Positions 1-41,956 of a stretch of DNA of 41,956 nt are shown here, piece after piece. How positions within the stretch are numbered: position 1 is the stretch's first letter; each line of letters starts with the position of its first letter. The stretch covers positions 1 to 41,956 of the IMG/VR virus record IMGVR_UViG_3300031951_000394; one strand, given 5' to 3'. The notes beneath the pieces are model-generated. The model searched no databases and was not told where the DNA came from. It saw only the letters and a list, made by a program, of their open reading frames with translations. The stretch is from a virus. A program made the position numbers and the translations under genes.

Positions 1-84
1 ACCAAGAACACCACCACTGGTGCAAGGGTTGAGAGGTATTGACCCCTCTATTATTCTATACCCTAAAACACATACTATAACCAT
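1..84 (-). CDS. Possible partial CDS running off the left edge
   Basis: An ATG at 82-84 on the minus strand opens a frame with no stop through to base 1 (28 codons, beginning MVIVCVLGYR). It could be the first codons of the next minus-strand gene, because all neighbours run that way and the gap to the gene at 187-681 would otherwise be large. It is too short for recognition and lies just beyond a strong hairpin (87-109), so it may also be chance. Confidence 0.3.
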   Translation of the reverse strand, partial: MVIVCVLGYRIIEGSIPLNPCTSGGVLG

Positions 85-86
85 AG

Positions 87-109
87 GGGGATACCCAGGG
101 GGTATCCCC
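87..109 (-). terminator. Strong hairpin downstream of the leftmost complete gene
   Basis: A perfect 10-bp inverted repeat (ggggataccc at 87-96, gggtatcccc at 100-109) with a 3-nt loop lies about 80 nt past the stop of the gene at 187-681. It is GC-rich in AT-rich surroundings. No clear T-run follows on the minus strand, so it may be an imperfect intrinsic terminator or an RNA-processing/stability structure. The rest of 110-186 holds a short 6-bp hairpin (141-146/157-162) and a TATAAT-like box on the minus strand (about 173-178), but no gene. Confidence 0.45.
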
Positions 110-186
110 ACTAATAAAAAAGATAGGCGCAGGGCCTAGAGGAACTTACAAAGAGTAGTTCCCTTACATAGTATTATACCATTTTA

Positions 187-681
187 TCAATCGACATAAA
201 CAGCATCAGACTCATCTTCTTGTTCTTTAGGAAACTTTGTTTGTAAAAAGTTTTTAACAGGCTCAACAATAAAAAAAGATCTACCATCTTTACATACAAT
301 TCCTCCGACACCATTATATTCGTCAGAATAATATGCAACCCAAGACACGCCATCAAAATCAAATACGTAACCAAAATCAGAAGCTCCCAATGCATCACAA
401 AGAGCAAAAGCATTTTCGTAGCTAATAAATAATTCAGTTTTCTTTAACTTTTTTATATTTATTAAAGATTGTAGAAAAAAGTTATTAATCTTTCCTACAT
501 AAAAAGCCATATTAATTCCAAAGTCTTCTTTGAGCTTTTTACTATATACAACAGAAGGGAACCCGTCAATTCTAGCTTCTTCAATAAACTCTTTACGATT
601 ATAACCAAAATATGGTCCAAATCGTCCAGCAAACGTATTTGTAGCTGTTTGATTTAAATCAACTTTTATATCCCGCTTCAT
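187..681 (-). CDS. Hypothetical protein, 164 aa
   Basis: Not recognised. The protein is soluble-looking, aromatic-rich (many Tyr and Phe), with a Lys/Leu-rich middle (about residues 60-85) and an acidic tail (about 150-164, rich in Glu, Asp). There is no membrane segment, cysteine motif or nucleotide-binding loop. Its ATG (679-681) lies inside the end of the Nudix gene (23-nt overlap), so it is probably translationally coupled to it. It is the last complete gene of the run before the hairpin at 87-109. Confidence 0.7.
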   Translation of the reverse strand: MKRDIKVDLNQTATNTFAGRFGPYFGYNRKEFIEEARIDGFPSVVYSKKLKEDFGINMAFYVGKINNFFLQSLINIKKLKKTELFISYENAFALCDALGASDFGYVFDFDGVSWVAYYSDEYNGVGGIVCKDGRSFFIVEPVKNFLQTKFPKEQEDESDAVYVD

Positions 682-1159
682 TTGTTTTTTTATAGTTAAT
701 CAAAAATTCAAATATACCTTTTTGACTTTTGACAACTTTTTCATATGCTTCTTCTAATGAAACCCATTCATATTTTTCTATCTCTGGTCTACCATCTTCT
801 AAGAATGTTAAACATTTAAAAGGATACGTTTCTATATCTTTAGTCGCATAAGCTCTAAAAACATAAACATGTTTTAAAAATTTCTTCTTAGTTCCGCCCT
901 CAGTTGTATCTACAGTATAATGAAAAAACGGTTCAGATTCGTAGTGTTCTACGCTCTTGTTACCATCTATATGTAATGCAGTTTCTTCATATGTTTCACG
1001 AACAGCAGCATCAAAAATACTCTCATTTTTATCTCGTTTACCTTTAGGTATTCCCCAGCCTTTAGTAGATCCACCAAAAGGTTTTACAATTAAATATTTA
1101 TCGTCTGCAGATTTGATTAGGAAGCCTGCAGATACTACCAATTTTTCATTATCAGCCAT
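659..1159 (-). CDS. Nudix hydrolase
   Basis: Predicted to hydrolyse a nucleoside diphosphate linked to another group (NTP, ADP-ribose, dinucleotide or capped RNA end); the substrate cannot be told from sequence. The Nudix box is visible at residues 40-61: G40, then E46, then R54-E55-x-x-E58-E59, with Ala in place of the usual last Gly. The protein (166 aa) is a single-domain Nudix. It sits just after an Rnl1-type RNA ligase (6-nt gap), so a role in nucleotide clean-up or RNA-end processing during infection is plausible but inferred. Confidence 0.9.
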   Translation of the reverse strand: MADNEKLVVSAGFLIKSADDKYLIVKPFGGSTKGWGIPKGKRDKNESIFDAAVRETYEETALHIDGNKSVEHYESEPFFHYTVDTTEGGTKKKFLKHVYVFRAYATKDIETYPFKCLTFLEDGRPEIEKYEWVSLEEAYEKVVKSQKGIFEFLINYKKTNEAGYKS

Positions 1160-1165
1160 AACATA

Positions 1166-2260
1166 CTATAATGCAATTAGTGATTGAAACAACAGCTTCT
1201 TCCATTGTTTTAAATCAAGATCTTTACCATCTAATAAAGTAAAAACCATATCAGCACGATTTGTTTGTCCATATGCACTACTGATACGAAAAGCTTTTTC
1301 TTTTCTAGTACATAAGTGACTAATTGCATTTAGAAATGATTTCATTCCTAACACAATTTTATCACTGTTTTCTTTTGCATCACATATTTGAGATATTAAT
1401 GAACGTGCTTGAAGGAGTCCCTCATAATCAAATTGATTTTGTACTATATCACAAAATTCTTGATACTTAGGCATACCATGTTCAAGATAAAGATCTACAA
1501 TATTCTTTAAGTTCATTTCATTTCTGAAATTATGAATGGTAATATACCACTCAGACTTCACTTTACGAATATGTTGTTCGTTACCGTAGTAAACACAAAT
1601 ACCTTCTTCACCCTTTAATCCATTTACATCAGTCAGCATATGTTCAACATCCTTATATTTTTTGTATTTAGGACGCTTTACACCAAGCTCCAGTGCTAGT
1701 TTATCTAAGTTATTCTGTGTTTCATAAGTATAGTTCTCATGAATCACCATTCCTGTAAGATATAACTCTGGCTCTTCTGCACGTATAACAATCTGATTAG
1801 TTGGAGTAACCCATTCGTACAGAAAGCTATATTGTTCAGTATTTAAAAGTGGATTATCAAATACTTTAGGATACTTCACTTTCAAAACTTTTTCCAATTC
1901 ATCCCCATTAAGTAAAGAATAAGTTAAAGCTCTTCGTGTTCGTGTAATAAGTTCTCCTTTGTATTTTGAAATAATCAAACAAGAACCATCTAACTTTTCA
2001 ACACAAACAATTTTATTATGTAAATTTGTTGGCGCAGGATGTATTTCTGGTTTCTGTTCCCAATTAAAAAATTTCTTGTAACCAGCAGAGATAAGCTCTC
2101 CATCTGACTTTCGCCAGATGGATGAGCGTAGTACCTCATTTTCTTCGTTCCAAGCAACACCTTCTAATTTAGGAAATACCCATAAACAATCATCACCAGC
2201 AAACTGACATTCACGGATGTTAAAATCTGTAACATCAAGCAGTTTCGAGTTTAGTTTCAT
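1166..2260 (-). CDS. rnlA: RNA ligase, T4 Rnl1-like
   Basis: ATP-dependent RNA ligase that seals 5'-phosphate/3'-OH RNA ends through a lysyl-AMP intermediate; T4 Rnl1 repairs tRNA cut by the host PrrC anticodon nuclease. The nucleotidyltransferase motifs are in order: motif I K89-L-D-G (nucleophile K89), motif III around Y148-E149-W150, motif IV E-E-G-I at 218-221, motif V K233-V-K235. Length 364 aa is close to T4 Rnl1 (374). With the Pnkp-type kinase/phosphatase at 4111-4995 it forms the classic phage RNA-repair pair. A second, different RNA ligase lies at the right edge of the window. Confidence 0.93.
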   Translation of the reverse strand: MKLNSKLLDVTDFNIRECQFAGDDCLWVFPKLEGVAWNEENEVLRSSIWRKSDGELISAGYKKFFNWEQKPEIHPAPTNLHNKIVCVEKLDGSCLIISKYKGELITRTRRALTYSLLNGDELEKVLKVKYPKVFDNPLLNTEQYSFLYEWVTPTNQIVIRAEEPELYLTGMVIHENYTYETQNNLDKLALELGVKRPKYKKYKDVEHMLTDVNGLKGEEGICVYYGNEQHIRKVKSEWYITIHNFRNEMNLKNIVDLYLEHGMPKYQEFCDIVQNQFDYEGLLQARSLISQICDAKENSDKIVLGMKSFLNAISHLCTRKEKAFRISSAYGQTNRADMVFTLLDGKDLDLKQWKKLLFQSLIAL

Positions 2261-2432
2261 TTTTCTTTTTACTAATCTTATGTTTCGCCATAACCTGAAA
2301 AAATCCTTCAGCTTTTTCTTCTTTAGTTATTTCTCCAAATACTTTCCAACCAGAAGCTTTTGCTTTATTGATTTTTGCTGTAACCTCATTGAGAGTTAGT
2401 CCTTTTAATGTTTTGAAAGATAAGCCGTTCAT
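2235..2432 (-). CDS. Small protein, DUF1737-like
   Basis: A 65-aa basic protein. The arrangement L-x-x-V-x-x-x-I, then G-W about residues 28-29, a Gly, and F-F-Q-V-M near residue 45 resembles the small DUF1737-type fold seen in phages and bacteria (function unknown). The C-terminus is Lys-rich. It overlaps the start of the RNA ligase gene by 26 nt and begins 1 nt after the stop of the gene at 2434-2973, so it belongs to the same transcript. The family call is tentative. Confidence 0.65.
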   Translation of the reverse strand: MNGLSFKTLKGLTLNEVTAKINKAKASGWKVFGEITKEEKAEGFFQVMAKHKISKKKNETKLETA

Positions 2433-2433
2433 A

Positions 2434-2973
2434 TTAAATTTTGATTGCGCGTGTTTTAGTTTCTGTAGTTGCAGCTGATTTTAAAGAAATATTTTTCTGT
2501 AAATCAAGAAGATGAAAAATCTCTTCATGCTTAGCTCTACGCCAAGGAGGATATCTTAACTTCTGTCCTTCATACGGCGAAAATTCACCATATGTCTTTT
2601 TAATACAAATCCAAAAATCACCATTATCACTAACAATAATATTTGGTTCATATGTCTTGTTATAAATAAATCCACCAAACCATGTAAATATTTCTACTTC
2701 TTTTGGTTTAGCTTCTTGATTACTAACAAGTTGTTCAAAAACTCTAGCTTCTGCTTCAACTCGTTCAAACTGTATATTTATTGACGGTATTGGAGTTGGT
2801 CTCGTTATTGCAGCATCAATTGTCAGTTGCCCATTATCCTCACTAACTTCAACTCTATCAATAGATCCTTGAATTTGACTCGCCATACTATTGACAATAT
2901 TTTGTATTGTAACTGGAGTAACTGGTTCTCCTATCCAACTGTCTAATAATCCACTAACTATATCAGGATTCAT
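2434..2973 (-). CDS. Hypothetical protein with C-terminal RAIKI peptide
   Basis: 179 aa, not recognised. The middle (about 95-150) is rich in Trp, Tyr and Gly (F-T-W-F-G-G-F-I-Y) and looks like a beta-rich module similar in style to the end of the next protein upstream. It ends in T-R-A-I-K-I, the recurrent C-terminal peptide described in the findings. Its start overlaps the stop of the gene at 2970-3728 as ATGA, so the two are translationally coupled. Confidence 0.75.
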   Translation of the reverse strand: MNPDIVSGLLDSWIGEPVTPVTIQNIVNSMASQIQGSIDRVEVSEDNGQLTIDAAITRPTPIPSINIQFERVEAEARVFEQLVSNQEAKPKEVEIFTWFGGFIYNKTYEPNIIVSDNGDFWICIKKTYGEFSPYEGQKLRYPPWRRAKHEEIFHLLDLQKNISLKSAATTETKTRAIKI

Positions 2974-3728
2974 ATTTTAATTGCTCTTTTTACTTGTTGA
3001 TTAACTGGTGTTCGCTCTACAGGCTCTACAGCCATAGTTCGAAACAATTGTTCTTGTTGAGGTCCTGTTAAGTTTGTCCATGAACCATTTCCGGGTTTAA
3101 TATTCATATTTCTAAAAGTTGCTACATAGATATGACTAGCATACACGATAACATCATTTTGTTCATACTGAATACCCTCTCCCCATAATCCTCTCCAATT
3201 TAACGCACCATTACGACGATTTGTAGCTTGTGTAAAATCAATAACCACTGGTGCAGGTAATGGCAACAACGGTAATGTTCTAACACTAGCCTCGATATCG
3301 TTAGGTAATGCTGTAGAAACAGGAACAGGGGCCGCAGAGGTTGTTGCTGAATTACTCTGCAAATAAAAAGCCTCTATCAATTGTTCATCAGTATTATAAC
3401 TACGATTATTAGTATACAGTTCTGGAAAAATATCTACAAAACTTGTTGCTCCGGTTGGATGCGTATTAAGCCAAGCATCTACTGCAGCCATAAATGCTCT
3501 ACCACTGTTATTATTCATAGCTCTAGCTCGATAATAAACACGCGCAACAACACAAGAATGACGTGTACCGTCTATATTCTGTAATTGCCAGCGCGGCGCA
3601 GTATCGAGTGAAGCTAATAATCTTCCATCATTAAAAGAAGGTCTAGCATCAACAATTGTTGTAGTATTTTGACTGTTTAAATTGATCCATTGTAGATTTC
3701 TTGTTTTACAAAAATTACATGAAGCCAT
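2970..3728 (-). CDS. Protein with CBM5/12-like C-terminal module and RAIKI tail
   Basis: 252 aa. The N-terminus has a C-x-x-C pair (C4, C7). The middle (about 125-165) is a low-complexity Ala/Pro/Ser/Thr linker. Residues about 175-225 carry W-x-x-L-W-G-E-G-x-x-Y-x-x-N-D-V-I-V-Y, then Y-V-A-T and a final G-S-W, the pattern of small carbohydrate-binding modules of the CBM5/12 type that also occur in phage structural proteins. This suggests, but does not prove, a virion or surface-binding role. It ends in K-R-A-I-K-I. The start ATG shares one base with the stop of the WGR gene. Confidence 0.72.
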   Translation of the reverse strand: MASCNFCKTRNLQWINLNSQNTTTIVDARPSFNDGRLLASLDTAPRWQLQNIDGTRHSCVVARVYYRARAMNNNSGRAFMAAVDAWLNTHPTGATSFVDIFPELYTNNRSYNTDEQLIEAFYLQSNSATTSAAPVPVSTALPNDIEASVRTLPLLPLPAPVVIDFTQATNRRNGALNWRGLWGEGIQYEQNDVIVYASHIYVATFRNMNIKPGNGSWTNLTGPQQEQLFRTMAVEPVERTPVNQQVKRAIKI

Positions 3729-4108
3729 TACAGTTTAATTTTTCTTCTAGTCGGTTCTTCAACACTTACATTGACTACTTGACTAGAACTATTTGTTATC
3801 CCAGCTTGTACTGCTGTGATCGAAGATAACTGATTTAACCCAGGAATAATTAATCCTTTAGTTGCTTTTTGATAAGCATCTCTACCGCGCCCTTTATCAT
3901 AAACAAGCTTATTAGCATAACTATTAGCTTCTCCAAGCGATGAAAAGGTTTCTTTGATTTGACTATTTAATCTTGTTGCAGAACGTTTACCCCAGGTTGC
4001 GACAACAACATAAGGTTTTGGTGTACCTGTAAGCTGATTTATTTCTACAATATAAACTTTATCGCTTGTAGAATCTTGATAATGTAATATGTCTCTACGT
4101 AGATTCAT
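3728..4108 (-). CDS. WGR-domain protein with RKIKL tail
   Basis: 126 aa. Residues about 5-85 form a WGR domain: a beta-strand region, then T-W39-G40-K41-R42, then a Thr/Phe-rich strand and the S-L-G-E-A helix. WGR domains bind nucleic acid ends and occur in PARPs and beside DNA ligases and repair factors. The DNA ligase at 9369-10484 has a WGR-like N-terminus too. The C-terminus is R-R-K-I-K-L, another copy of the recurrent peptide. It lies directly downstream of the polynucleotide kinase (2-nt gap), which fits an end-recognition role. Confidence 0.85.
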   Translation of the reverse strand: MNLRRDILHYQDSTSDKVYIVEINQLTGTPKPYVVVATWGKRSATRLNSQIKETFSSLGEANSYANKLVYDKGRGRDAYQKATKGLIIPGLNQLSSITAVQAGITNSSSQVVNVSVEEPTRRKIKL

Positions 4109-4110
4109 AA

Positions 4111-4995
4111 TTAAAAATCTCCATCATTTACCTGCAGACAAGGTATTTTTAATTTGTGCCTGTACATTTGAACCATATGTGAACGATCTTCTAGTACAAA
4201 AGAAACAAAGAATTTATCTTTAATATACTGATCAAAGATTTCTTGTTTAAAAGAAAGATCAGCTGCTTTATCCGGCTTCATGAAAATAACATAGTTACTT
4301 TCAATTAATCCAGCTTTTTCTTTTAACCATTCTTTGGTTTCTTTTTGATACTTTGCGTCACGCCCACTTACAAATATAATTTTATGATCTGTTTGAAATC
4401 TCTTTACTATTTCAATAACAAAATCAATAGGTATATCTTCACCACAACGTTTTGCATCATATGGATTACGATGGCTACAGTCAGCAACTGTACCATCCAA
4501 ATCTACAATTATTGCTTTTGGTAAAGAACTATCTTGCTCTGCATAACAGTGTTCTTTTGCTATAGACCTATACATTTGATAAATAACTTTATCTGGTACA
4601 GGGTTTTCTCTTTTCTTATTGCGTTTGATACACTCTTCTACCGGTACGTCAGTAAAATCCTTTATTTCAAAAGAGTATAGTTCTGGTTTAGGAGTATGCA
4701 TAACCGATTCGTTATGTTTGAACACCAAGTCCTTTAAATACTCTTCATGCTTTGGATGTAAATTTGTATTATCAACTACAATATTATCTAGCCGAGACAT
4801 TGCTAAAGTTATAAGATGCTTTCTAGCACGATCAATGTCATCACTACGACCTTCGGCCCAAAGTTCTCCAAAAAGCATTGCACCCAGTTCATCGTTATTA
4901 ACACGAATCCAATCTTTTTTTCCTTTAATAAACTCTTTAGCCCAAGTACTTTTACCTGAGGCTGGAAGTCCTTTTAACATTACAATCTTTTTCAT
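4111..4995 (-). CDS. pseT: Polynucleotide 5'-kinase / 3'-phosphatase (T4 Pnkp-like)
   Basis: Bifunctional end-healing enzyme that phosphorylates 5'-OH ends and removes 3' (or cyclic 2',3') phosphates so that RNA ligase can seal the break. The kinase P-loop is G9-x4-G14-K15-S16, with D35 as the likely general base. The C-terminal HAD phosphatase starts at V-D165-L-D167-G-T, followed by S-G-R (210-212) and E-D-R near 269-271. D35, D165 and D167 fall at the numbers known for T4 Pnkp, and length (294 vs 301 aa) agrees. ATGA overlap couples it to the nucleotidyltransferase upstream. Confidence 0.96.
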   Translation of the reverse strand: MKKIVMLKGLPASGKSTWAKEFIKGKKDWIRVNNDELGAMLFGELWAEGRSDDIDRARKHLITLAMSRLDNIVVDNTNLHPKHEEYLKDLVFKHNESVMHTPKPELYSFEIKDFTDVPVEECIKRNKKRENPVPDKVIYQMYRSIAKEHCYAEQDSSLPKAIIVDLDGTVADCSHRNPYDAKRCGEDIPIDFVIEIVKRFQTDHKIIFVSGRDAKYQKETKEWLKEKAGLIESNYVIFMKPDKAADLSFKQEIFDQYIKDKFFVSFVLEDRSHMVQMYRHKLKIPCLQVNDGDF

Positions 4996-5741
4996 TTTTT
5001 GTAGTTCTGTAAAATAGGAAAGTAAACATCAAATAAAATTTGGTTGGCTAAATCAGAATTATAAAAACTCACAAGATCAGCATTCTTTCTAAATCCATAA
5101 GCTTTTTGTAAATCTAATTCCATATCCCGAACCATTTCATTTAATCCTTCCTTAGTAAATAATTCTGGTTGTGTTTTGATTTCTAATAAACGTTTTCCTA
5201 GATCAGGATATTTATCTCTAATTCTTACCGGATAATCTCCATCTGTAAAATAGGAAATACCGCATTTACACAATCTGATCAATTGAACGAAGTTTTTTGG
5301 AGAGTAACCATACTTTTCTAATTGATTTTTTCTTTTACTTCCAAGTTGCCCAGTACGTTCTCCATTAGCTAAACGAATTTCGTTTTGAATATAACCACGC
5401 ATCGATTTATAAAATTGATCTTGATCAATTAATTCAAATTTCTGTGCTCGAATCCGTTTAAAAGGTTCAGATAATACAGAAAAACATTCGTCAGGGGCAA
5501 ACAACATCTCAACTACTTGAGTATTGGTTTTCTTTAACAATTGTAAAAATCGACGAATTTCGTAACCCAAACTATCCTCTACACCATCACGAGAATCAAT
5601 ACACTCAGATTTTTCTAATCCAATAATTCTAGCAATGTCTGTATAAGAATAAATGTACCTTTCGTCATAATCAGATTCTGGTGTATTTAAACCATACAGA
5701 TGCGAACCTCCCACCATCTTAGCTAAAATATTATATTCCAT
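4992..5741 (-). CDS. Predicted nucleotidyltransferase (Pol beta superfamily, COG3541-like)
   Basis: 249 aa. Residues 11-26 show G-G-S-H-L-Y-G-L-N-T-P-E-S-D24-Y-D26, the G-S...D-x-D signature of minimal nucleotidyltransferases of the Pol-beta fold that transfer a nucleotide to RNA, protein or another acceptor. The rest is helical. The family is common in large phages, often beside RNA ligase and Pnkp genes, but its substrate is not established. The stop overlaps the Pnkp start (ATGA), so the two are made together. Its leader holds the hairpin at 5759-5788. Confidence 0.85.
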   Translation of the reverse strand: MEYNILAKMVGGSHLYGLNTPESDYDERYIYSYTDIARIIGLEKSECIDSRDGVEDSLGYEIRRFLQLLKKTNTQVVEMLFAPDECFSVLSEPFKRIRAQKFELIDQDQFYKSMRGYIQNEIRLANGERTGQLGSKRKNQLEKYGYSPKNFVQLIRLCKCGISYFTDGDYPVRIRDKYPDLGKRLLEIKTQPELFTKEGLNEMVRDMELDLQKAYGFRKNADLVSFYNSDLANQILFDVYFPILQNYKK

Positions 5742-5758
5742 ATTAAAAAAATAGTTGG

Positions 5759-5788
5759 GTGGCTACTAGCTGTTACACTAGTAGCCAC
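5759..5788 (-). terminator. Intrinsic terminator after the gene at 5793-6185
   Basis: Perfect 11-bp inverted repeat (5759-5769 and 5778-5788) with an 8-nt loop. On the minus strand it is followed, after about 6 nt, by a run of seven T's ending just before the next start codon. It fits a factor-independent terminator, or an attenuator ahead of the nucleotidyltransferase-Pnkp genes. Confidence 0.75.
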
Positions 5789-5792
5789 AATT

Positions 5793-6185
5793 TTAAGTAT
5801 ACTTTTTCTTCTTACTTTTCTTCACTTTAAAAGTGTTTTCAATTTCATCAGCAATATCTGTAAATGGAGTACCATCATCGTTCATTGACGCTAACGTACG
5901 CATGTAATCATCACATTTATCATTGCCACCAAAAGCCTCATCACGAAAGAAAGGAGGAAGACGAAGTTGTAATTCCTTGGATAGTTCTGAAGGTAGCCCC
6001 AATCCACAAACTTTACCTCTAGGAATTCCAGCTATATCACAAGCAACTCCAAGGCAACAGAATTCTTGTTTACCTTTAACTTTCAGGACTCCCTCGCCTT
6101 GCTTATATTTACCACTGCGTAAAGCGGTAAGCCATTTTCTTTTGAATTTTTGATTAAGTTTAAGTTCGTTTTTAGGTAGTGACAT
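5793..6185 (-). CDS. Conserved phage hypothetical protein, 130 aa
   Basis: Resembles a family of unknown function widespread in phages, marked by W-L-x-A-L-R-S-G-x-Y-x-Q-G (about residues 18-32) and F-C-C-L-G-V-A-C-D (about 42-50), followed by helices and a M-N-D-D-G segment near 100. The cysteines suggest metal binding or redox, but this is not established. The C-terminus is a Lys-rich tail. It overlaps the gene at 6172-6414 by 14 nt and is followed by a good terminator. Confidence 0.85.
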   Translation of the reverse strand: MSLPKNELKLNQKFKRKWLTALRSGKYKQGEGVLKVKGKQEFCCLGVACDIAGIPRGKVCGLGLPSELSKELQLRLPPFFRDEAFGGNDKCDDYMRTLASMNDDGTPFTDIADEIENTFKVKKSKKKKYT

Positions 6186-6414
6186 TGTTGTATATTTGGT
6201 TTAAGTCGGTTATTAACTCAGGAATCTTTTCTATTGGTATGGATATATATCCTGGAGTTAAAGTGTCTCTACTATTATAGAGTTCAATTACAATATTCTT
6301 TTTATTATTTCCTTGTTTTATACGTAACCCTTTGCTTTGTATCGGGCACGTTAAATAAGTTGGAACCTTATCCTCCCATTTAATAATGGCTGTGTTAGTT
6401 TCCGTTGTTACCAT
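6172..6414 (-). CDS. Hypothetical protein, 80 aa
   Basis: Small protein with alternating polar and hydrophobic residues suggesting beta strands (K-N-I-V-I-E-L-Y-N-S-R-D, about 38-50) and a helical end. Not recognised. It overlaps the metallophosphoesterase gene by 20 nt and the following gene by 14 nt, typical of a compact phage operon. The ATG at 6412-6414 is the only good start. Confidence 0.7.
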   Translation of the reverse strand: MVTTETNTAIIKWEDKVPTYLTCPIQSKGLRIKQGNNKKNIVIELYNSRDTLTPGYISIPIEKIPELITDLNQIYNNVTT

Positions 6415-6982
6415 GATGATCTTCTGGGGTTTTGAATTCCTTCTTACCCATTATACGCACTACTTCATTAAAGGATATAGGTTTAAACCCATGCGCATCC
6501 ACACCAACATCAAACGATAAACTATGTTTATCATCTGGAAGGTTATTATGACTGTGACCATATAAATGCCAGGATTTACGTCCTTGTTTTGGCCAAACCC
6601 TATGTGCATAATGTGAAAGCCATATAGCTTGCCCATTAATTACAACCATCCTAACGTCTTCATAAGACAAGAACGGTTTAGCATCTTTAGGTGCATTATA
6701 ATAATAAGCTTCTGAGTCTCTATCATGATTACCTATGATAAACCTTATATCTCCGTTTAACCTTGGACGATATACAGCAGGATCTCCAAAAGCAAAATCA
6801 CCAAGATGAAACACTAGACCATCTTGTGGAACGACAGAATTCCAATTCCTGATAAGTGTTTCGTCCATTTCATTAGTAGTATTAAATGGACGATCACAAT
6901 ACTTAATAATATTAGTATGTCCAAAATGTGTATCGCTTGTAAAAAATACTTTATCCGGATTTATTGTTTTGTTGTATTTCAT
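6395..6982 (-). CDS. Calcineurin-like metallophosphoesterase
   Basis: About 195 aa from the ATG at 6980-6982; the frame is open to a TTG at 7009, but the ATG puts the first motif near the usual position. Motifs in order: S-D17-T-H19-F-G-H, L-G-D-F-A-F-G-D, I-G-N-H-D, a mid H-Y-A-H and L-Y-G-H-S-H, which bind two metal ions. Single-domain phage enzymes of this type hydrolyse phosphoesters of nucleotides or nucleic-acid ends (including 2',3'-cyclic phosphates); the substrate is not known here. Overlaps the gene at 6951-7193. Confidence 0.9.
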   Translation of the reverse strand: MKYNKTINPDKVFFTSDTHFGHTNIIKYCDRPFNTTNEMDETLIRNWNSVVPQDGLVFHLGDFAFGDPAVYRPRLNGDIRFIIGNHDRDSEAYYYNAPKDAKPFLSYEDVRMVVINGQAIWLSHYAHRVWPKQGRKSWHLYGHSHNNLPDDKHSLSFDVGVDAHGFKPISFNEVVRIMGKKEFKTPEDHHGNNGN

Positions 6983-7193
6983 TTTCGATTTCTTTATCCC
7001 ATTCTTCAAATTGTTTCTTAACCGCTTCTCTTGTCATAGCAGCTAATAGAATTTCTTCTACAGCAAATACATTCCCTACATCAAAACCAGCATCCCAGTC
7101 ATCCATTTTCAAAGACTGTTTTGCTTTTTTATATACTTCTTTACATCTTTCAAAGAAGCGATCTTCTAAAAATTTATGATTACTCGATGACAT
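6951..7193 (-). CDS. Hypothetical protein, 80 aa
   Basis: Helical, charged small protein of unknown function. Residues about 30-60 (D-D-W-D-A-G-F-D-V-G-N-V-F-A-V-E-E-I-L-L) look like an amphipathic helix. It overlaps the glycosylase-like gene upstream by 14 nt and the phosphoesterase downstream by about 32 nt. Confidence 0.7.
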   Translation of the reverse strand: MSSSNHKFLEDRFFERCKEVYKKAKQSLKMDDWDAGFDVGNVFAVEEILLAAMTREAVKKQFEEWDKEIENEIQQNNKSG

Positions 7194-7848
7194 AACTCCA
7201 ATATTTTGAATTTTTTTGTTGTTGTTTTTTATCCCACCAGATAGCTCTTGCTATCACAGGTGAAATATCAAGTTGCTTACATGTAGCTAACCAATGTTTT
7301 TCCATTTCATGGTAAAGTCTTTTACTTGAACCTGCCTTATTGCGTTCTTTCTTATCTGTGTACCCATATAGTTGTAACATATGCGTATCTAAACAAACAA
7401 CTTGAGCAGACAATGGAAAACACATTTCCAATGCAAAAGCGGTTTTAGCTAAACCTAAACCAAAACATTGATTCATTATTAAATCTCGTTGTGCTTGATG
7501 ATCTCCATCATAAAGCTTAAAGAAGTCTGGATTAGTTTCAAAATCTTTTTGAAACTTGACTATGCCTCTAGACTTTGTTTCATAATTACCTGCTCGACTT
7601 TGTTGTAATATTGCAGTTAACTCTTCTTTATTATTAAGTTTGTCTTTATTTTTTTCTAATAATAAAAAAGAACTAACATTTGAACTCCATGGTGTATGAA
7701 CAGATAAAAAAGAAAAGACATAGCGTCGTGCTATGTCTTCGTTTTTAGTTGGTGTAATTTCGTTCCAGTAACGATTATATTCTTTAATTACATCTTTTTC
7801 TTTTGATATAGCTATTAATTCAGCTTCAACTCTTGTTGGGTTTTTCAT
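7180..7848 (-). CDS. HhH-GPD DNA glycosylase/lyase-like protein
   Basis: 222 aa. Residues 130-138 (G-L-G-L-A-K135-T-A-F) resemble the hairpin of helix-hairpin-helix glycosylases, and V-V-C-L-D154-T-H-M-L-Q-L follows at the spacing seen in Ogg/EndoIII enzymes (catalytic Lys and Asp). The N-terminal S-F-L-S-V-H-T-P-W (about 46-54) matches the helix that precedes the core. This predicts removal of damaged or modified bases, with K135 as possible lyase nucleophile. No FeS cysteine cluster is present. The protein is divergent, so specificity is unknown. Overlaps the nuclease gene by 23 nt. Confidence 0.72.
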   Translation of the reverse strand: MKNPTRVEAELIAISKEKDVIKEYNRYWNEITPTKNEDIARRYVFSFLSVHTPWSSNVSSFLLLEKNKDKLNNKEELTAILQQSRAGNYETKSRGIVKFQKDFETNPDFFKLYDGDHQAQRDLIMNQCFGLGLAKTAFALEMCFPLSAQVVCLDTHMLQLYGYTDKKERNKAGSSKRLYHEMEKHWLATCKQLDISPVIARAIWWDKKQQQKNSKYWSYVIE

Positions 7849-8353
7849 TTACGGTAGGTACCGCGTCATCAAACAAATAAATGTCAAGTGTAAGAGTTTT
7901 ATAGTAAATAGTCATAAGTTTGGAGACGTTTGGACGCAGGTCATCTGGTTCTTGACAATATAGCACTTTTCGATGGTTTCCTTTAGCTATCAATAATGCC
8001 TTTTTGCCGGTAGTTTCTTTTTCTTTAATTAATTGATCAAACCAATTTGTGATTGTTTTATTAAAAGGAGGATAAAAATCAATATTTGCATAACTTTTAC
8101 ACTCTATAACAAAGGTTTCGAAAAACTTATCTAATTTTTCATATAAGCCTTTATCTGCAATCTGTCTAATATCTCCAGCGTTTGCCTGAACATATCTAGC
8201 TTCTTGCCCTTTTCTAGCCCATATAGTTGCGGCCGCTCCAGAAGTATCTGAACGCCAGCAAGCTCGTTTTTCTTCTCCATCTGTTAACCAAAGACTCAAA
8301 TCTTCGGCGACAGTTCTTTCAAATGTATTTCCTTTTTGCTTTGGATTTTTCAT
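7826..8353 (-). CDS. PD-(D/E)XK nuclease, Holliday-junction-resolvase-like
   Basis: 175 aa from the ATG at 8351-8353. The frame is open to a GTG at 8366-8368, but that codon is in a hairpin. Motifs: K-G-N-x-F-E12-R near the start, a Ser/Gly-rich R-S-D-T-S-G-A stretch (34-40), G-D61-I, and V-I-E84-C-K86, the E...D...E-x-K core of archaeal Hjc-like and phage resolvase-like enzymes. It would cut branched or damaged DNA before packaging or in recombination. It is followed by a glycosylase-like gene, making a small DNA-repair pair. Confidence 0.78.
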   Translation of the reverse strand: MKNPKQKGNTFERTVAEDLSLWLTDGEEKRACWRSDTSGAAATIWARKGQEARYVQANAGDIRQIADKGLYEKLDKFFETFVIECKSYANIDFYPPFNKTITNWFDQLIKEKETTGKKALLIAKGNHRKVLYCQEPDDLRPNVSKLMTIYYKTLTLDIYLFDDAVPTVNEKPNKS

Positions 8354-8358
8354 GATAT

Positions 8359-8390
8359 ACAGGGACACTAACGCTAATTAGTGTCCCTGT
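8359..8390 (-). terminator. Perfect hairpin between VWA gene and nuclease gene
   Basis: 12-bp perfect inverted repeat (8359-8370 and 8379-8390) with an 8-nt loop, ending 5 nt before the nuclease ATG. No T-run follows on the minus strand, so it may cap the 3' end of the VWA transcript, be a processing site, or control nuclease translation, rather than act as a classical terminator. Confidence 0.5.
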
Positions 8391-8401
8391 CTACCGTTTT
8401 G

Positions 8402-9376
8402 TTAATCACAGCAAGAAGAAGCACAGTCACAAGCAGCACTTGCAACATCGCTAACCACGTCTACAGCAGACGAAGCAGTTTCTACTACGGTATCGGCAGC
8501 AGAAACACATAAATTAGTAACTGTATCCAATACACCATCAAGCAATCCAACATCTACAGGATCTGGAATACTTACCGAAGAGCGCATCATTGCTCGTGAT
8601 CTGTTGCTTGGTTGTGTAATAGAAGGCTTAGCAGTATTAACATCCGCACCAACAGAGGCAAAGTAAGATGTTGAATCATAACTCTGACCGGTAGCAAAAC
8701 TTGCCATTTTCATACTACGAGCCATAGTACTACTACGTAAAGCACCTTGAGGACCGGCAGGACCTGCGGCACCAGCTGCATAATTAAGAGTATTTCCAAC
8801 AGGAATATTAAGTGCCTGAGCTGCAGCTACTGCTTGTTCTACTGTTCCTGCTCCAGAATACGTGATTGTCCATTTATACGCATCACACAATTCTTTGACC
8901 AAACCTTTAACTTCGAGATTTTCACCTTGTTCGTTGTTAGGATACTTCTTAGAAGCATTTTCAAACCCATCTGTGAAGATGTTGATAGTAACATCCACAT
9001 CTTCATCTTGCTCTCTACCTTTTACAGCAGATTTAACTGCTTCAATACCTAACATGACAGCATCATTTAACGCAGTCATTCCACCAGGAATATAGGTATT
9101 GTTATTTAGGTCAACAAATTCTTCAATATCCGTAAAGGCATAAAGAGTTTCAACTTCTGAGTCAAACATAATCATCATGATTTGTGTTTTGATCCCGTGT
9201 TTAGTTGAACTTTCTTTAAGCCCTTTTACATAGTCGTTAATGCCTTTAATAGTTGCTTCTTTTTGATAAGACATAGAACTACTTCGGTCAATTATTAGCA
9301 CTTCATAAGCTGTTTTGATTTTAGTAGAATCTTCAATTTTAATTTTTCTTGCTTTCTTTTCTGTTGTATTACTCAT
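8402..9376 (-). CDS. VWA-domain protein with Cys-rich tail
   Basis: 324 aa. A von Willebrand A domain (about 22-190) with a complete MIDAS metal site: D30-x-S32-x-S34, T101 and D136 in F-T-D-G. Such proteins bind partners through a divalent metal and often work with MoxR-type or other AAA+ ATPases. Residues about 200-215 are Gly/Ala/Pro-rich and the last 11 residues contain five cysteines (C-D-C...C-C-D). The N-terminus holds A-R-K-I-K-I-E, matching the C-terminal peptide shared by other proteins here. It overlaps the end of the DNA ligase gene and is followed by a strong hairpin, suggesting separate expression. Confidence 0.9.
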   Translation of the reverse strand: MSNTTEKKARKIKIEDSTKIKTAYEVLIIDRSSSMSYQKEATIKGINDYVKGLKESSTKHGIKTQIMMIMFDSEVETLYAFTDIEEFVDLNNNTYIPGGMTALNDAVMLGIEAVKSAVKGREQDEDVDVTINIFTDGFENASKKYPNNEQGENLEVKGLVKELCDAYKWTITYSGAGTVEQAVAAAQALNIPVGNTLNYAAGAAGPAGPQGALRSSTMARSMKMASFATGQSYDSTSYFASVGADVNTAKPSITQPSNRSRAMMRSSVSIPDPVDVGLLDGVLDTVTNLCVSAADTVVETASSAVDVVSDVASAACDCASSCCD

Positions 9377-10484
9377 AGTCTCTAATTGTTAACATTTTAG
9401 GAAATCTCAGTGATCCTTTTGGAGTATAGTTCTGAAATTCAATAGTAGCTTTCTTTCCGATAACTTTCTCTTTATCTGTTAATAACCTTTTATAAAAATC
9501 AAAGTTACCTTTAGGATTAGCTTCACAAGTATCTTTACCGTCTGTTGTTGTTTTATGTAGTTTTACGACAATCTTTCCAGCCATACCTGCACGATTGCCT
9601 TTACCTTCCAAAACATCAACAACCTCAAATTCATCAGTTATGAATTCTTTTCTTTTAACTAATGCTTTGGTACGATCAAACTCATAAACAGTATCAGAAC
9701 GTATCATTTGACCTTCGAATCCAGCGTCTAAAAACTCTGTATAGTACTTATCTAAAGTATCTTGATCTTCTACCTCGCGTGTGTCAACCAATACGATCAA
9801 AGGATTTTTCAATCGTTTAACAATTTTTTCTAACTTTTTAAATCGTTCAGAAAAAGGTTTTGTCTTATCCCTAATATCATAGACATAATATTTTATGGTT
9901 TCTGCACACTCTTTAATTTCTTGTGGAGAAGGTTTTGTTCTTCTGATATGTGAAACGAGGGTATCAAAATCATCTTTTAACTCATGGTTATAAAGCTCTC
10001 CGTCCAACTCTAATAAAGAATCATCCTTAAATACTTCTTTAAGTGCTTCTCGAATATGTGGACAAGAAACAAATTCTTTATTATTTCTTGATACCAATTT
10101 ATCGATTGTTGCAATACAACGAATACCATCTAATTTAGGCTGAACAAACAAAGGTTTCTCATAACTCAAAGTTACATCAGCGTAATCCTCAGCTAACATA
10201 GGACTTAAAAAAGAAACATCGTCAATAGTTTTAATGTTTTCTTTATACTCTCCCTCTAGCTTTTTAGTTCTTTTAGCTAATGCTTCTGCTAATGCCTGCT
10301 CTTCAGGTGTTGTTTCATTGGTCTTCCCAATATTTTTCCCTTTACATGTAGTCCATGCAGAAATAACCTTTTTACCGTCTGTTTGACCAGAAATAGTACG
10401 ATATTTATTTCCTTCAACTTCGATATACCATTCTTGAATTTTTCCTGTGCTAGTTCGTTTATAAATTTTATTCAGTGTTTTCAT
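9369..10484 (-). CDS. ATP-dependent DNA ligase with WGR-like N-terminus
   Basis: 371 aa. N-terminal 75 residues (Y-I-E-V-E-G-N-x-Y-R-T...W-T-T-C-x-G-K-N-I-G-K-T-N) resemble a WGR-like nucleic-acid-binding module found in many phage ligases. The adenylation domain follows: motif I K117-L-D-G-I-R, motif III L-E-L-D-G-E-L-Y, IIIa Y-V-Y-D-I-R-D, motif IV F-E-G-Q-M-I-R, motif V L-V-K-R-K. A C-terminal OB-fold ends the protein. It seals nicks during phage replication and recombination. The start ATG lies in the end of the 83-aa gene upstream. Confidence 0.95.
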   Translation of the reverse strand: MKTLNKIYKRTSTGKIQEWYIEVEGNKYRTISGQTDGKKVISAWTTCKGKNIGKTNETTPEEQALAEALAKRTKKLEGEYKENIKTIDDVSFLSPMLAEDYADVTLSYEKPLFVQPKLDGIRCIATIDKLVSRNNKEFVSCPHIREALKEVFKDDSLLELDGELYNHELKDDFDTLVSHIRRTKPSPQEIKECAETIKYYVYDIRDKTKPFSERFKKLEKIVKRLKNPLIVLVDTREVEDQDTLDKYYTEFLDAGFEGQMIRSDTVYEFDRTKALVKRKEFITDEFEVVDVLEGKGNRAGMAGKIVVKLHKTTTDGKDTCEANPKGNFDFYKRLLTDKEKVIGKKATIEFQNYTPKGSLRFPKMLTIRDYE

Positions 10485-10719
10485 TTTTTAACAATTCAGC
10501 AACCATCCAACCATCATCAGTAGTTCCGACAATTTTATATTGTGAAAACAACTCTTCTCTAGTAAATAGCCACGCATGAGAATGATTTATTTTTGTACAG
10601 ATAAATCCTTTAGGATCTAACTGAAATTTCTGACCGTCAATTGGGGTAAATGACAAAAATTTCAGAATTGTGATATCTGAAATTAATGTATTTACCTGTC
10701 TTACAAAAATAGTAGACAT
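10468..10719 (-). CDS. Hypothetical protein, 83 aa
   Basis: Small protein with no recognised family. A central segment F-I-C-T-K-I-N-H-S-H-A-W-L-F (about 39-52) holds Cys and His residues, without a clear zinc motif. It overlaps the ligase gene by 17 nt and is the first gene after the terminator at 10726-10749, so it and the ligase probably have their own promoter within or upstream of that hairpin. Confidence 0.7.
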   Translation of the reverse strand: MSTIFVRQVNTLISDITILKFLSFTPIDGQKFQLDPKGFICTKINHSHAWLFTREELFSQYKIVGTTDDGWMVAELLKNENTE

Positions 10720-10725
10720 AAAAAA

Positions 10726-10749
10726 TAGGGGCAGGTTTCCCTGCCCCTA
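10726..10749 (-). terminator. Intrinsic terminator with GAAA tetraloop
   Basis: Perfect 10-bp stem (10726-10735 and 10740-10749) closed on the minus strand by a GAAA loop, a stable GNRA tetraloop, and followed within 1-2 nt by a T-rich run ahead of the next ATG. A textbook factor-independent terminator ending transcription of 10762-11316. Confidence 0.88.
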
Positions 10750-10761
10750 AGATTATTTTAC

Positions 10762-11316
10762 TTACTCGGCTTTTGTTTCCGTTTGATCGGTAACAAGAAG
10801 CGAATCGGCTTCTTGTTGGTCAAGCTGCTCAAGAGCATGCTTTACACCAAGTTTATAATCAAACGAGTCATCAATATGACAAACGCTAGATAATGACATC
10901 CATTCGCCGTTAGGCTTAATAATAGTCACATACGTAGCGCCTCCACGAGGAAGGAATTCATATGCTCCTCTAAGGTAACTAGGTACAGGAGGAGCAATGG
11001 CAACACCAGGAATATCTGCATATCTGATGTGTACCACAGAAACAGTATTACCTGCTTGACGAAGTTTGTGGATAGTCAATCCATTATTAGTGGCATAACG
11101 CACACGATTAAGTGCTCGAATTTCTTCTTTACGAACTTTACGTTCACGTTCACGAATTGTAGGATCTTCAGCCTCCAACTCATTTTTAGCTTTGTAAAGC
11201 TCAGCTTTAGCTTGCCGATGTTTCACGGCAAGCTCAGCTTGTTCTTGTTCAACGGAAAGCAGACGATTAAGCAGCTCGGCTACTGGCGTCTTCTCAGCGA
11301 TTTCGGTAGTATTCAT
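10762..11316 (-). CDS. Hypothetical protein with N-terminal coiled coil, 184 aa
   Basis: Residues about 15-75 are a long, charged heptad-like helix (Glu, Ala, Lys, Arg) that predicts a coiled coil; residues 80-150 look beta-rich, with P-R-G-G-A-T-Y-V-T-I-I-K-P. No family recognised. The ATG at 11314-11316 was chosen over the TTG further upstream. The leader has the tandem TTTAG element on the opposite strand (11345-11354), and an intrinsic terminator follows the gene, so it may be a high-level separate transcript. Confidence 0.78.
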   Translation of the reverse strand: MNTTEIAEKTPVAELLNRLLSVEQEQAELAVKHRQAKAELYKAKNELEAEDPTIRERERKVRKEEIRALNRVRYATNNGLTIHKLRQAGNTVSVVHIRYADIPGVAIAPPVPSYLRGAYEFLPRGGATYVTIIKPNGEWMSLSSVCHIDDSFDYKLGVKHALEQLDQQEADSLLVTDQTETKAE

Positions 11317-11361
11317 ATGTTTGTTAGATTGTTTTAGAAACAATTTTAGTTTAGATTAATT

Positions 11362-11613
11362 TTATTCTTCGACAGCAGCAGGTTCAGCTTCAACAACTTC
11401 GTTATCAGCAGCAACAAATGCGACTGGAGCAATGAAGGCAGCGCCAACAGGAGCAGGAGTTTCAACAACCTTTTCCTTTTTTACCTTCGCAGGAGCATTA
11501 GGATCTTTTGGTTTGTTTTTGCTTCCCTTAGGACGACCACGACCTCTCTTGGCGGGGGTAGTTGGAGTTGCGACTGGTGTTTGAGTTTCTTCGTTTGTGT
11601 TTTCAGTAGACAT
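11362..11613 (-). CDS. AT-hook-like basic protein, 83 aa
   Basis: A low-complexity protein with a central K-R-G-R-G-R-P-K-G-S-K-N-K (about 23-35), the AT-hook core (R-G-R-P) that binds the minor groove of AT-rich DNA. The rest is Pro/Ala/Lys-rich followed by a Val/Ala/Glu acidic tail. It probably coats or bends phage or host DNA. It lies between the recombinase and the coiled-coil protein; its leader contains the A-C-T-A-A-A element shared with other genes here. Confidence 0.8.
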   Translation of the reverse strand: MSTENTNEETQTPVATPTTPAKRGRGRPKGSKNKPKDPNAPAKVKKEKVVETPAPVGAAFIAPVAFVAADNEVVEAEPAAVEE

Positions 11614-11636
11614 AATAATTATGTGTTTTGTTTAGT

Positions 11637-12869
11637 TTATAGTTCTTGAATTGCGTCTTCGTCGTCAAGATCATTTGCTTTCTTGCGACCTCTTTTTTGT
11701 TTATTCTCTGTTTCAACTCGTTTTATGTCATCTATGGATGGCATATCGGGGATGCCAAATTCCTTACGTATAAGTTCTTTGGCGTCATGGCTTTTAGCGA
11801 TAAGTGAAGCTAATTCTCCTTCTCGTAGATTTTTACCTACTGGAATAAGAAACTTGCTTTTGCGAATTTTATCTTGACCTGATTCGTCTTGATAAACCTC
11901 GTCGTCTTCATAGTAAGTATCTTCAACTTCCCAACTATAATAACCACCACTTTTCGATACTAAATTCGTATATTCATCAGCTAGCTTTCTTACTAAAGAA
12001 GAATACCAATCAATACCTCCTTTGATATGTACATCAAATTCAACTTCTTGTGAGTTACCTTCTCGACCTAATTTATTGCGTTTACAAATTAACTTATGTC
12101 GAGATCCTACTTTACGCTCCGCACCATTCGCCATCTTTTTAACAAGATCTTTTGTGCGTACAACCTTCCATTGATATGTAGAGTGGAATCTAGGTGCATC
12201 ACCACCAATCATAGCCTCAGCTTCTTCACCGCCAAATGACGTTTTTCCGATAGCTATCTTTAATTGGTTTAATGCCATGAAGATACATTTTTCACTTTCA
12301 AGTGGATGAATGATCCTACGATAAAAACCAGACATCAATCTCGCATGTTCACCTACTTTAGTTTCTCCAACAGTAACATCAGATTGTAACTCGTATTCAG
12401 GAATAGCACCTGCAATCGAATCAAGACAAATCAAAACAGGCGTATTTCCCTCAGGATCAGCTTTAGGCAGACCACGAATAAAATCTTCGCAAACAGTTAA
12501 GGCTTCTTGAAGTGTATCTACTTTAGGCATGATCAATTTAGTAAGATCAACGCCTTGATTTTTTGCGTAGTCTAGGTCAGCAGCTTTCTCTGTCTCAACC
12601 CAAACTACAATACCTCCAGCTTGTTGTACAAGCTTTGCAATGTTAAGAAATAATGTTGTCTTAGAACAACCCTTCTTACCATAAGTCAAATAACAACGTC
12701 CATAAGCTAAGAATCTACGATCCAAGATATACTCTAGTAGTGGATTATCCACAATTAAACCAGTAGCAGGAGGAACCTGATGTCCTAGTTCAATTTCTAG
12801 ATTACTATCTCGTCCTCTCCTCTTTTTATATTGTTTTTGAACGTCTGAAAGATAATTAGATAAAGTCAT
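11637..12869 (-). CDS. RecA/UvsX-like recombinase
   Basis: 410 aa. RecA-fold core: P-loop at 64-71 reads G-K-K-G-C-S-K-T, where the usual Gly before Lys is Ser; then V-V-W-V-E-T-E-K (about 90), the Walker B strand V-L-I-C-L-D-S-I-A, and M-A-L-N-Q-L-K near 210. It forms filaments on single-stranded DNA for strand exchange. The C-terminus is Lys/Arg-rich then acidic (D-D-E-D), as in UvsX-type tails. It is placed directly after the single-strand binding protein, its usual partner, with a terminator between them. The altered P-loop makes its ATPase worth testing. Confidence 0.9.
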   Translation of the reverse strand: MTLSNYLSDVQKQYKKRRGRDSNLEIELGHQVPPATGLIVDNPLLEYILDRRFLAYGRCYLTYGKKGCSKTTLFLNIAKLVQQAGGIVVWVETEKAADLDYAKNQGVDLTKLIMPKVDTLQEALTVCEDFIRGLPKADPEGNTPVLICLDSIAGAIPEYELQSDVTVGETKVGEHARLMSGFYRRIIHPLESEKCIFMALNQLKIAIGKTSFGGEEAEAMIGGDAPRFHSTYQWKVVRTKDLVKKMANGAERKVGSRHKLICKRNKLGREGNSQEVEFDVHIKGGIDWYSSLVRKLADEYTNLVSKSGGYYSWEVEDTYYEDDEVYQDESGQDKIRKSKFLIPVGKNLREGELASLIAKSHDAKELIRKEFGIPDMPSIDDIKRVETENKQKRGRKKANDLDDEDAIQEL

Positions 12870-12882
12870 ATTCTATAAAAGA

Positions 12883-12935
12883 ATAGACTGACTTCCAACT
12901 AAATTGGAAATTAATTTAACCGGAAGTCAGTCTAT
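12883..12935 (-). terminator. Terminator between SSB and recombinase
   Basis: Perfect 14-bp arms (12883-12896 and 12922-12935) separated by a 25-nt loop that can itself pair (aaatt/aattt). On the minus strand a T-rich stretch follows, running into the recombinase leader. It separates a probably abundant SSB transcript from the recombinase. Confidence 0.8.
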
Positions 12936-12942
12936 AAGTTAA

Positions 12943-13980
12943 TTATTCTTCAGCGCTTGTAATACGCGGCTTGGGTCTTTTCAAGAAGGCAGCAGCTTGT
13001 TCAGCCGTTACCTTTGGTTTACTTACTGCAATTCCAGGAATTTCATCTCCATCATCTTCAATAAACTCAGTTTCTACCACTTCTTCTTCAACAGAAAGTC
13101 TTGGCTTAGCAAGATTAGCGACAGCCGGAACTGTTGAACTCAGTTTTGCAGAAGGTACAGAAATTTTTGAAGTTTGTGCAACTCTAGCTGGAGCAGGTTC
13201 AGCATTAATCACCACCTTATCAAAACCAGGATAACCACTCATGCATTTTTCGAATACATCAGGAGAATACATCTTACTAAGTTTTTCAATAAGTTCAGCA
13301 GGTGTTCTACGAATAAATACATCGTCTAAATTGTAAATATTTTCTGAATCTGCTAAAGCTTCTGGAATATTAGTAGCTTCGCTTTGAGAAGGTTCAATTT
13401 GCCAAGGTGCTCCACCACCGTCTTTAAGTTTAATAAAGACTGGAATACAACTATCTGGATCGTTTAGTACCGGACGTTCTCTGCCTCTTGTGTCACGCTC
13501 ACCCAACCAAGAATTAATGATAGATGCACCATTAAAAGATGGTAAGTCTAGTACGTGTGCTCCAGCTTCTAGATTGTTTACATAAGCGACGTTATAAACA
13601 ACACGTGTAGTTGTACGTCCAAACAACGGATACACTTTTCTCTTTTGACCGTTGTCATCAGTTCCTTCGATAGCTTTCGCTTCTTCAGAGAAATGAATTT
13701 TCATGTTACGTTCAAAATGATCGACTGGATCATTCTCGATACATACATATTTTTCCTTAAATTTATCACCAAAATTATCTCGAATTTTGAAGGTTTTGTA
13801 CCATACTCCATTACCTTCAGCGTCTACTTTATAAGGAGGAAGAAAGTAAAGCCATGCTCCATTAGGATTATTCTTTTTATTAAAAGAAACTTGACGAACT
13901 TCTGGTCGAATATATTTTCCAGCGTCGCGAAGGTCAATTTCAGAGCCAATGAATTTTTTTGAGGGTTTAATTATTGCCAT
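12943..13980 (-). CDS. Single-stranded DNA-binding protein (gp32-like role)
   Basis: 345 aa. The N-terminal part has the phage SSB style: W-L-Y-F-L-P-P (about 43-49), W-Y-K-T-F-K-I-R, then P-L-F-G-R-T-T-T-R-V-V-Y-N-V-A-Y-V and P-S-F-N-G-A, aromatic strands of an OB-fold. After about residue 255 comes a flexible Ala/Pro/Ser region and acidic patches (E-E-E-V-V-E-T-E-F-I-E-D-D-G-D-E), the type of tail that recruits replication partners. Context is strong: adjacent to RecA-like protein, with its own terminator. Assignment rests on pattern and context, as sequence similarity in this group is low. Confidence 0.78.
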   Translation of the reverse strand: MAIIKPSKKFIGSEIDLRDAGKYIRPEVRQVSFNKKNNPNGAWLYFLPPYKVDAEGNGVWYKTFKIRDNFGDKFKEKYVCIENDPVDHFERNMKIHFSEEAKAIEGTDDNGQKRKVYPLFGRTTTRVVYNVAYVNNLEAGAHVLDLPSFNGASIINSWLGERDTRGRERPVLNDPDSCIPVFIKLKDGGGAPWQIEPSQSEATNIPEALADSENIYNLDDVFIRRTPAELIEKLSKMYSPDVFEKCMSGYPGFDKVVINAEPAPARVAQTSKISVPSAKLSSTVPAVANLAKPRLSVEEEVVETEFIEDDGDEIPGIAVSKPKVTAEQAAAFLKRPKPRITSAEE

Positions 13981-13985
13981 ATATT

Positions 13986-14249
13986 TTATTTTGTATTATT
14001 TAGTTTGTATAGATGTTGATATTTGCTATTTATTTGAATATTTGATTTTTTAGCTAATTCAAATGTTTCGTTATATTTAGTTATTAGATCTTGTATTCGT
14101 GTTATGCAAGTTGTTGCTTGCAAGGCGGACCGAAGGGACTCGTTAAAGTCCCAATCGGCCTTACCTATCTTACACGATATACACATCTTTTCAACTACTC
14201 TTTCTAAATTTTTTTCAATGAGTAGTCTGTTGTTATCGTGATAATTCAT
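13986..14249 (-). CDS. Hypothetical protein in the E1/JAMM locus, 87 aa
   Basis: Small, mostly helical protein with a C-x-x-C pair (C23, C26) in M-C-I-S-C-K-I-G-K and a third Cys near residue 48. No family recognised and no ubiquitin-like fold is evident; it does not end in Gly-Gly. It starts 5 nt after the E1-like gene ends and stops 5 nt before the SSB gene, so it may be co-transcribed with either. Confidence 0.68.
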   Translation of the reverse strand: MNYHDNNRLLIEKNLERVVEKMCISCKIGKADWDFNESLRSALQATTCITRIQDLITKYNETFELAKKSNIQINSKYQHLYKLNNTK

Positions 14250-14253
14250 CTTA

Positions 14254-14865
14254 TTAAACCATGAAAATTTTTTCAGGTAGTGGATGTATACCTCTAGTAT
14301 AATTTAAAAAAGTTTGAGTCATCATAGCCGCAACGATTATAGGTAAAGCATGAGAGATGTTATTTTCCTTCTCATACTTCAACAAACAACCATTCCGTTC
14401 AGTACTATCACTAAGCATTTTTTCGAGCGTTTTACGAGGAACTGTTTTATTAAATACACAACCTTGACGACTCTCGCAACGACCATCAATCCAAAAAGCC
14501 TTGTCTGGATTGTCCCAAGACCACTCATAAAGAGCTTTTCTGAAGGTCATACTATCTACACCACAAAAAATAAGATCGTAGTTTTTAAAATCTTCTACAG
14601 TCATAAACCGTTTATGTGGTGTAAGTGCAAATCTATTTGCAATAGAGTCCACCTTCATAGTATGTAAATCAGCTTCTGTAAAATTCTGATGTAACAAGTT
14701 TTTAAAATCCACGACATCGTCGTCGTAAATATCAATTTCATAATCTGTAAATGGGAATTGATTTCGATTTACACCAAAATCATAAAGCATACCAGACAAA
14801 TGGGAACCAATACCGCCGGCACCAGCGATACCAATTTTTTTAATTTTAGGGATTGTATTACTCAT
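14254..14865 (-). CDS. ThiF/E1-like adenylyltransferase
   Basis: 203 aa. Rossmann-type ATP-binding loop G15-A-G-G-I-G20-S, then D-I-Y-D-D-D-V-V-D-F-K-N56-L-L-H-Q, the D-x(5-6)-N-L-x-x-Q signature of ThiF/MoeB/E1 enzymes that adenylate the C-terminus of ubiquitin-like or sulfur-carrier proteins. C130 and C136 in D-G-R-C-E-S-R-Q-G-C are candidate thiol residues. It is shorter than most stand-alone E1-like proteins (about 240-260 aa). The next gene upstream is a JAMM protease, as in bacterial E1-JAB and PRTRC cassettes. No ubiquitin-like or E2 partner was recognised. Confidence 0.85.
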   Translation of the reverse strand: MSNTIPKIKKIGIAGAGGIGSHLSGMLYDFGVNRNQFPFTDYEIDIYDDDVVDFKNLLHQNFTEADLHTMKVDSIANRFALTPHKRFMTVEDFKNYDLIFCGVDSMTFRKALYEWSWDNPDKAFWIDGRCESRQGCVFNKTVPRKTLEKMLSDSTERNGCLLKYEKENNISHALPIIVAAMMTQTFLNYTRGIHPLPEKIFMV

Positions 14866-14886
14866 TATTATATTGTAGTTATTTTG

Positions 14887-15336
14887 TTATGCTACTACGG
14901 CATTTATATCTTTATGTTCGACAAATCCGTCTGAAGTACCTTCATAGACCGTCGAAAAGGTAGTGTGAAACTCCTTATCAGTTTCCCAAACGGATATACG
15001 GTTTGTTGTTTGACTGTATATCATGTTTATTGAAAACCCTGGAAATAATTGTGATAAATCTATTGTACTAGGAATTGCTAAAAATCTAGGATGAGTATGA
15101 AAAGATGCGAAGTGTCTCTCACCTTTCATAACTCTTGGTAGAATCTTATCCGCATATTCTTGTTGATCTGCAGTCCATAATACAGGAGCTAACGCTTTTC
15201 CTGTATTTTGGTTTGTAAGTTTAATAAACTCATAACTGTCTTCAACGGAGGGATTATGGATTATGATCCCTCCCTCTTCTTCAATCTCGTCGTGACATTG
15301 TTGTGTTGCTTCATGAATGACCTCAATTAATTTCAT
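14887..15336 (-). CDS. JAB/JAMM (MPN+) metalloprotease
   Basis: 149 aa. The complete JAMM zinc site is visible: Glu at 20/21 (E-E-E-G-G), H80-x-H82-P, then S90-x-x-D93 at the standard spacing. JAMM enzymes cleave (iso)peptide bonds after ubiquitin-like proteins, or process such precursors. It is next to the E1-like gene (21-nt gap) and after the 660-aa unknown (6-nt gap), so the three are probably one functional set, comparable to PRTRC A/ThiF pairs. Confidence 0.87.
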   Translation of the reverse strand: MKLIEVIHEATQQCHDEIEEEGGIIIHNPSVEDSYEFIKLTNQNTGKALAPVLWTADQQEYADKILPRVMKGERHFASFHTHPRFLAIPSTIDLSQLFPGFSINMIYSQTTNRISVWETDKEFHTTFSTVYEGTSDGFVEHKDINAVVA

Positions 15337-15342
15337 AATATT

Positions 15343-17325
15343 TTAACCTGCTTGTAAAGTGCCAACCTCTTTAACAACCACAGAATCATGCTTTAATGCC
15401 ATTAACCTTGCGGCCGTGGCATCAAAACCAATTTCAACACGATGTCCAGGTTCGACAATACAAATAGATTTGCCTGTAGTAAAATTAAACACAGTATTAG
15501 TTTTCTTACTCACGGCATATTTATGCATTTGTCCTTCCACATACCAACATTCTTCACCGTTAAATTCAATACCTTTTGCATTAGTCTGTTTGACTGCATT
15601 TTCTAAGAACAGTTTTGAACGTTGTACCGCCTTCTCATAATAGGTTTGAGCCATTTTTCCAATAAACTCAGCCTTCTGATCGGTAAGTAAACAATTTTTT
15701 GTGATGTTGTATGTCTTCTTTCCTTCAGGATTAGTAACATGTTTACCATCATCGTCTAAAATTGGTGTCTTAACTTCGAATGTGCAAGCTTCTTTAAGAA
15801 TATTTATCAATTGTCGTCTAGCCCACGCAGCGTTCCTAGGTGCATAACCCTGTCCAACAGAATATTTATTATTTGTGCGTTTATTTAATGTAGCAATCTT
15901 TTTAATTACTTGATTTAATTTAACACGAACACGATCGGTTTCACCTTCTCCAGTAATTAGATAAATATCCTTATCATCTTTCATAAATCGAATACGAGGA
16001 CAAGACATAGGCGCTTCGCTACTCTTATATTCCAAAGCAGTCAATCCATCATGGATTTTAACAGGTAAACCAGAACCAATTGCATCGTGCCACTTCAATG
16101 ACATGTTATGGACCGATTTAACAAACTTATCGAAAGTTTCTTGATTCTTAAAACAAGAAGCTCTATAACAAACCTCTTCAAGCTCTTCAATATTAATAGC
16201 TAGTCCGTTTACTGTGCGTCTTGTATTGGCTGTTGTACGTTTTAATGATATATTTATTCCATTAATAACAAAAGCTTTTTCTACAGTTTGTTCCTTATCT
16301 TCTTCGCCTGCTGCAGGTGTTGGAAACGTATGAGACTCAAGTTCAGCAATTTTGAAATTAATAAATGAACCAATGATATTATAAATATCAGTACGATCAT
16401 CAAAGATCATACGTTCATAAAGATAATCCATTAAACCTGGAGAAGTAATATAGATGCCTTCGTAATTTGCGGTATCTTTATTAATCTTAATTTGATTAAA
16501 TGTTGCTGTAGGTAACTCACCTTTGATTACCTTCACTAACATGTTAGAATTTACAGATTTTTCATAATCTGTAAGAACAACAGTTTTAATACGATCGTAT
16601 GTAACTTTTGCTTGAGGTGGAAGATCCTTTTCAAATTTAATACGATAAAGCTTTGCTTTATTAAAATTAATAAAACATTCGTTTTCTAACTGTTTTGTAA
16701 AGGCAGGATTCAAGAAACATGCCAACATAACTAAGTATGTTTCGGCCGTTAATTCGTTAGTAATAATAATCCTATCCTTTTCTCTTAGATTATTAATTTT
16801 TGCATAAACGAATCCTCTATCTAAATAAACATATAAAGGATTGTCATGAGGAACACACATATGACATAAATCTTTTGTACCTATGTATCGATATGTTATC
16901 CCGTCCTCAACATCTTCGGCTGGAGCTTCACTAATTAAGACAGGCTCAATAGCAGACATTCCATATATGTTATGTGTAAAGAACTTAATGGAATTATGTG
17001 TTCTACGTAAAGCCATTAGATCTTTATCACTTTTAACTGTAGTAGGCAACGATCGAATACAGTCAATAACTTTAAAATCTTTTAAATAAACAGAAGATCC
17101 AAACGTGTTAGACGTAGAATGTACTGGAATAGCTTTACCGACAATTGATTGTAACTGAGCTAGTTGACTCAATCTCTCAATATTGTAGTAAGTTGGCTCA
17201 AACTCAGCCAATGAACTATCTTTCTGCCATGTTACATCATTTTTAATCGTAACATCAAACTTAAGCCCAGTTTTCTCTAGATCATTAACCTGTTTTTGTA
17301 TTTTCTTAAATGTTTCTAAATTCAT
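15343..17325 (-). CDS. Large protein of unknown function, 660 aa, E1/JAMM locus
   Basis: Not recognised. It has no P-loop, no membrane segment and no repeat. About residues 1-60 are helical; 130-260 and 380-560 look mixed alpha/beta, with K-x-x-N-K and C-P-R-I-R-F segments. It is the second largest gene here and sits directly upstream of JAMM and E1 genes, making it a candidate substrate, scaffold or effector of that pair; its last residues L-Q-A-G could be tested as a processed tail. The leader begins just after the strong terminator at 17342-17371. Confidence 0.75.
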   Translation of the reverse strand: MNLETFKKIQKQVNDLEKTGLKFDVTIKNDVTWQKDSSLAEFEPTYYNIERLSQLAQLQSIVGKAIPVHSTSNTFGSSVYLKDFKVIDCIRSLPTTVKSDKDLMALRRTHNSIKFFTHNIYGMSAIEPVLISEAPAEDVEDGITYRYIGTKDLCHMCVPHDNPLYVYLDRGFVYAKINNLREKDRIIITNELTAETYLVMLACFLNPAFTKQLENECFINFNKAKLYRIKFEKDLPPQAKVTYDRIKTVVLTDYEKSVNSNMLVKVIKGELPTATFNQIKINKDTANYEGIYITSPGLMDYLYERMIFDDRTDIYNIIGSFINFKIAELESHTFPTPAAGEEDKEQTVEKAFVINGINISLKRTTANTRRTVNGLAINIEELEEVCYRASCFKNQETFDKFVKSVHNMSLKWHDAIGSGLPVKIHDGLTALEYKSSEAPMSCPRIRFMKDDKDIYLITGEGETDRVRVKLNQVIKKIATLNKRTNNKYSVGQGYAPRNAAWARRQLINILKEACTFEVKTPILDDDGKHVTNPEGKKTYNITKNCLLTDQKAEFIGKMAQTYYEKAVQRSKLFLENAVKQTNAKGIEFNGEECWYVEGQMHKYAVSKKTNTVFNFTTGKSICIVEPGHRVEIGFDATAARLMALKHDSVVVKEVGTLQAG

Positions 17326-17341
17326 AGTGGGTAAAAATAAA

Positions 17342-17371
17342 TGTGGGAGAGTAATCTCTTACTCTCCCACA
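17342..17371 (-). terminator. Intrinsic terminator with GAGA tetraloop
   Basis: Perfect 13-bp stem (17342-17354 and 17359-17371) closed on the minus strand by GAGA, a GNRA loop, followed within a few nt by a T-rich stretch. It ends transcription of 17399-17884 before the 660-aa gene. Confidence 0.88.
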
Positions 17372-17398
17372 CTATTAATTACAATTTTTTATATCGGA

Positions 17399-17884
17399 TT
17401 AACCGATAGTTTTAAACACCGCTTGAAGAATGTCTTCACGGTATTTTGCCAGTTTCTTCTGTGCACCATTAAAGTTGGACACAGTCACATCAATAATATT
17501 TTTCTTACCTTTCTTACTAATTCCCACAGCGATATGTGCACGACGATTTGCGTTCAGCACTTTAGAGATGGGTGACTTAGTCGTACGAGTACGAATTACA
17601 GTATTAGATGCCTTCGTAGCAACTGCACCACCTTGGAGGCGGGCAGTCAACATAAAGGTAGGTTCTTCTGCATTAGCAAGCTTATCGCGAACTTCCTGAA
17701 TTTCAGAATGATCGTAGTTCTGGAACATATATGGAGAACCATTAAGGTAAACCCACTTACCAGCTTTAGTAACTTGCTGCATGATAAGGTCCATAGCTTC
17801 GTCAAGAGTACCGACGAAATCAGTATGACCGCTAGCATCTGCAATTTGACCTTTGATTTGAATTTGGCTTTGAGGAGTATTCAT
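17399..17884 (-). CDS. Hypothetical basic protein, 161 aa
   Basis: Not recognised. The C-terminal half is basic (A-R-L-Q-G-G-A-V-A-T-K...R-T-R-T-T-K; N-A-N-R-R-A-H-I-A-V-G), suggesting nucleic-acid contact, and the middle is Tyr/Asn-rich. It has an unusual leader with five tandem TTTAG repeats (17891-17915, opposite strand) and is closed by a very strong terminator, so it is likely an abundant, separately controlled product. It ends in T-I-G. Confidence 0.75.
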   Translation of the reverse strand: MNTPQSQIQIKGQIADASGHTDFVGTLDEAMDLIMQQVTKAGKWVYLNGSPYMFQNYDHSEIQEVRDKLANAEEPTFMLTARLQGGAVATKASNTVIRTRTTKSPISKVLNANRRAHIAVGISKKGKKNIIDVTVSNFNGAQKKLAKYREDILQAVFKTIG

Positions 17885-17890
17885 AGTATA

Positions 17891-17915
17891 TTTAGTTTAG
17901 TTTAGTTTAGTTTAG
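17891..17915 (-). repeat. (CTAAA)5 tandem pentanucleotide leader repeat
   Basis: Plus strand reads TTTAG five times without error, preceded by TATA and followed by TTTG and a T-run; on the coding (minus) strand this gives an A-rich leader ending 6 nt before the ATG at 17882-17884. Shorter versions occur in leaders at 11345-11354, 11629-11640 and 13999-14008. It may be an A-rich translation enhancer in an SD-independent host or a regulator-binding site. Confidence 0.8.
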
Positions 17916-17929
17916 TTTGTTTTTTTTTA

Positions 17930-18592
17930 TTAGACGAACAGATTCTTTGCGACATTAAGGAGATTTGGAAGTAAACCATACTGTTGAGCAATTGCTAAAC
18001 CTGTAATATTTTGTTTTCCAGCAGCTGACTTAATATCAAAGTTGTACTTCTGTTTGTATGTATTATACAGCATGTTAAAGCACAAGTCAAAGTAAATGCG
18101 TGCATCTTGTGGATTGGTGATACCGTTATTCTTTGCATAATTGCTAGCAAAGTTTGTAACGATTTGACGGATTTCGTCACGCTCATCTTTAGCAACAATA
18201 GTAGGAGCTTGCATTGTTCCTAAGGGTTTAGACAACATAGCAGTTGCAAAAACTTGTTTAAGCTGTGCAACTTGATTGCGAAGTTCTTGTACCTCTTTAT
18301 TTGTTTTATCTTGAGCAGTATCCTTAATGGTTACTGTATTAAGCGGATTTGCTTTTTTAAATGTTTTACACAGTTTATTGACCCCTTTGTCAGTAAATGC
18401 ATAAAATTCAGTTTTACTCACAGTACCATCATTTTTCTTCAAAGGGGCTTTAACTTTTTTGAAGTGAAAACCTTCCTTCATATTACGAAGTGAATCTTTG
18501 CCATTCCAAGAAACACCAATAGATGTACAAACATCATTAGCATTATAAACGGTTTTATTAGATACGGTTGCGGTACGAATTGCAGTAGACAT
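17930..18592 (-). CDS. BRO/KilA-like antirepressor-type protein
   Basis: 220 aa. The N-terminal part (about 1-90: T-V-Y-N-A-N-D-V-C-T-S-I-G-V-S-W...F-Y-A-F-T-D-K-G-V-N-K-L) resembles the DNA-binding domain of phage antirepressor/BRO proteins. A coiled-coil region follows (about 96-115). The C-terminal part (D-A-R-I-Y-F-D-L-C-F-N-M-L-Y-N-T-Y-K-Q-K-Y-N) is like the KilA/ORF6N-type C-terminal helices. Likely a DNA-binding regulator acting during infection. No terminator separates it from the tandem-repeat leader. Confidence 0.75.
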   Translation of the reverse strand: MSTAIRTATVSNKTVYNANDVCTSIGVSWNGKDSLRNMKEGFHFKKVKAPLKKNDGTVSKTEFYAFTDKGVNKLCKTFKKANPLNTVTIKDTAQDKTNKEVQELRNQVAQLKQVFATAMLSKPLGTMQAPTIVAKDERDEIRQIVTNFASNYAKNNGITNPQDARIYFDLCFNMLYNTYKQKYNFDIKSAAGKQNITGLAIAQQYGLLPNLLNVAKNLFV

Positions 18593-18593
18593 A

Positions 18594-19325
18594 TTAGTGG
18601 TTTAAGAATTGAATGTTTTTGAGTCGGATTTTGAAGTTATCGACGCATAAGCGACATTTACTACAAGCTCCTTCTTTGTTTGTATTTTTAACTTTTCCAG
18701 TGATCTCAGGGCATTTTACCCAACGATATTTTTCGTTATCAGGTGCAGTATTTCCAAGCCAAGCTAAAGCTAATCGAGGATTTTTATCTTTATTTTCTTC
18801 GTAAACTTTTAACATAGTTTCAAAGTTTACAGGATCGCAACTTAAATATACACTTAAGTTATTTATTCCTAATAAATGCTTAACATACTCGTGTGATCGA
18901 GTATAAACCCAAAATGTCACAGTTGGAAATTCTTTTATAATTTCTGCCCATGCTTTCGTGTAATCTTCAGAAAAGAAATCACCAGAATAATGTAGTCGAA
19001 AATACAAGTCTTCACCCTTTGATTTTTGGATGAAGACTTGTATCGTCTTACGACATACATCTTTGATCTCTTCTAATGTTTTTCCTTTTACCAATGCTGT
19101 ATTCTCTTCGAGCACAACACCAACATTTTTATAAATAGCGGTTATCTTAGCCATGTAACATGTTTGGCGTTTGAGGCCATCTCGAACATCGAGACAGCCT
19201 CCTTTGCCACAAGTTGCACCAGGACAAGTACCACCGTTTTCAGGTAATCCAAAATTCAATCCAAATGTATTGTAATGATTTGAACGAAATTTGGTTTTAC
19301 CATTATCGGATAACTTAAAACTCAC
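18594..19325 (-). CDS. GP88-like Cys-rich protein (DUF5131/radical-SAM-related?)
   Basis: 243 aa, starting at GTG (19323-19325), the only start before the conserved region; overlaps the ParB-like gene by 11 nt. Residues 33-60 hold cysteines in T-C-P-G-A-T-C...G-C-L...T-C-Y-M. Then F-R-L-H-Y-S-G-D-F-F (about 107-117), F-W-V-Y-T-R, and a C-terminal C-S-K-C-R-L-C. This arrangement matches phage GP88-type proteins, thought to be related to DUF5131/radical-SAM-like folds, though the canonical C-x3-C-x2-C is absent. The function is unknown; metal or FeS binding is probable. Confidence 0.72.
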   Translation of the reverse strand: MSFKLSDNGKTKFRSNHYNTFGLNFGLPENGGTCPGATCGKGGCLDVRDGLKRQTCYMAKITAIYKNVGVVLEENTALVKGKTLEEIKDVCRKTIQVFIQKSKGEDLYFRLHYSGDFFSEDYTKAWAEIIKEFPTVTFWVYTRSHEYVKHLLGINNLSVYLSCDPVNFETMLKVYEENKDKNPRLALAWLGNTAPDNEKYRWVKCPEITGKVKNTNKEGACSKCRLCVDNFKIRLKNIQFLNH

Positions 19326-20340
19326 GACGCATTTTTCTAAGTAAAGGTTTTTCTAGCTTATTAATATTATTCTCATTTCCAGAACTTATAATATCCTTCA
19401 ACATAGTTTTCATATACTTAGGAGTATTACTATCCACATCAATTGAATGTTTATAAAACATCATTAGAATTCTACCAATTTGATGAATTGGATCTGACTT
19501 TCCTTTCCAGCTAGAATTTGAAAGTGTGTTTCTAATACTTAACATAGGACTATCCCCAGGTAAATTAGCTCCAGTATTTACACCCTCTATGAAAGTATCA
19601 AATTTTTCTTTGTTGGCCCAACAAGACAGTACTAATGCTGCCTTCCTTGTATCATTAAATTGTTTTAATAATTTAGGTACATTATTAACATGGGCTAAAG
19701 CTTCTCCAAAAACTTTATGATATTGTTCTAGCTCTGTAATAGTCTTTTTACCATTGCTCCCCTCATTTATAAACAAGTCAATATTTGTATAGACAGTGGC
19801 TCCGTTTTTCGGAAACTCGTCATAAAACATACCCATAGTTTGACTAAGTTGACGGTATCTAGCCGTGTCCATAGCCTTAACTTTCTCCCTTGGTGCACCG
19901 AAAACAATTTCGCCAAACAAAGTCACTTTATCATCACACATAATTTTTGTACGATGATTTCCGTTAGATAACTGCATATACTCATCAACATAAAAAGCAT
20001 TTAGTAATCTACTCTGATCAAAAGACTTTTCTTGAATTTTTTTTCTTAAGGTAGATACATGTAATGGTGCTAATGAACGATTCCTATCCCATTTAATTTT
20101 TCTTAAAAATTCAGCAATTATAGGAGTAATATCTCCATAAGCAACCAAATATTCACAAGGTTTACCTTCGTGGCGATCTTCTTTGATTTCTGTAAAGAAA
20201 GGTAAGATATTAGAAATTTCTTCTACTGTCCACTTTTTATTATTTTCGAATCCATCAACTATAGTTTTAGCTGCCGCATCTAATTGTTCTTTGATTTCTT
20301 CGTCATTAACTCCAATTTTAGGTTTTGTATTTTTTTCCAT
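19315..20340 (-). CDS. ParB/sulfiredoxin-fold phage protein
   Basis: 341 aa from the ATG at 20338-20340, chosen because it lies just after the polymerase stop; an earlier in-frame start would overlap the polymerase. Core motif N-G-N-H-R-T (about residue 130) and the following I-V-F-G-A-P-R-E-K-V-K-A-M-D-T-A-R match the ParB-like (DGQHR-type) phage proteins with V...D-T-x-x-x-R, and the F-x-x-G-x-N-x-G...S-P-M-L-S-I-R-N-T-L segment is also typical. The fold may hydrolyse NTPs or bind DNA. ParB relatives occur with ThiF/JAMM genes in PRTRC cassettes, and such genes lie 2-6 kb away here. Confidence 0.75.
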   Translation of the reverse strand: MEKNTKPKIGVNDEEIKEQLDAAAKTIVDGFENNKKWTVEEISNILPFFTEIKEDRHEGKPCEYLVAYGDITPIIAEFLRKIKWDRNRSLAPLHVSTLRKKIQEKSFDQSRLLNAFYVDEYMQLSNGNHRTKIMCDDKVTLFGEIVFGAPREKVKAMDTARYRQLSQTMGMFYDEFPKNGATVYTNIDLFINEGSNGKKTITELEQYHKVFGEALAHVNNVPKLLKQFNDTRKAALVLSCWANKEKFDTFIEGVNTGANLPGDSPMLSIRNTLSNSSWKGKSDPIHQIGRILMMFYKHSIDVDSNTPKYMKTMLKDIISSGNENNINKLEKPLLRKMRREF

Positions 20341-20351
20341 AACTAGTATAT

Positions 20352-23132
20352 TTAGTGGTCCCACTCCCAAATTTTCTTTTCGAAGTTCCACTTAGTTTCC
20401 TTAGAGAAAATCTTTTCTTTCCCTTTCCATCTATCAGATACAACCATTTCCATACCTAAAGCATCGCCAGTTGCAATACGAACTTTGTCTGTAAAATACA
20501 TCTTACAAAGTTCAGGAAAATAGTTATCATTCATCATATCTTTATGTATTATCCAGTAATTAGCATCGTGAACTACATTTACTGGTTTTATATATTTCAT
20601 CCAAACTCCATCTTCAATCATGGCCTTTTTCATTTGCACAGAGATGTCCCACATAAATAACGCAAGTTCACTAGCAATCGGAAATGCCAAAGATTGATTT
20701 ACCCAACCAGATTTAATAGCTGGATCAGAGCAAAGTTCAAAGTTATAAACCATACCTCGCATATTTGTGATGCGGTGTTCTTCGTGGACTTCTCGTTCAC
20801 ATTTGTTACGATAATCCATATATGTTTTATAACGTTCCCAAGTCTTTAAAGCATACTCGATAAGATCAAGATCAACCAATTCACCACTTTCTGCATAAAT
20901 TTCAGCTTGAATAGGGATAGCCGCACTCATTAATCCTGCTGTATATGCAACTCTGAATGTAATGGATTTAGATGTAACATACTTAGATGCAGAATCTTTT
21001 GTTAACGTAGGATCTTTAAAATAATCCCGCATTTTTGTAGTGTGGAAACCTCCTTGTAAAATATCTTTTATATAGTCTGGATCTTTACTTAAGAAAGCAG
21101 CAATAGCTAAGTCGGCCCCAGCTACGTCAACTTCTGCAAAGTAATAATCTTTATGACCAGCATAAAATATATTTCTAATGTTTTTAGGTGTATCTAACCC
21201 GCAACGTGTAAAGATTGCTGGAATGTGTGACAAAACCTTTGAAGCAGGGTTTTGAACATTTGGTTTAGAGGAACTCCTGAAGTTATCAAGGCACTCATAG
21301 AAATCAGCATGAATAGCTTTATCGTTTGCGAGGGCTGCCCAATACGAAGATTTCAAAGGTTCTTCTTCTCTATCCTCAGGATCAATGAGATCTTCAAAAT
21401 CTTCATGATCAAAGTCAACTCCCTGCGTGCTAAGAAACTTGTTAGAGAAAACACTAACACGAGCTAAATCCAGATACGTTCTTACTATATCATATTTTTT
21501 AGATAATTCTTCGTTATCAGGATCTTTCTTTAATTCCGCAGCAAGTTGAAATCTTATGGAAGCCATAGACTTACCATTTGCCGAAGGCTTATATTGTTTT
21601 TTGGTTACCTCCTTTTGCTTGTCATACCAAGCTTTAGGTTTTGCCTTACCTTTTTTTACGTAATAAGCTGGAGTAAGTTTTAATAACTCAAAGAATAGAT
21701 AATTTTTATCTATAGAAGACCTTGGATTAAAGTCTTTACGTAAACCTTTTTTCTTAGTTTCTTCTTCTCCTATTTCCGCCTCACTTAACTCAAACTTCTG
21801 TGTATCAAAACCAAGTTCACGAGTATATGTCATAAGTTGCTCAAATAAGATCTTATAACAATTTTGATACTGTTCTGTAAGCTTGGTCATACATTCGATA
21901 TCAATAGGAATACCTGTCGCTTCCATATCAAGTAGATAGTTCGATAATGGTAAGTATGTTTGAAAATAATAATTTCTTACTTTTTCTGGTACATACTTAA
22001 TCATTTCACTTCTCATATTTAAACAAGCTTCACGATGTGATACCGCGTCACCTGCACAGTAATCAAGAAATAATTCATTGTCTAAGAAATACAACTCAGA
22101 CATTTCTTCTTTCTTTAGACTATGTGTTTTAAGTGCTCTAGTCAACCTATTATAATAAGGTCTGTAATTAGTAAACTGACGTATACCAACTTCCAATCCT
22201 TTGCCATAACGACTATCAAAGAAAGCCACAGCCTTCATACCATCAAAACCCAAAGTTTCTTCAGGTAAGTTAAATCCTTTAGCTCTTAACCGTTTGTCGT
22301 CTGCCCTAATGTTCCAACCAAGACGATCTGCCTTTGGATGTTCTAACATCACTTTCATCGAATGTAACAGTTCAATATTCTCTGTAGTTTTATCCTCACT
22401 TATAATGGGTAGGATATAAGCTTTATCGGGCTCACAAGAATACTGAAATGTATACATCATTTCATCTTTGCCGAATTTTCCTTTCCACTCAGCATCATAA
22501 CCAATATGAAACTCACCTTTGTCAATATAACCTTGAAGTATTTTTTTGTTTTCTTCAGGATCAGTAACTACTTGATATGTAAAAGGTCTATATTTTAATG
22601 TACCGTTTACATATCTTTTTGCTAATACAAAATGTGAAATAGCATCTGGCCTTAACTTCGGATCAACTCTATAAATCTGCCCTGGAGCGTATGTAGCCAT
22701 AACTGGTCCGTAAGGACTATCAATAATTTCTCCGAGAAAGTCTGAGTGTTTAACAACCTCTTTCATTACACGTTTGAACACTTCAGCTCCTAACGCAATG
22801 ATTAGTTTTGGTTTTATCTCAGCAATTTCAGCATCTAATTCTGCCGCACATTCTTCTATCTGCTCTGGAGAAGGTTTATCCTTGCTCCCGATGCCATACT
22901 TTACCATTGTAGTAAAGAAACAGTCTTCTTCTTTAATACCTGCAGTTTTTAAATTACCCATCAATTCATCAGAGGAAAAATAATCTCTTTTTTCTTGAGA
23001 ACGATAATGTAGTTCAGTATTACGAACATCCTCAAAAGCAGGATGTGAAGAAATAATTAATATCTTCGCTTCCGTATCACCAAACCCAGATAACCAAACT
23101 TTTCCGTTCCTCTCTTCATTTTCTGTAATCAT
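20352..23132 (-). CDS. DNA polymerase, family A, fused to UDG-like N-terminal domain
   Basis: 926 aa, three domains. About 1-175: uracil-DNA-glycosylase family 4-like fold (I-I-S-S-H-P-A; T-M-V-K; L-I-I-A-L-G-A-E). About 205-380: DnaQ-like 3'-5' exonuclease with D213-x-E215, N274...D278 and Y-C-x-x-D362. About 560-900: polymerase, with S-K-P-N-V-Q-N (622-628), motif A D669-V-A-G-A-D-L, motif B around K722, motif C V-H855-D856-A857. Bacteriophage SPO1 polymerase is the known example of this fusion. Here motif C has Ala where HDE is usual. ATGA overlap with the helicase gene. Confidence 0.93.
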   Translation of the reverse strand: MITENEERNGKVWLSGFGDTEAKILIISSHPAFEDVRNTELHYRSQEKRDYFSSDELMGNLKTAGIKEEDCFFTTMVKYGIGSKDKPSPEQIEECAAELDAEIAEIKPKLIIALGAEVFKRVMKEVVKHSDFLGEIIDSPYGPVMATYAPGQIYRVDPKLRPDAISHFVLAKRYVNGTLKYRPFTYQVVTDPEENKKILQGYIDKGEFHIGYDAEWKGKFGKDEMMYTFQYSCEPDKAYILPIISEDKTTENIELLHSMKVMLEHPKADRLGWNIRADDKRLRAKGFNLPEETLGFDGMKAVAFFDSRYGKGLEVGIRQFTNYRPYYNRLTRALKTHSLKKEEMSELYFLDNELFLDYCAGDAVSHREACLNMRSEMIKYVPEKVRNYYFQTYLPLSNYLLDMEATGIPIDIECMTKLTEQYQNCYKILFEQLMTYTRELGFDTQKFELSEAEIGEEETKKKGLRKDFNPRSSIDKNYLFFELLKLTPAYYVKKGKAKPKAWYDKQKEVTKKQYKPSANGKSMASIRFQLAAELKKDPDNEELSKKYDIVRTYLDLARVSVFSNKFLSTQGVDFDHEDFEDLIDPEDREEEPLKSSYWAALANDKAIHADFYECLDNFRSSSKPNVQNPASKVLSHIPAIFTRCGLDTPKNIRNIFYAGHKDYYFAEVDVAGADLAIAAFLSKDPDYIKDILQGGFHTTKMRDYFKDPTLTKDSASKYVTSKSITFRVAYTAGLMSAAIPIQAEIYAESGELVDLDLIEYALKTWERYKTYMDYRNKCEREVHEEHRITNMRGMVYNFELCSDPAIKSGWVNQSLAFPIASELALFMWDISVQMKKAMIEDGVWMKYIKPVNVVHDANYWIIHKDMMNDNYFPELCKMYFTDKVRIATGDALGMEMVVSDRWKGKEKIFSKETKWNFEKKIWEWDH

Positions 23133-24538
23133 TGTACGGGTACTCTTGCTCGGTCTTTAAGACGATCTAAATCATTAAATCTTTTTTCTTCGTCTTCTTG
23201 TTTTTTTCTGTTTCTATCTTCTTTACCTTTCTGAGGAGCCCAATCCGCTCTAGTAAAATTCATGTTTTCAAAATTAGCCTGATACGTCAAAGCAAATGGT
23301 GCAAAATGTCGAACTTTTAAAGACTGAATTTTAATATAATTCGCATTTTCATGATGTTTACCTATAGCTAAAGCCAAATCAAACGGTTTAATTATTCCCT
23401 TAAATCCGGCAATATCATCGACTGTATAGTCCCAAGTAGGAGCACCTTTTAATTGATGTAAAACAATTACACTGATTGGATGTTGATCTAGAATTCTAAA
23501 CATAGAAAGCTCATCACATTCAAAGGCAATTTGTTCATACTCTTTCCAACGATCTGCTCCTTTTGATAGTGTTTTTACAGGAGATAAATAGTCCATTTGA
23601 TCAATAATAATAGTATCAATAATGAACCCTTCATTTGCATATTTTGTTAACAATCCTTTGATAGTGTTTACTGTCACAGGTGTCATATGCCTAGCATCTA
23701 TTATTTTTAATCCTCTTAAACGTTGTCTATCTAATGCGGTCAAATCGGCAAAAGCAGAGTTTAATAACATCCTTTCTTCAGGATTACCATATCTTAATTT
23801 ACTGTAGTTAAGTCCAAATTTCCTAGCATAGAATCGTTGTGTAAGATGTGTGTTAGGTTCTTCTAACGAAAAATATCCAACGTTCACAAACTCTGATATA
23901 CAATTTGCTATATTAACTGCACAAGCTGTTTTACCTACACCAGAGCCAGCCATTAACAGTGAACACTCTTCTGGTTGAAACCCTCCCATATGAGCTTCGA
24001 GTCCGTCAAACCCAATAGCTCGATAAGCCAACTGCTCTATATAAATAGGTCTATCAAAAGGATTAACATCAACAACGTCTTCGAAAACTCTAATATTTTC
24101 AAAACCCTCAGCAACTTGCTTCATCTCTTCATACATTTCTGTAGAATCAGTAGTTGTTTGCTGAACTTTACTTAATCTTCTATGTTTAATAAACTCGAAG
24201 AGGTGTTGTTCGACGTAATCTTCTTGTAACTCCTTTATATAAAAACTATCTAGTAATTCCTTTAAATTTTCAATCGTTACATCATTAATCTCATTATTTG
24301 CTAATAAAGTTTGAACTTCAATGTCCAAAACCGTAGAAACAATAGGACGAACAATATTTAAGTCTAAAAGAAGTTGACCAATTGTTTTGTATACTTGAAT
24401 GCCAGCGGCTAAAGATGTAAGAAAATCATCCCCTTCCATTTTTAAAGCTTTAGCACGGTCATAAACTTTTTGAGACCTTGTCAAATGCATTAAAATGAGT
24501 TCATCAAAATCCGAATTATTATATAGTGTTGCACTCAT
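23129..24538 (-). CDS. DnaB-like replicative helicase (T4 gp41-like)
   Basis: 469 aa. The N-terminal 130 residues are helical, as in DnaB N-domains. RecA-fold motor: P-loop G198-S-G-V-G-K-T204, Y-F-S-L-E-E-P (Walker-A-linked E), then I-D-T-I-I-I-D-Q-M-D-Y-L (Walker B), and I-V-L-H-Q-L-K (sensor with H-Q). It unwinds DNA 5'-3' ahead of the polymerase. It is followed by the polymerase (ATGA overlap) and preceded by an unknown 183-aa gene and the primase, a complete replisome cluster. Confidence 0.94.
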   Translation of the reverse strand: MSATLYNNSDFDELILMHLTRSQKVYDRAKALKMEGDDFLTSLAAGIQVYKTIGQLLLDLNIVRPIVSTVLDIEVQTLLANNEINDVTIENLKELLDSFYIKELQEDYVEQHLFEFIKHRRLSKVQQTTTDSTEMYEEMKQVAEGFENIRVFEDVVDVNPFDRPIYIEQLAYRAIGFDGLEAHMGGFQPEECSLLMAGSGVGKTACAVNIANCISEFVNVGYFSLEEPNTHLTQRFYARKFGLNYSKLRYGNPEERMLLNSAFADLTALDRQRLRGLKIIDARHMTPVTVNTIKGLLTKYANEGFIIDTIIIDQMDYLSPVKTLSKGADRWKEYEQIAFECDELSMFRILDQHPISVIVLHQLKGAPTWDYTVDDIAGFKGIIKPFDLALAIGKHHENANYIKIQSLKVRHFAPFALTYQANFENMNFTRADWAPQKGKEDRNRKKQEDEEKRFNDLDRLKDRARVPVQ

Positions 24539-25086
24539 TGTTTTATTGCTGCTGTAATACGTCTAGTATCATGATTATATTTTTTCAATACTTCTTCAAC
24601 TTCTTTAGAGAATTCTTTTTTAGCTCGTTCCCGAAGTTTTGTATTGTTCATTAACTTACTTATTGGTTGTTTCGAATAAGTTAAACGAAAACATGCATCA
24701 AAGTTTAGAGTCATAGAAGTTAATACTTCCTCTTCAGAAAAACCAGACGCCGTGTGTGCGTTAAGTCTATTTTTATTTTCTTTATAAATTAATTCATAAG
24801 GTACAATACTGCTTATAGTGTCTAACAATCTTCCAAAATTTTCAACTGCTTCTGCTGTATAAAGAAATTGTGGAAGCATTGCCATTTTATCGTTTATCGA
24901 TTTATGATAAAATTGAGCTACAACAAACATCTCAGCATCATTACAATGTTGTAGCATAAAGGTCGTTGCTTTTTTAAAAACTTCGTCATTATCCGGAAGT
25001 TTATAATGAGGCATTACTCGACGTTTTTGATGTAGAAAAGCATCTTTAACTTGTTGTACTAATTCTTGGAATTCAATATCAGTCAT
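24535..25086 (-). CDS. Hypothetical protein between primase and helicase, 183 aa
   Basis: Helical, charged protein with no recognised family. The C-terminus is strongly basic (R-E-R-A-K-K-E-F-S-K...D-T-R-R-I-T-A-A-I-K). ATGA overlap with the helicase gene and 8-nt overlap with the primase gene suggest stoichiometric production with both. By position it could be a helicase loader or accessory factor (compare T4 gp59), which is inference only. Confidence 0.78.
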   Translation of the reverse strand: MTDIEFQELVQQVKDAFLHQKRRVMPHYKLPDNDEVFKKATTFMLQHCNDAEMFVVAQFYHKSINDKMAMLPQFLYTAEAVENFGRLLDTISSIVPYELIYKENKNRLNAHTASGFSEEEVLTSMTLNFDACFRLTYSKQPISKLMNNTKLRERAKKEFSKEVEEVLKKYNHDTRRITAAIKQ

Positions 25087-26011
25087 AAGCTTTTATCCAT
25101 TCAGAATAAACTATAGTTTGAGCCTCATCTTTAGTCATTTCATCCGGACTATCAAAACCATAATTTGCTGGATCTATGTTTATACATTTTTTACCGTTTA
25201 AACGAATTTGTGATGCTAATTGTCTCGCCTGTGCTTGAGTTTTATCGCCTGCATCATACATAAGTATAATCTCATCCCAACGCTGTATCAACTGGATTTG
25301 CTGAGAAGTGATACCTTTACCGAATGTAGCGACACCATTTGGAAACTTCCATGCCTTTTTGACACCCTCAACAACAACGACAGAATTAAATTCTTTAGCC
25401 TTATCGTAATTATATAGATATTGTCCTTTCGGAAATACATGAAGATATTTCATTTTACCCATACGGTTTCCATTAGGAGTCCCAGGCACAAATCTCAATT
25501 GCCAACCAACAAATTCATTATTGTAATAGACAGGAAAAACTAATGAATGTGCTGAATTTATTTTTGTTTGTCCATCATCTCCTTTATCGAAAACAATATC
25601 TACTGCATCTTCTGCTGTAATGTATCCAACACCATATTCATCCCAACACTCGGTCAAATCTGTAATATGATCTTTTTTAAGAAGTTTTACAGCTGGATGA
25701 TTTTTATCTAAGGCACAAACAGGAATTACTCCAGTACAAGGCCATTTTTTTGCTTGAGGATGTTCTTTAACCTCTTCTATTATGTTCGAAGCAGCTTCAA
25801 TTTTTACATTTCCAAAAATCTGTGATAATGCCAATGGTTTTTGACATATGAAACAATTTGTACTTAGTGTCTTTAAGTTAACACCACGTTTCAGCTTTAC
25901 GGCATCTCTTGGTGCACATGTAGGACATTTTACTCTAACCCAATTATTGTTTGCTTTTTTGGCTGCTCCGAATCGTTGTTTTAATAACAAAAACAATTCA
26001 TGATCAGTCAT
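25079..26011 (-). CDS. DnaG-type primase (zinc finger + TOPRIM)
   Basis: 310 aa. An N-terminal zinc ribbon with C29-P-T-C32 and C53-F-I-C56, then a fold ending in a TOPRIM domain: V-V-V-V-E-G-V-K-K (about 211-219), and I-L-M-Y-D-A-G-D-K-T (about 250). It synthesises RNA primers on the lagging strand with the adjacent DnaB-like helicase. Compared with T7 gp4 or T4 gp61 it is a stand-alone primase. The start shares one base with the stop of the preceding small gene. Confidence 0.92.
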   Translation of the reverse strand: MTDHELFLLLKQRFGAAKKANNNWVRVKCPTCAPRDAVKLKRGVNLKTLSTNCFICQKPLALSQIFGNVKIEAASNIIEEVKEHPQAKKWPCTGVIPVCALDKNHPAVKLLKKDHITDLTECWDEYGVGYITAEDAVDIVFDKGDDGQTKINSAHSLVFPVYYNNEFVGWQLRFVPGTPNGNRMGKMKYLHVFPKGQYLYNYDKAKEFNSVVVVEGVKKAWKFPNGVATFGKGITSQQIQLIQRWDEIILMYDAGDKTQAQARQLASQIRLNGKKCINIDPANYGFDSPDEMTKDEAQTIVYSEWIKAYD

Positions 26012-26229
26012 TATAAGCGAATTGCACGTCTAGGATTTTCGATTGCTGCTATCTTATCTTCTTTGGTAGGCATCATTTTAACTAATTCTTTAGCATCAAT
26101 TACCAAATCAAAACTTAACTTAGCCTCAACATCTTCCATGTTAAGCTTTGATTTGCCAATTACACCAATTATGTTTCTTGCCTCCGTCATCACTTGATTT
26201 GATTCTAGGTCTAATACAAGTATTCTCAT
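26011..26229 (-). CDS. Small protein with RAIRL tail, 72 aa
   Basis: Not recognised. It is acidic-to-neutral and helical, with a beta-rich start (M-R-I-L-V-L-D-L-E). It ends in P-R-R-A-I-R-L, another copy of the C-terminal peptide. Its coding of the tail uses different codons from the other copies. It lies between helicase and primase: ATGA overlap with the helicase stop, and shares one base with the primase start. Confidence 0.72.
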   Translation of the reverse strand: MRILVLDLESNQVMTEARNIIGVIGKSKLNMEDVEAKLSFDLVIDAKELVKMMPTKEDKIAAIENPRRAIRL

Positions 26230-27689
26230 AATTTGTTGTCGTAGTCGTACCAGTCAATTTGATCAACTGAGTCAACTATTTTTATTTTCCAGCCTTGAGC
26301 TTTATAATGTTCCATCCTCTTTAATGCTAGGTCGTTTAGACGCTCATCATGATTATCAAGAAAGTCTATCAAGACAAAATGAGTTTTGTCTTCTTCAATA
26401 TCCAACCGCAGCTTATCAGCTTCAGTTAATACACGACTACCTCGTAATGCTTCTTGGATAACCTCTATTTTTGATGAACCGGAACTAGCCTGAATGACAA
26501 CTCTAAGATGTGGAATATCTACTCCAGCTCTAAATGCGTCTGTTGCAATCAAGTGTTGAAATTTATTATCGATAAAATCTTGTGTTACCTCTTTTTGTTG
26601 TTTAGTAGATAACGCATATACACCAATTTCTTTTTTACTTGTTTTTCTGTGTACATATTTTACACCTGGAGGCATGAGTTTATGTAACTCAATTAAATGG
26701 TCATCAATATGATCAACGAATGTCAATGAAGGCCATCCTTTTGGTATTTTTGTAACAATTTTAGAAATTAATTCGTTTCTTGGTTTACACTTTTTAACTC
26801 CCTGAGTAATACAAGCTTCAAATGAAGAAGCCGTTACTAGATATTGTGGAGTTCTGACAAAGTAAACTAAAGCAGGAACAACAGCTCCAACTTCTTGAGC
26901 TTCTTCATAAGGAATATGAATTAATCTCTCTCCAAACAATCCTTTTAATAATTTATCCGCTCCATTAAACAAACCATCATCAGTAGCTGTAAATCCAAAT
27001 ATTCTAATCGGTTTTACTGAACTAATAACGTTTTGAATATGATCTCCAGAAGAACCTTGCAGTTCGTCAACAAGTAATAATTGGCACTTTTCTACTGCAC
27101 ATTTTTCTAAAGAACGAAATGTAGTTATAGTAATTTCTTTACTAATATCATTATAACCATCACCAACTCTACCTATATGTTTATTTGGAAAAATCTTTTT
27201 AAACTTTTCGTAAGTAGAACGAAAAACTTGTGCTAAAGGGATTGCTAATATTGTGTTAAGCGAATTCCACGCTGCATATGTAAATGCCTGACAATAAGTT
27301 TTACCATAACCACCTGCTGCGTGAAAGATTCCGGATTGATCCGCACCGGCTGTTAATCCTTTAGCTACAGCATCAATCTGGTAATCACGCAACCCGACAT
27401 CCTTTACAGCTTGCCAATCTATGTCAGGTAATGCAGTACGCTCATCAACGATCGTATAAGTATCATTATTTTTATGTATTAAATTGCATATCTTTTGAAA
27501 GAACCCTTGTAATGTAAAGATACCGCCTAAACCATCTGTCTGATGGAGTAGGCGTTCTTCGTAAACAGGTTTTCTTTTAAAATGTACAATCTCCATCTTT
27601 TTATGACTATACTTGAGATACTTAGTCAAATAATCTGTAGCTGGTGTTATATGGAGTGCTCCATCGAGCATTGTTATTTGTACATTCAT
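26226..27689 (-). CDS. SF2 helicase, UvsW-like
   Basis: 487 aa. Q-motif-like lead-in (G-L-R-D-Y-Q, about 99-104), motif I G-G-Y-G-K-T (126-131), motif II V-D-E-L-Q (about 208), motif III F-T-A-T-D, motif V-like D-A-F-R-A-G-V-D, and motif VI I-Q-E-A-L-R-G-S-R. The DELQ box (not DEAH) is variant. UvsW-type helicases dismantle R-loops and branched DNA, helping a phage move from origin- to recombination-dependent replication. Placed between the tiny paralogues and the primase. Confidence 0.9.
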   Translation of the reverse strand: MNVQITMLDGALHITPATDYLTKYLKYSHKKMEIVHFKRKPVYEERLLHQTDGLGGIFTLQGFFQKICNLIHKNNDTYTIVDERTALPDIDWQAVKDVGLRDYQIDAVAKGLTAGADQSGIFHAAGGYGKTYCQAFTYAAWNSLNTILAIPLAQVFRSTYEKFKKIFPNKHIGRVGDGYNDISKEITITTFRSLEKCAVEKCQLLLVDELQGSSGDHIQNVISSVKPIRIFGFTATDDGLFNGADKLLKGLFGERLIHIPYEEAQEVGAVVPALVYFVRTPQYLVTASSFEACITQGVKKCKPRNELISKIVTKIPKGWPSLTFVDHIDDHLIELHKLMPPGVKYVHRKTSKKEIGVYALSTKQQKEVTQDFIDNKFQHLIATDAFRAGVDIPHLRVVIQASSGSSKIEVIQEALRGSRVLTEADKLRLDIEEDKTHFVLIDFLDNHDERLNDLALKRMEHYKAQGWKIKIVDSVDQIDWYDYDNKL

Positions 27690-27698
27690 ATTATTAAA

Positions 27699-27803
27699 TT
27701 ACTCCGTATCAATTTTGTCTGCTGTCTCTTTTAGAAACTTTGCAACTTTTGGTCTGTGGTTATAACACCAACCTAACCCATAGCCTAGTATAAATAAAAA
27801 CAT
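27699..27803 (-). CDS. Tiny membrane-like protein B, 34 aa
   Basis: Frame from ATG 27801-27803 to TAA 27699-27701, sequence MFLFILGYGLGWCYNHRPKV and on. It has a short hydrophobic N-terminus and then R-P-K-V-A-K-F-L-K-E-T, which aligns with K-P-E-L-R-K-Y-L-K-E-K of the next upstream ORF. It fills the only gap of this size in the replication cluster, one base after its neighbour ends. Confidence 0.6.
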   Translation of the reverse strand: MFLFILGYGLGWCYNHRPKVAKFLKETADKIDTE

Positions 27804-27804
27804 A

Positions 27805-27963
27805 TTAGTCTACTACGATGTTGTCTTGGTTTCCTTTATTTGATCTAAGGGAACCAAAGCTAAATAATTTTTTAATCTTTTCTTTTAAGTATTTTCGCAA
27901 CTCAGGTTTTTCTACTAAGAAATTTGTGAAAATACCTGCGGCTAATAATGTAAGCTCAATCAT
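27805..27963 (-). CDS. Tiny membrane-like protein A, 52 aa
   Basis: Frame from ATG 27961-27963 (inside the end of SbcC, 8-nt overlap) to TAA 27805-27807. Residues 1-16 are hydrophobic (MIELTLLAAGIFTNFLV), then K-P-E-L-R-K-Y-L-K-E-K, a basic stretch and a polar tail. It may be a one-pass membrane protein with cytoplasmic basic helix. The neighbour at 27699-27803 repeats the same plan, so the two look like tandem paralogues. Confidence 0.62.
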   Translation of the reverse strand: MIELTLLAAGIFTNFLVEKPELRKYLKEKIKKLFSFGSLRSNKGNQDNIVVD

Positions 27964-30034
27964 TGTATTCTTCTATTTGTCCTAAGGATATGACATGATC
28001 CACAACCTCAGAAAGCATTGGATCATGATCAATAATTATTATTTGTTGTAACTTATCTGCAGATTTTAATTTTTTAATAATATCAAAATATGCTTTTCTA
28101 TTTGTAGTGTCTAAGTGTGTAGTCCCTTCATCAATAATCATTAGAGGAAAAGACTGGCTGAATAATTCATGTAGTGCTAAATGTAACGCAATACCTACTT
28201 GAATTTCTTGACCTCCTGATACGGAAGGTAAACGTCGTCCATCATCGTCATACATTTCAATTTTAAAATTATCCGCAACTTTAGCAGTATAAGGCATATT
28301 AAAATCTTGAAGTTTTTCTTGAAGGTATTCGGAAACAATATCCGCATAGTCTAAAATAAGCTTTCTAGGAAAGTTGGAAGTCTGTAGAATATCGTTCGCA
28401 ATGTTTAATAATTCACTGTAACGATTTCTTTTTTTATTTTTTTCTTGGTTATCTTTAGACCTATTTAACCGTGTATTTAAATCATTTAACGCAAATTCTT
28501 TCATTTGCAGTGCTGTTTGTTTTACTTGTACTTGACGAGTATTTTCAACATGTTGATTTAATGCACTAGCCAATATTCCTTTCTCTTCGTTTAGATCTTC
28601 ACCAACATATTCAGCTAAGTTCAGTAATTCAATTTTGAATTTATTTAATTGTCCTTCCTCAGAAGAAATTCTGATCTTTACATCAGCCAAAGCCTTTTCA
28701 TATTCGCGATAACTTTCAATAACTTCTGAAAACGAAGTCAAATCATCTTCACTAAACTCAATGTTTTTAAATTGTGTTAGCGATTTTCTCAGACTTTTAA
28801 TTTGTTCCAAATGCTCCTCTACGTTAGCAATTTCGGTACTTTTTTTCGTTATTTCTAACTCTAACTCTTTGAGAGATGCGGATACTTTCTTAAACTCTGC
28901 TAATAACTCTTGCTTTTCCTGTTCAAGAAGATTGACTAATTCCGTTACAGAATGTAGCGGTTGTCCACATGTATGACACATGGCCTTATCTTTCAAATCT
29001 TTGAATTTACCAATTTGAATTGTGTTAGTATCTATCTTTACTTTTAAAGTAATCGACAAATCGTACAATTCTTTTTGTTGTTTGTGTAACTCTTTTAATA
29101 GCTCACGATTATTTTCAAGCAAATCAAAATCAATTTTTATTGTTTCTAAATTTGCCAATGAACGTTCGTAATTAATTTTTTGTTGATATAAGGTTTTATG
29201 TTGAAGAAGTGTATTCTTCTGTTTCTCATAATCTACAATATTAATTGACTTAAGAATATCTGAGTATTCCTTCTGTTCATTACGTAAAATCTCAAGACGT
29301 TCTTCACATCTTTCAATAGCTTCGTTTACAATTATACGAGAACCAGCATCAGCCTCACACTTTGAAAGAAACCGTAACTGTGCTTTAAAGGCTTCCACAT
29401 CAGATTCTTCTAATAACGGAAGCTCTTGTATTTCACAATGTAACACATCAATTTCTTTTTGTGTGTTATGTATTTCATTTCTCAGATCTTCTATATCTTC
29501 TATAGGAAGTAGTGGAGGTAGTTGTTTTAGATAATTTTTAGATATCAAACTACGTACCTTTTCGGTATTAGGAACTAAGAATATTTTTTGAAAAATCTTT
29601 TCCCTAACAGTACTATCACCGGAAAACAATAATGGAATATTACCTTGCTGAGCAATAATTACTTTTGAAATAATCTCCGGTCCAACTTGCAATAGCTTAT
29701 CCCAAAGTTCTTTTACTTCCCCGGACTTCTTTAATGGTATCCCACCGTCATAAGCTAACTGTACCTTTGATCCACTTAGCCATCTTTGTAATCTGCCTTT
29801 TTTTCCGTTTAAAATAAACTTTATAGTAACATCACCACTGTCGGCACCCAAAGAAATAGCGTCATCTTTAGTACCATTGAAAAGACTTCCAGTCAAAGCA
29901 AATAGAATTGCCTCAATGATCGACGACTTACCGGTACCATTATCTCCAATAATACCGGTGACTCCATCCTTTAATTTCAGCTTTAACTGTCTATGTTTTC
30001 TGAAATTATTTAATTCTAAATCAGTAATTATCAT
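27956..30034 (-). CDS. sbcC: SbcC/Rad50-like recombination ATPase (gp46-like)
   Basis: 692 aa. N-terminal Walker A G30-D-N-G-T-G-K-S37, long coiled coils either side of a zinc hook C-H-T-C (about 352-355), then the ABC signature S-G-G-Q (about 603) and Walker B L-M-I-I-D-E. This dimeric ATPase pairs with the SbcD/Mre11-type nuclease at 31667-32776 to process DNA ends and start recombination-dependent replication. Its ATGA overlap with the 118-aa gene shows one transcript. Length is typical of phage gp46. Confidence 0.95.
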   Translation of the reverse strand: MIITDLELNNFRKHRQLKLKLKDGVTGIIGDNGTGKSSIIEAILFALTGSLFNGTKDDAISLGADSGDVTIKFILNGKKGRLQRWLSGSKVQLAYDGGIPLKKSGEVKELWDKLLQVGPEIISKVIIAQQGNIPLLFSGDSTVREKIFQKIFLVPNTEKVRSLISKNYLKQLPPLLPIEDIEDLRNEIHNTQKEIDVLHCEIQELPLLEESDVEAFKAQLRFLSKCEADAGSRIIVNEAIERCEERLEILRNEQKEYSDILKSINIVDYEKQKNTLLQHKTLYQQKINYERSLANLETIKIDFDLLENNRELLKELHKQQKELYDLSITLKVKIDTNTIQIGKFKDLKDKAMCHTCGQPLHSVTELVNLLEQEKQELLAEFKKVSASLKELELEITKKSTEIANVEEHLEQIKSLRKSLTQFKNIEFSEDDLTSFSEVIESYREYEKALADVKIRISSEEGQLNKFKIELLNLAEYVGEDLNEEKGILASALNQHVENTRQVQVKQTALQMKEFALNDLNTRLNRSKDNQEKNKKRNRYSELLNIANDILQTSNFPRKLILDYADIVSEYLQEKLQDFNMPYTAKVADNFKIEMYDDDGRRLPSVSGGQEIQVGIALHLALHELFSQSFPLMIIDEGTTHLDTTNRKAYFDIIKKLKSADKLQQIIIIDHDPMLSEVVDHVISLGQIEEYND

Positions 30035-30387
30035 AAAATATTGCTTACTTCATAAGTTAAATCTCGATAAATGCAAATATCTGAGTCATCTCCAAATCCG
30101 ATAAATAAATGCTCAATATCAAATTGTTTTAATGCATCAGAAACATCTCTGCTAATATCTGTATTATGATCTAACATACTACCATAATTGCCATTAATAT
30201 TTGGCGTATTGATGGTGTGGTATACTGAATATTTTTTAGTGTGACTGCTACCACATTTACTTGTAAATTGATTCCACCCAAAAGATGTTAATTCTTGGTG
30301 TTTATCAAAAACTTGTTTTGCTTGTTTTAAAACTAAGTTAGTTATTTGTTCTTTGATTTCGCTTTTTGAATTTTGAATATTTCCCAT
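30031..30387 (-). CDS. Hypothetical protein, 118 aa
   Basis: No family recognised. It has a helical N-terminal half (E-I-K-E-Q-I-T-N-L-V-L-K-Q-A-K-Q-V-F-D-K) and an Asp/Gly/Tyr-rich second half (F-G-D-D-S-D-I-C-I-Y-R-D). One-base overlap with the Thg1 gene and ATGA overlap with SbcC place it inside the operon. Confidence 0.7.
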   Translation of the reverse strand: MGNIQNSKSEIKEQITNLVLKQAKQVFDKHQELTSFGWNQFTSKCGSSHTKKYSVYHTINTPNINGNYGSMLDHNTDISRDVSDALKQFDIEHLFIGFGDDSDICIYRDLTYEVSNIL

Positions 30388-31112
30388 TACTCAGAAACAG
30401 AAGACATTTTCTCATCAGGATTATATCTCGTAATAATTTCTGGTCTGTTCTCTGTAAACAATGGAGCCGCTGTAATCTCTACAGTGTTTTTATTGGCTAG
30501 ATAACCGTGTGTTGTCCAAGGTTCTGCTTCTAACCAAGAAAATCCATGTGTTTCCTTCAGCATCTTTTTAATTTCCTCGCAACTTTTTTCATGTAATTCT
30601 TTACTTGAAAAATAATGCCTACCATATTGCTGAACACTATTTCTAATTGCATCTTGTTGTCTCCAAACCAAGTAATTGCAAAGCTCATTGGTGTCAGGTA
30701 AAACTAACAAACGAGCATCAAAAAAGGCTAGCTCAGTATCTTTTCTAGTCCAGGCAAATTCTTTGTTAAACTTTGCTGTAAATATACTAGAAGAAACTGA
30801 TACAATTTTTTGTAAATTATTATCAAACCAAGCTTGTGTGTTTAAATCTAAACCATCGTTAAGAACTATCGAAACTTCATCGCTCTGGATGTACGCAAAT
30901 CTTGCAGTACCTCCGATCTCTTTCATAACCCGTACAGCAGCTTTATTCATAGCCTCAGCAACATTTGTATCATAGGGCTTCCTAGCATTTGCTAAGTATG
31001 TATGAAAGGCCTTCCCGTCAATTCTAATAACCTTAGGTGCACGACGGATTGCTTTTATACGGAGCGAATCTTCATAACCTTTCATTCTATCTCCAAGAGA
31101 ATCAGCTTTCAT
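30387..31112 (-). CDS. thg1: tRNA-His guanylyltransferase (Thg1-like)
   Basis: 241 aa. Adds a guanylate to the 5' end of tRNA in the 3'-5' direction; relatives (TLPs) repair 5'-truncated tRNAs. Motifs: R-I-D32-G-K-A-F-H-T-Y, then Y-I-Q-S-D78-E79-V-S (metal ligands), F-D-A-R-L-L-V-L-P, and Y-L-V-W-R-Q-Q-D-A-I-R-N-S-V-Q, all hallmarks of the family. A 5'-repairing polymerase beside RNA ligases and Pnkp supports an RNA-repair role, an inference that needs biochemistry. Confidence 0.95.
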   Translation of the reverse strand: MKADSLGDRMKGYEDSLRIKAIRRAPKVIRIDGKAFHTYLANARKPYDTNVAEAMNKAAVRVMKEIGGTARFAYIQSDEVSIVLNDGLDLNTQAWFDNNLQKIVSVSSSIFTAKFNKEFAWTRKDTELAFFDARLLVLPDTNELCNYLVWRQQDAIRNSVQQYGRHYFSSKELHEKSCEEIKKMLKETHGFSWLEAEPWTTHGYLANKNTVEITAAPLFTENRPEIITRYNPDEKMSSVSE

Positions 31113-31459
31113 TTTGTTTCGAGAATAATCTGTTCTCCTGCCTTCTTAGCAGCATTGTACAGATTATGCCAATGAGCTGTTTGTCGTTTTAGAGACTCAA
31201 TTTGTAATTTATGATTTTCTTCGTTTTCTTTTAATCGAAGATTTAAATCATTTAATGTATCAATCTCGTCTAATAACTCTTTAAAATGCGCGTGCATGAT
31301 GTCCACGAGATCTGCGTCATTAGATGACATTCCCTCCGCTACCACATGCTCATTGCAAAACAAACCATGAGTATCAGGCCCTTGTTCAACAGAGACCCAC
31401 ATACCCTTTGTTGTTCCGTCAAATGCGTTCCGAAGTTGTCTCGTCTGTTCCCGGTTCAT
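31109..31459 (-). CDS. Hypothetical protein with C-terminal coiled coil, 116 aa
   Basis: N-terminal half has W-V-S-V-E-Q-G and H-G-L-F-C-N-E-H-V-V-A-E-G-M, then D-A-D-L-V-D-I-M-H-A-H-F-K-E-L-L-D-E-I, resembling a small domain found in phage accessory proteins (Ea22-like in style). Residues 75-105 are a charged coiled coil. Function unknown. ATGA overlap with the Thg1 gene and 41-nt overlap with the next gene upstream. Confidence 0.72.
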   Translation of the reverse strand: MNREQTRQLRNAFDGTTKGMWVSVEQGPDTHGLFCNEHVVAEGMSSNDADLVDIMHAHFKELLDEIDTLNDLNLRLKENEENHKLQIESLKRQTAHWHNLYNAAKKAGEQIILETK

Positions 31460-31670
31460 CTTTTAATGTATAAGGTGGTGCTTTGTCACAAATATTATCA
31501 AGCTCAACATCAATTAAATTACTAATTTGTAAATATGATGCTCTAATCTTCTGTTCAAAAGCTTCACTAGTGGGTTTCTTTTTTTCAAAAGATTTAATAA
31601 TCTTTTCAGCCGTCATGAAGTCTTCCAACAGTTTAAAAAGCTTATTGGGTTGTTTGTCAGCCATGTTCAT
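31419..31670 (-). CDS. Hypothetical protein, 83 aa
   Basis: Helical, Lys/Glu-rich protein with no family match. Two ATGs (31668-31670, 31662-31664) are possible; the first was chosen because it gives the ATGA overlap with the SbcD stop seen elsewhere in this operon. Confidence 0.65.
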   Translation of the reverse strand: MNMADKQPNKLFKLLEDFMTAEKIIKSFEKKKPTSEAFEQKIRASYLQISNLIDVELDNICDKAPPYTLKDEPGTDETTSERI

Positions 31671-32776
31671 AAATATTTTTCTTTAAGTTCGTCTAACACC
31701 ATAGCAGGGTCTTCTAAATTGTTCAACAATGAATGTGTAAAATCAAAAGCTTCTTTCTCAGGAACTAATTCTTTTAACACCTTTTCAATTCGATCGTTAG
31801 TTTTTAATTCAGATCGAAGATTAATTACTTGTTTTTCTTCAGTTTCGCCGTCTTCCATATTTCTTCTTTTTATTGCTAACTTTTTAACAATACCTACTTC
31901 ATATAAAGGACTTATTAACGAAAGTTTTTCTTCACAAGTCTTATCATATTCCACGATAATAACAGGTTTTTTTCCTTCGTGTGCTTTGAAAAAAGCCGCA
32001 AACTTATTAATCCAATTAATAGGTTCCAAAGAATCTCCTAAATAAAGACGTACAAACTTTCTGTCTAGCTTAAAAGGATGTCTTTTGATTTCCTTACCAT
32101 CAAAATACAATATTCCTGTTTTCTGTCCTACCTCGTCTGTCTTTGTTACACCCAAACTTCCACAATAACCAATATAAGGTAATGGGCTTCTTTTCCCGGT
32201 TGGATCGTGTATCTTTGAATCGGTAGGTACGTGAATATCACCTAATATTACACCTTTTAAACTAGGGTATGTTTCAAGCAAATTCAGTTGTTTTATATCA
32301 AGTAGTTTCTTTTCTTCACTGAATTTAAACAACTCTGGAACATGACCATGAAGAAAGATCCATTCGACCTTATTTTTATATGGTACTTCTGCTAATTTTG
32401 GAATTAGAAGTGGCGAATGGTCACAATAATCCAAACCAACAAATTGTTCACTTATTTGTTGTACAGGCACAATACCGCTTAACTGTACCCACGATGCTCC
32501 ATTTATAGGTTTATCGTGATCTCCAGCAATTCCAGCAATAATGATACCATTTGCGTTTAATTTATCTGACTGTTGTTTTACAAATTTAATTAAATCTGGA
32601 GAAGGTCGATTATGTTCATAAAGGTCACCAGACACAAATACATAATCTACCTTTAAGTCGATTGCAAGATCGACTAAACGAGAAAAATTATCTCGCATAT
32701 CTTGCTCAAGTTCAGGAAGATTAAATAGTTTTAATCCCAAATGAACATCTGCTATTGCTAGAAAGGAATAACTCAT
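31667..32776 (-). CDS. sbcD: SbcD/Mre11-like nuclease (gp47-like)
   Basis: 369 aa. Metallophosphoesterase nuclease motifs in order: A-D-V-H-L-G (about 8-13), V-S-G-D-L-Y (about 49), G-I-A-G-D-H-D (GNHD variant, about 84), H-G-H-V and G-D-I-H (about 190). Partner of SbcC at 27956-30034 for DNA-end resection; the two are split by Thg1 and small genes, an unusual gene order. The C-terminal 100 residues bind SbcC. Confidence 0.93.
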   Translation of the reverse strand: MSYSFLAIADVHLGLKLFNLPELEQDMRDNFSRLVDLAIDLKVDYVFVSGDLYEHNRPSPDLIKFVKQQSDKLNANGIIIAGIAGDHDKPINGASWVQLSGIVPVQQISEQFVGLDYCDHSPLLIPKLAEVPYKNKVEWIFLHGHVPELFKFSEEKKLLDIKQLNLLETYPSLKGVILGDIHVPTDSKIHDPTGKRSPLPYIGYCGSLGVTKTDEVGQKTGILYFDGKEIKRHPFKLDRKFVRLYLGDSLEPINWINKFAAFFKAHEGKKPVIIVEYDKTCEEKLSLISPLYEVGIVKKLAIKRRNMEDGETEEKQVINLRSELKTNDRIEKVLKELVPEKEAFDFTHSLLNNLEDPAMVLDELKEKYL

Positions 32777-33117
32777 TGAATTCTTTTTATTTCAGCACGG
32801 CCAGATTGTATTAAGGCATTGACATACTTTTTTCGGAACTTTTTATCCCTAGTTATAGCATAGTCTATTTCATTAATATTTCGTAGCTCCGCTAATTTAG
32901 TTCTTATTGGCCAATACATATGATGCGAATTGACCAAGGCATTATAGGCTCTTGCTTTAGAGGACCATTCGTTTCCGCTCCATCCCCTAACTCTAACACC
33001 GTCAATTTCTATAATCCATTTCTCTCCATCATCAGCCCATAATCCATTTCCAATTGTAGGAATACGGATTAATTGTTGTATCTCTTCATTTGTAACTTGA
33101 TTCTCTATTTCGGCCAT
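32773..33117 (-). CDS. Hypothetical protein, 114 aa
   Basis: Unknown, from ATG 33115-33117; an upstream in-frame start would extend into the zinc-ribbon gene. It has W-I-I-E-I-D-G-V-R-V-R-G-W-S-G-N-E-W (about 40-55) then a basic helical half (R-D-K-K-F-R-K-K-Y-V). ATGA overlap with the nuclease gene shows co-expression with SbcD. Confidence 0.7.
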   Translation of the reverse strand: MAEIENQVTNEEIQQLIRIPTIGNGLWADDGEKWIIEIDGVRVRGWSGNEWSSKARAYNALVNSHHMYWPIRTKLAELRNINEIDYAITRDKKFRKKYVNALIQSGRAEIKRIQ

Positions 33118-33119
33118 AA

Positions 33120-33314
33120 CTAGAAAATATACATGGCACCACAACTATTGCAACCGTATGTCAAATTATCATCCCACAAATCGTTGCTTCCGCAACACTT
33201 ACATCTGCCAGTAAAATGTCCAGTTGGTTCATTTCCAGGATTATTCTTTTGACGCATCGTAGCTAATTCTCTATCTCTAATGTAATCATTTTCAATATCG
33301 TCAATATCAGGCAT
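33120..33314 (-). CDS. Zinc-ribbon protein, 64 aa
   Basis: Acidic helix at the N-terminus, then C38-x-C40-C41 and C55-x-x-C58 forming a zinc-ribbon knuckle pair (C-K-C-C-G-S...Y-G-C-N-S-C-G). Small zinc ribbons of this kind act as nucleic-acid or protein adaptors. Overlaps the gene at 33307 by 8 nt and lies in the Ycf46/DUF1257 module. Confidence 0.75.
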   Translation of the reverse strand: MPDIDDIENDYIRDRELATMRQKNNPGNEPTGHFTGRCKCCGSNDLWDDNLTYGCNSCGAMYIF

Positions 33315-33564
33315 TTGTTAATTCCCTTTCTAACATATTGTTCATAAGTGTTATTTCCAACTTTATAGCTTCGTCTCTTCGAGGATGAAATCCTAAAACT
33401 TTACCATTACGGATAATTTCCCACACCTGTAATTCGTTATTAAATTCCACATCTGCAGCTCTCTGAATATCCCTGGCACCAATGCCAGGGATATTTTCGA
33501 GAACATTGTCACACAAAGCTTTTACGTTGCCATCTTTATCAATAAAGATTTTACGCTTCGCCAT
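33307..33564 (-). CDS. Small protein with DUF2997-like start and HhH-like segment, 85 aa
   Basis: Begins M-A-K-R-K-I-F-I-D-K-D-G-N, aligning with the start of the DUF2997 gene just upstream (10 of 13 positions). After that, N-I-P-G-I-G-A-R-D-I-Q-R-A (about 24-36) looks like a helix-hairpin-helix tip and the C-terminal helix has R-R-D-E-A-I-K-L-E-I. The IPGIG region is encoded in a perfect 13-bp inverted repeat (33466-33495). Function unknown. Overlaps the upstream gene by 14 nt. Confidence 0.72.
   Translation of the reverse strand: MAKRKIFIDKDGNVKALCDNVLENIPGIGARDIQRAADVEFNNELQVWEIIRNGKVLGFHPRRDEAIKLEITLMNNMLERELTNA
33466..33495 (-). repeat. Perfect intragenic inverted repeat
   Basis: Arms aatatccctggca (33466-33478) and tgccagggatatt (33483-33495) with a 4-nt loop lie inside the 85-aa gene and encode its I-P-G-I-G-A segment. 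On the minus strand no T-run follows. The RNA stem could slow translation, be a processing site or a protein-binding site; it could also be an attenuator. Confidence 0.75.
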
Positions 33565-33760
33565 CGCCTTCGTTTGTTAAAAGATTTTCCTCGGCCTCAC
33601 CTTCGTAATAATTTTCAGTGAGTTGTCGAGAACTTTCTACTGCGGTACCAAGAGCCTTCTCAAAGTTTTTAGTAGCTTCGAGACAATTAGTACCTTCCCC
33701 ACAAACATCTAAGATTGTGGGGTTACCGTTTTTGTCGATTTTAATTTTGATTTTTGCCAT
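33551..33760 (-). CDS. DUF2997 protein
   Basis: 69 aa from ATG 33758-33760 (the longer upstream frame is unsupported). The protein has the family's plan: M-x-K-I-x-I-x-I-x-x-x-G strand, then G-E-G-T-N-C-L-E-A-T-K-N-F-E-K-A-L-G (about 21-38) and Y-Y-E before an acidic tail. DUF2997 genes in bacteria are neighbours of DUF1257 and Ycf46-type AAA genes, and the same set is found here. Biochemical role unknown. Confidence 0.72.
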   Translation of the reverse strand: MAKIKIKIDKNGNPTILDVCGEGTNCLEATKNFEKALGTAVESSRQLTENYYEGEAEENLLTNEGDGEA

Positions 33761-33761
33761 A

Positions 33762-34049
33762 TTATAGATAACGCCAAGTTGAAGGAACAAACCGAAACTT
33801 ATTGTCGATATTGAATCGAATGCGAACGTTGTGAACCTTACGCCCACAACAATCCACAATAAAACGAACAGTCGCATCATAAGTGGTGTCGTTTACCTTC
33901 TTAAAGATTTCGACTGGTACGTAAATTTCATCTGCAGGAGGGTCATCCTGGCTTACAAAATACTGATAAATATCATTTGCCAGCAGCTTATACAATGCCA
34001 AGGTACGCCCATCCAATTCAGGAACAGGCCTTTTAGTTTTATAGTCCAT
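33762..34049 (-). CDS. Hypothetical protein in the Ycf46 module, 95 aa
   Basis: From ATG 34047-34049 (11-nt overlap with the DUF1257 gene); an ORF start further upstream would overlap more. It contains P-V-E-I-F-K-K-V-N-D-T-T-Y-D-A-T-V-R-F-I-V-D-C-C-G-R-K-V and is likely a small mixed fold. No family recognised. It sits between the DUF1257 and DUF2997 genes. Confidence 0.7.
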   Translation of the reverse strand: MDYKTKRPVPELDGRTLALYKLLANDIYQYFVSQDDPPADEIYVPVEIFKKVNDTTYDATVRFIVDCCGRKVHNVRIRFNIDNKFRFVPSTWRYL

Positions 34050-34422
34050 CGTCGGCTTCGATAATGAGTGATCCGTCCGCGAGTTGTTCCATGATTTCGA
34101 CTTCGTCATAATATTCTTTAGTTAGGTTAATTACGTAATCTGTTTTAAGTTTTGCAAACTGTCTTCCGAGGGTTTTTTCAACAGAACCATCAAAAGGATC
34201 ATAATGTAATGATACATTCCCTTGTGCATCTGTTGTGATACCGACGTCATAACCTTTGTTGGGATTATACGCAATATGTTCAAAGACGCGATGCCGCTCT
34301 GGATCACTAGGATACGTACGTATTTTTTGATTTTGTTTGATAATCCAACCTAACTGATTAAGTGTTTTTTCTAACACTGTCCAATTATTAAGTTGTGTTT
34401 TAATTGCTACTGTATGTGACAT
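34039..34422 (-). CDS. DUF1257 (Ycf35-like) protein
   Basis: 127 aa. It begins M-S-H-T-V-A-I-K-T-Q-L, then L-E-K-T-L-N-Q-L-G-W (helix), Y-D-V-G-I, H-Y-D-P-F and a final Y-Y-D-E-V...G-S-L-I-I-E, matching the DUF1257 pattern (M-S-H-x-x-x-I-x-T and Y-D-x-G). In cyanobacteria and some other bacteria this family occurs with Ycf46 and DUF2997. It starts as the preceding gene ends (TAATG). Confidence 0.78.
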   Translation of the reverse strand: MSHTVAIKTQLNNWTVLEKTLNQLGWIIKQNQKIRTYPSDPERHRVFEHIAYNPNKGYDVGITTDAQGNVSLHYDPFDGSVEKTLGRQFAKLKTDYVINLTKEYYDEVEIMEQLADGSLIIEADDGL

Positions 34423-35408
34423 TATAGTTTAATTGCTCTAAAGTATGTGTCTGAAATCGCAGATAAGTCAGACAAGTTATTTGCTTTATCCAATACATTA
34501 GTTAATGCATTATTTAGTTCTGCTAAAGCATCTTTATCGGTTTTATAATTAACGTTTCCAGATACTACTTCCGCTAGTTTTTCAATTTCTTCAGCGACAA
34601 CTTGATCATCTGTAAAATTAAGTTTTCTAAAATTATCAATCTCATCACGAATCATTTGAATGTTAGTTTTTGTAACAACTTCCTTATTTGTGATTTTTTC
34701 GATAACCGAGGTACACATAGTAACCATTTGAGCACGAAGAACCTTTGCAGCATCTTCTGTAAAACGTTCAAGTTTAGTCATTGAAGTTTTATAGTAATCT
34801 GCAAGCTCCTTCTCCATCTCATCTTTAACTTCTTGTTTTGCCTCGTCGCGAGTTATAAGAGATTGGATATCAACCTCGCCAAGCTCCTTCGGCATACGGA
34901 TTTCATATAGTGAGACACTGAAGTTGAATCTTCCGTTAAGCTCCGTTTTTTGTGGATAAAGCGGACGTAAAGAATCTGCCAGTTCTGGGTACTTAGCAAG
35001 GATATCTTCTTTATACGTGTCATAATGTTCGATAAACTTTTCTTTTAGTTTATTGAACTCTTGTCTGATTTTATCTAAGGTGGTTAGTACTTCTTTAACT
35101 TTTTTCTTAGGTACAAAATGCGCTTCTCCGATAGGAAAATCATAAGAATTAGCAGAAAGAAATCTTCTAGCTTTTCCTTCGATCCGAGAGAACTCGTTAA
35201 ACCTCTCCGGGTCTATCAGCATTTTTTTACCTAACTTAAAGATGGCCGGGACAGCTTTATCGTATTCAATATCTTCTTTATTTAAGTGAGTGCTCATGCC
35301 CCACTTGGAGACATGAACACTAACCAAGAAGCCGTCTTGAAAAAGCTTATCGTAATAAGCTTTAACCGAGTCTGTAAGACTGGTTTTATTTTGAACCAAG
35401 GTACTCAT
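34422..35408 (-). CDS. DUF3150-like protein with RAIKL tail
   Basis: 328 aa. The N-terminal part has K-L-G-K-K-M-L-I-D-P-E-R-F-N-E-F-S-R-I-E-G-K-A-R-R-F-L-S-A-N-S (about 57-87), and A-H-F-V-P-K-K-K, consistent with DUF3150, a family accompanying MoxR-type AAA genes. The rest is helical and Glu/Lys-rich. It ends Y-F-R-A-I-K-L, a copy of the recurrent C-terminal peptide. It lies between the AAA+ gene and the DUF1257 gene. Family call is moderate. Confidence 0.72.
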   Translation of the reverse strand: MSTLVQNKTSLTDSVKAYYDKLFQDGFLVSVHVSKWGMSTHLNKEDIEYDKAVPAIFKLGKKMLIDPERFNEFSRIEGKARRFLSANSYDFPIGEAHFVPKKKVKEVLTTLDKIRQEFNKLKEKFIEHYDTYKEDILAKYPELADSLRPLYPQKTELNGRFNFSVSLYEIRMPKELGEVDIQSLITRDEAKQEVKDEMEKELADYYKTSMTKLERFTEDAAKVLRAQMVTMCTSVIEKITNKEVVTKTNIQMIRDEIDNFRKLNFTDDQVVAEEIEKLAEVVSGNVNYKTDKDALAELNNALTNVLDKANNLSDLSAISDTYFRAIKL

Positions 35409-37001
35409 TTAAGCTTTGATTTTTCTAACTTCAGTGAGATAGCTTTTAGCTGCTGTATTTAATACTGCAGGTTTAAGACGACCTTCAACACGACTACGCA
35501 TTGCCTCGATGGCTTCAGCATTAATCTTTGACTGTGGTGTAAGGGCTCTAATTTCTTTCTCAAGATATGTCTGATCAACTTCTTTTCCTTCGGAGAAAGC
35601 AGCAAACATAGCATCTTTAAACACATTATCAATTTCAGCACCAGTAAACTCTTTTGTTAATTTTACTAATGTATCAACATCAAATTTGTTAATATTACGT
35701 TTGAATTTATTGATAACGACAGTAATAACGTCCCGCCGCTCACGCTCATCAGGTAAATCAATCCAAAACAATTCATCAAACCGACCTTTACGAATAAGCT
35801 CGACAGGCAGTGCAAGATGATTGTTAGAAGTGAATATAACGAACGCAGGATTATTGCGATCCGATAACCAACTCAACAAAGTTCCAAAAGAACGTGAGCT
35901 TGTGCCGCTGTCTCCAGCTCCTGATGTTGCTCCAGTATTAAGATATTTCTCAATCTCATCTACAAGAATAACACAACGACCAATAGAATCGACAGTTTTT
36001 GTCATCTGAATAAAGTTGCCTTCGGTCTCTCCAACATACTTACTAAATAGACCACCAAGATCTAATTGAAATAGCGGAAATTTAAACTCATTAGCAATTG
36101 CCTTACTAATCAAAGTTTTACCACAACCTGCAATACCTGCTAATCCTAGTCCTTTAGGATAAGGAAGTCCGTAATCACGAGCTTCTTTAGAAAAGGCATT
36201 CTTACGTGTTTGGACCCAACGCTTAATACCGTCAAGACCACCAACGTTATCGAACGAAACATCTGTTTCAATGTGATTTAGCATTCCACCTTTCTTAACT
36301 TGTAGAATCTTTTCGTTAAATACAGATTTTACAAAAGATGCGTTGAACGCTTTGTTTTCAACAATAGCAAAAGCAAAAGCGTTTTCTACTTCAGATGCAG
36401 TCATACCTTTCGCAGCTTCAATTGCTGCTTCTTTGGTGAGATCATCTATTTCGATTTTATCTTTTCCTTTTCTTGATTGATTTACTTCTGTAGCTACTTC
36501 ATTTAGTTTTATAGCAATGCTATCACTATCTGGAAGCTTATAATCAATTAATTGAATATCTTTTTGTAATTCTGTAGGAATTTTAACTATCGGAGATGTG
36601 ATCAAGATCATATTTCTATGAAACTTTAATGTCTCTAACAGATTTTTTAGACTACGAATGTATTCGATATTTTTTAAAGGTTTCGAAAACTGCAAGTGAA
36701 AATCCTTCAGAATAAAGATATTTTCGGAAGGCTCATTAGCCGCCAGTTCCTTAATAACTTTAAACATTTTAAGAGGTTCCTCAGTTTCCTTGAACTCTTT
36801 TACTCGACCGTCAGTACGTTCAGTTAGTCCGTCTTGACTGTCCCATTGGAATACCCTACAACCGGGATCACCAGTTGAGGGTTTACGAAACATACCTGAT
36901 GTAATTTCTTTTGTAATTCTAGCCTCTTCAAAGGTTTGAATCCACAATGCGGGGTAAGCAGCATTATTATAATGTTTTAGTCTTTCGACAAAAGATGCCA
37001 T
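35409..37001 (-). CDS. ycf46: Ycf46-like AAA+ ATPase
   Basis: 530 aa. The N-terminal 230 residues (Y-P-A-L-W-I-Q-T-F-E-E-A-R; V-F-Q-W-D-S-Q-D-G) match the Ycf46-type nonATPase region; the AAA domain has Walker A G-I-A-G-C-G-K-T (289-296), Walker B V-I-L-V-D348-E349, sensor T-S-N-N, and an arginine finger in R-K-G-R-F. AAA+ proteins of this type remodel proteins. Neighbours DUF3150-like, DUF1257, DUF2997 suggest its substrates or adaptors. It ends E-V-R-K-I-K-A, close to the recurrent peptide. Confidence 0.92.
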   Translation of the reverse strand: MASFVERLKHYNNAAYPALWIQTFEEARITKEITSGMFRKPSTGDPGCRVFQWDSQDGLTERTDGRVKEFKETEEPLKMFKVIKELAANEPSENIFILKDFHLQFSKPLKNIEYIRSLKNLLETLKFHRNMILITSPIVKIPTELQKDIQLIDYKLPDSDSIAIKLNEVATEVNQSRKGKDKIEIDDLTKEAAIEAAKGMTASEVENAFAFAIVENKAFNASFVKSVFNEKILQVKKGGMLNHIETDVSFDNVGGLDGIKRWVQTRKNAFSKEARDYGLPYPKGLGLAGIAGCGKTLISKAIANEFKFPLFQLDLGGLFSKYVGETEGNFIQMTKTVDSIGRCVILVDEIEKYLNTGATSGAGDSGTSSRSFGTLLSWLSDRNNPAFVIFTSNNHLALPVELIRKGRFDELFWIDLPDERERRDVITVVINKFKRNINKFDVDTLVKLTKEFTGAEIDNVFKDAMFAAFSEGKEVDQTYLEKEIRALTPQSKINAEAIEAMRSRVEGRLKPAVLNTAAKSYLTEVRKIKA

Positions 37002-37049
37002 AACCTAGTGTTGTTCATAATTATTATCTAAGTGACGTTATATCGTTTA

Positions 37050-37247
37050 TTAATTATTCACCTTTGAAAGACATATTGTTGGTACGTCTTTAAACCCAAT
37101 TCCAAAAAATAAAACTGTTGAATAGCTTTCTTCTCCAGATAAAAAAGGTTTGATAAAGCTCTCCTGGAAAATACCTTTACGGCCTTCAAGAGCTTTATCA
37201 AACATTTCAAGTTGAGTATATTCCACTAAATCATTTTTTTGTAGCAT
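37050..37247 (-). CDS. Hypothetical protein, 65 aa
   Basis: Small protein with no recognised family: helical N-terminus and a hydrophobic V-L-F-F-G-I-G-F (about 45-52). It overlaps the 45-aa gene upstream by 17 nt and precedes the AAA+ gene, so it could be part of that module. The 48-nt gap to the AAA+ gene has no hairpin. Confidence 0.65.
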   Translation of the reverse strand: MLQKNDLVEYTQLEMFDKALEGRKGIFQESFIKPFLSGEESYSTVLFFGIGFKDVPTICLSKVNN

Positions 37248-37368
37248 TAGTCTTTACGATTTGATCGTATTTTTTTAATTCAGTTTGGTAAGCACATCTT
37301 ACTATTAATGGCTTTCCATTTATTTGTTTGTAATCCTTTGATTGATAAAACCTGGTTGACTTACTCAT
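37231..37368 (-). CDS. Tiny basic protein, 45 aa
   Basis: Frame from ATG 37366-37368 to TGA 37231-37233. Lys-rich (M-S-K-S-T-R-F-Y-Q-S-K-D-Y-K, V-R-C-A-Y-Q-T-E-L-K-K-Y). The 17-nt overlap with the following gene's start is typical of this operon and supports it as real. It is the first minus-strand gene after the divergent promoter region. Function unknown. Confidence 0.55.
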   Translation of the reverse strand: MSKSTRFYQSKDYKQINGKPLIVRCAYQTELKKYDQIVKTNATKK

Positions 37369-37502
37369 ATTATTAAAGTAGATTATAAATTACTAATATA
37401 CCTTATAATTCCAAGTGTTGCACCTACAAAAGTATTTATGAATACCTCTGCACATTTACACCAGAAATCTATCAAGAAGCCTAAAGCTTCAAATTCATTA
37501 TT
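37369..37502 (-). promoter_or_regulatory. Divergent intergenic region between minus-strand module and terminase
   Basis: The only divergent gap in the window. It is AT-rich and must hold promoters for both directions. Candidates: minus-strand TACTTTTG at 37427-37434, matching the Bacteroidota -7 consensus TAnnTTTG but without a clear TTG at -33; plus-strand TATAAT at 37404-37409 with a poor -35. A 5-bp hairpin (37476-37480/37486-37490) lies 12 nt before the terminase start. None is proven. Confidence 0.45.
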
Positions 37503-39245
37503 ATGCATGACACGTCCGTTGTAACAGCCGGTATAAACCGACTGTTTGAGTCAAAAAATCCGAACTCCATCTTCCTCGCACGACAGCTGTTATTTACACA
37601 CGTACCAGCTTCGTATTTTATTGAACGTTATCTTCAAGATAACGAAGGAAGGGCTCAGAACCTAGAATTGTTTCCCATGATGCGGCAGATTTATGATCAC
37701 TTACCGCAAAAGTTACTATTAAAATGTAGTAGGAAAACTCTAAAATCAACTCTGTTAAGTAATATCATAACGTTAAACATGATCCGCTGGAATCATTATA
37801 AGATGCTTTATGTTGCTCCTCAGGAAGCAACAACTAAATACTTTTCCAGTAACTATGTAAGTCCTCGATTTGAAAGCCCTGAATTGAAGAAGATCTTCGT
37901 TAAAGGCTGGTACAAGAACGATGTTTATGAAAAAATATTCGCCGACACAAATAGCGCAGTACTGTTTAAATATGCAAAAGAAGACGCTACTCGCGTCCGT
38001 GGTCCTGCTACAGACCAAAATATGCATGATGAGGTTCAGGATATTCTATTCGAAATCCTACCGATCATTAAGGAAACCATGGCCCTCTCTCGTTATAAGC
38101 GTGAGACGTTTGCTGGCACCCCTTTGACAACAGATAATACTATTAATGAATTATGGAAGCGCTCAACTCAATTAGAGTGGGCTACCAAATGTGAAGCATG
38201 TAATCATTGGAATATGCTAACTATTGAAAACAATCCAATGAAAATGATACAAAAGCATGGTTACTCCTGTGCGAAATGCGGGAAAGTGATTAACACAACT
38301 AAAGGAGAATGGGTATCTGCCGTAGCAAATCCTCAAGACATAGATTTAGTTGGTTATCATTTAGCCCAGCCGTTATTACCTCACTTTAACCAGTCTCCTA
38401 AAGAGTGGAAAGAGATATATCAGAAAGTTACGGACGGTAAATATGGAACGCATCAGATCTTCAACGAAGTATTTGGGTTGGCTTATGATGTAGGAAGTAA
38501 GCCTATAACTAAAGAACAATTAGCTTCTTTATGTATATTAGGTCCTACACGAGAACAAGACAGTGATGAATTACGTATCCTCAATAAAAACCGTAATCGT
38601 TACATAAAGTATGTAACAGGTGTAGATTGGGGAGTAAATTCAGTCACTTCTCGAACCGCTGTAGTTCATGGTGCCATTCGTTCAGATGGTGTGTTTGAAG
38701 TCTTTGATGCTAGAATATTTGATACTTTGGATTATGAAGAGCATATAAAAGTTATCGCAGAAATTTCCAATAAAGTAAATTCCATTGTCGTAGCAGACAG
38801 TGGGCCAGATCCTATCAGAGGACATAAATTGGCTGAAATTACTTCTCCGCAAAGAGCTTTGTTAGTTCGATACGGTAATGGAAAGCTTGTGCAATCTTAT
38901 GATATGCCTAAAGGTGCTCCCAACTGGAAAGCTAATCGCTATGTTCTTCATCGAAGCGACTGTTTATCTTTTACCTTTAGAATGCTCCAAGGAGGAAAAA
39001 TCCTATTCCCTCAATGGTCAGAAATGGATAAAGCAATGGAAGATATTCTTGCCGAATTTATTGAAGTCAAAGATAAACCTGGAGCGCTGAATGCTGAACT
39101 AATGTACAGCCATGCTCCGCATAAACCTGATGACTTTCTTCATGCTTTAACGTTCGCTATTGTTGCTGCCTATTCTGCAATCGGTGATCCTTCCCTAACC
39201 GGACCTTCCTCATCAGCACGCGAATTAAACGGGATTGATGATTAA
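37503..39245 (+). CDS. terL: Terminase large subunit
   Basis: 580 aa, the motor that packages DNA into proheads, with an ATPase and a nuclease domain. N-terminal Walker A-like C75-S-R-K-T-L-K81-S-T departs from the normal G-K-S/T (Leu before Lys). Walker B is in N-M-H-D-E-V (about 173). A zinc ribbon C-E-A-C...C-A-K-C-G (about 230-265) is inserted before the nuclease, whose acidic residues are in T-G-V-D-W-G (about 377), V-A-D-S-G-P-D and K-P-D-D-F-L-H-A. Only plus-strand gene, its stop abuts the stop of the convergent gene. Confidence 0.92.
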   Translation: MHDTSVVTAGINRLFESKNPNSIFLARQLLFTHVPASYFIERYLQDNEGRAQNLELFPMMRQIYDHLPQKLLLKCSRKTLKSTLLSNIITLNMIRWNHYKMLYVAPQEATTKYFSSNYVSPRFESPELKKIFVKGWYKNDVYEKIFADTNSAVLFKYAKEDATRVRGPATDQNMHDEVQDILFEILPIIKETMALSRYKRETFAGTPLTTDNTINELWKRSTQLEWATKCEACNHWNMLTIENNPMKMIQKHGYSCAKCGKVINTTKGEWVSAVANPQDIDLVGYHLAQPLLPHFNQSPKEWKEIYQKVTDGKYGTHQIFNEVFGLAYDVGSKPITKEQLASLCILGPTREQDSDELRILNKNRNRYIKYVTGVDWGVNSVTSRTAVVHGAIRSDGVFEVFDARIFDTLDYEEHIKVIAEISNKVNSIVVADSGPDPIRGHKLAEITSPQRALLVRYGNGKLVQSYDMPKGAPNWKANRYVLHRSDCLSFTFRMLQGGKILFPQWSEMDKAMEDILAEFIEVKDKPGALNAELMYSHAPHKPDDFLHALTFAIVAAYSAIGDPSLTGPSSSARELNGIDD

Positions 39246-39815
39246 TCAAGCCTGTTTTTCAATATAATTTAAAATATATTCAGAGTGCCCATCGAATAAT
39301 TCACGAAGGGCATCATTCTTATCAGGATCGTTAATTGCAGATCCTGGGATAGATGGCATTATCGCCGATCTAAAAATGAATGGCGCAGTGCTCATACCGT
39401 ATTCAAAAAATACTTGTCCAGCATACGCTCTAATTTCATCATCAAAGTCTAATTCAGAATGTGTATCAAGCGTATCAGCTTTGATCATTGTAGCTTCTGC
39501 CAACCCAACTGCAATATCTTCCGCATCTAGTGGATTCACTACGTCTGCATCAACAGGCTCATTATGGAATAAATGACAGCAAGTCTCAAATACTCTCCAA
39601 TCGTTATAAAAATGATCTGTAGTCATCACAATAATAGCTGCCTGAAGTTTATCCATATTGATATCAGGCAGTTTAATGTTATAGTCTTTCTCAATTTCAT
39701 TTCTCAAAAGTTCGGGTTCATATTCTAACGAATTCATACCATATTTTTTAATGGTGGTCGCTAGAAGTACAAATGCTGGGGCTTTTGGATCTTTGTAAAT
39801 ATCTCTATTAAACAT
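39246..39815 (-). CDS. Hypothetical protein, 189 aa, convergent with terL
   Basis: Acidic, helical protein without recognised domain. Features: D-V-V-N-P-L-D-A-E-D-I-A-V-G-L-A-E-A-T (about 92-110), H-S-E-L-D-F-D-D-E-I-R-A-Y-A. It stops exactly at the terminase stop (no gap), with no room for a terminator. It is after the glycosyltransferase gene (1-nt gap). By position it may act in packaging, but this is speculation. Confidence 0.75.
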   Translation of the reverse strand: MFNRDIYKDPKAPAFVLLATTIKKYGMNSLEYEPELLRNEIEKDYNIKLPDINMDKLQAAIIVMTTDHFYNDWRVFETCCHLFHNEPVDADVVNPLDAEDIAVGLAEATMIKADTLDTHSELDFDDEIRAYAGQVFFEYGMSTAPFIFRSAIMPSIPGSAINDPDKNDALRELFDGHSEYILNYIEKQA

Positions 39816-39816
39816 A

Positions 39817-40536
39817 TTATTCTATTATTAGCAAATTAAGTATTTCTTTAACTATATTATAGTTTGAAACGTGTCCGTTGCCAATATCTTTTAACGCGTC
39901 TAATTTTGAATGCTTAGTGATTTCTGGATTAAATCCATTAGAATCTTTATTATTTGAAATCCAGAGAGGAATTCTTTTTGCTCTAAAAAAATGAGACAAG
40001 ACGATGTCATCCGCTAAGATACATGGCTTGTGTTTGAGTACGTTGAATAGATAATCTATAAAAGATGTATCAATCAATTTCATAGGATAAAGCACGCCGC
40101 CGTAACCCTCAATATAATCAACTTTTAATGTTCCAAAATAAGGTGTAATACCTTTATCTGTAAACATACCCCCATGTCTAGCAATAACTTTATCATCAAA
40201 TTGCCCAAAATCATTTAACATTAATGTTAAATGATTTTTTGCGTAGATAATGTCATCATCGAAAGAAAAAATATAAACATCCTCGTGTAGGTGTCTAAAG
40301 AAAGTAGGTGCTACTTTAGTTATAGGTCCATAATCCGAAGTACGATATATCTGTAAATCGGTCAATGTACGTAATTCTTTGGGAATACTATAAGATGTCT
40401 TTAATCTATCACAGTAAACAGGTACATTAATTTCAATATGATCAACCTTAACATCCTGGTCTAATACACTTTTAAGTGTTGGAATAATTTTATCTATTCT
40501 AGAAGGTATAGTCGAAACAGTTCCAATAATTTTCAT
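39817..40536 (-). CDS. GT-A type glycosyltransferase
   Basis: 239 aa. The nucleotide-sugar binding site is suggested by I-F-S-F-D93-D94-D95-I-I-Y (D-x-D), after an N-terminal I-G-T-V-S-T-I-P-S-R (about 4-13) typical of small GT-A enzymes, and a later D-D-I-V-L-S-H (about 177). It would transfer a sugar to DNA, host lipopolysaccharide or a phage protein; acceptor unknown. Overlaps the phosphatase gene by ATGA. Confidence 0.82.
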   Translation of the reverse strand: MKIIGTVSTIPSRIDKIIPTLKSVLDQDVKVDHIEINVPVYCDRLKTSYSIPKELRTLTDLQIYRTSDYGPITKVAPTFFRHLHEDVYIFSFDDDIIYAKNHLTLMLNDFGQFDDKVIARHGGMFTDKGITPYFGTLKVDYIEGYGGVLYPMKLIDTSFIDYLFNVLKHKPCILADDIVLSHFFRAKRIPLWISNNKDSNGFNPEITKHSKLDALKDIGNGHVSNYNIVKEILNLLIIE

Positions 40537-41045
40537 TTTGTTTCTTTCCAGTCCTTAACCGCTTGAATCATTTTTCCATTCCTGTTCAAGATTTTATCTG
40601 CAAGCTCAACAATTATATCGTTAGGCCATATTCCTTTATGTGGAGCAGATTTCTCTGTCAGTTCCATAGCCTCATGTTCTTTTCCTTCACCCATTGCTTT
40701 ACAGTATAATGAAAAAGCAACCGCAGAAGAACGAGATACCCCAGCGAAGCAATGTACATAAACTGGGCTGTCTTCTTTTTTAGGTAAATATTTTGGATAT
40801 AACTCTAAAATATTTTTAATATCTTCCTCTGAAGGAGCTTCTTTCCAATCAAAGTTTGTGCCAATGTATACGTCGTCAAAGTAAAACTTATAATGATCAA
40901 TACGTTCAACACCATCAGGAGTCGGTTCTTTACAGTTACCTTTTTCCCGTGCTTCAAAAATGGAAATAACTGCCCGAGCCCCATATTTGGTATAGGCCTC
41001 GGGCAGTTCATATCTTGGACCAATAATTAACGAAATGTCACTCAT
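40533..41045 (-). CDS. Dual-specificity protein phosphatase
   Basis: 170 aa. Catalytic C-x5-R loop H-C99-F-A-G-V-S-R105-S-S (about 98-107), with general acid D57 or D58 in Y-F-D-D-V, the hallmarks of DSP/PTP-type phosphatases. Substrate may be host or phage phosphoproteins, or polyphosphorylated RNA ends, since some DSPs act on RNA caps. It is after an RNA ligase gene, which makes the RNA-end role worth considering. Confidence 0.88.
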   Translation of the reverse strand: MSDISLIIGPRYELPEAYTKYGARAVISIFEAREKGNCKEPTPDGVERIDHYKFYFDDVYIGTNFDWKEAPSEEDIKNILELYPKYLPKKEDSPVYVHCFAGVSRSSAVAFSLYCKAMGEGKEHEAMELTEKSAPHKGIWPNDIIVELADKILNRNGKMIQAVKDWKETK

Positions 41046-41956
41046 CGTATTTTAATAAAAATTCAGGATTTATTACCTTAAAGGAGAATCGGCCTAAGTG
41101 ACGTTCTTCCATTTCGACTTTAGGTCGAATAACTATACCTTCTCTCCATACCGACTCGTTTAATTTACTTTTACCTATAGACATGGTTACCAGTTGAGGA
41201 ACATCATGATTTAATACAAAATTATCATCCAGAATAGGAACAGTCGTAAGTCCTAATTCGTTAATAGTGGTCTTGAATTCCTCAAAATCAAAATAACGTC
41301 TTGTAAGAGGATCTACAACGTTAAACCAATTAATTCTTAAGGATGTCAATTGTAGCTTATTTTTTTGAATACCTTGACCGTATAACTCACCTTGTAAAAC
41401 AATAGGTTTACCGTATGTCTCAAGCTTTGCTTTTAAGTCAAGTAATTCAACAGCTTTCCAAAAAGCGTTATCTTCAGCGTGTGCAACGCAAAGATTTCTA
41501 GAACAAACTCCAAAAATCCACTCATCGTCATTACCCTCTAAGTATTTTACAGGAAGACCCGGAGTATTCCTTGGCACACGGAAGACGGTAATACTTGAAC
41601 CATCAATTTTCTCTGTAACAAAACATACAAGTCCTTTATTTTTTTCCAATACGCTTGGGCAAGATTGAATACGTGTTTCATCTGTTTTAGATACGAAACC
41701 TGGAAATAACCCAATAACTTGACCTCTGAGTTGTGCAGGTATTTCAGGTTCCCATTTTTTGATCCCTAGTAAGGCAGTAAGGTCGTCTCCTTCATTAAAT
41801 TTCGAAGGATCAAGTGGTTTACCATCTACTTCTATAGCAGATATTGGCAGAATCAATCCTTGAGAAAATTGTCCTTTTAATTTTATTGTTTTTAATCTAG
41901 CCTCAGTTTGTTCAGGTTTCTTTTGTAAGAATGAGGACCATCCTGTAATTGGAATC
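41038..41956 (-). CDS. RNA ligase, DraRnl/Rnl5-like (partial, start outside window)
   Basis: At least 305 aa, with the frame open to the right edge, so the true start is beyond base 41956. The first visible part (about 40 aa) fits the N-terminal OB-module of DraRnl-like ligases (K-L-K-G-Q-F-S-Q-G-L-I-L-P). Then T-E-K-I-D-G-S-S (motif I, Lys nucleophile), I-V-L-Q-G-E-L-Y-G (III), R-E-G-I-V-I-R (IV), F-K-V-I-N-P-E-F-L-L-K-Y (V). Such ligases seal nicks with RNA on the 3'-OH side. A second RNA ligase beside the Rnl1 type is notable. Confidence 0.9.
   Translation of the reverse strand, partial: IPITGWSSFLQKKPEQTEARLKTIKLKGQFSQGLILPISAIEVDGKPLDPSKFNEGDDLTALLGIKKWEPEIPAQLRGQVIGLFPGFVSKTDETRIQSCPSVLEKNKGLVCFVTEKIDGSSITVFRVPRNTPGLPVKYLEGNDDEWIFGVCSRNLCVAHAEDNAFWKAVELLDLKAKLETYGKPIVLQGELYGQGIQKNKLQLTSLRINWFNVVDPLTRRYFDFEEFKTTINELGLTTVPILDDNFVLNHDVPQLVTMSIGKSKLNESVWREGIVIRPKVEMEERHLGRFSFKVINPEFLLKYDE

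Follow-up and report, generated by a model that had tools for sequence, protein, structure and literature searches.

This locus raises the question of what a Ycf46-type AAA+ ATPase, packed together with DUF3150, DUF1257 and DUF2997 proteins, does for a bacterial virus. To our knowledge, algal plastids and cyanobacteria retain Ycf46 and Ycf35, whose biochemical function is not settled, and we know of no function for the DUF1257, DUF2997 and DUF3150 families. The window analysed is the whole 41,956-nucleotide stretch of IMG/VR record IMGVR_UViG_3300031951_000394 (positions 1 to 41,956), and its relevant features are collected in Table 1. The module forms a minus-strand run of overlapping genes (33120-37001), in which the AAA+ ATPase, DUF3150, a DUF1257 relative and DUF2997 are accompanied by small proteins of two other conserved families and by a zinc-ribbon protein. 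Open reading frames, Pfam and PHROG profiles and alignments confirmed that the genes named in the earlier note are all present in this single run. The same block is kept in the same gene order in two other viral genomes (L004 and L002), where SbcD follows it and a terminase gene that is read divergently stands in front. Since gene content and order agree in both genomes, with most block proteins 33-58% identical to those of this phage, the block is more than a chance arrangement. The claim that such a module occurs in other phages was likewise borne out by the neighbourhood search, which recovered the block in L004 and L002 and showed DUF3150 adjoining the AAA+ gene in a total of 17 viral contigs, this phage included; homologue searches of viral records found the module scattered across phages. 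A 45-aa open reading frame (37231-37368) is weak, and promoter and terminator scans gave chance level only.

Table 1. Features of the module and of related genes in the window.
Feature	Position	Strand	Basis
E1-like (ThiF) adenylating enzyme, 203 aa	14254-14865	-	PF00899 (6e-15)
JAB/JAMM peptidase, 149 aa	14887-15336	-	PF14464 (1.5e-10)
Candidate ubiquitin-like protein (Ubl)	17399-17884	-	Beta-grasp residues 1-82, LQGG at 83-86, then a 75-aa extension
SbcC/Rad50-like ATPase	27956-30034	-	PF02463 (2e-16), PF13558 (4.5e-4)
SbcD/Mre11-like nuclease	31667-32776	-	PF00149 (4.7e-10)
Zinc-ribbon protein, 64 aa	33120-33314	-	Two CxxC pairs in the translation
Small conserved protein, 85 aa, RASxVEF...W motif	33307-33564	-	Separate family, no DUF2997 Pfam match
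DUF2997 protein, 69 aa	33551-33760	-	PF11211 (5e-6)
Small conserved protein, ~95 aa, no known family	33762-34049	-	Homologues in L004, L002 and L029
DUF1257 (Ycf35-like) protein, 127 aa	34039-34422	-	hhalign to cyanobacterial DUF1257; overlaps the DUF3150 stop
DUF3150 protein, 328 aa	34422-35408	-	PF11348 (1.5e-25)
Ycf46-type AAA+ ATPase, 530 aa	35409-37001	-	PF00004 (1.2e-24), PF17862 (8e-7), phrog_8638 (5e-125)
Small gene upstream of AAA+, 65 aa	37050-37247	-	Homologue in the same place in L004

Judged by its sequence, the ATPase is a Cdc48-like AAA+ protein with intact Walker A (GIAGCGKT at 289), Walker B (VILVDEIEK at 344), sensor 1 (TSNN at 391) and arginine-finger (RKGRFDE at 404) motifs and an N-terminal region of its own of about 240 aa. 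The closest solved structures to residues 247-486 are those of CDC48/p97 D2, which fits the protein-remodelling motor proposed earlier for this locus. Its orthologues are 54% identical in L004 and 47% in L002. The AAA-ATPase of Corndog-cluster mycobacteriophages (Firecracker gp100) resembles it at 31% identity over 94% of its length, and a partner gene of about 270 aa comes next, but DUF1257 and DUF2997 were not found in that cluster. An assignment of this partner to DUF3150 was not supported (hhalign probability 3%), nor was that of the 250-aa protein downstream of the AAA+ gene in 56 AAA-only loci to a divergent DUF3150 (also 3%).

The smaller proteins required more sensitive comparison. No Pfam match above threshold was obtained with this phage's own DUF1257 protein; a profile of three viral sequences matches cyanobacterial DUF1257 with an hhalign probability of 95.7% (E 9e-9), and the L002 orthologue reaches PF06868 at 2.8e-4 (21.5 bits against a cut-off of 22.2). 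Its AlphaFold model has a pLDDT of 93, and structure comparison of this model gave no significant match to a known fold, and the searches returned no solved relative; weak matches to helix-grip folds were set aside. DUF2997 scores above the PF11211 cut-off (26.7 against 24.1 bits), has homologues at 49 non-redundant loci, and its start is better placed at 33760, the full reading frame reaching 33880. The second protein that had been described as DUF2997-like is not a member of that family; this 85-aa protein has homologues at 13 non-redundant loci, mostly in module-bearing phages. The start of the ~95-aa protein was moved to 34049 from a full reading frame of 115 aa that reaches 34109, and the zinc-ribbon protein had no homologue among the fetched loci.

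Pairings of an AAA+ gene with an adjacent DUF1257 and/or DUF2997 gene are found repeatedly, in cyanobacteria, in Planctomycetes, on Bacillota plasmids and in an archaeal MAG contig, in agreement with the idea that Ycf46, DUF1257 and DUF2997 genes tend to be linked in bacteria. The phage module belongs to this Ycf46-type set: its ATPase is of the same type, 30-38% identical to the cellular proteins across most of residues 1-530 and thus nearly full length, and DUF1257 and DUF2997, which often adjoin the ATPase gene in cells, both lie nearby. Compared to the cellular set, the phage has DUF3150 and two more small families in addition, is tied to SbcCD, and is without the radical-SAM/4Fe-4S companion that is frequent, though not universal, in cells.

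DUF3150 extends the comparison to plasmids. Single-sequence searches of named phages and viral contigs with DUF3150 and DUF1257 gave no match, and their relatives there were found with alignments as queries. For DUF3150, the searches returned no solved structural relative and no mention in the open-access papers searched. Beyond the viral contigs, DUF3150 is joined to the AAA+ gene in Planctomycete and Verrucomicrobial islands. On plasmids it stands between an AAA_5/CbbQ motor gene and a CobT-like VWA partner. In three of four loci the system follows genes for RecT and a YqaJ/lambda-type exonuclease; SSB is ahead in two of the four and RadC behind in one. DUF3150 is thus common to two AAA+ motors, each near recombination genes, because its partner is a Ycf46-type AAA+ in viruses and islands and an AAA_5/CbbQ protein on plasmids. 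The plasmid and phage systems share a DUF3150 homologue between the AAA+ gene and other partners, with recombination genes alongside. They differ in that the plasmid motors are AAA_5 proteins with CbbQ_C, whereas this phage's ATPase is a classic AAA protein (PF00004 with AAA_lid_3), and in that DUF1257 and DUF2997 are present here in place of a CobT-like VWA. The resemblance to AAA+, VWA and DUF3150 systems that had been suggested for this phage therefore stands as far as such systems exist on plasmids; those use MoxR/CbbQ-type AAA_5 motors, unlike the ATPase here. The phage's own VWA protein was rejected as a module member: it lies 25 kb away, contains a VWA domain only and does not resemble CobT, BLAST does not match it to the plasmid VWA, and it was not found in most sister phages. 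The earlier note as a whole is partly supported; it overlooked both the recombination genes around DUF3150 systems and the E1/JAB/ubiquitin-like genes of the same phage.

We tentatively favour the reading that the block is an ATP-driven remodeller acting in recombination with dedicated DUF subunits, a role that genome context makes possible rather than probable. The SbcD gene adjoins the module in L002, L004, L024, L029 and L030, and the linkage of SbcD and SbcC to the block holds in this phage's clade. The archaeal MAG contig (L145) has the order DUF1257-DUF2997-AAA-SbcD-SbcC, SbcD-like genes lie near the AAA+ gene in contigs L077 and L078, and in the Planctomycete and Verrucomicrobial versions a PD-(D/E)XK (RecB/Cas4-like) nuclease adjoins DUF3150. 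Module neighbours in other phages include RecA, SSB, RNase H, primase, DnaB and ligase. DNA genes abound in the early regions of phages in any case, so that such proximity in phages is weak evidence. Many bacterial versions are linked instead to a radical-SAM/4Fe-4S protein, which speaks against a role in recombination, and we know of no recombination link for cyanobacterial and plastid Ycf46 or Ycf35. We postulate that the AAA+ protein would assemble into a hexameric ring, with DUF3150, DUF1257 and DUF2997 as its dedicated adaptor or regulatory subunits. When the phage recombines its DNA, or replicates it in a recombination-dependent manner, such a ring may act with SbcCD and RecA to take apart or remodel the nucleoprotein complexes at DNA ends. 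DUF3150 would be the shared subunit that couples either motor to recombination genes, the Ycf46-type here and the MoxR/CbbQ-type with a CobT-like VWA on plasmids.

An alternative that we consider unlikely is that ubiquitin-like tagging feeds the ATPase: the E1 would activate the Ubl, JAB would trim and recycle it, and the Cdc48-like ring with DUF3150, DUF1257 and DUF2997 would extract or unfold the tagged proteins. The three genes occur in the same operon order in this phage, G001 and G008. The LxGG motif of the candidate Ubl is conserved in three homologues (G001 ends in LQGGC, and G008 has LVGG and an extension), its AlphaFold topology is beta-beta-alpha-beta-beta-alpha-beta, and matches to the ubiquitin-like fold are weak but consistent. 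In alignments, JAB residues E20, H80, H82, S90 and D93 are invariant, as are E1 residues G15, G17, G20 and C160 in seven phages; the best NCBIfam model for the E1 is PRTRC_ThiF (5e-9, below its cut-off). Like the PRTRC / type 6d bacterial ubiquitin-like operons (PMC1779556), this phage has adjacent E1-like and JAB genes, together with a candidate for a glycine-ending Ubl, but no E2-like or ParB gene was recognised in it. A search of solved structures gave no useful relative for a 660-aa protein, and neither it nor a 345-aa protein has a Pfam match. In four other phage genomes, at most ~8 kb separates the AAA+ gene from the E1 and JAB genes; JAB-ThiF is ~2-8 kb from AAA-DUF3150 in G012 and G019, and the order JAB-ThiF-x-x-ParB-AAA-RecA-DUF2997-rSAM-DUF1257 is contiguous in G013 and G020, each with a Ubl candidate upstream (that of G013 read as ending in VAGGF), whereas the E1/JAB/Ubl genes here are ~15 kb from the module. 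ThiF is present in 8 of 26 module-bearing viral records and in none of 27 AAA-only records (G002 left out; an uncorrected Fisher test had taken 28), but the latter are nearly all of one clade, so that the contrast is not independent, and a kinship-corrected test leaves two to three independent pairs (sign test p = 1). Moreover, G004 and G005, phages close to this one, show no ThiF or JAB, these profiles match none of the cellular module loci, and Crass-like phages, which carry ThiF, do not appear by name in the AAA+ matches. JAB matches in JP1 and L338C were set aside by judgement as probable tail-assembly JAB domains. The fuller version, a phage-encoded pathway of E1, JAB and a precursor di-glycine Ubl whose conjugates the ring and its DUF adaptors would process on replication or recombination complexes, we hold to be slightly less likely again.

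It is improbable that the ATPase is a virion assembly chaperone, by which a component of the particle would be loaded, folded or terminated in the manner of Pvc15, the loading AAA+ ATPase of contractile injection systems (PMC11495950). A Treponema plasmid locus has a related AAA+ gene with a phage baseplate gene, and the AAA+ gene comes after lysis or tail-region genes in Samunavirus SM1, L338C and Agrobacterium phage JP1, of which SM1 and JP1 also have DUF1257/DUF2997 genes; in this phage's clade, however, the block lies in the DNA-metabolism region, divergent from terminase, and no tail genes adjoin it. More improbable still is a phage copy that manipulates the process served by the cellular Ycf46/Ycf35 genes, in redox or iron-sulphur homeostasis. 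The cyanobacterial cluster duf2997-ycf35-fed7 (PMC4284462) and the radical-SAM/4Fe-4S genes that accompany many modules in cells and some in phages point in that direction, but no ferredoxin or radical-SAM gene adjoins the module here. A radical-SAM profile search of this phage found none. The least credible reading is that the machine dismantles host antiviral complexes. Conflict between phages and hosts often involves AAA+ remodellers and accessory modules, and the module's distribution is scattered; no defence or anti-defence gene was recognised among the block's neighbours, and its relatives occur in ordinary bacterial chromosomes and plasmids.

For the recombination reading, the existence of phages that carry the set as one block, together with DUF3150 shared by two AAA+ motors near recombination genes, gives the module a testable role. 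With E1, JAB and candidate Ubl genes present in this phage too, one can ask whether bacterial viruses couple a ubiquitin-like tag to an extracting ATPase; if true, the pathway would amount to a viral tag-and-extract counterpart of ubiquitin-p97.

The viral record is 41,956 bases long, with a G+C content of 34.6%. Within the block of minus-strand genes, each gene overlaps or abuts its neighbour. Gene calls and family searches agree with the composition listed in the earlier note, save that the supposed second DUF2997-like protein belongs to another family.

Genes of the module, its flanks and the ubiquitin-like (Ubl) operon in the window
Feature	Position	Strand	Remarks
AAA+ ATPase	35409-37001	minus	first of block reading down from 37001
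DUF3150 protein	34422-35408	minus	passes Pfam's own cut-off
DUF1257 relative	34039-34422	minus	profile alignment, three viral proteins
Small protein, ~95 aa	33762-34049	minus	
DUF2997 protein	33551-33760	minus	passes Pfam's own cut-off
85-aa protein	33307-33564	minus	family other than DUF2997
Zinc ribbon	33120-33314	minus	
123-aa ORF		minus	between zinc ribbon and SbcD in reading order
SbcD	31667-32776	minus	downstream of block
SbcC	27956-30034	minus	downstream of SbcD
GpA-like terminase	37503-39245	divergent from block	PF05876 1.6e-10
E1-like ThiF protein	14254-14865		PF00899 6e-15
JAB peptidase	14887-15336		PF14464 1.5e-10; full set of JAMM residues
Candidate Ubl	17399-17884		predicted beta-grasp topology, ends LQGG, then 75-aa extension

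The AAA+ protein matches PF00004 (1.2e-24) and, as its best PHROG, 8638 (5e-125). Its Walker A, Walker B, sensor and arginine-finger motifs are all intact, and residues 247-486 have the D2 rings of CDC48/p97 as their closest solved structures. The DUF1257 protein alone falls below Pfam's cut-off, and its orthologue in viral locus L002 scores 21.5 bits where the cut-off is 22.2; a three-virus profile matches cyanobacterial DUF1257 with a probability of 95.7% (E 9e-9). AlphaFold models it confidently (pLDDT 93), and no solved structure matches the model significantly.

These genes, whose families are already known, form a conserved and widespread phage module, in which dedicated small partners accompany an intact AAA+ motor. 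Within the window's clade, the module is linked to SbcCD. The phage neighbourhood search proposed in the earlier note recovered the same block in the genomes G003 and G001 (loci L004 and L002), with the order AAA-DUF3150-DUF1257-95 aa-DUF2997-85 aa-SbcD and a divergently read terminase ahead. AAA+ relatives occur in at least 468 viral stretches (alignment-based scan). By iterated profiles on fetched loci, DUF3150 adjoins the AAA+ gene in 17 viral contigs, the window counted, and in two Verrucomicrobial contigs (L119 and L124), a trait requiring about six changes by parsimony on the AAA+ tree. In AAA-only phage loci (L003 and 55 more), the AAA+ gene is followed by a conserved ~250-aa protein of the RPGLLVSLKT family, for which hhalign against DUF3150 gave a probability of 3%. 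Bacterial linkage of Ycf46, DUF1257 and DUF2997 had been claimed rightly, because the association recurs among the best 80 cellular AAA+ loci, where DUF1257 and/or DUF2997 is encoded close by in many cyanobacteria, Planctomycetes, Gastranaerophilales, Paenibacillus and a putative archaeal MAG contig, and on PGAP-annotated plasmids, often with a 4Fe-4S protein. A search of open papers returned no description of the DUF3150 combination or its phage setting.

Elsewhere in the window, a Thg1 tRNA-His guanylyltransferase gene (30387-31112; PF04446 1e-28) sits between those of SbcC and SbcD, and no homologue was found in G001 or G003. Both these genomes encode homologues, similar in length, of a 926-aa fusion protein (20352-23132) that joins a uracil-DNA glycosylase to a family A DNA polymerase. 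Polynucleotide kinase, nucleotidyltransferase and RNA ligase genes (4111-5741 and 1166-2260) may constitute an RNA repair set.

The window also carries genes of a putative ubiquitin-like system, in the order GP88-Ubl-660 aa-JAB-E1-345 aa-RecA common to the window, G001 and G008. The best NCBIfam model for the E1 is PRTRC_ThiF (5e-9, under the model's cut-off). Across seven phage homologues, the glycine-rich motif of the E1 and its residues D48, D50, N56, Q60, K71, D104 and Cys160 do not vary; Cys160 is probably the thioester cysteine. The Ubl homologue of G001 terminates in LQGGC, and that of G008 has LVGG plus an extension. Confidence in the Ubl model is modest (pLDDT averages 61, with ~65-88 across the Ubl part). 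Fold searches with it gave weak matches (PDB E-values from 0.03 upwards), which in the PDB are mostly to ubiquitin-like folds; among viral proteins, the best match carries a ubiquitin-like annotation. The 660-aa protein encoded between Ubl and JAB, within the E1-JAB-Ubl stretch at 14254-17884, is conserved and matches no family. The GP88 family protein (18594-19325; PF17338 5e-35) contains a cysteine cluster and adjoins the Ubl gene also in G001 and G008.

Extraction by the AAA+ motor of Ubl-coupled proteins is an unlikely reading of the module. In its favour, JAB-ThiF-x-x-ParB-AAA-RecA-DUF2997-rSAM-DUF1257 runs unbroken in viral genomes G013 and G020, with a Ubl candidate upstream (end read as VAGGF in G013), and JAB-ThiF lies ~2-8 kb from AAA-DUF3150-x-DUF1257 in G012 and G019. 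ThiF is present in 8/26 module-bearing viral records versus 0/27 AAA-only records, a contrast that is not independent because the latter are nearly all one clade. However, E1 and JAB were not found in G004 and G005, phages near the window's, and Ubl-system profiles matched none of the cellular module loci. Such coupling may exist, but as an optional trait. The same JAB-to-DUF1257 order, resembling a PRTRC cassette attached to the Ycf46 module, is contiguous in viral contigs L060 and L090 (156-178 kb). For the module itself, a role in virion assembly appears improbable, one in Fe-S or redox homeostasis slightly more so, and one in counter-defence the least probable.

In plasmids from Pseudomonas, Geoalkalibacter and Allochromatium, the DUF3150 gene lies between an AAA_5/CbbQ_C ATPase, accompanied by a WGR protein in one locus, and a CobT-like VWA protein, whereas the phage module combines a Ycf46-type AAA+ with DUF1257 and DUF2997. 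The window's own VWA protein (8402-9376), previously suggested as a partner, appears to stand outside the module: it is 25 kb away, has VWA as its sole recognised domain, gives no BLAST match to a VWA of the plasmid DUF3150 system, and has no homologue in G001, nor was a VWA found in G003, G004, G005, G008, G012 or G019. A small protein at 3728-4108 has a weak WGR domain (PF05406 1e-3); WGR adjoins DUF3150 on the Geoalkalibacter plasmid.

RecT and a YqaJ/lambda-type exonuclease precede the plasmid DUF3150 set in 3/4 loci, two of these with SSB ahead, and RadC follows it in one. A PD-(D/E)XK nuclease adjoins DUF3150 in one Planctomycete genome, two contigs of which place a Ycf46-type AAA+ nearby (one with DUF1257 too), and the same nuclease lies beside DUF3150-DUF1257-DUF2997-AAA in L119. 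SbcD and then SbcC follow the block in the window's clade, DUF1257-DUF2997-AAA-SbcD-SbcC are consecutive in a putative archaeal (Hodarchaeota) MAG contig (L145:929-5103), and SbcD-like genes lie near the AAA+ in L077 and L078. The theme common to these neighbourhoods is homologous recombination and DNA-end processing. From gene context, we infer that an AAA+ motor is linked to these processes through DUF3150, and that in the phage variant a Ycf46-type motor, together with DUF1257 and DUF2997, has replaced the MoxR/VWA motor. We tentatively postulate that the AAA+ module would act as a hexameric protein remodeller on recombination or replication complexes.
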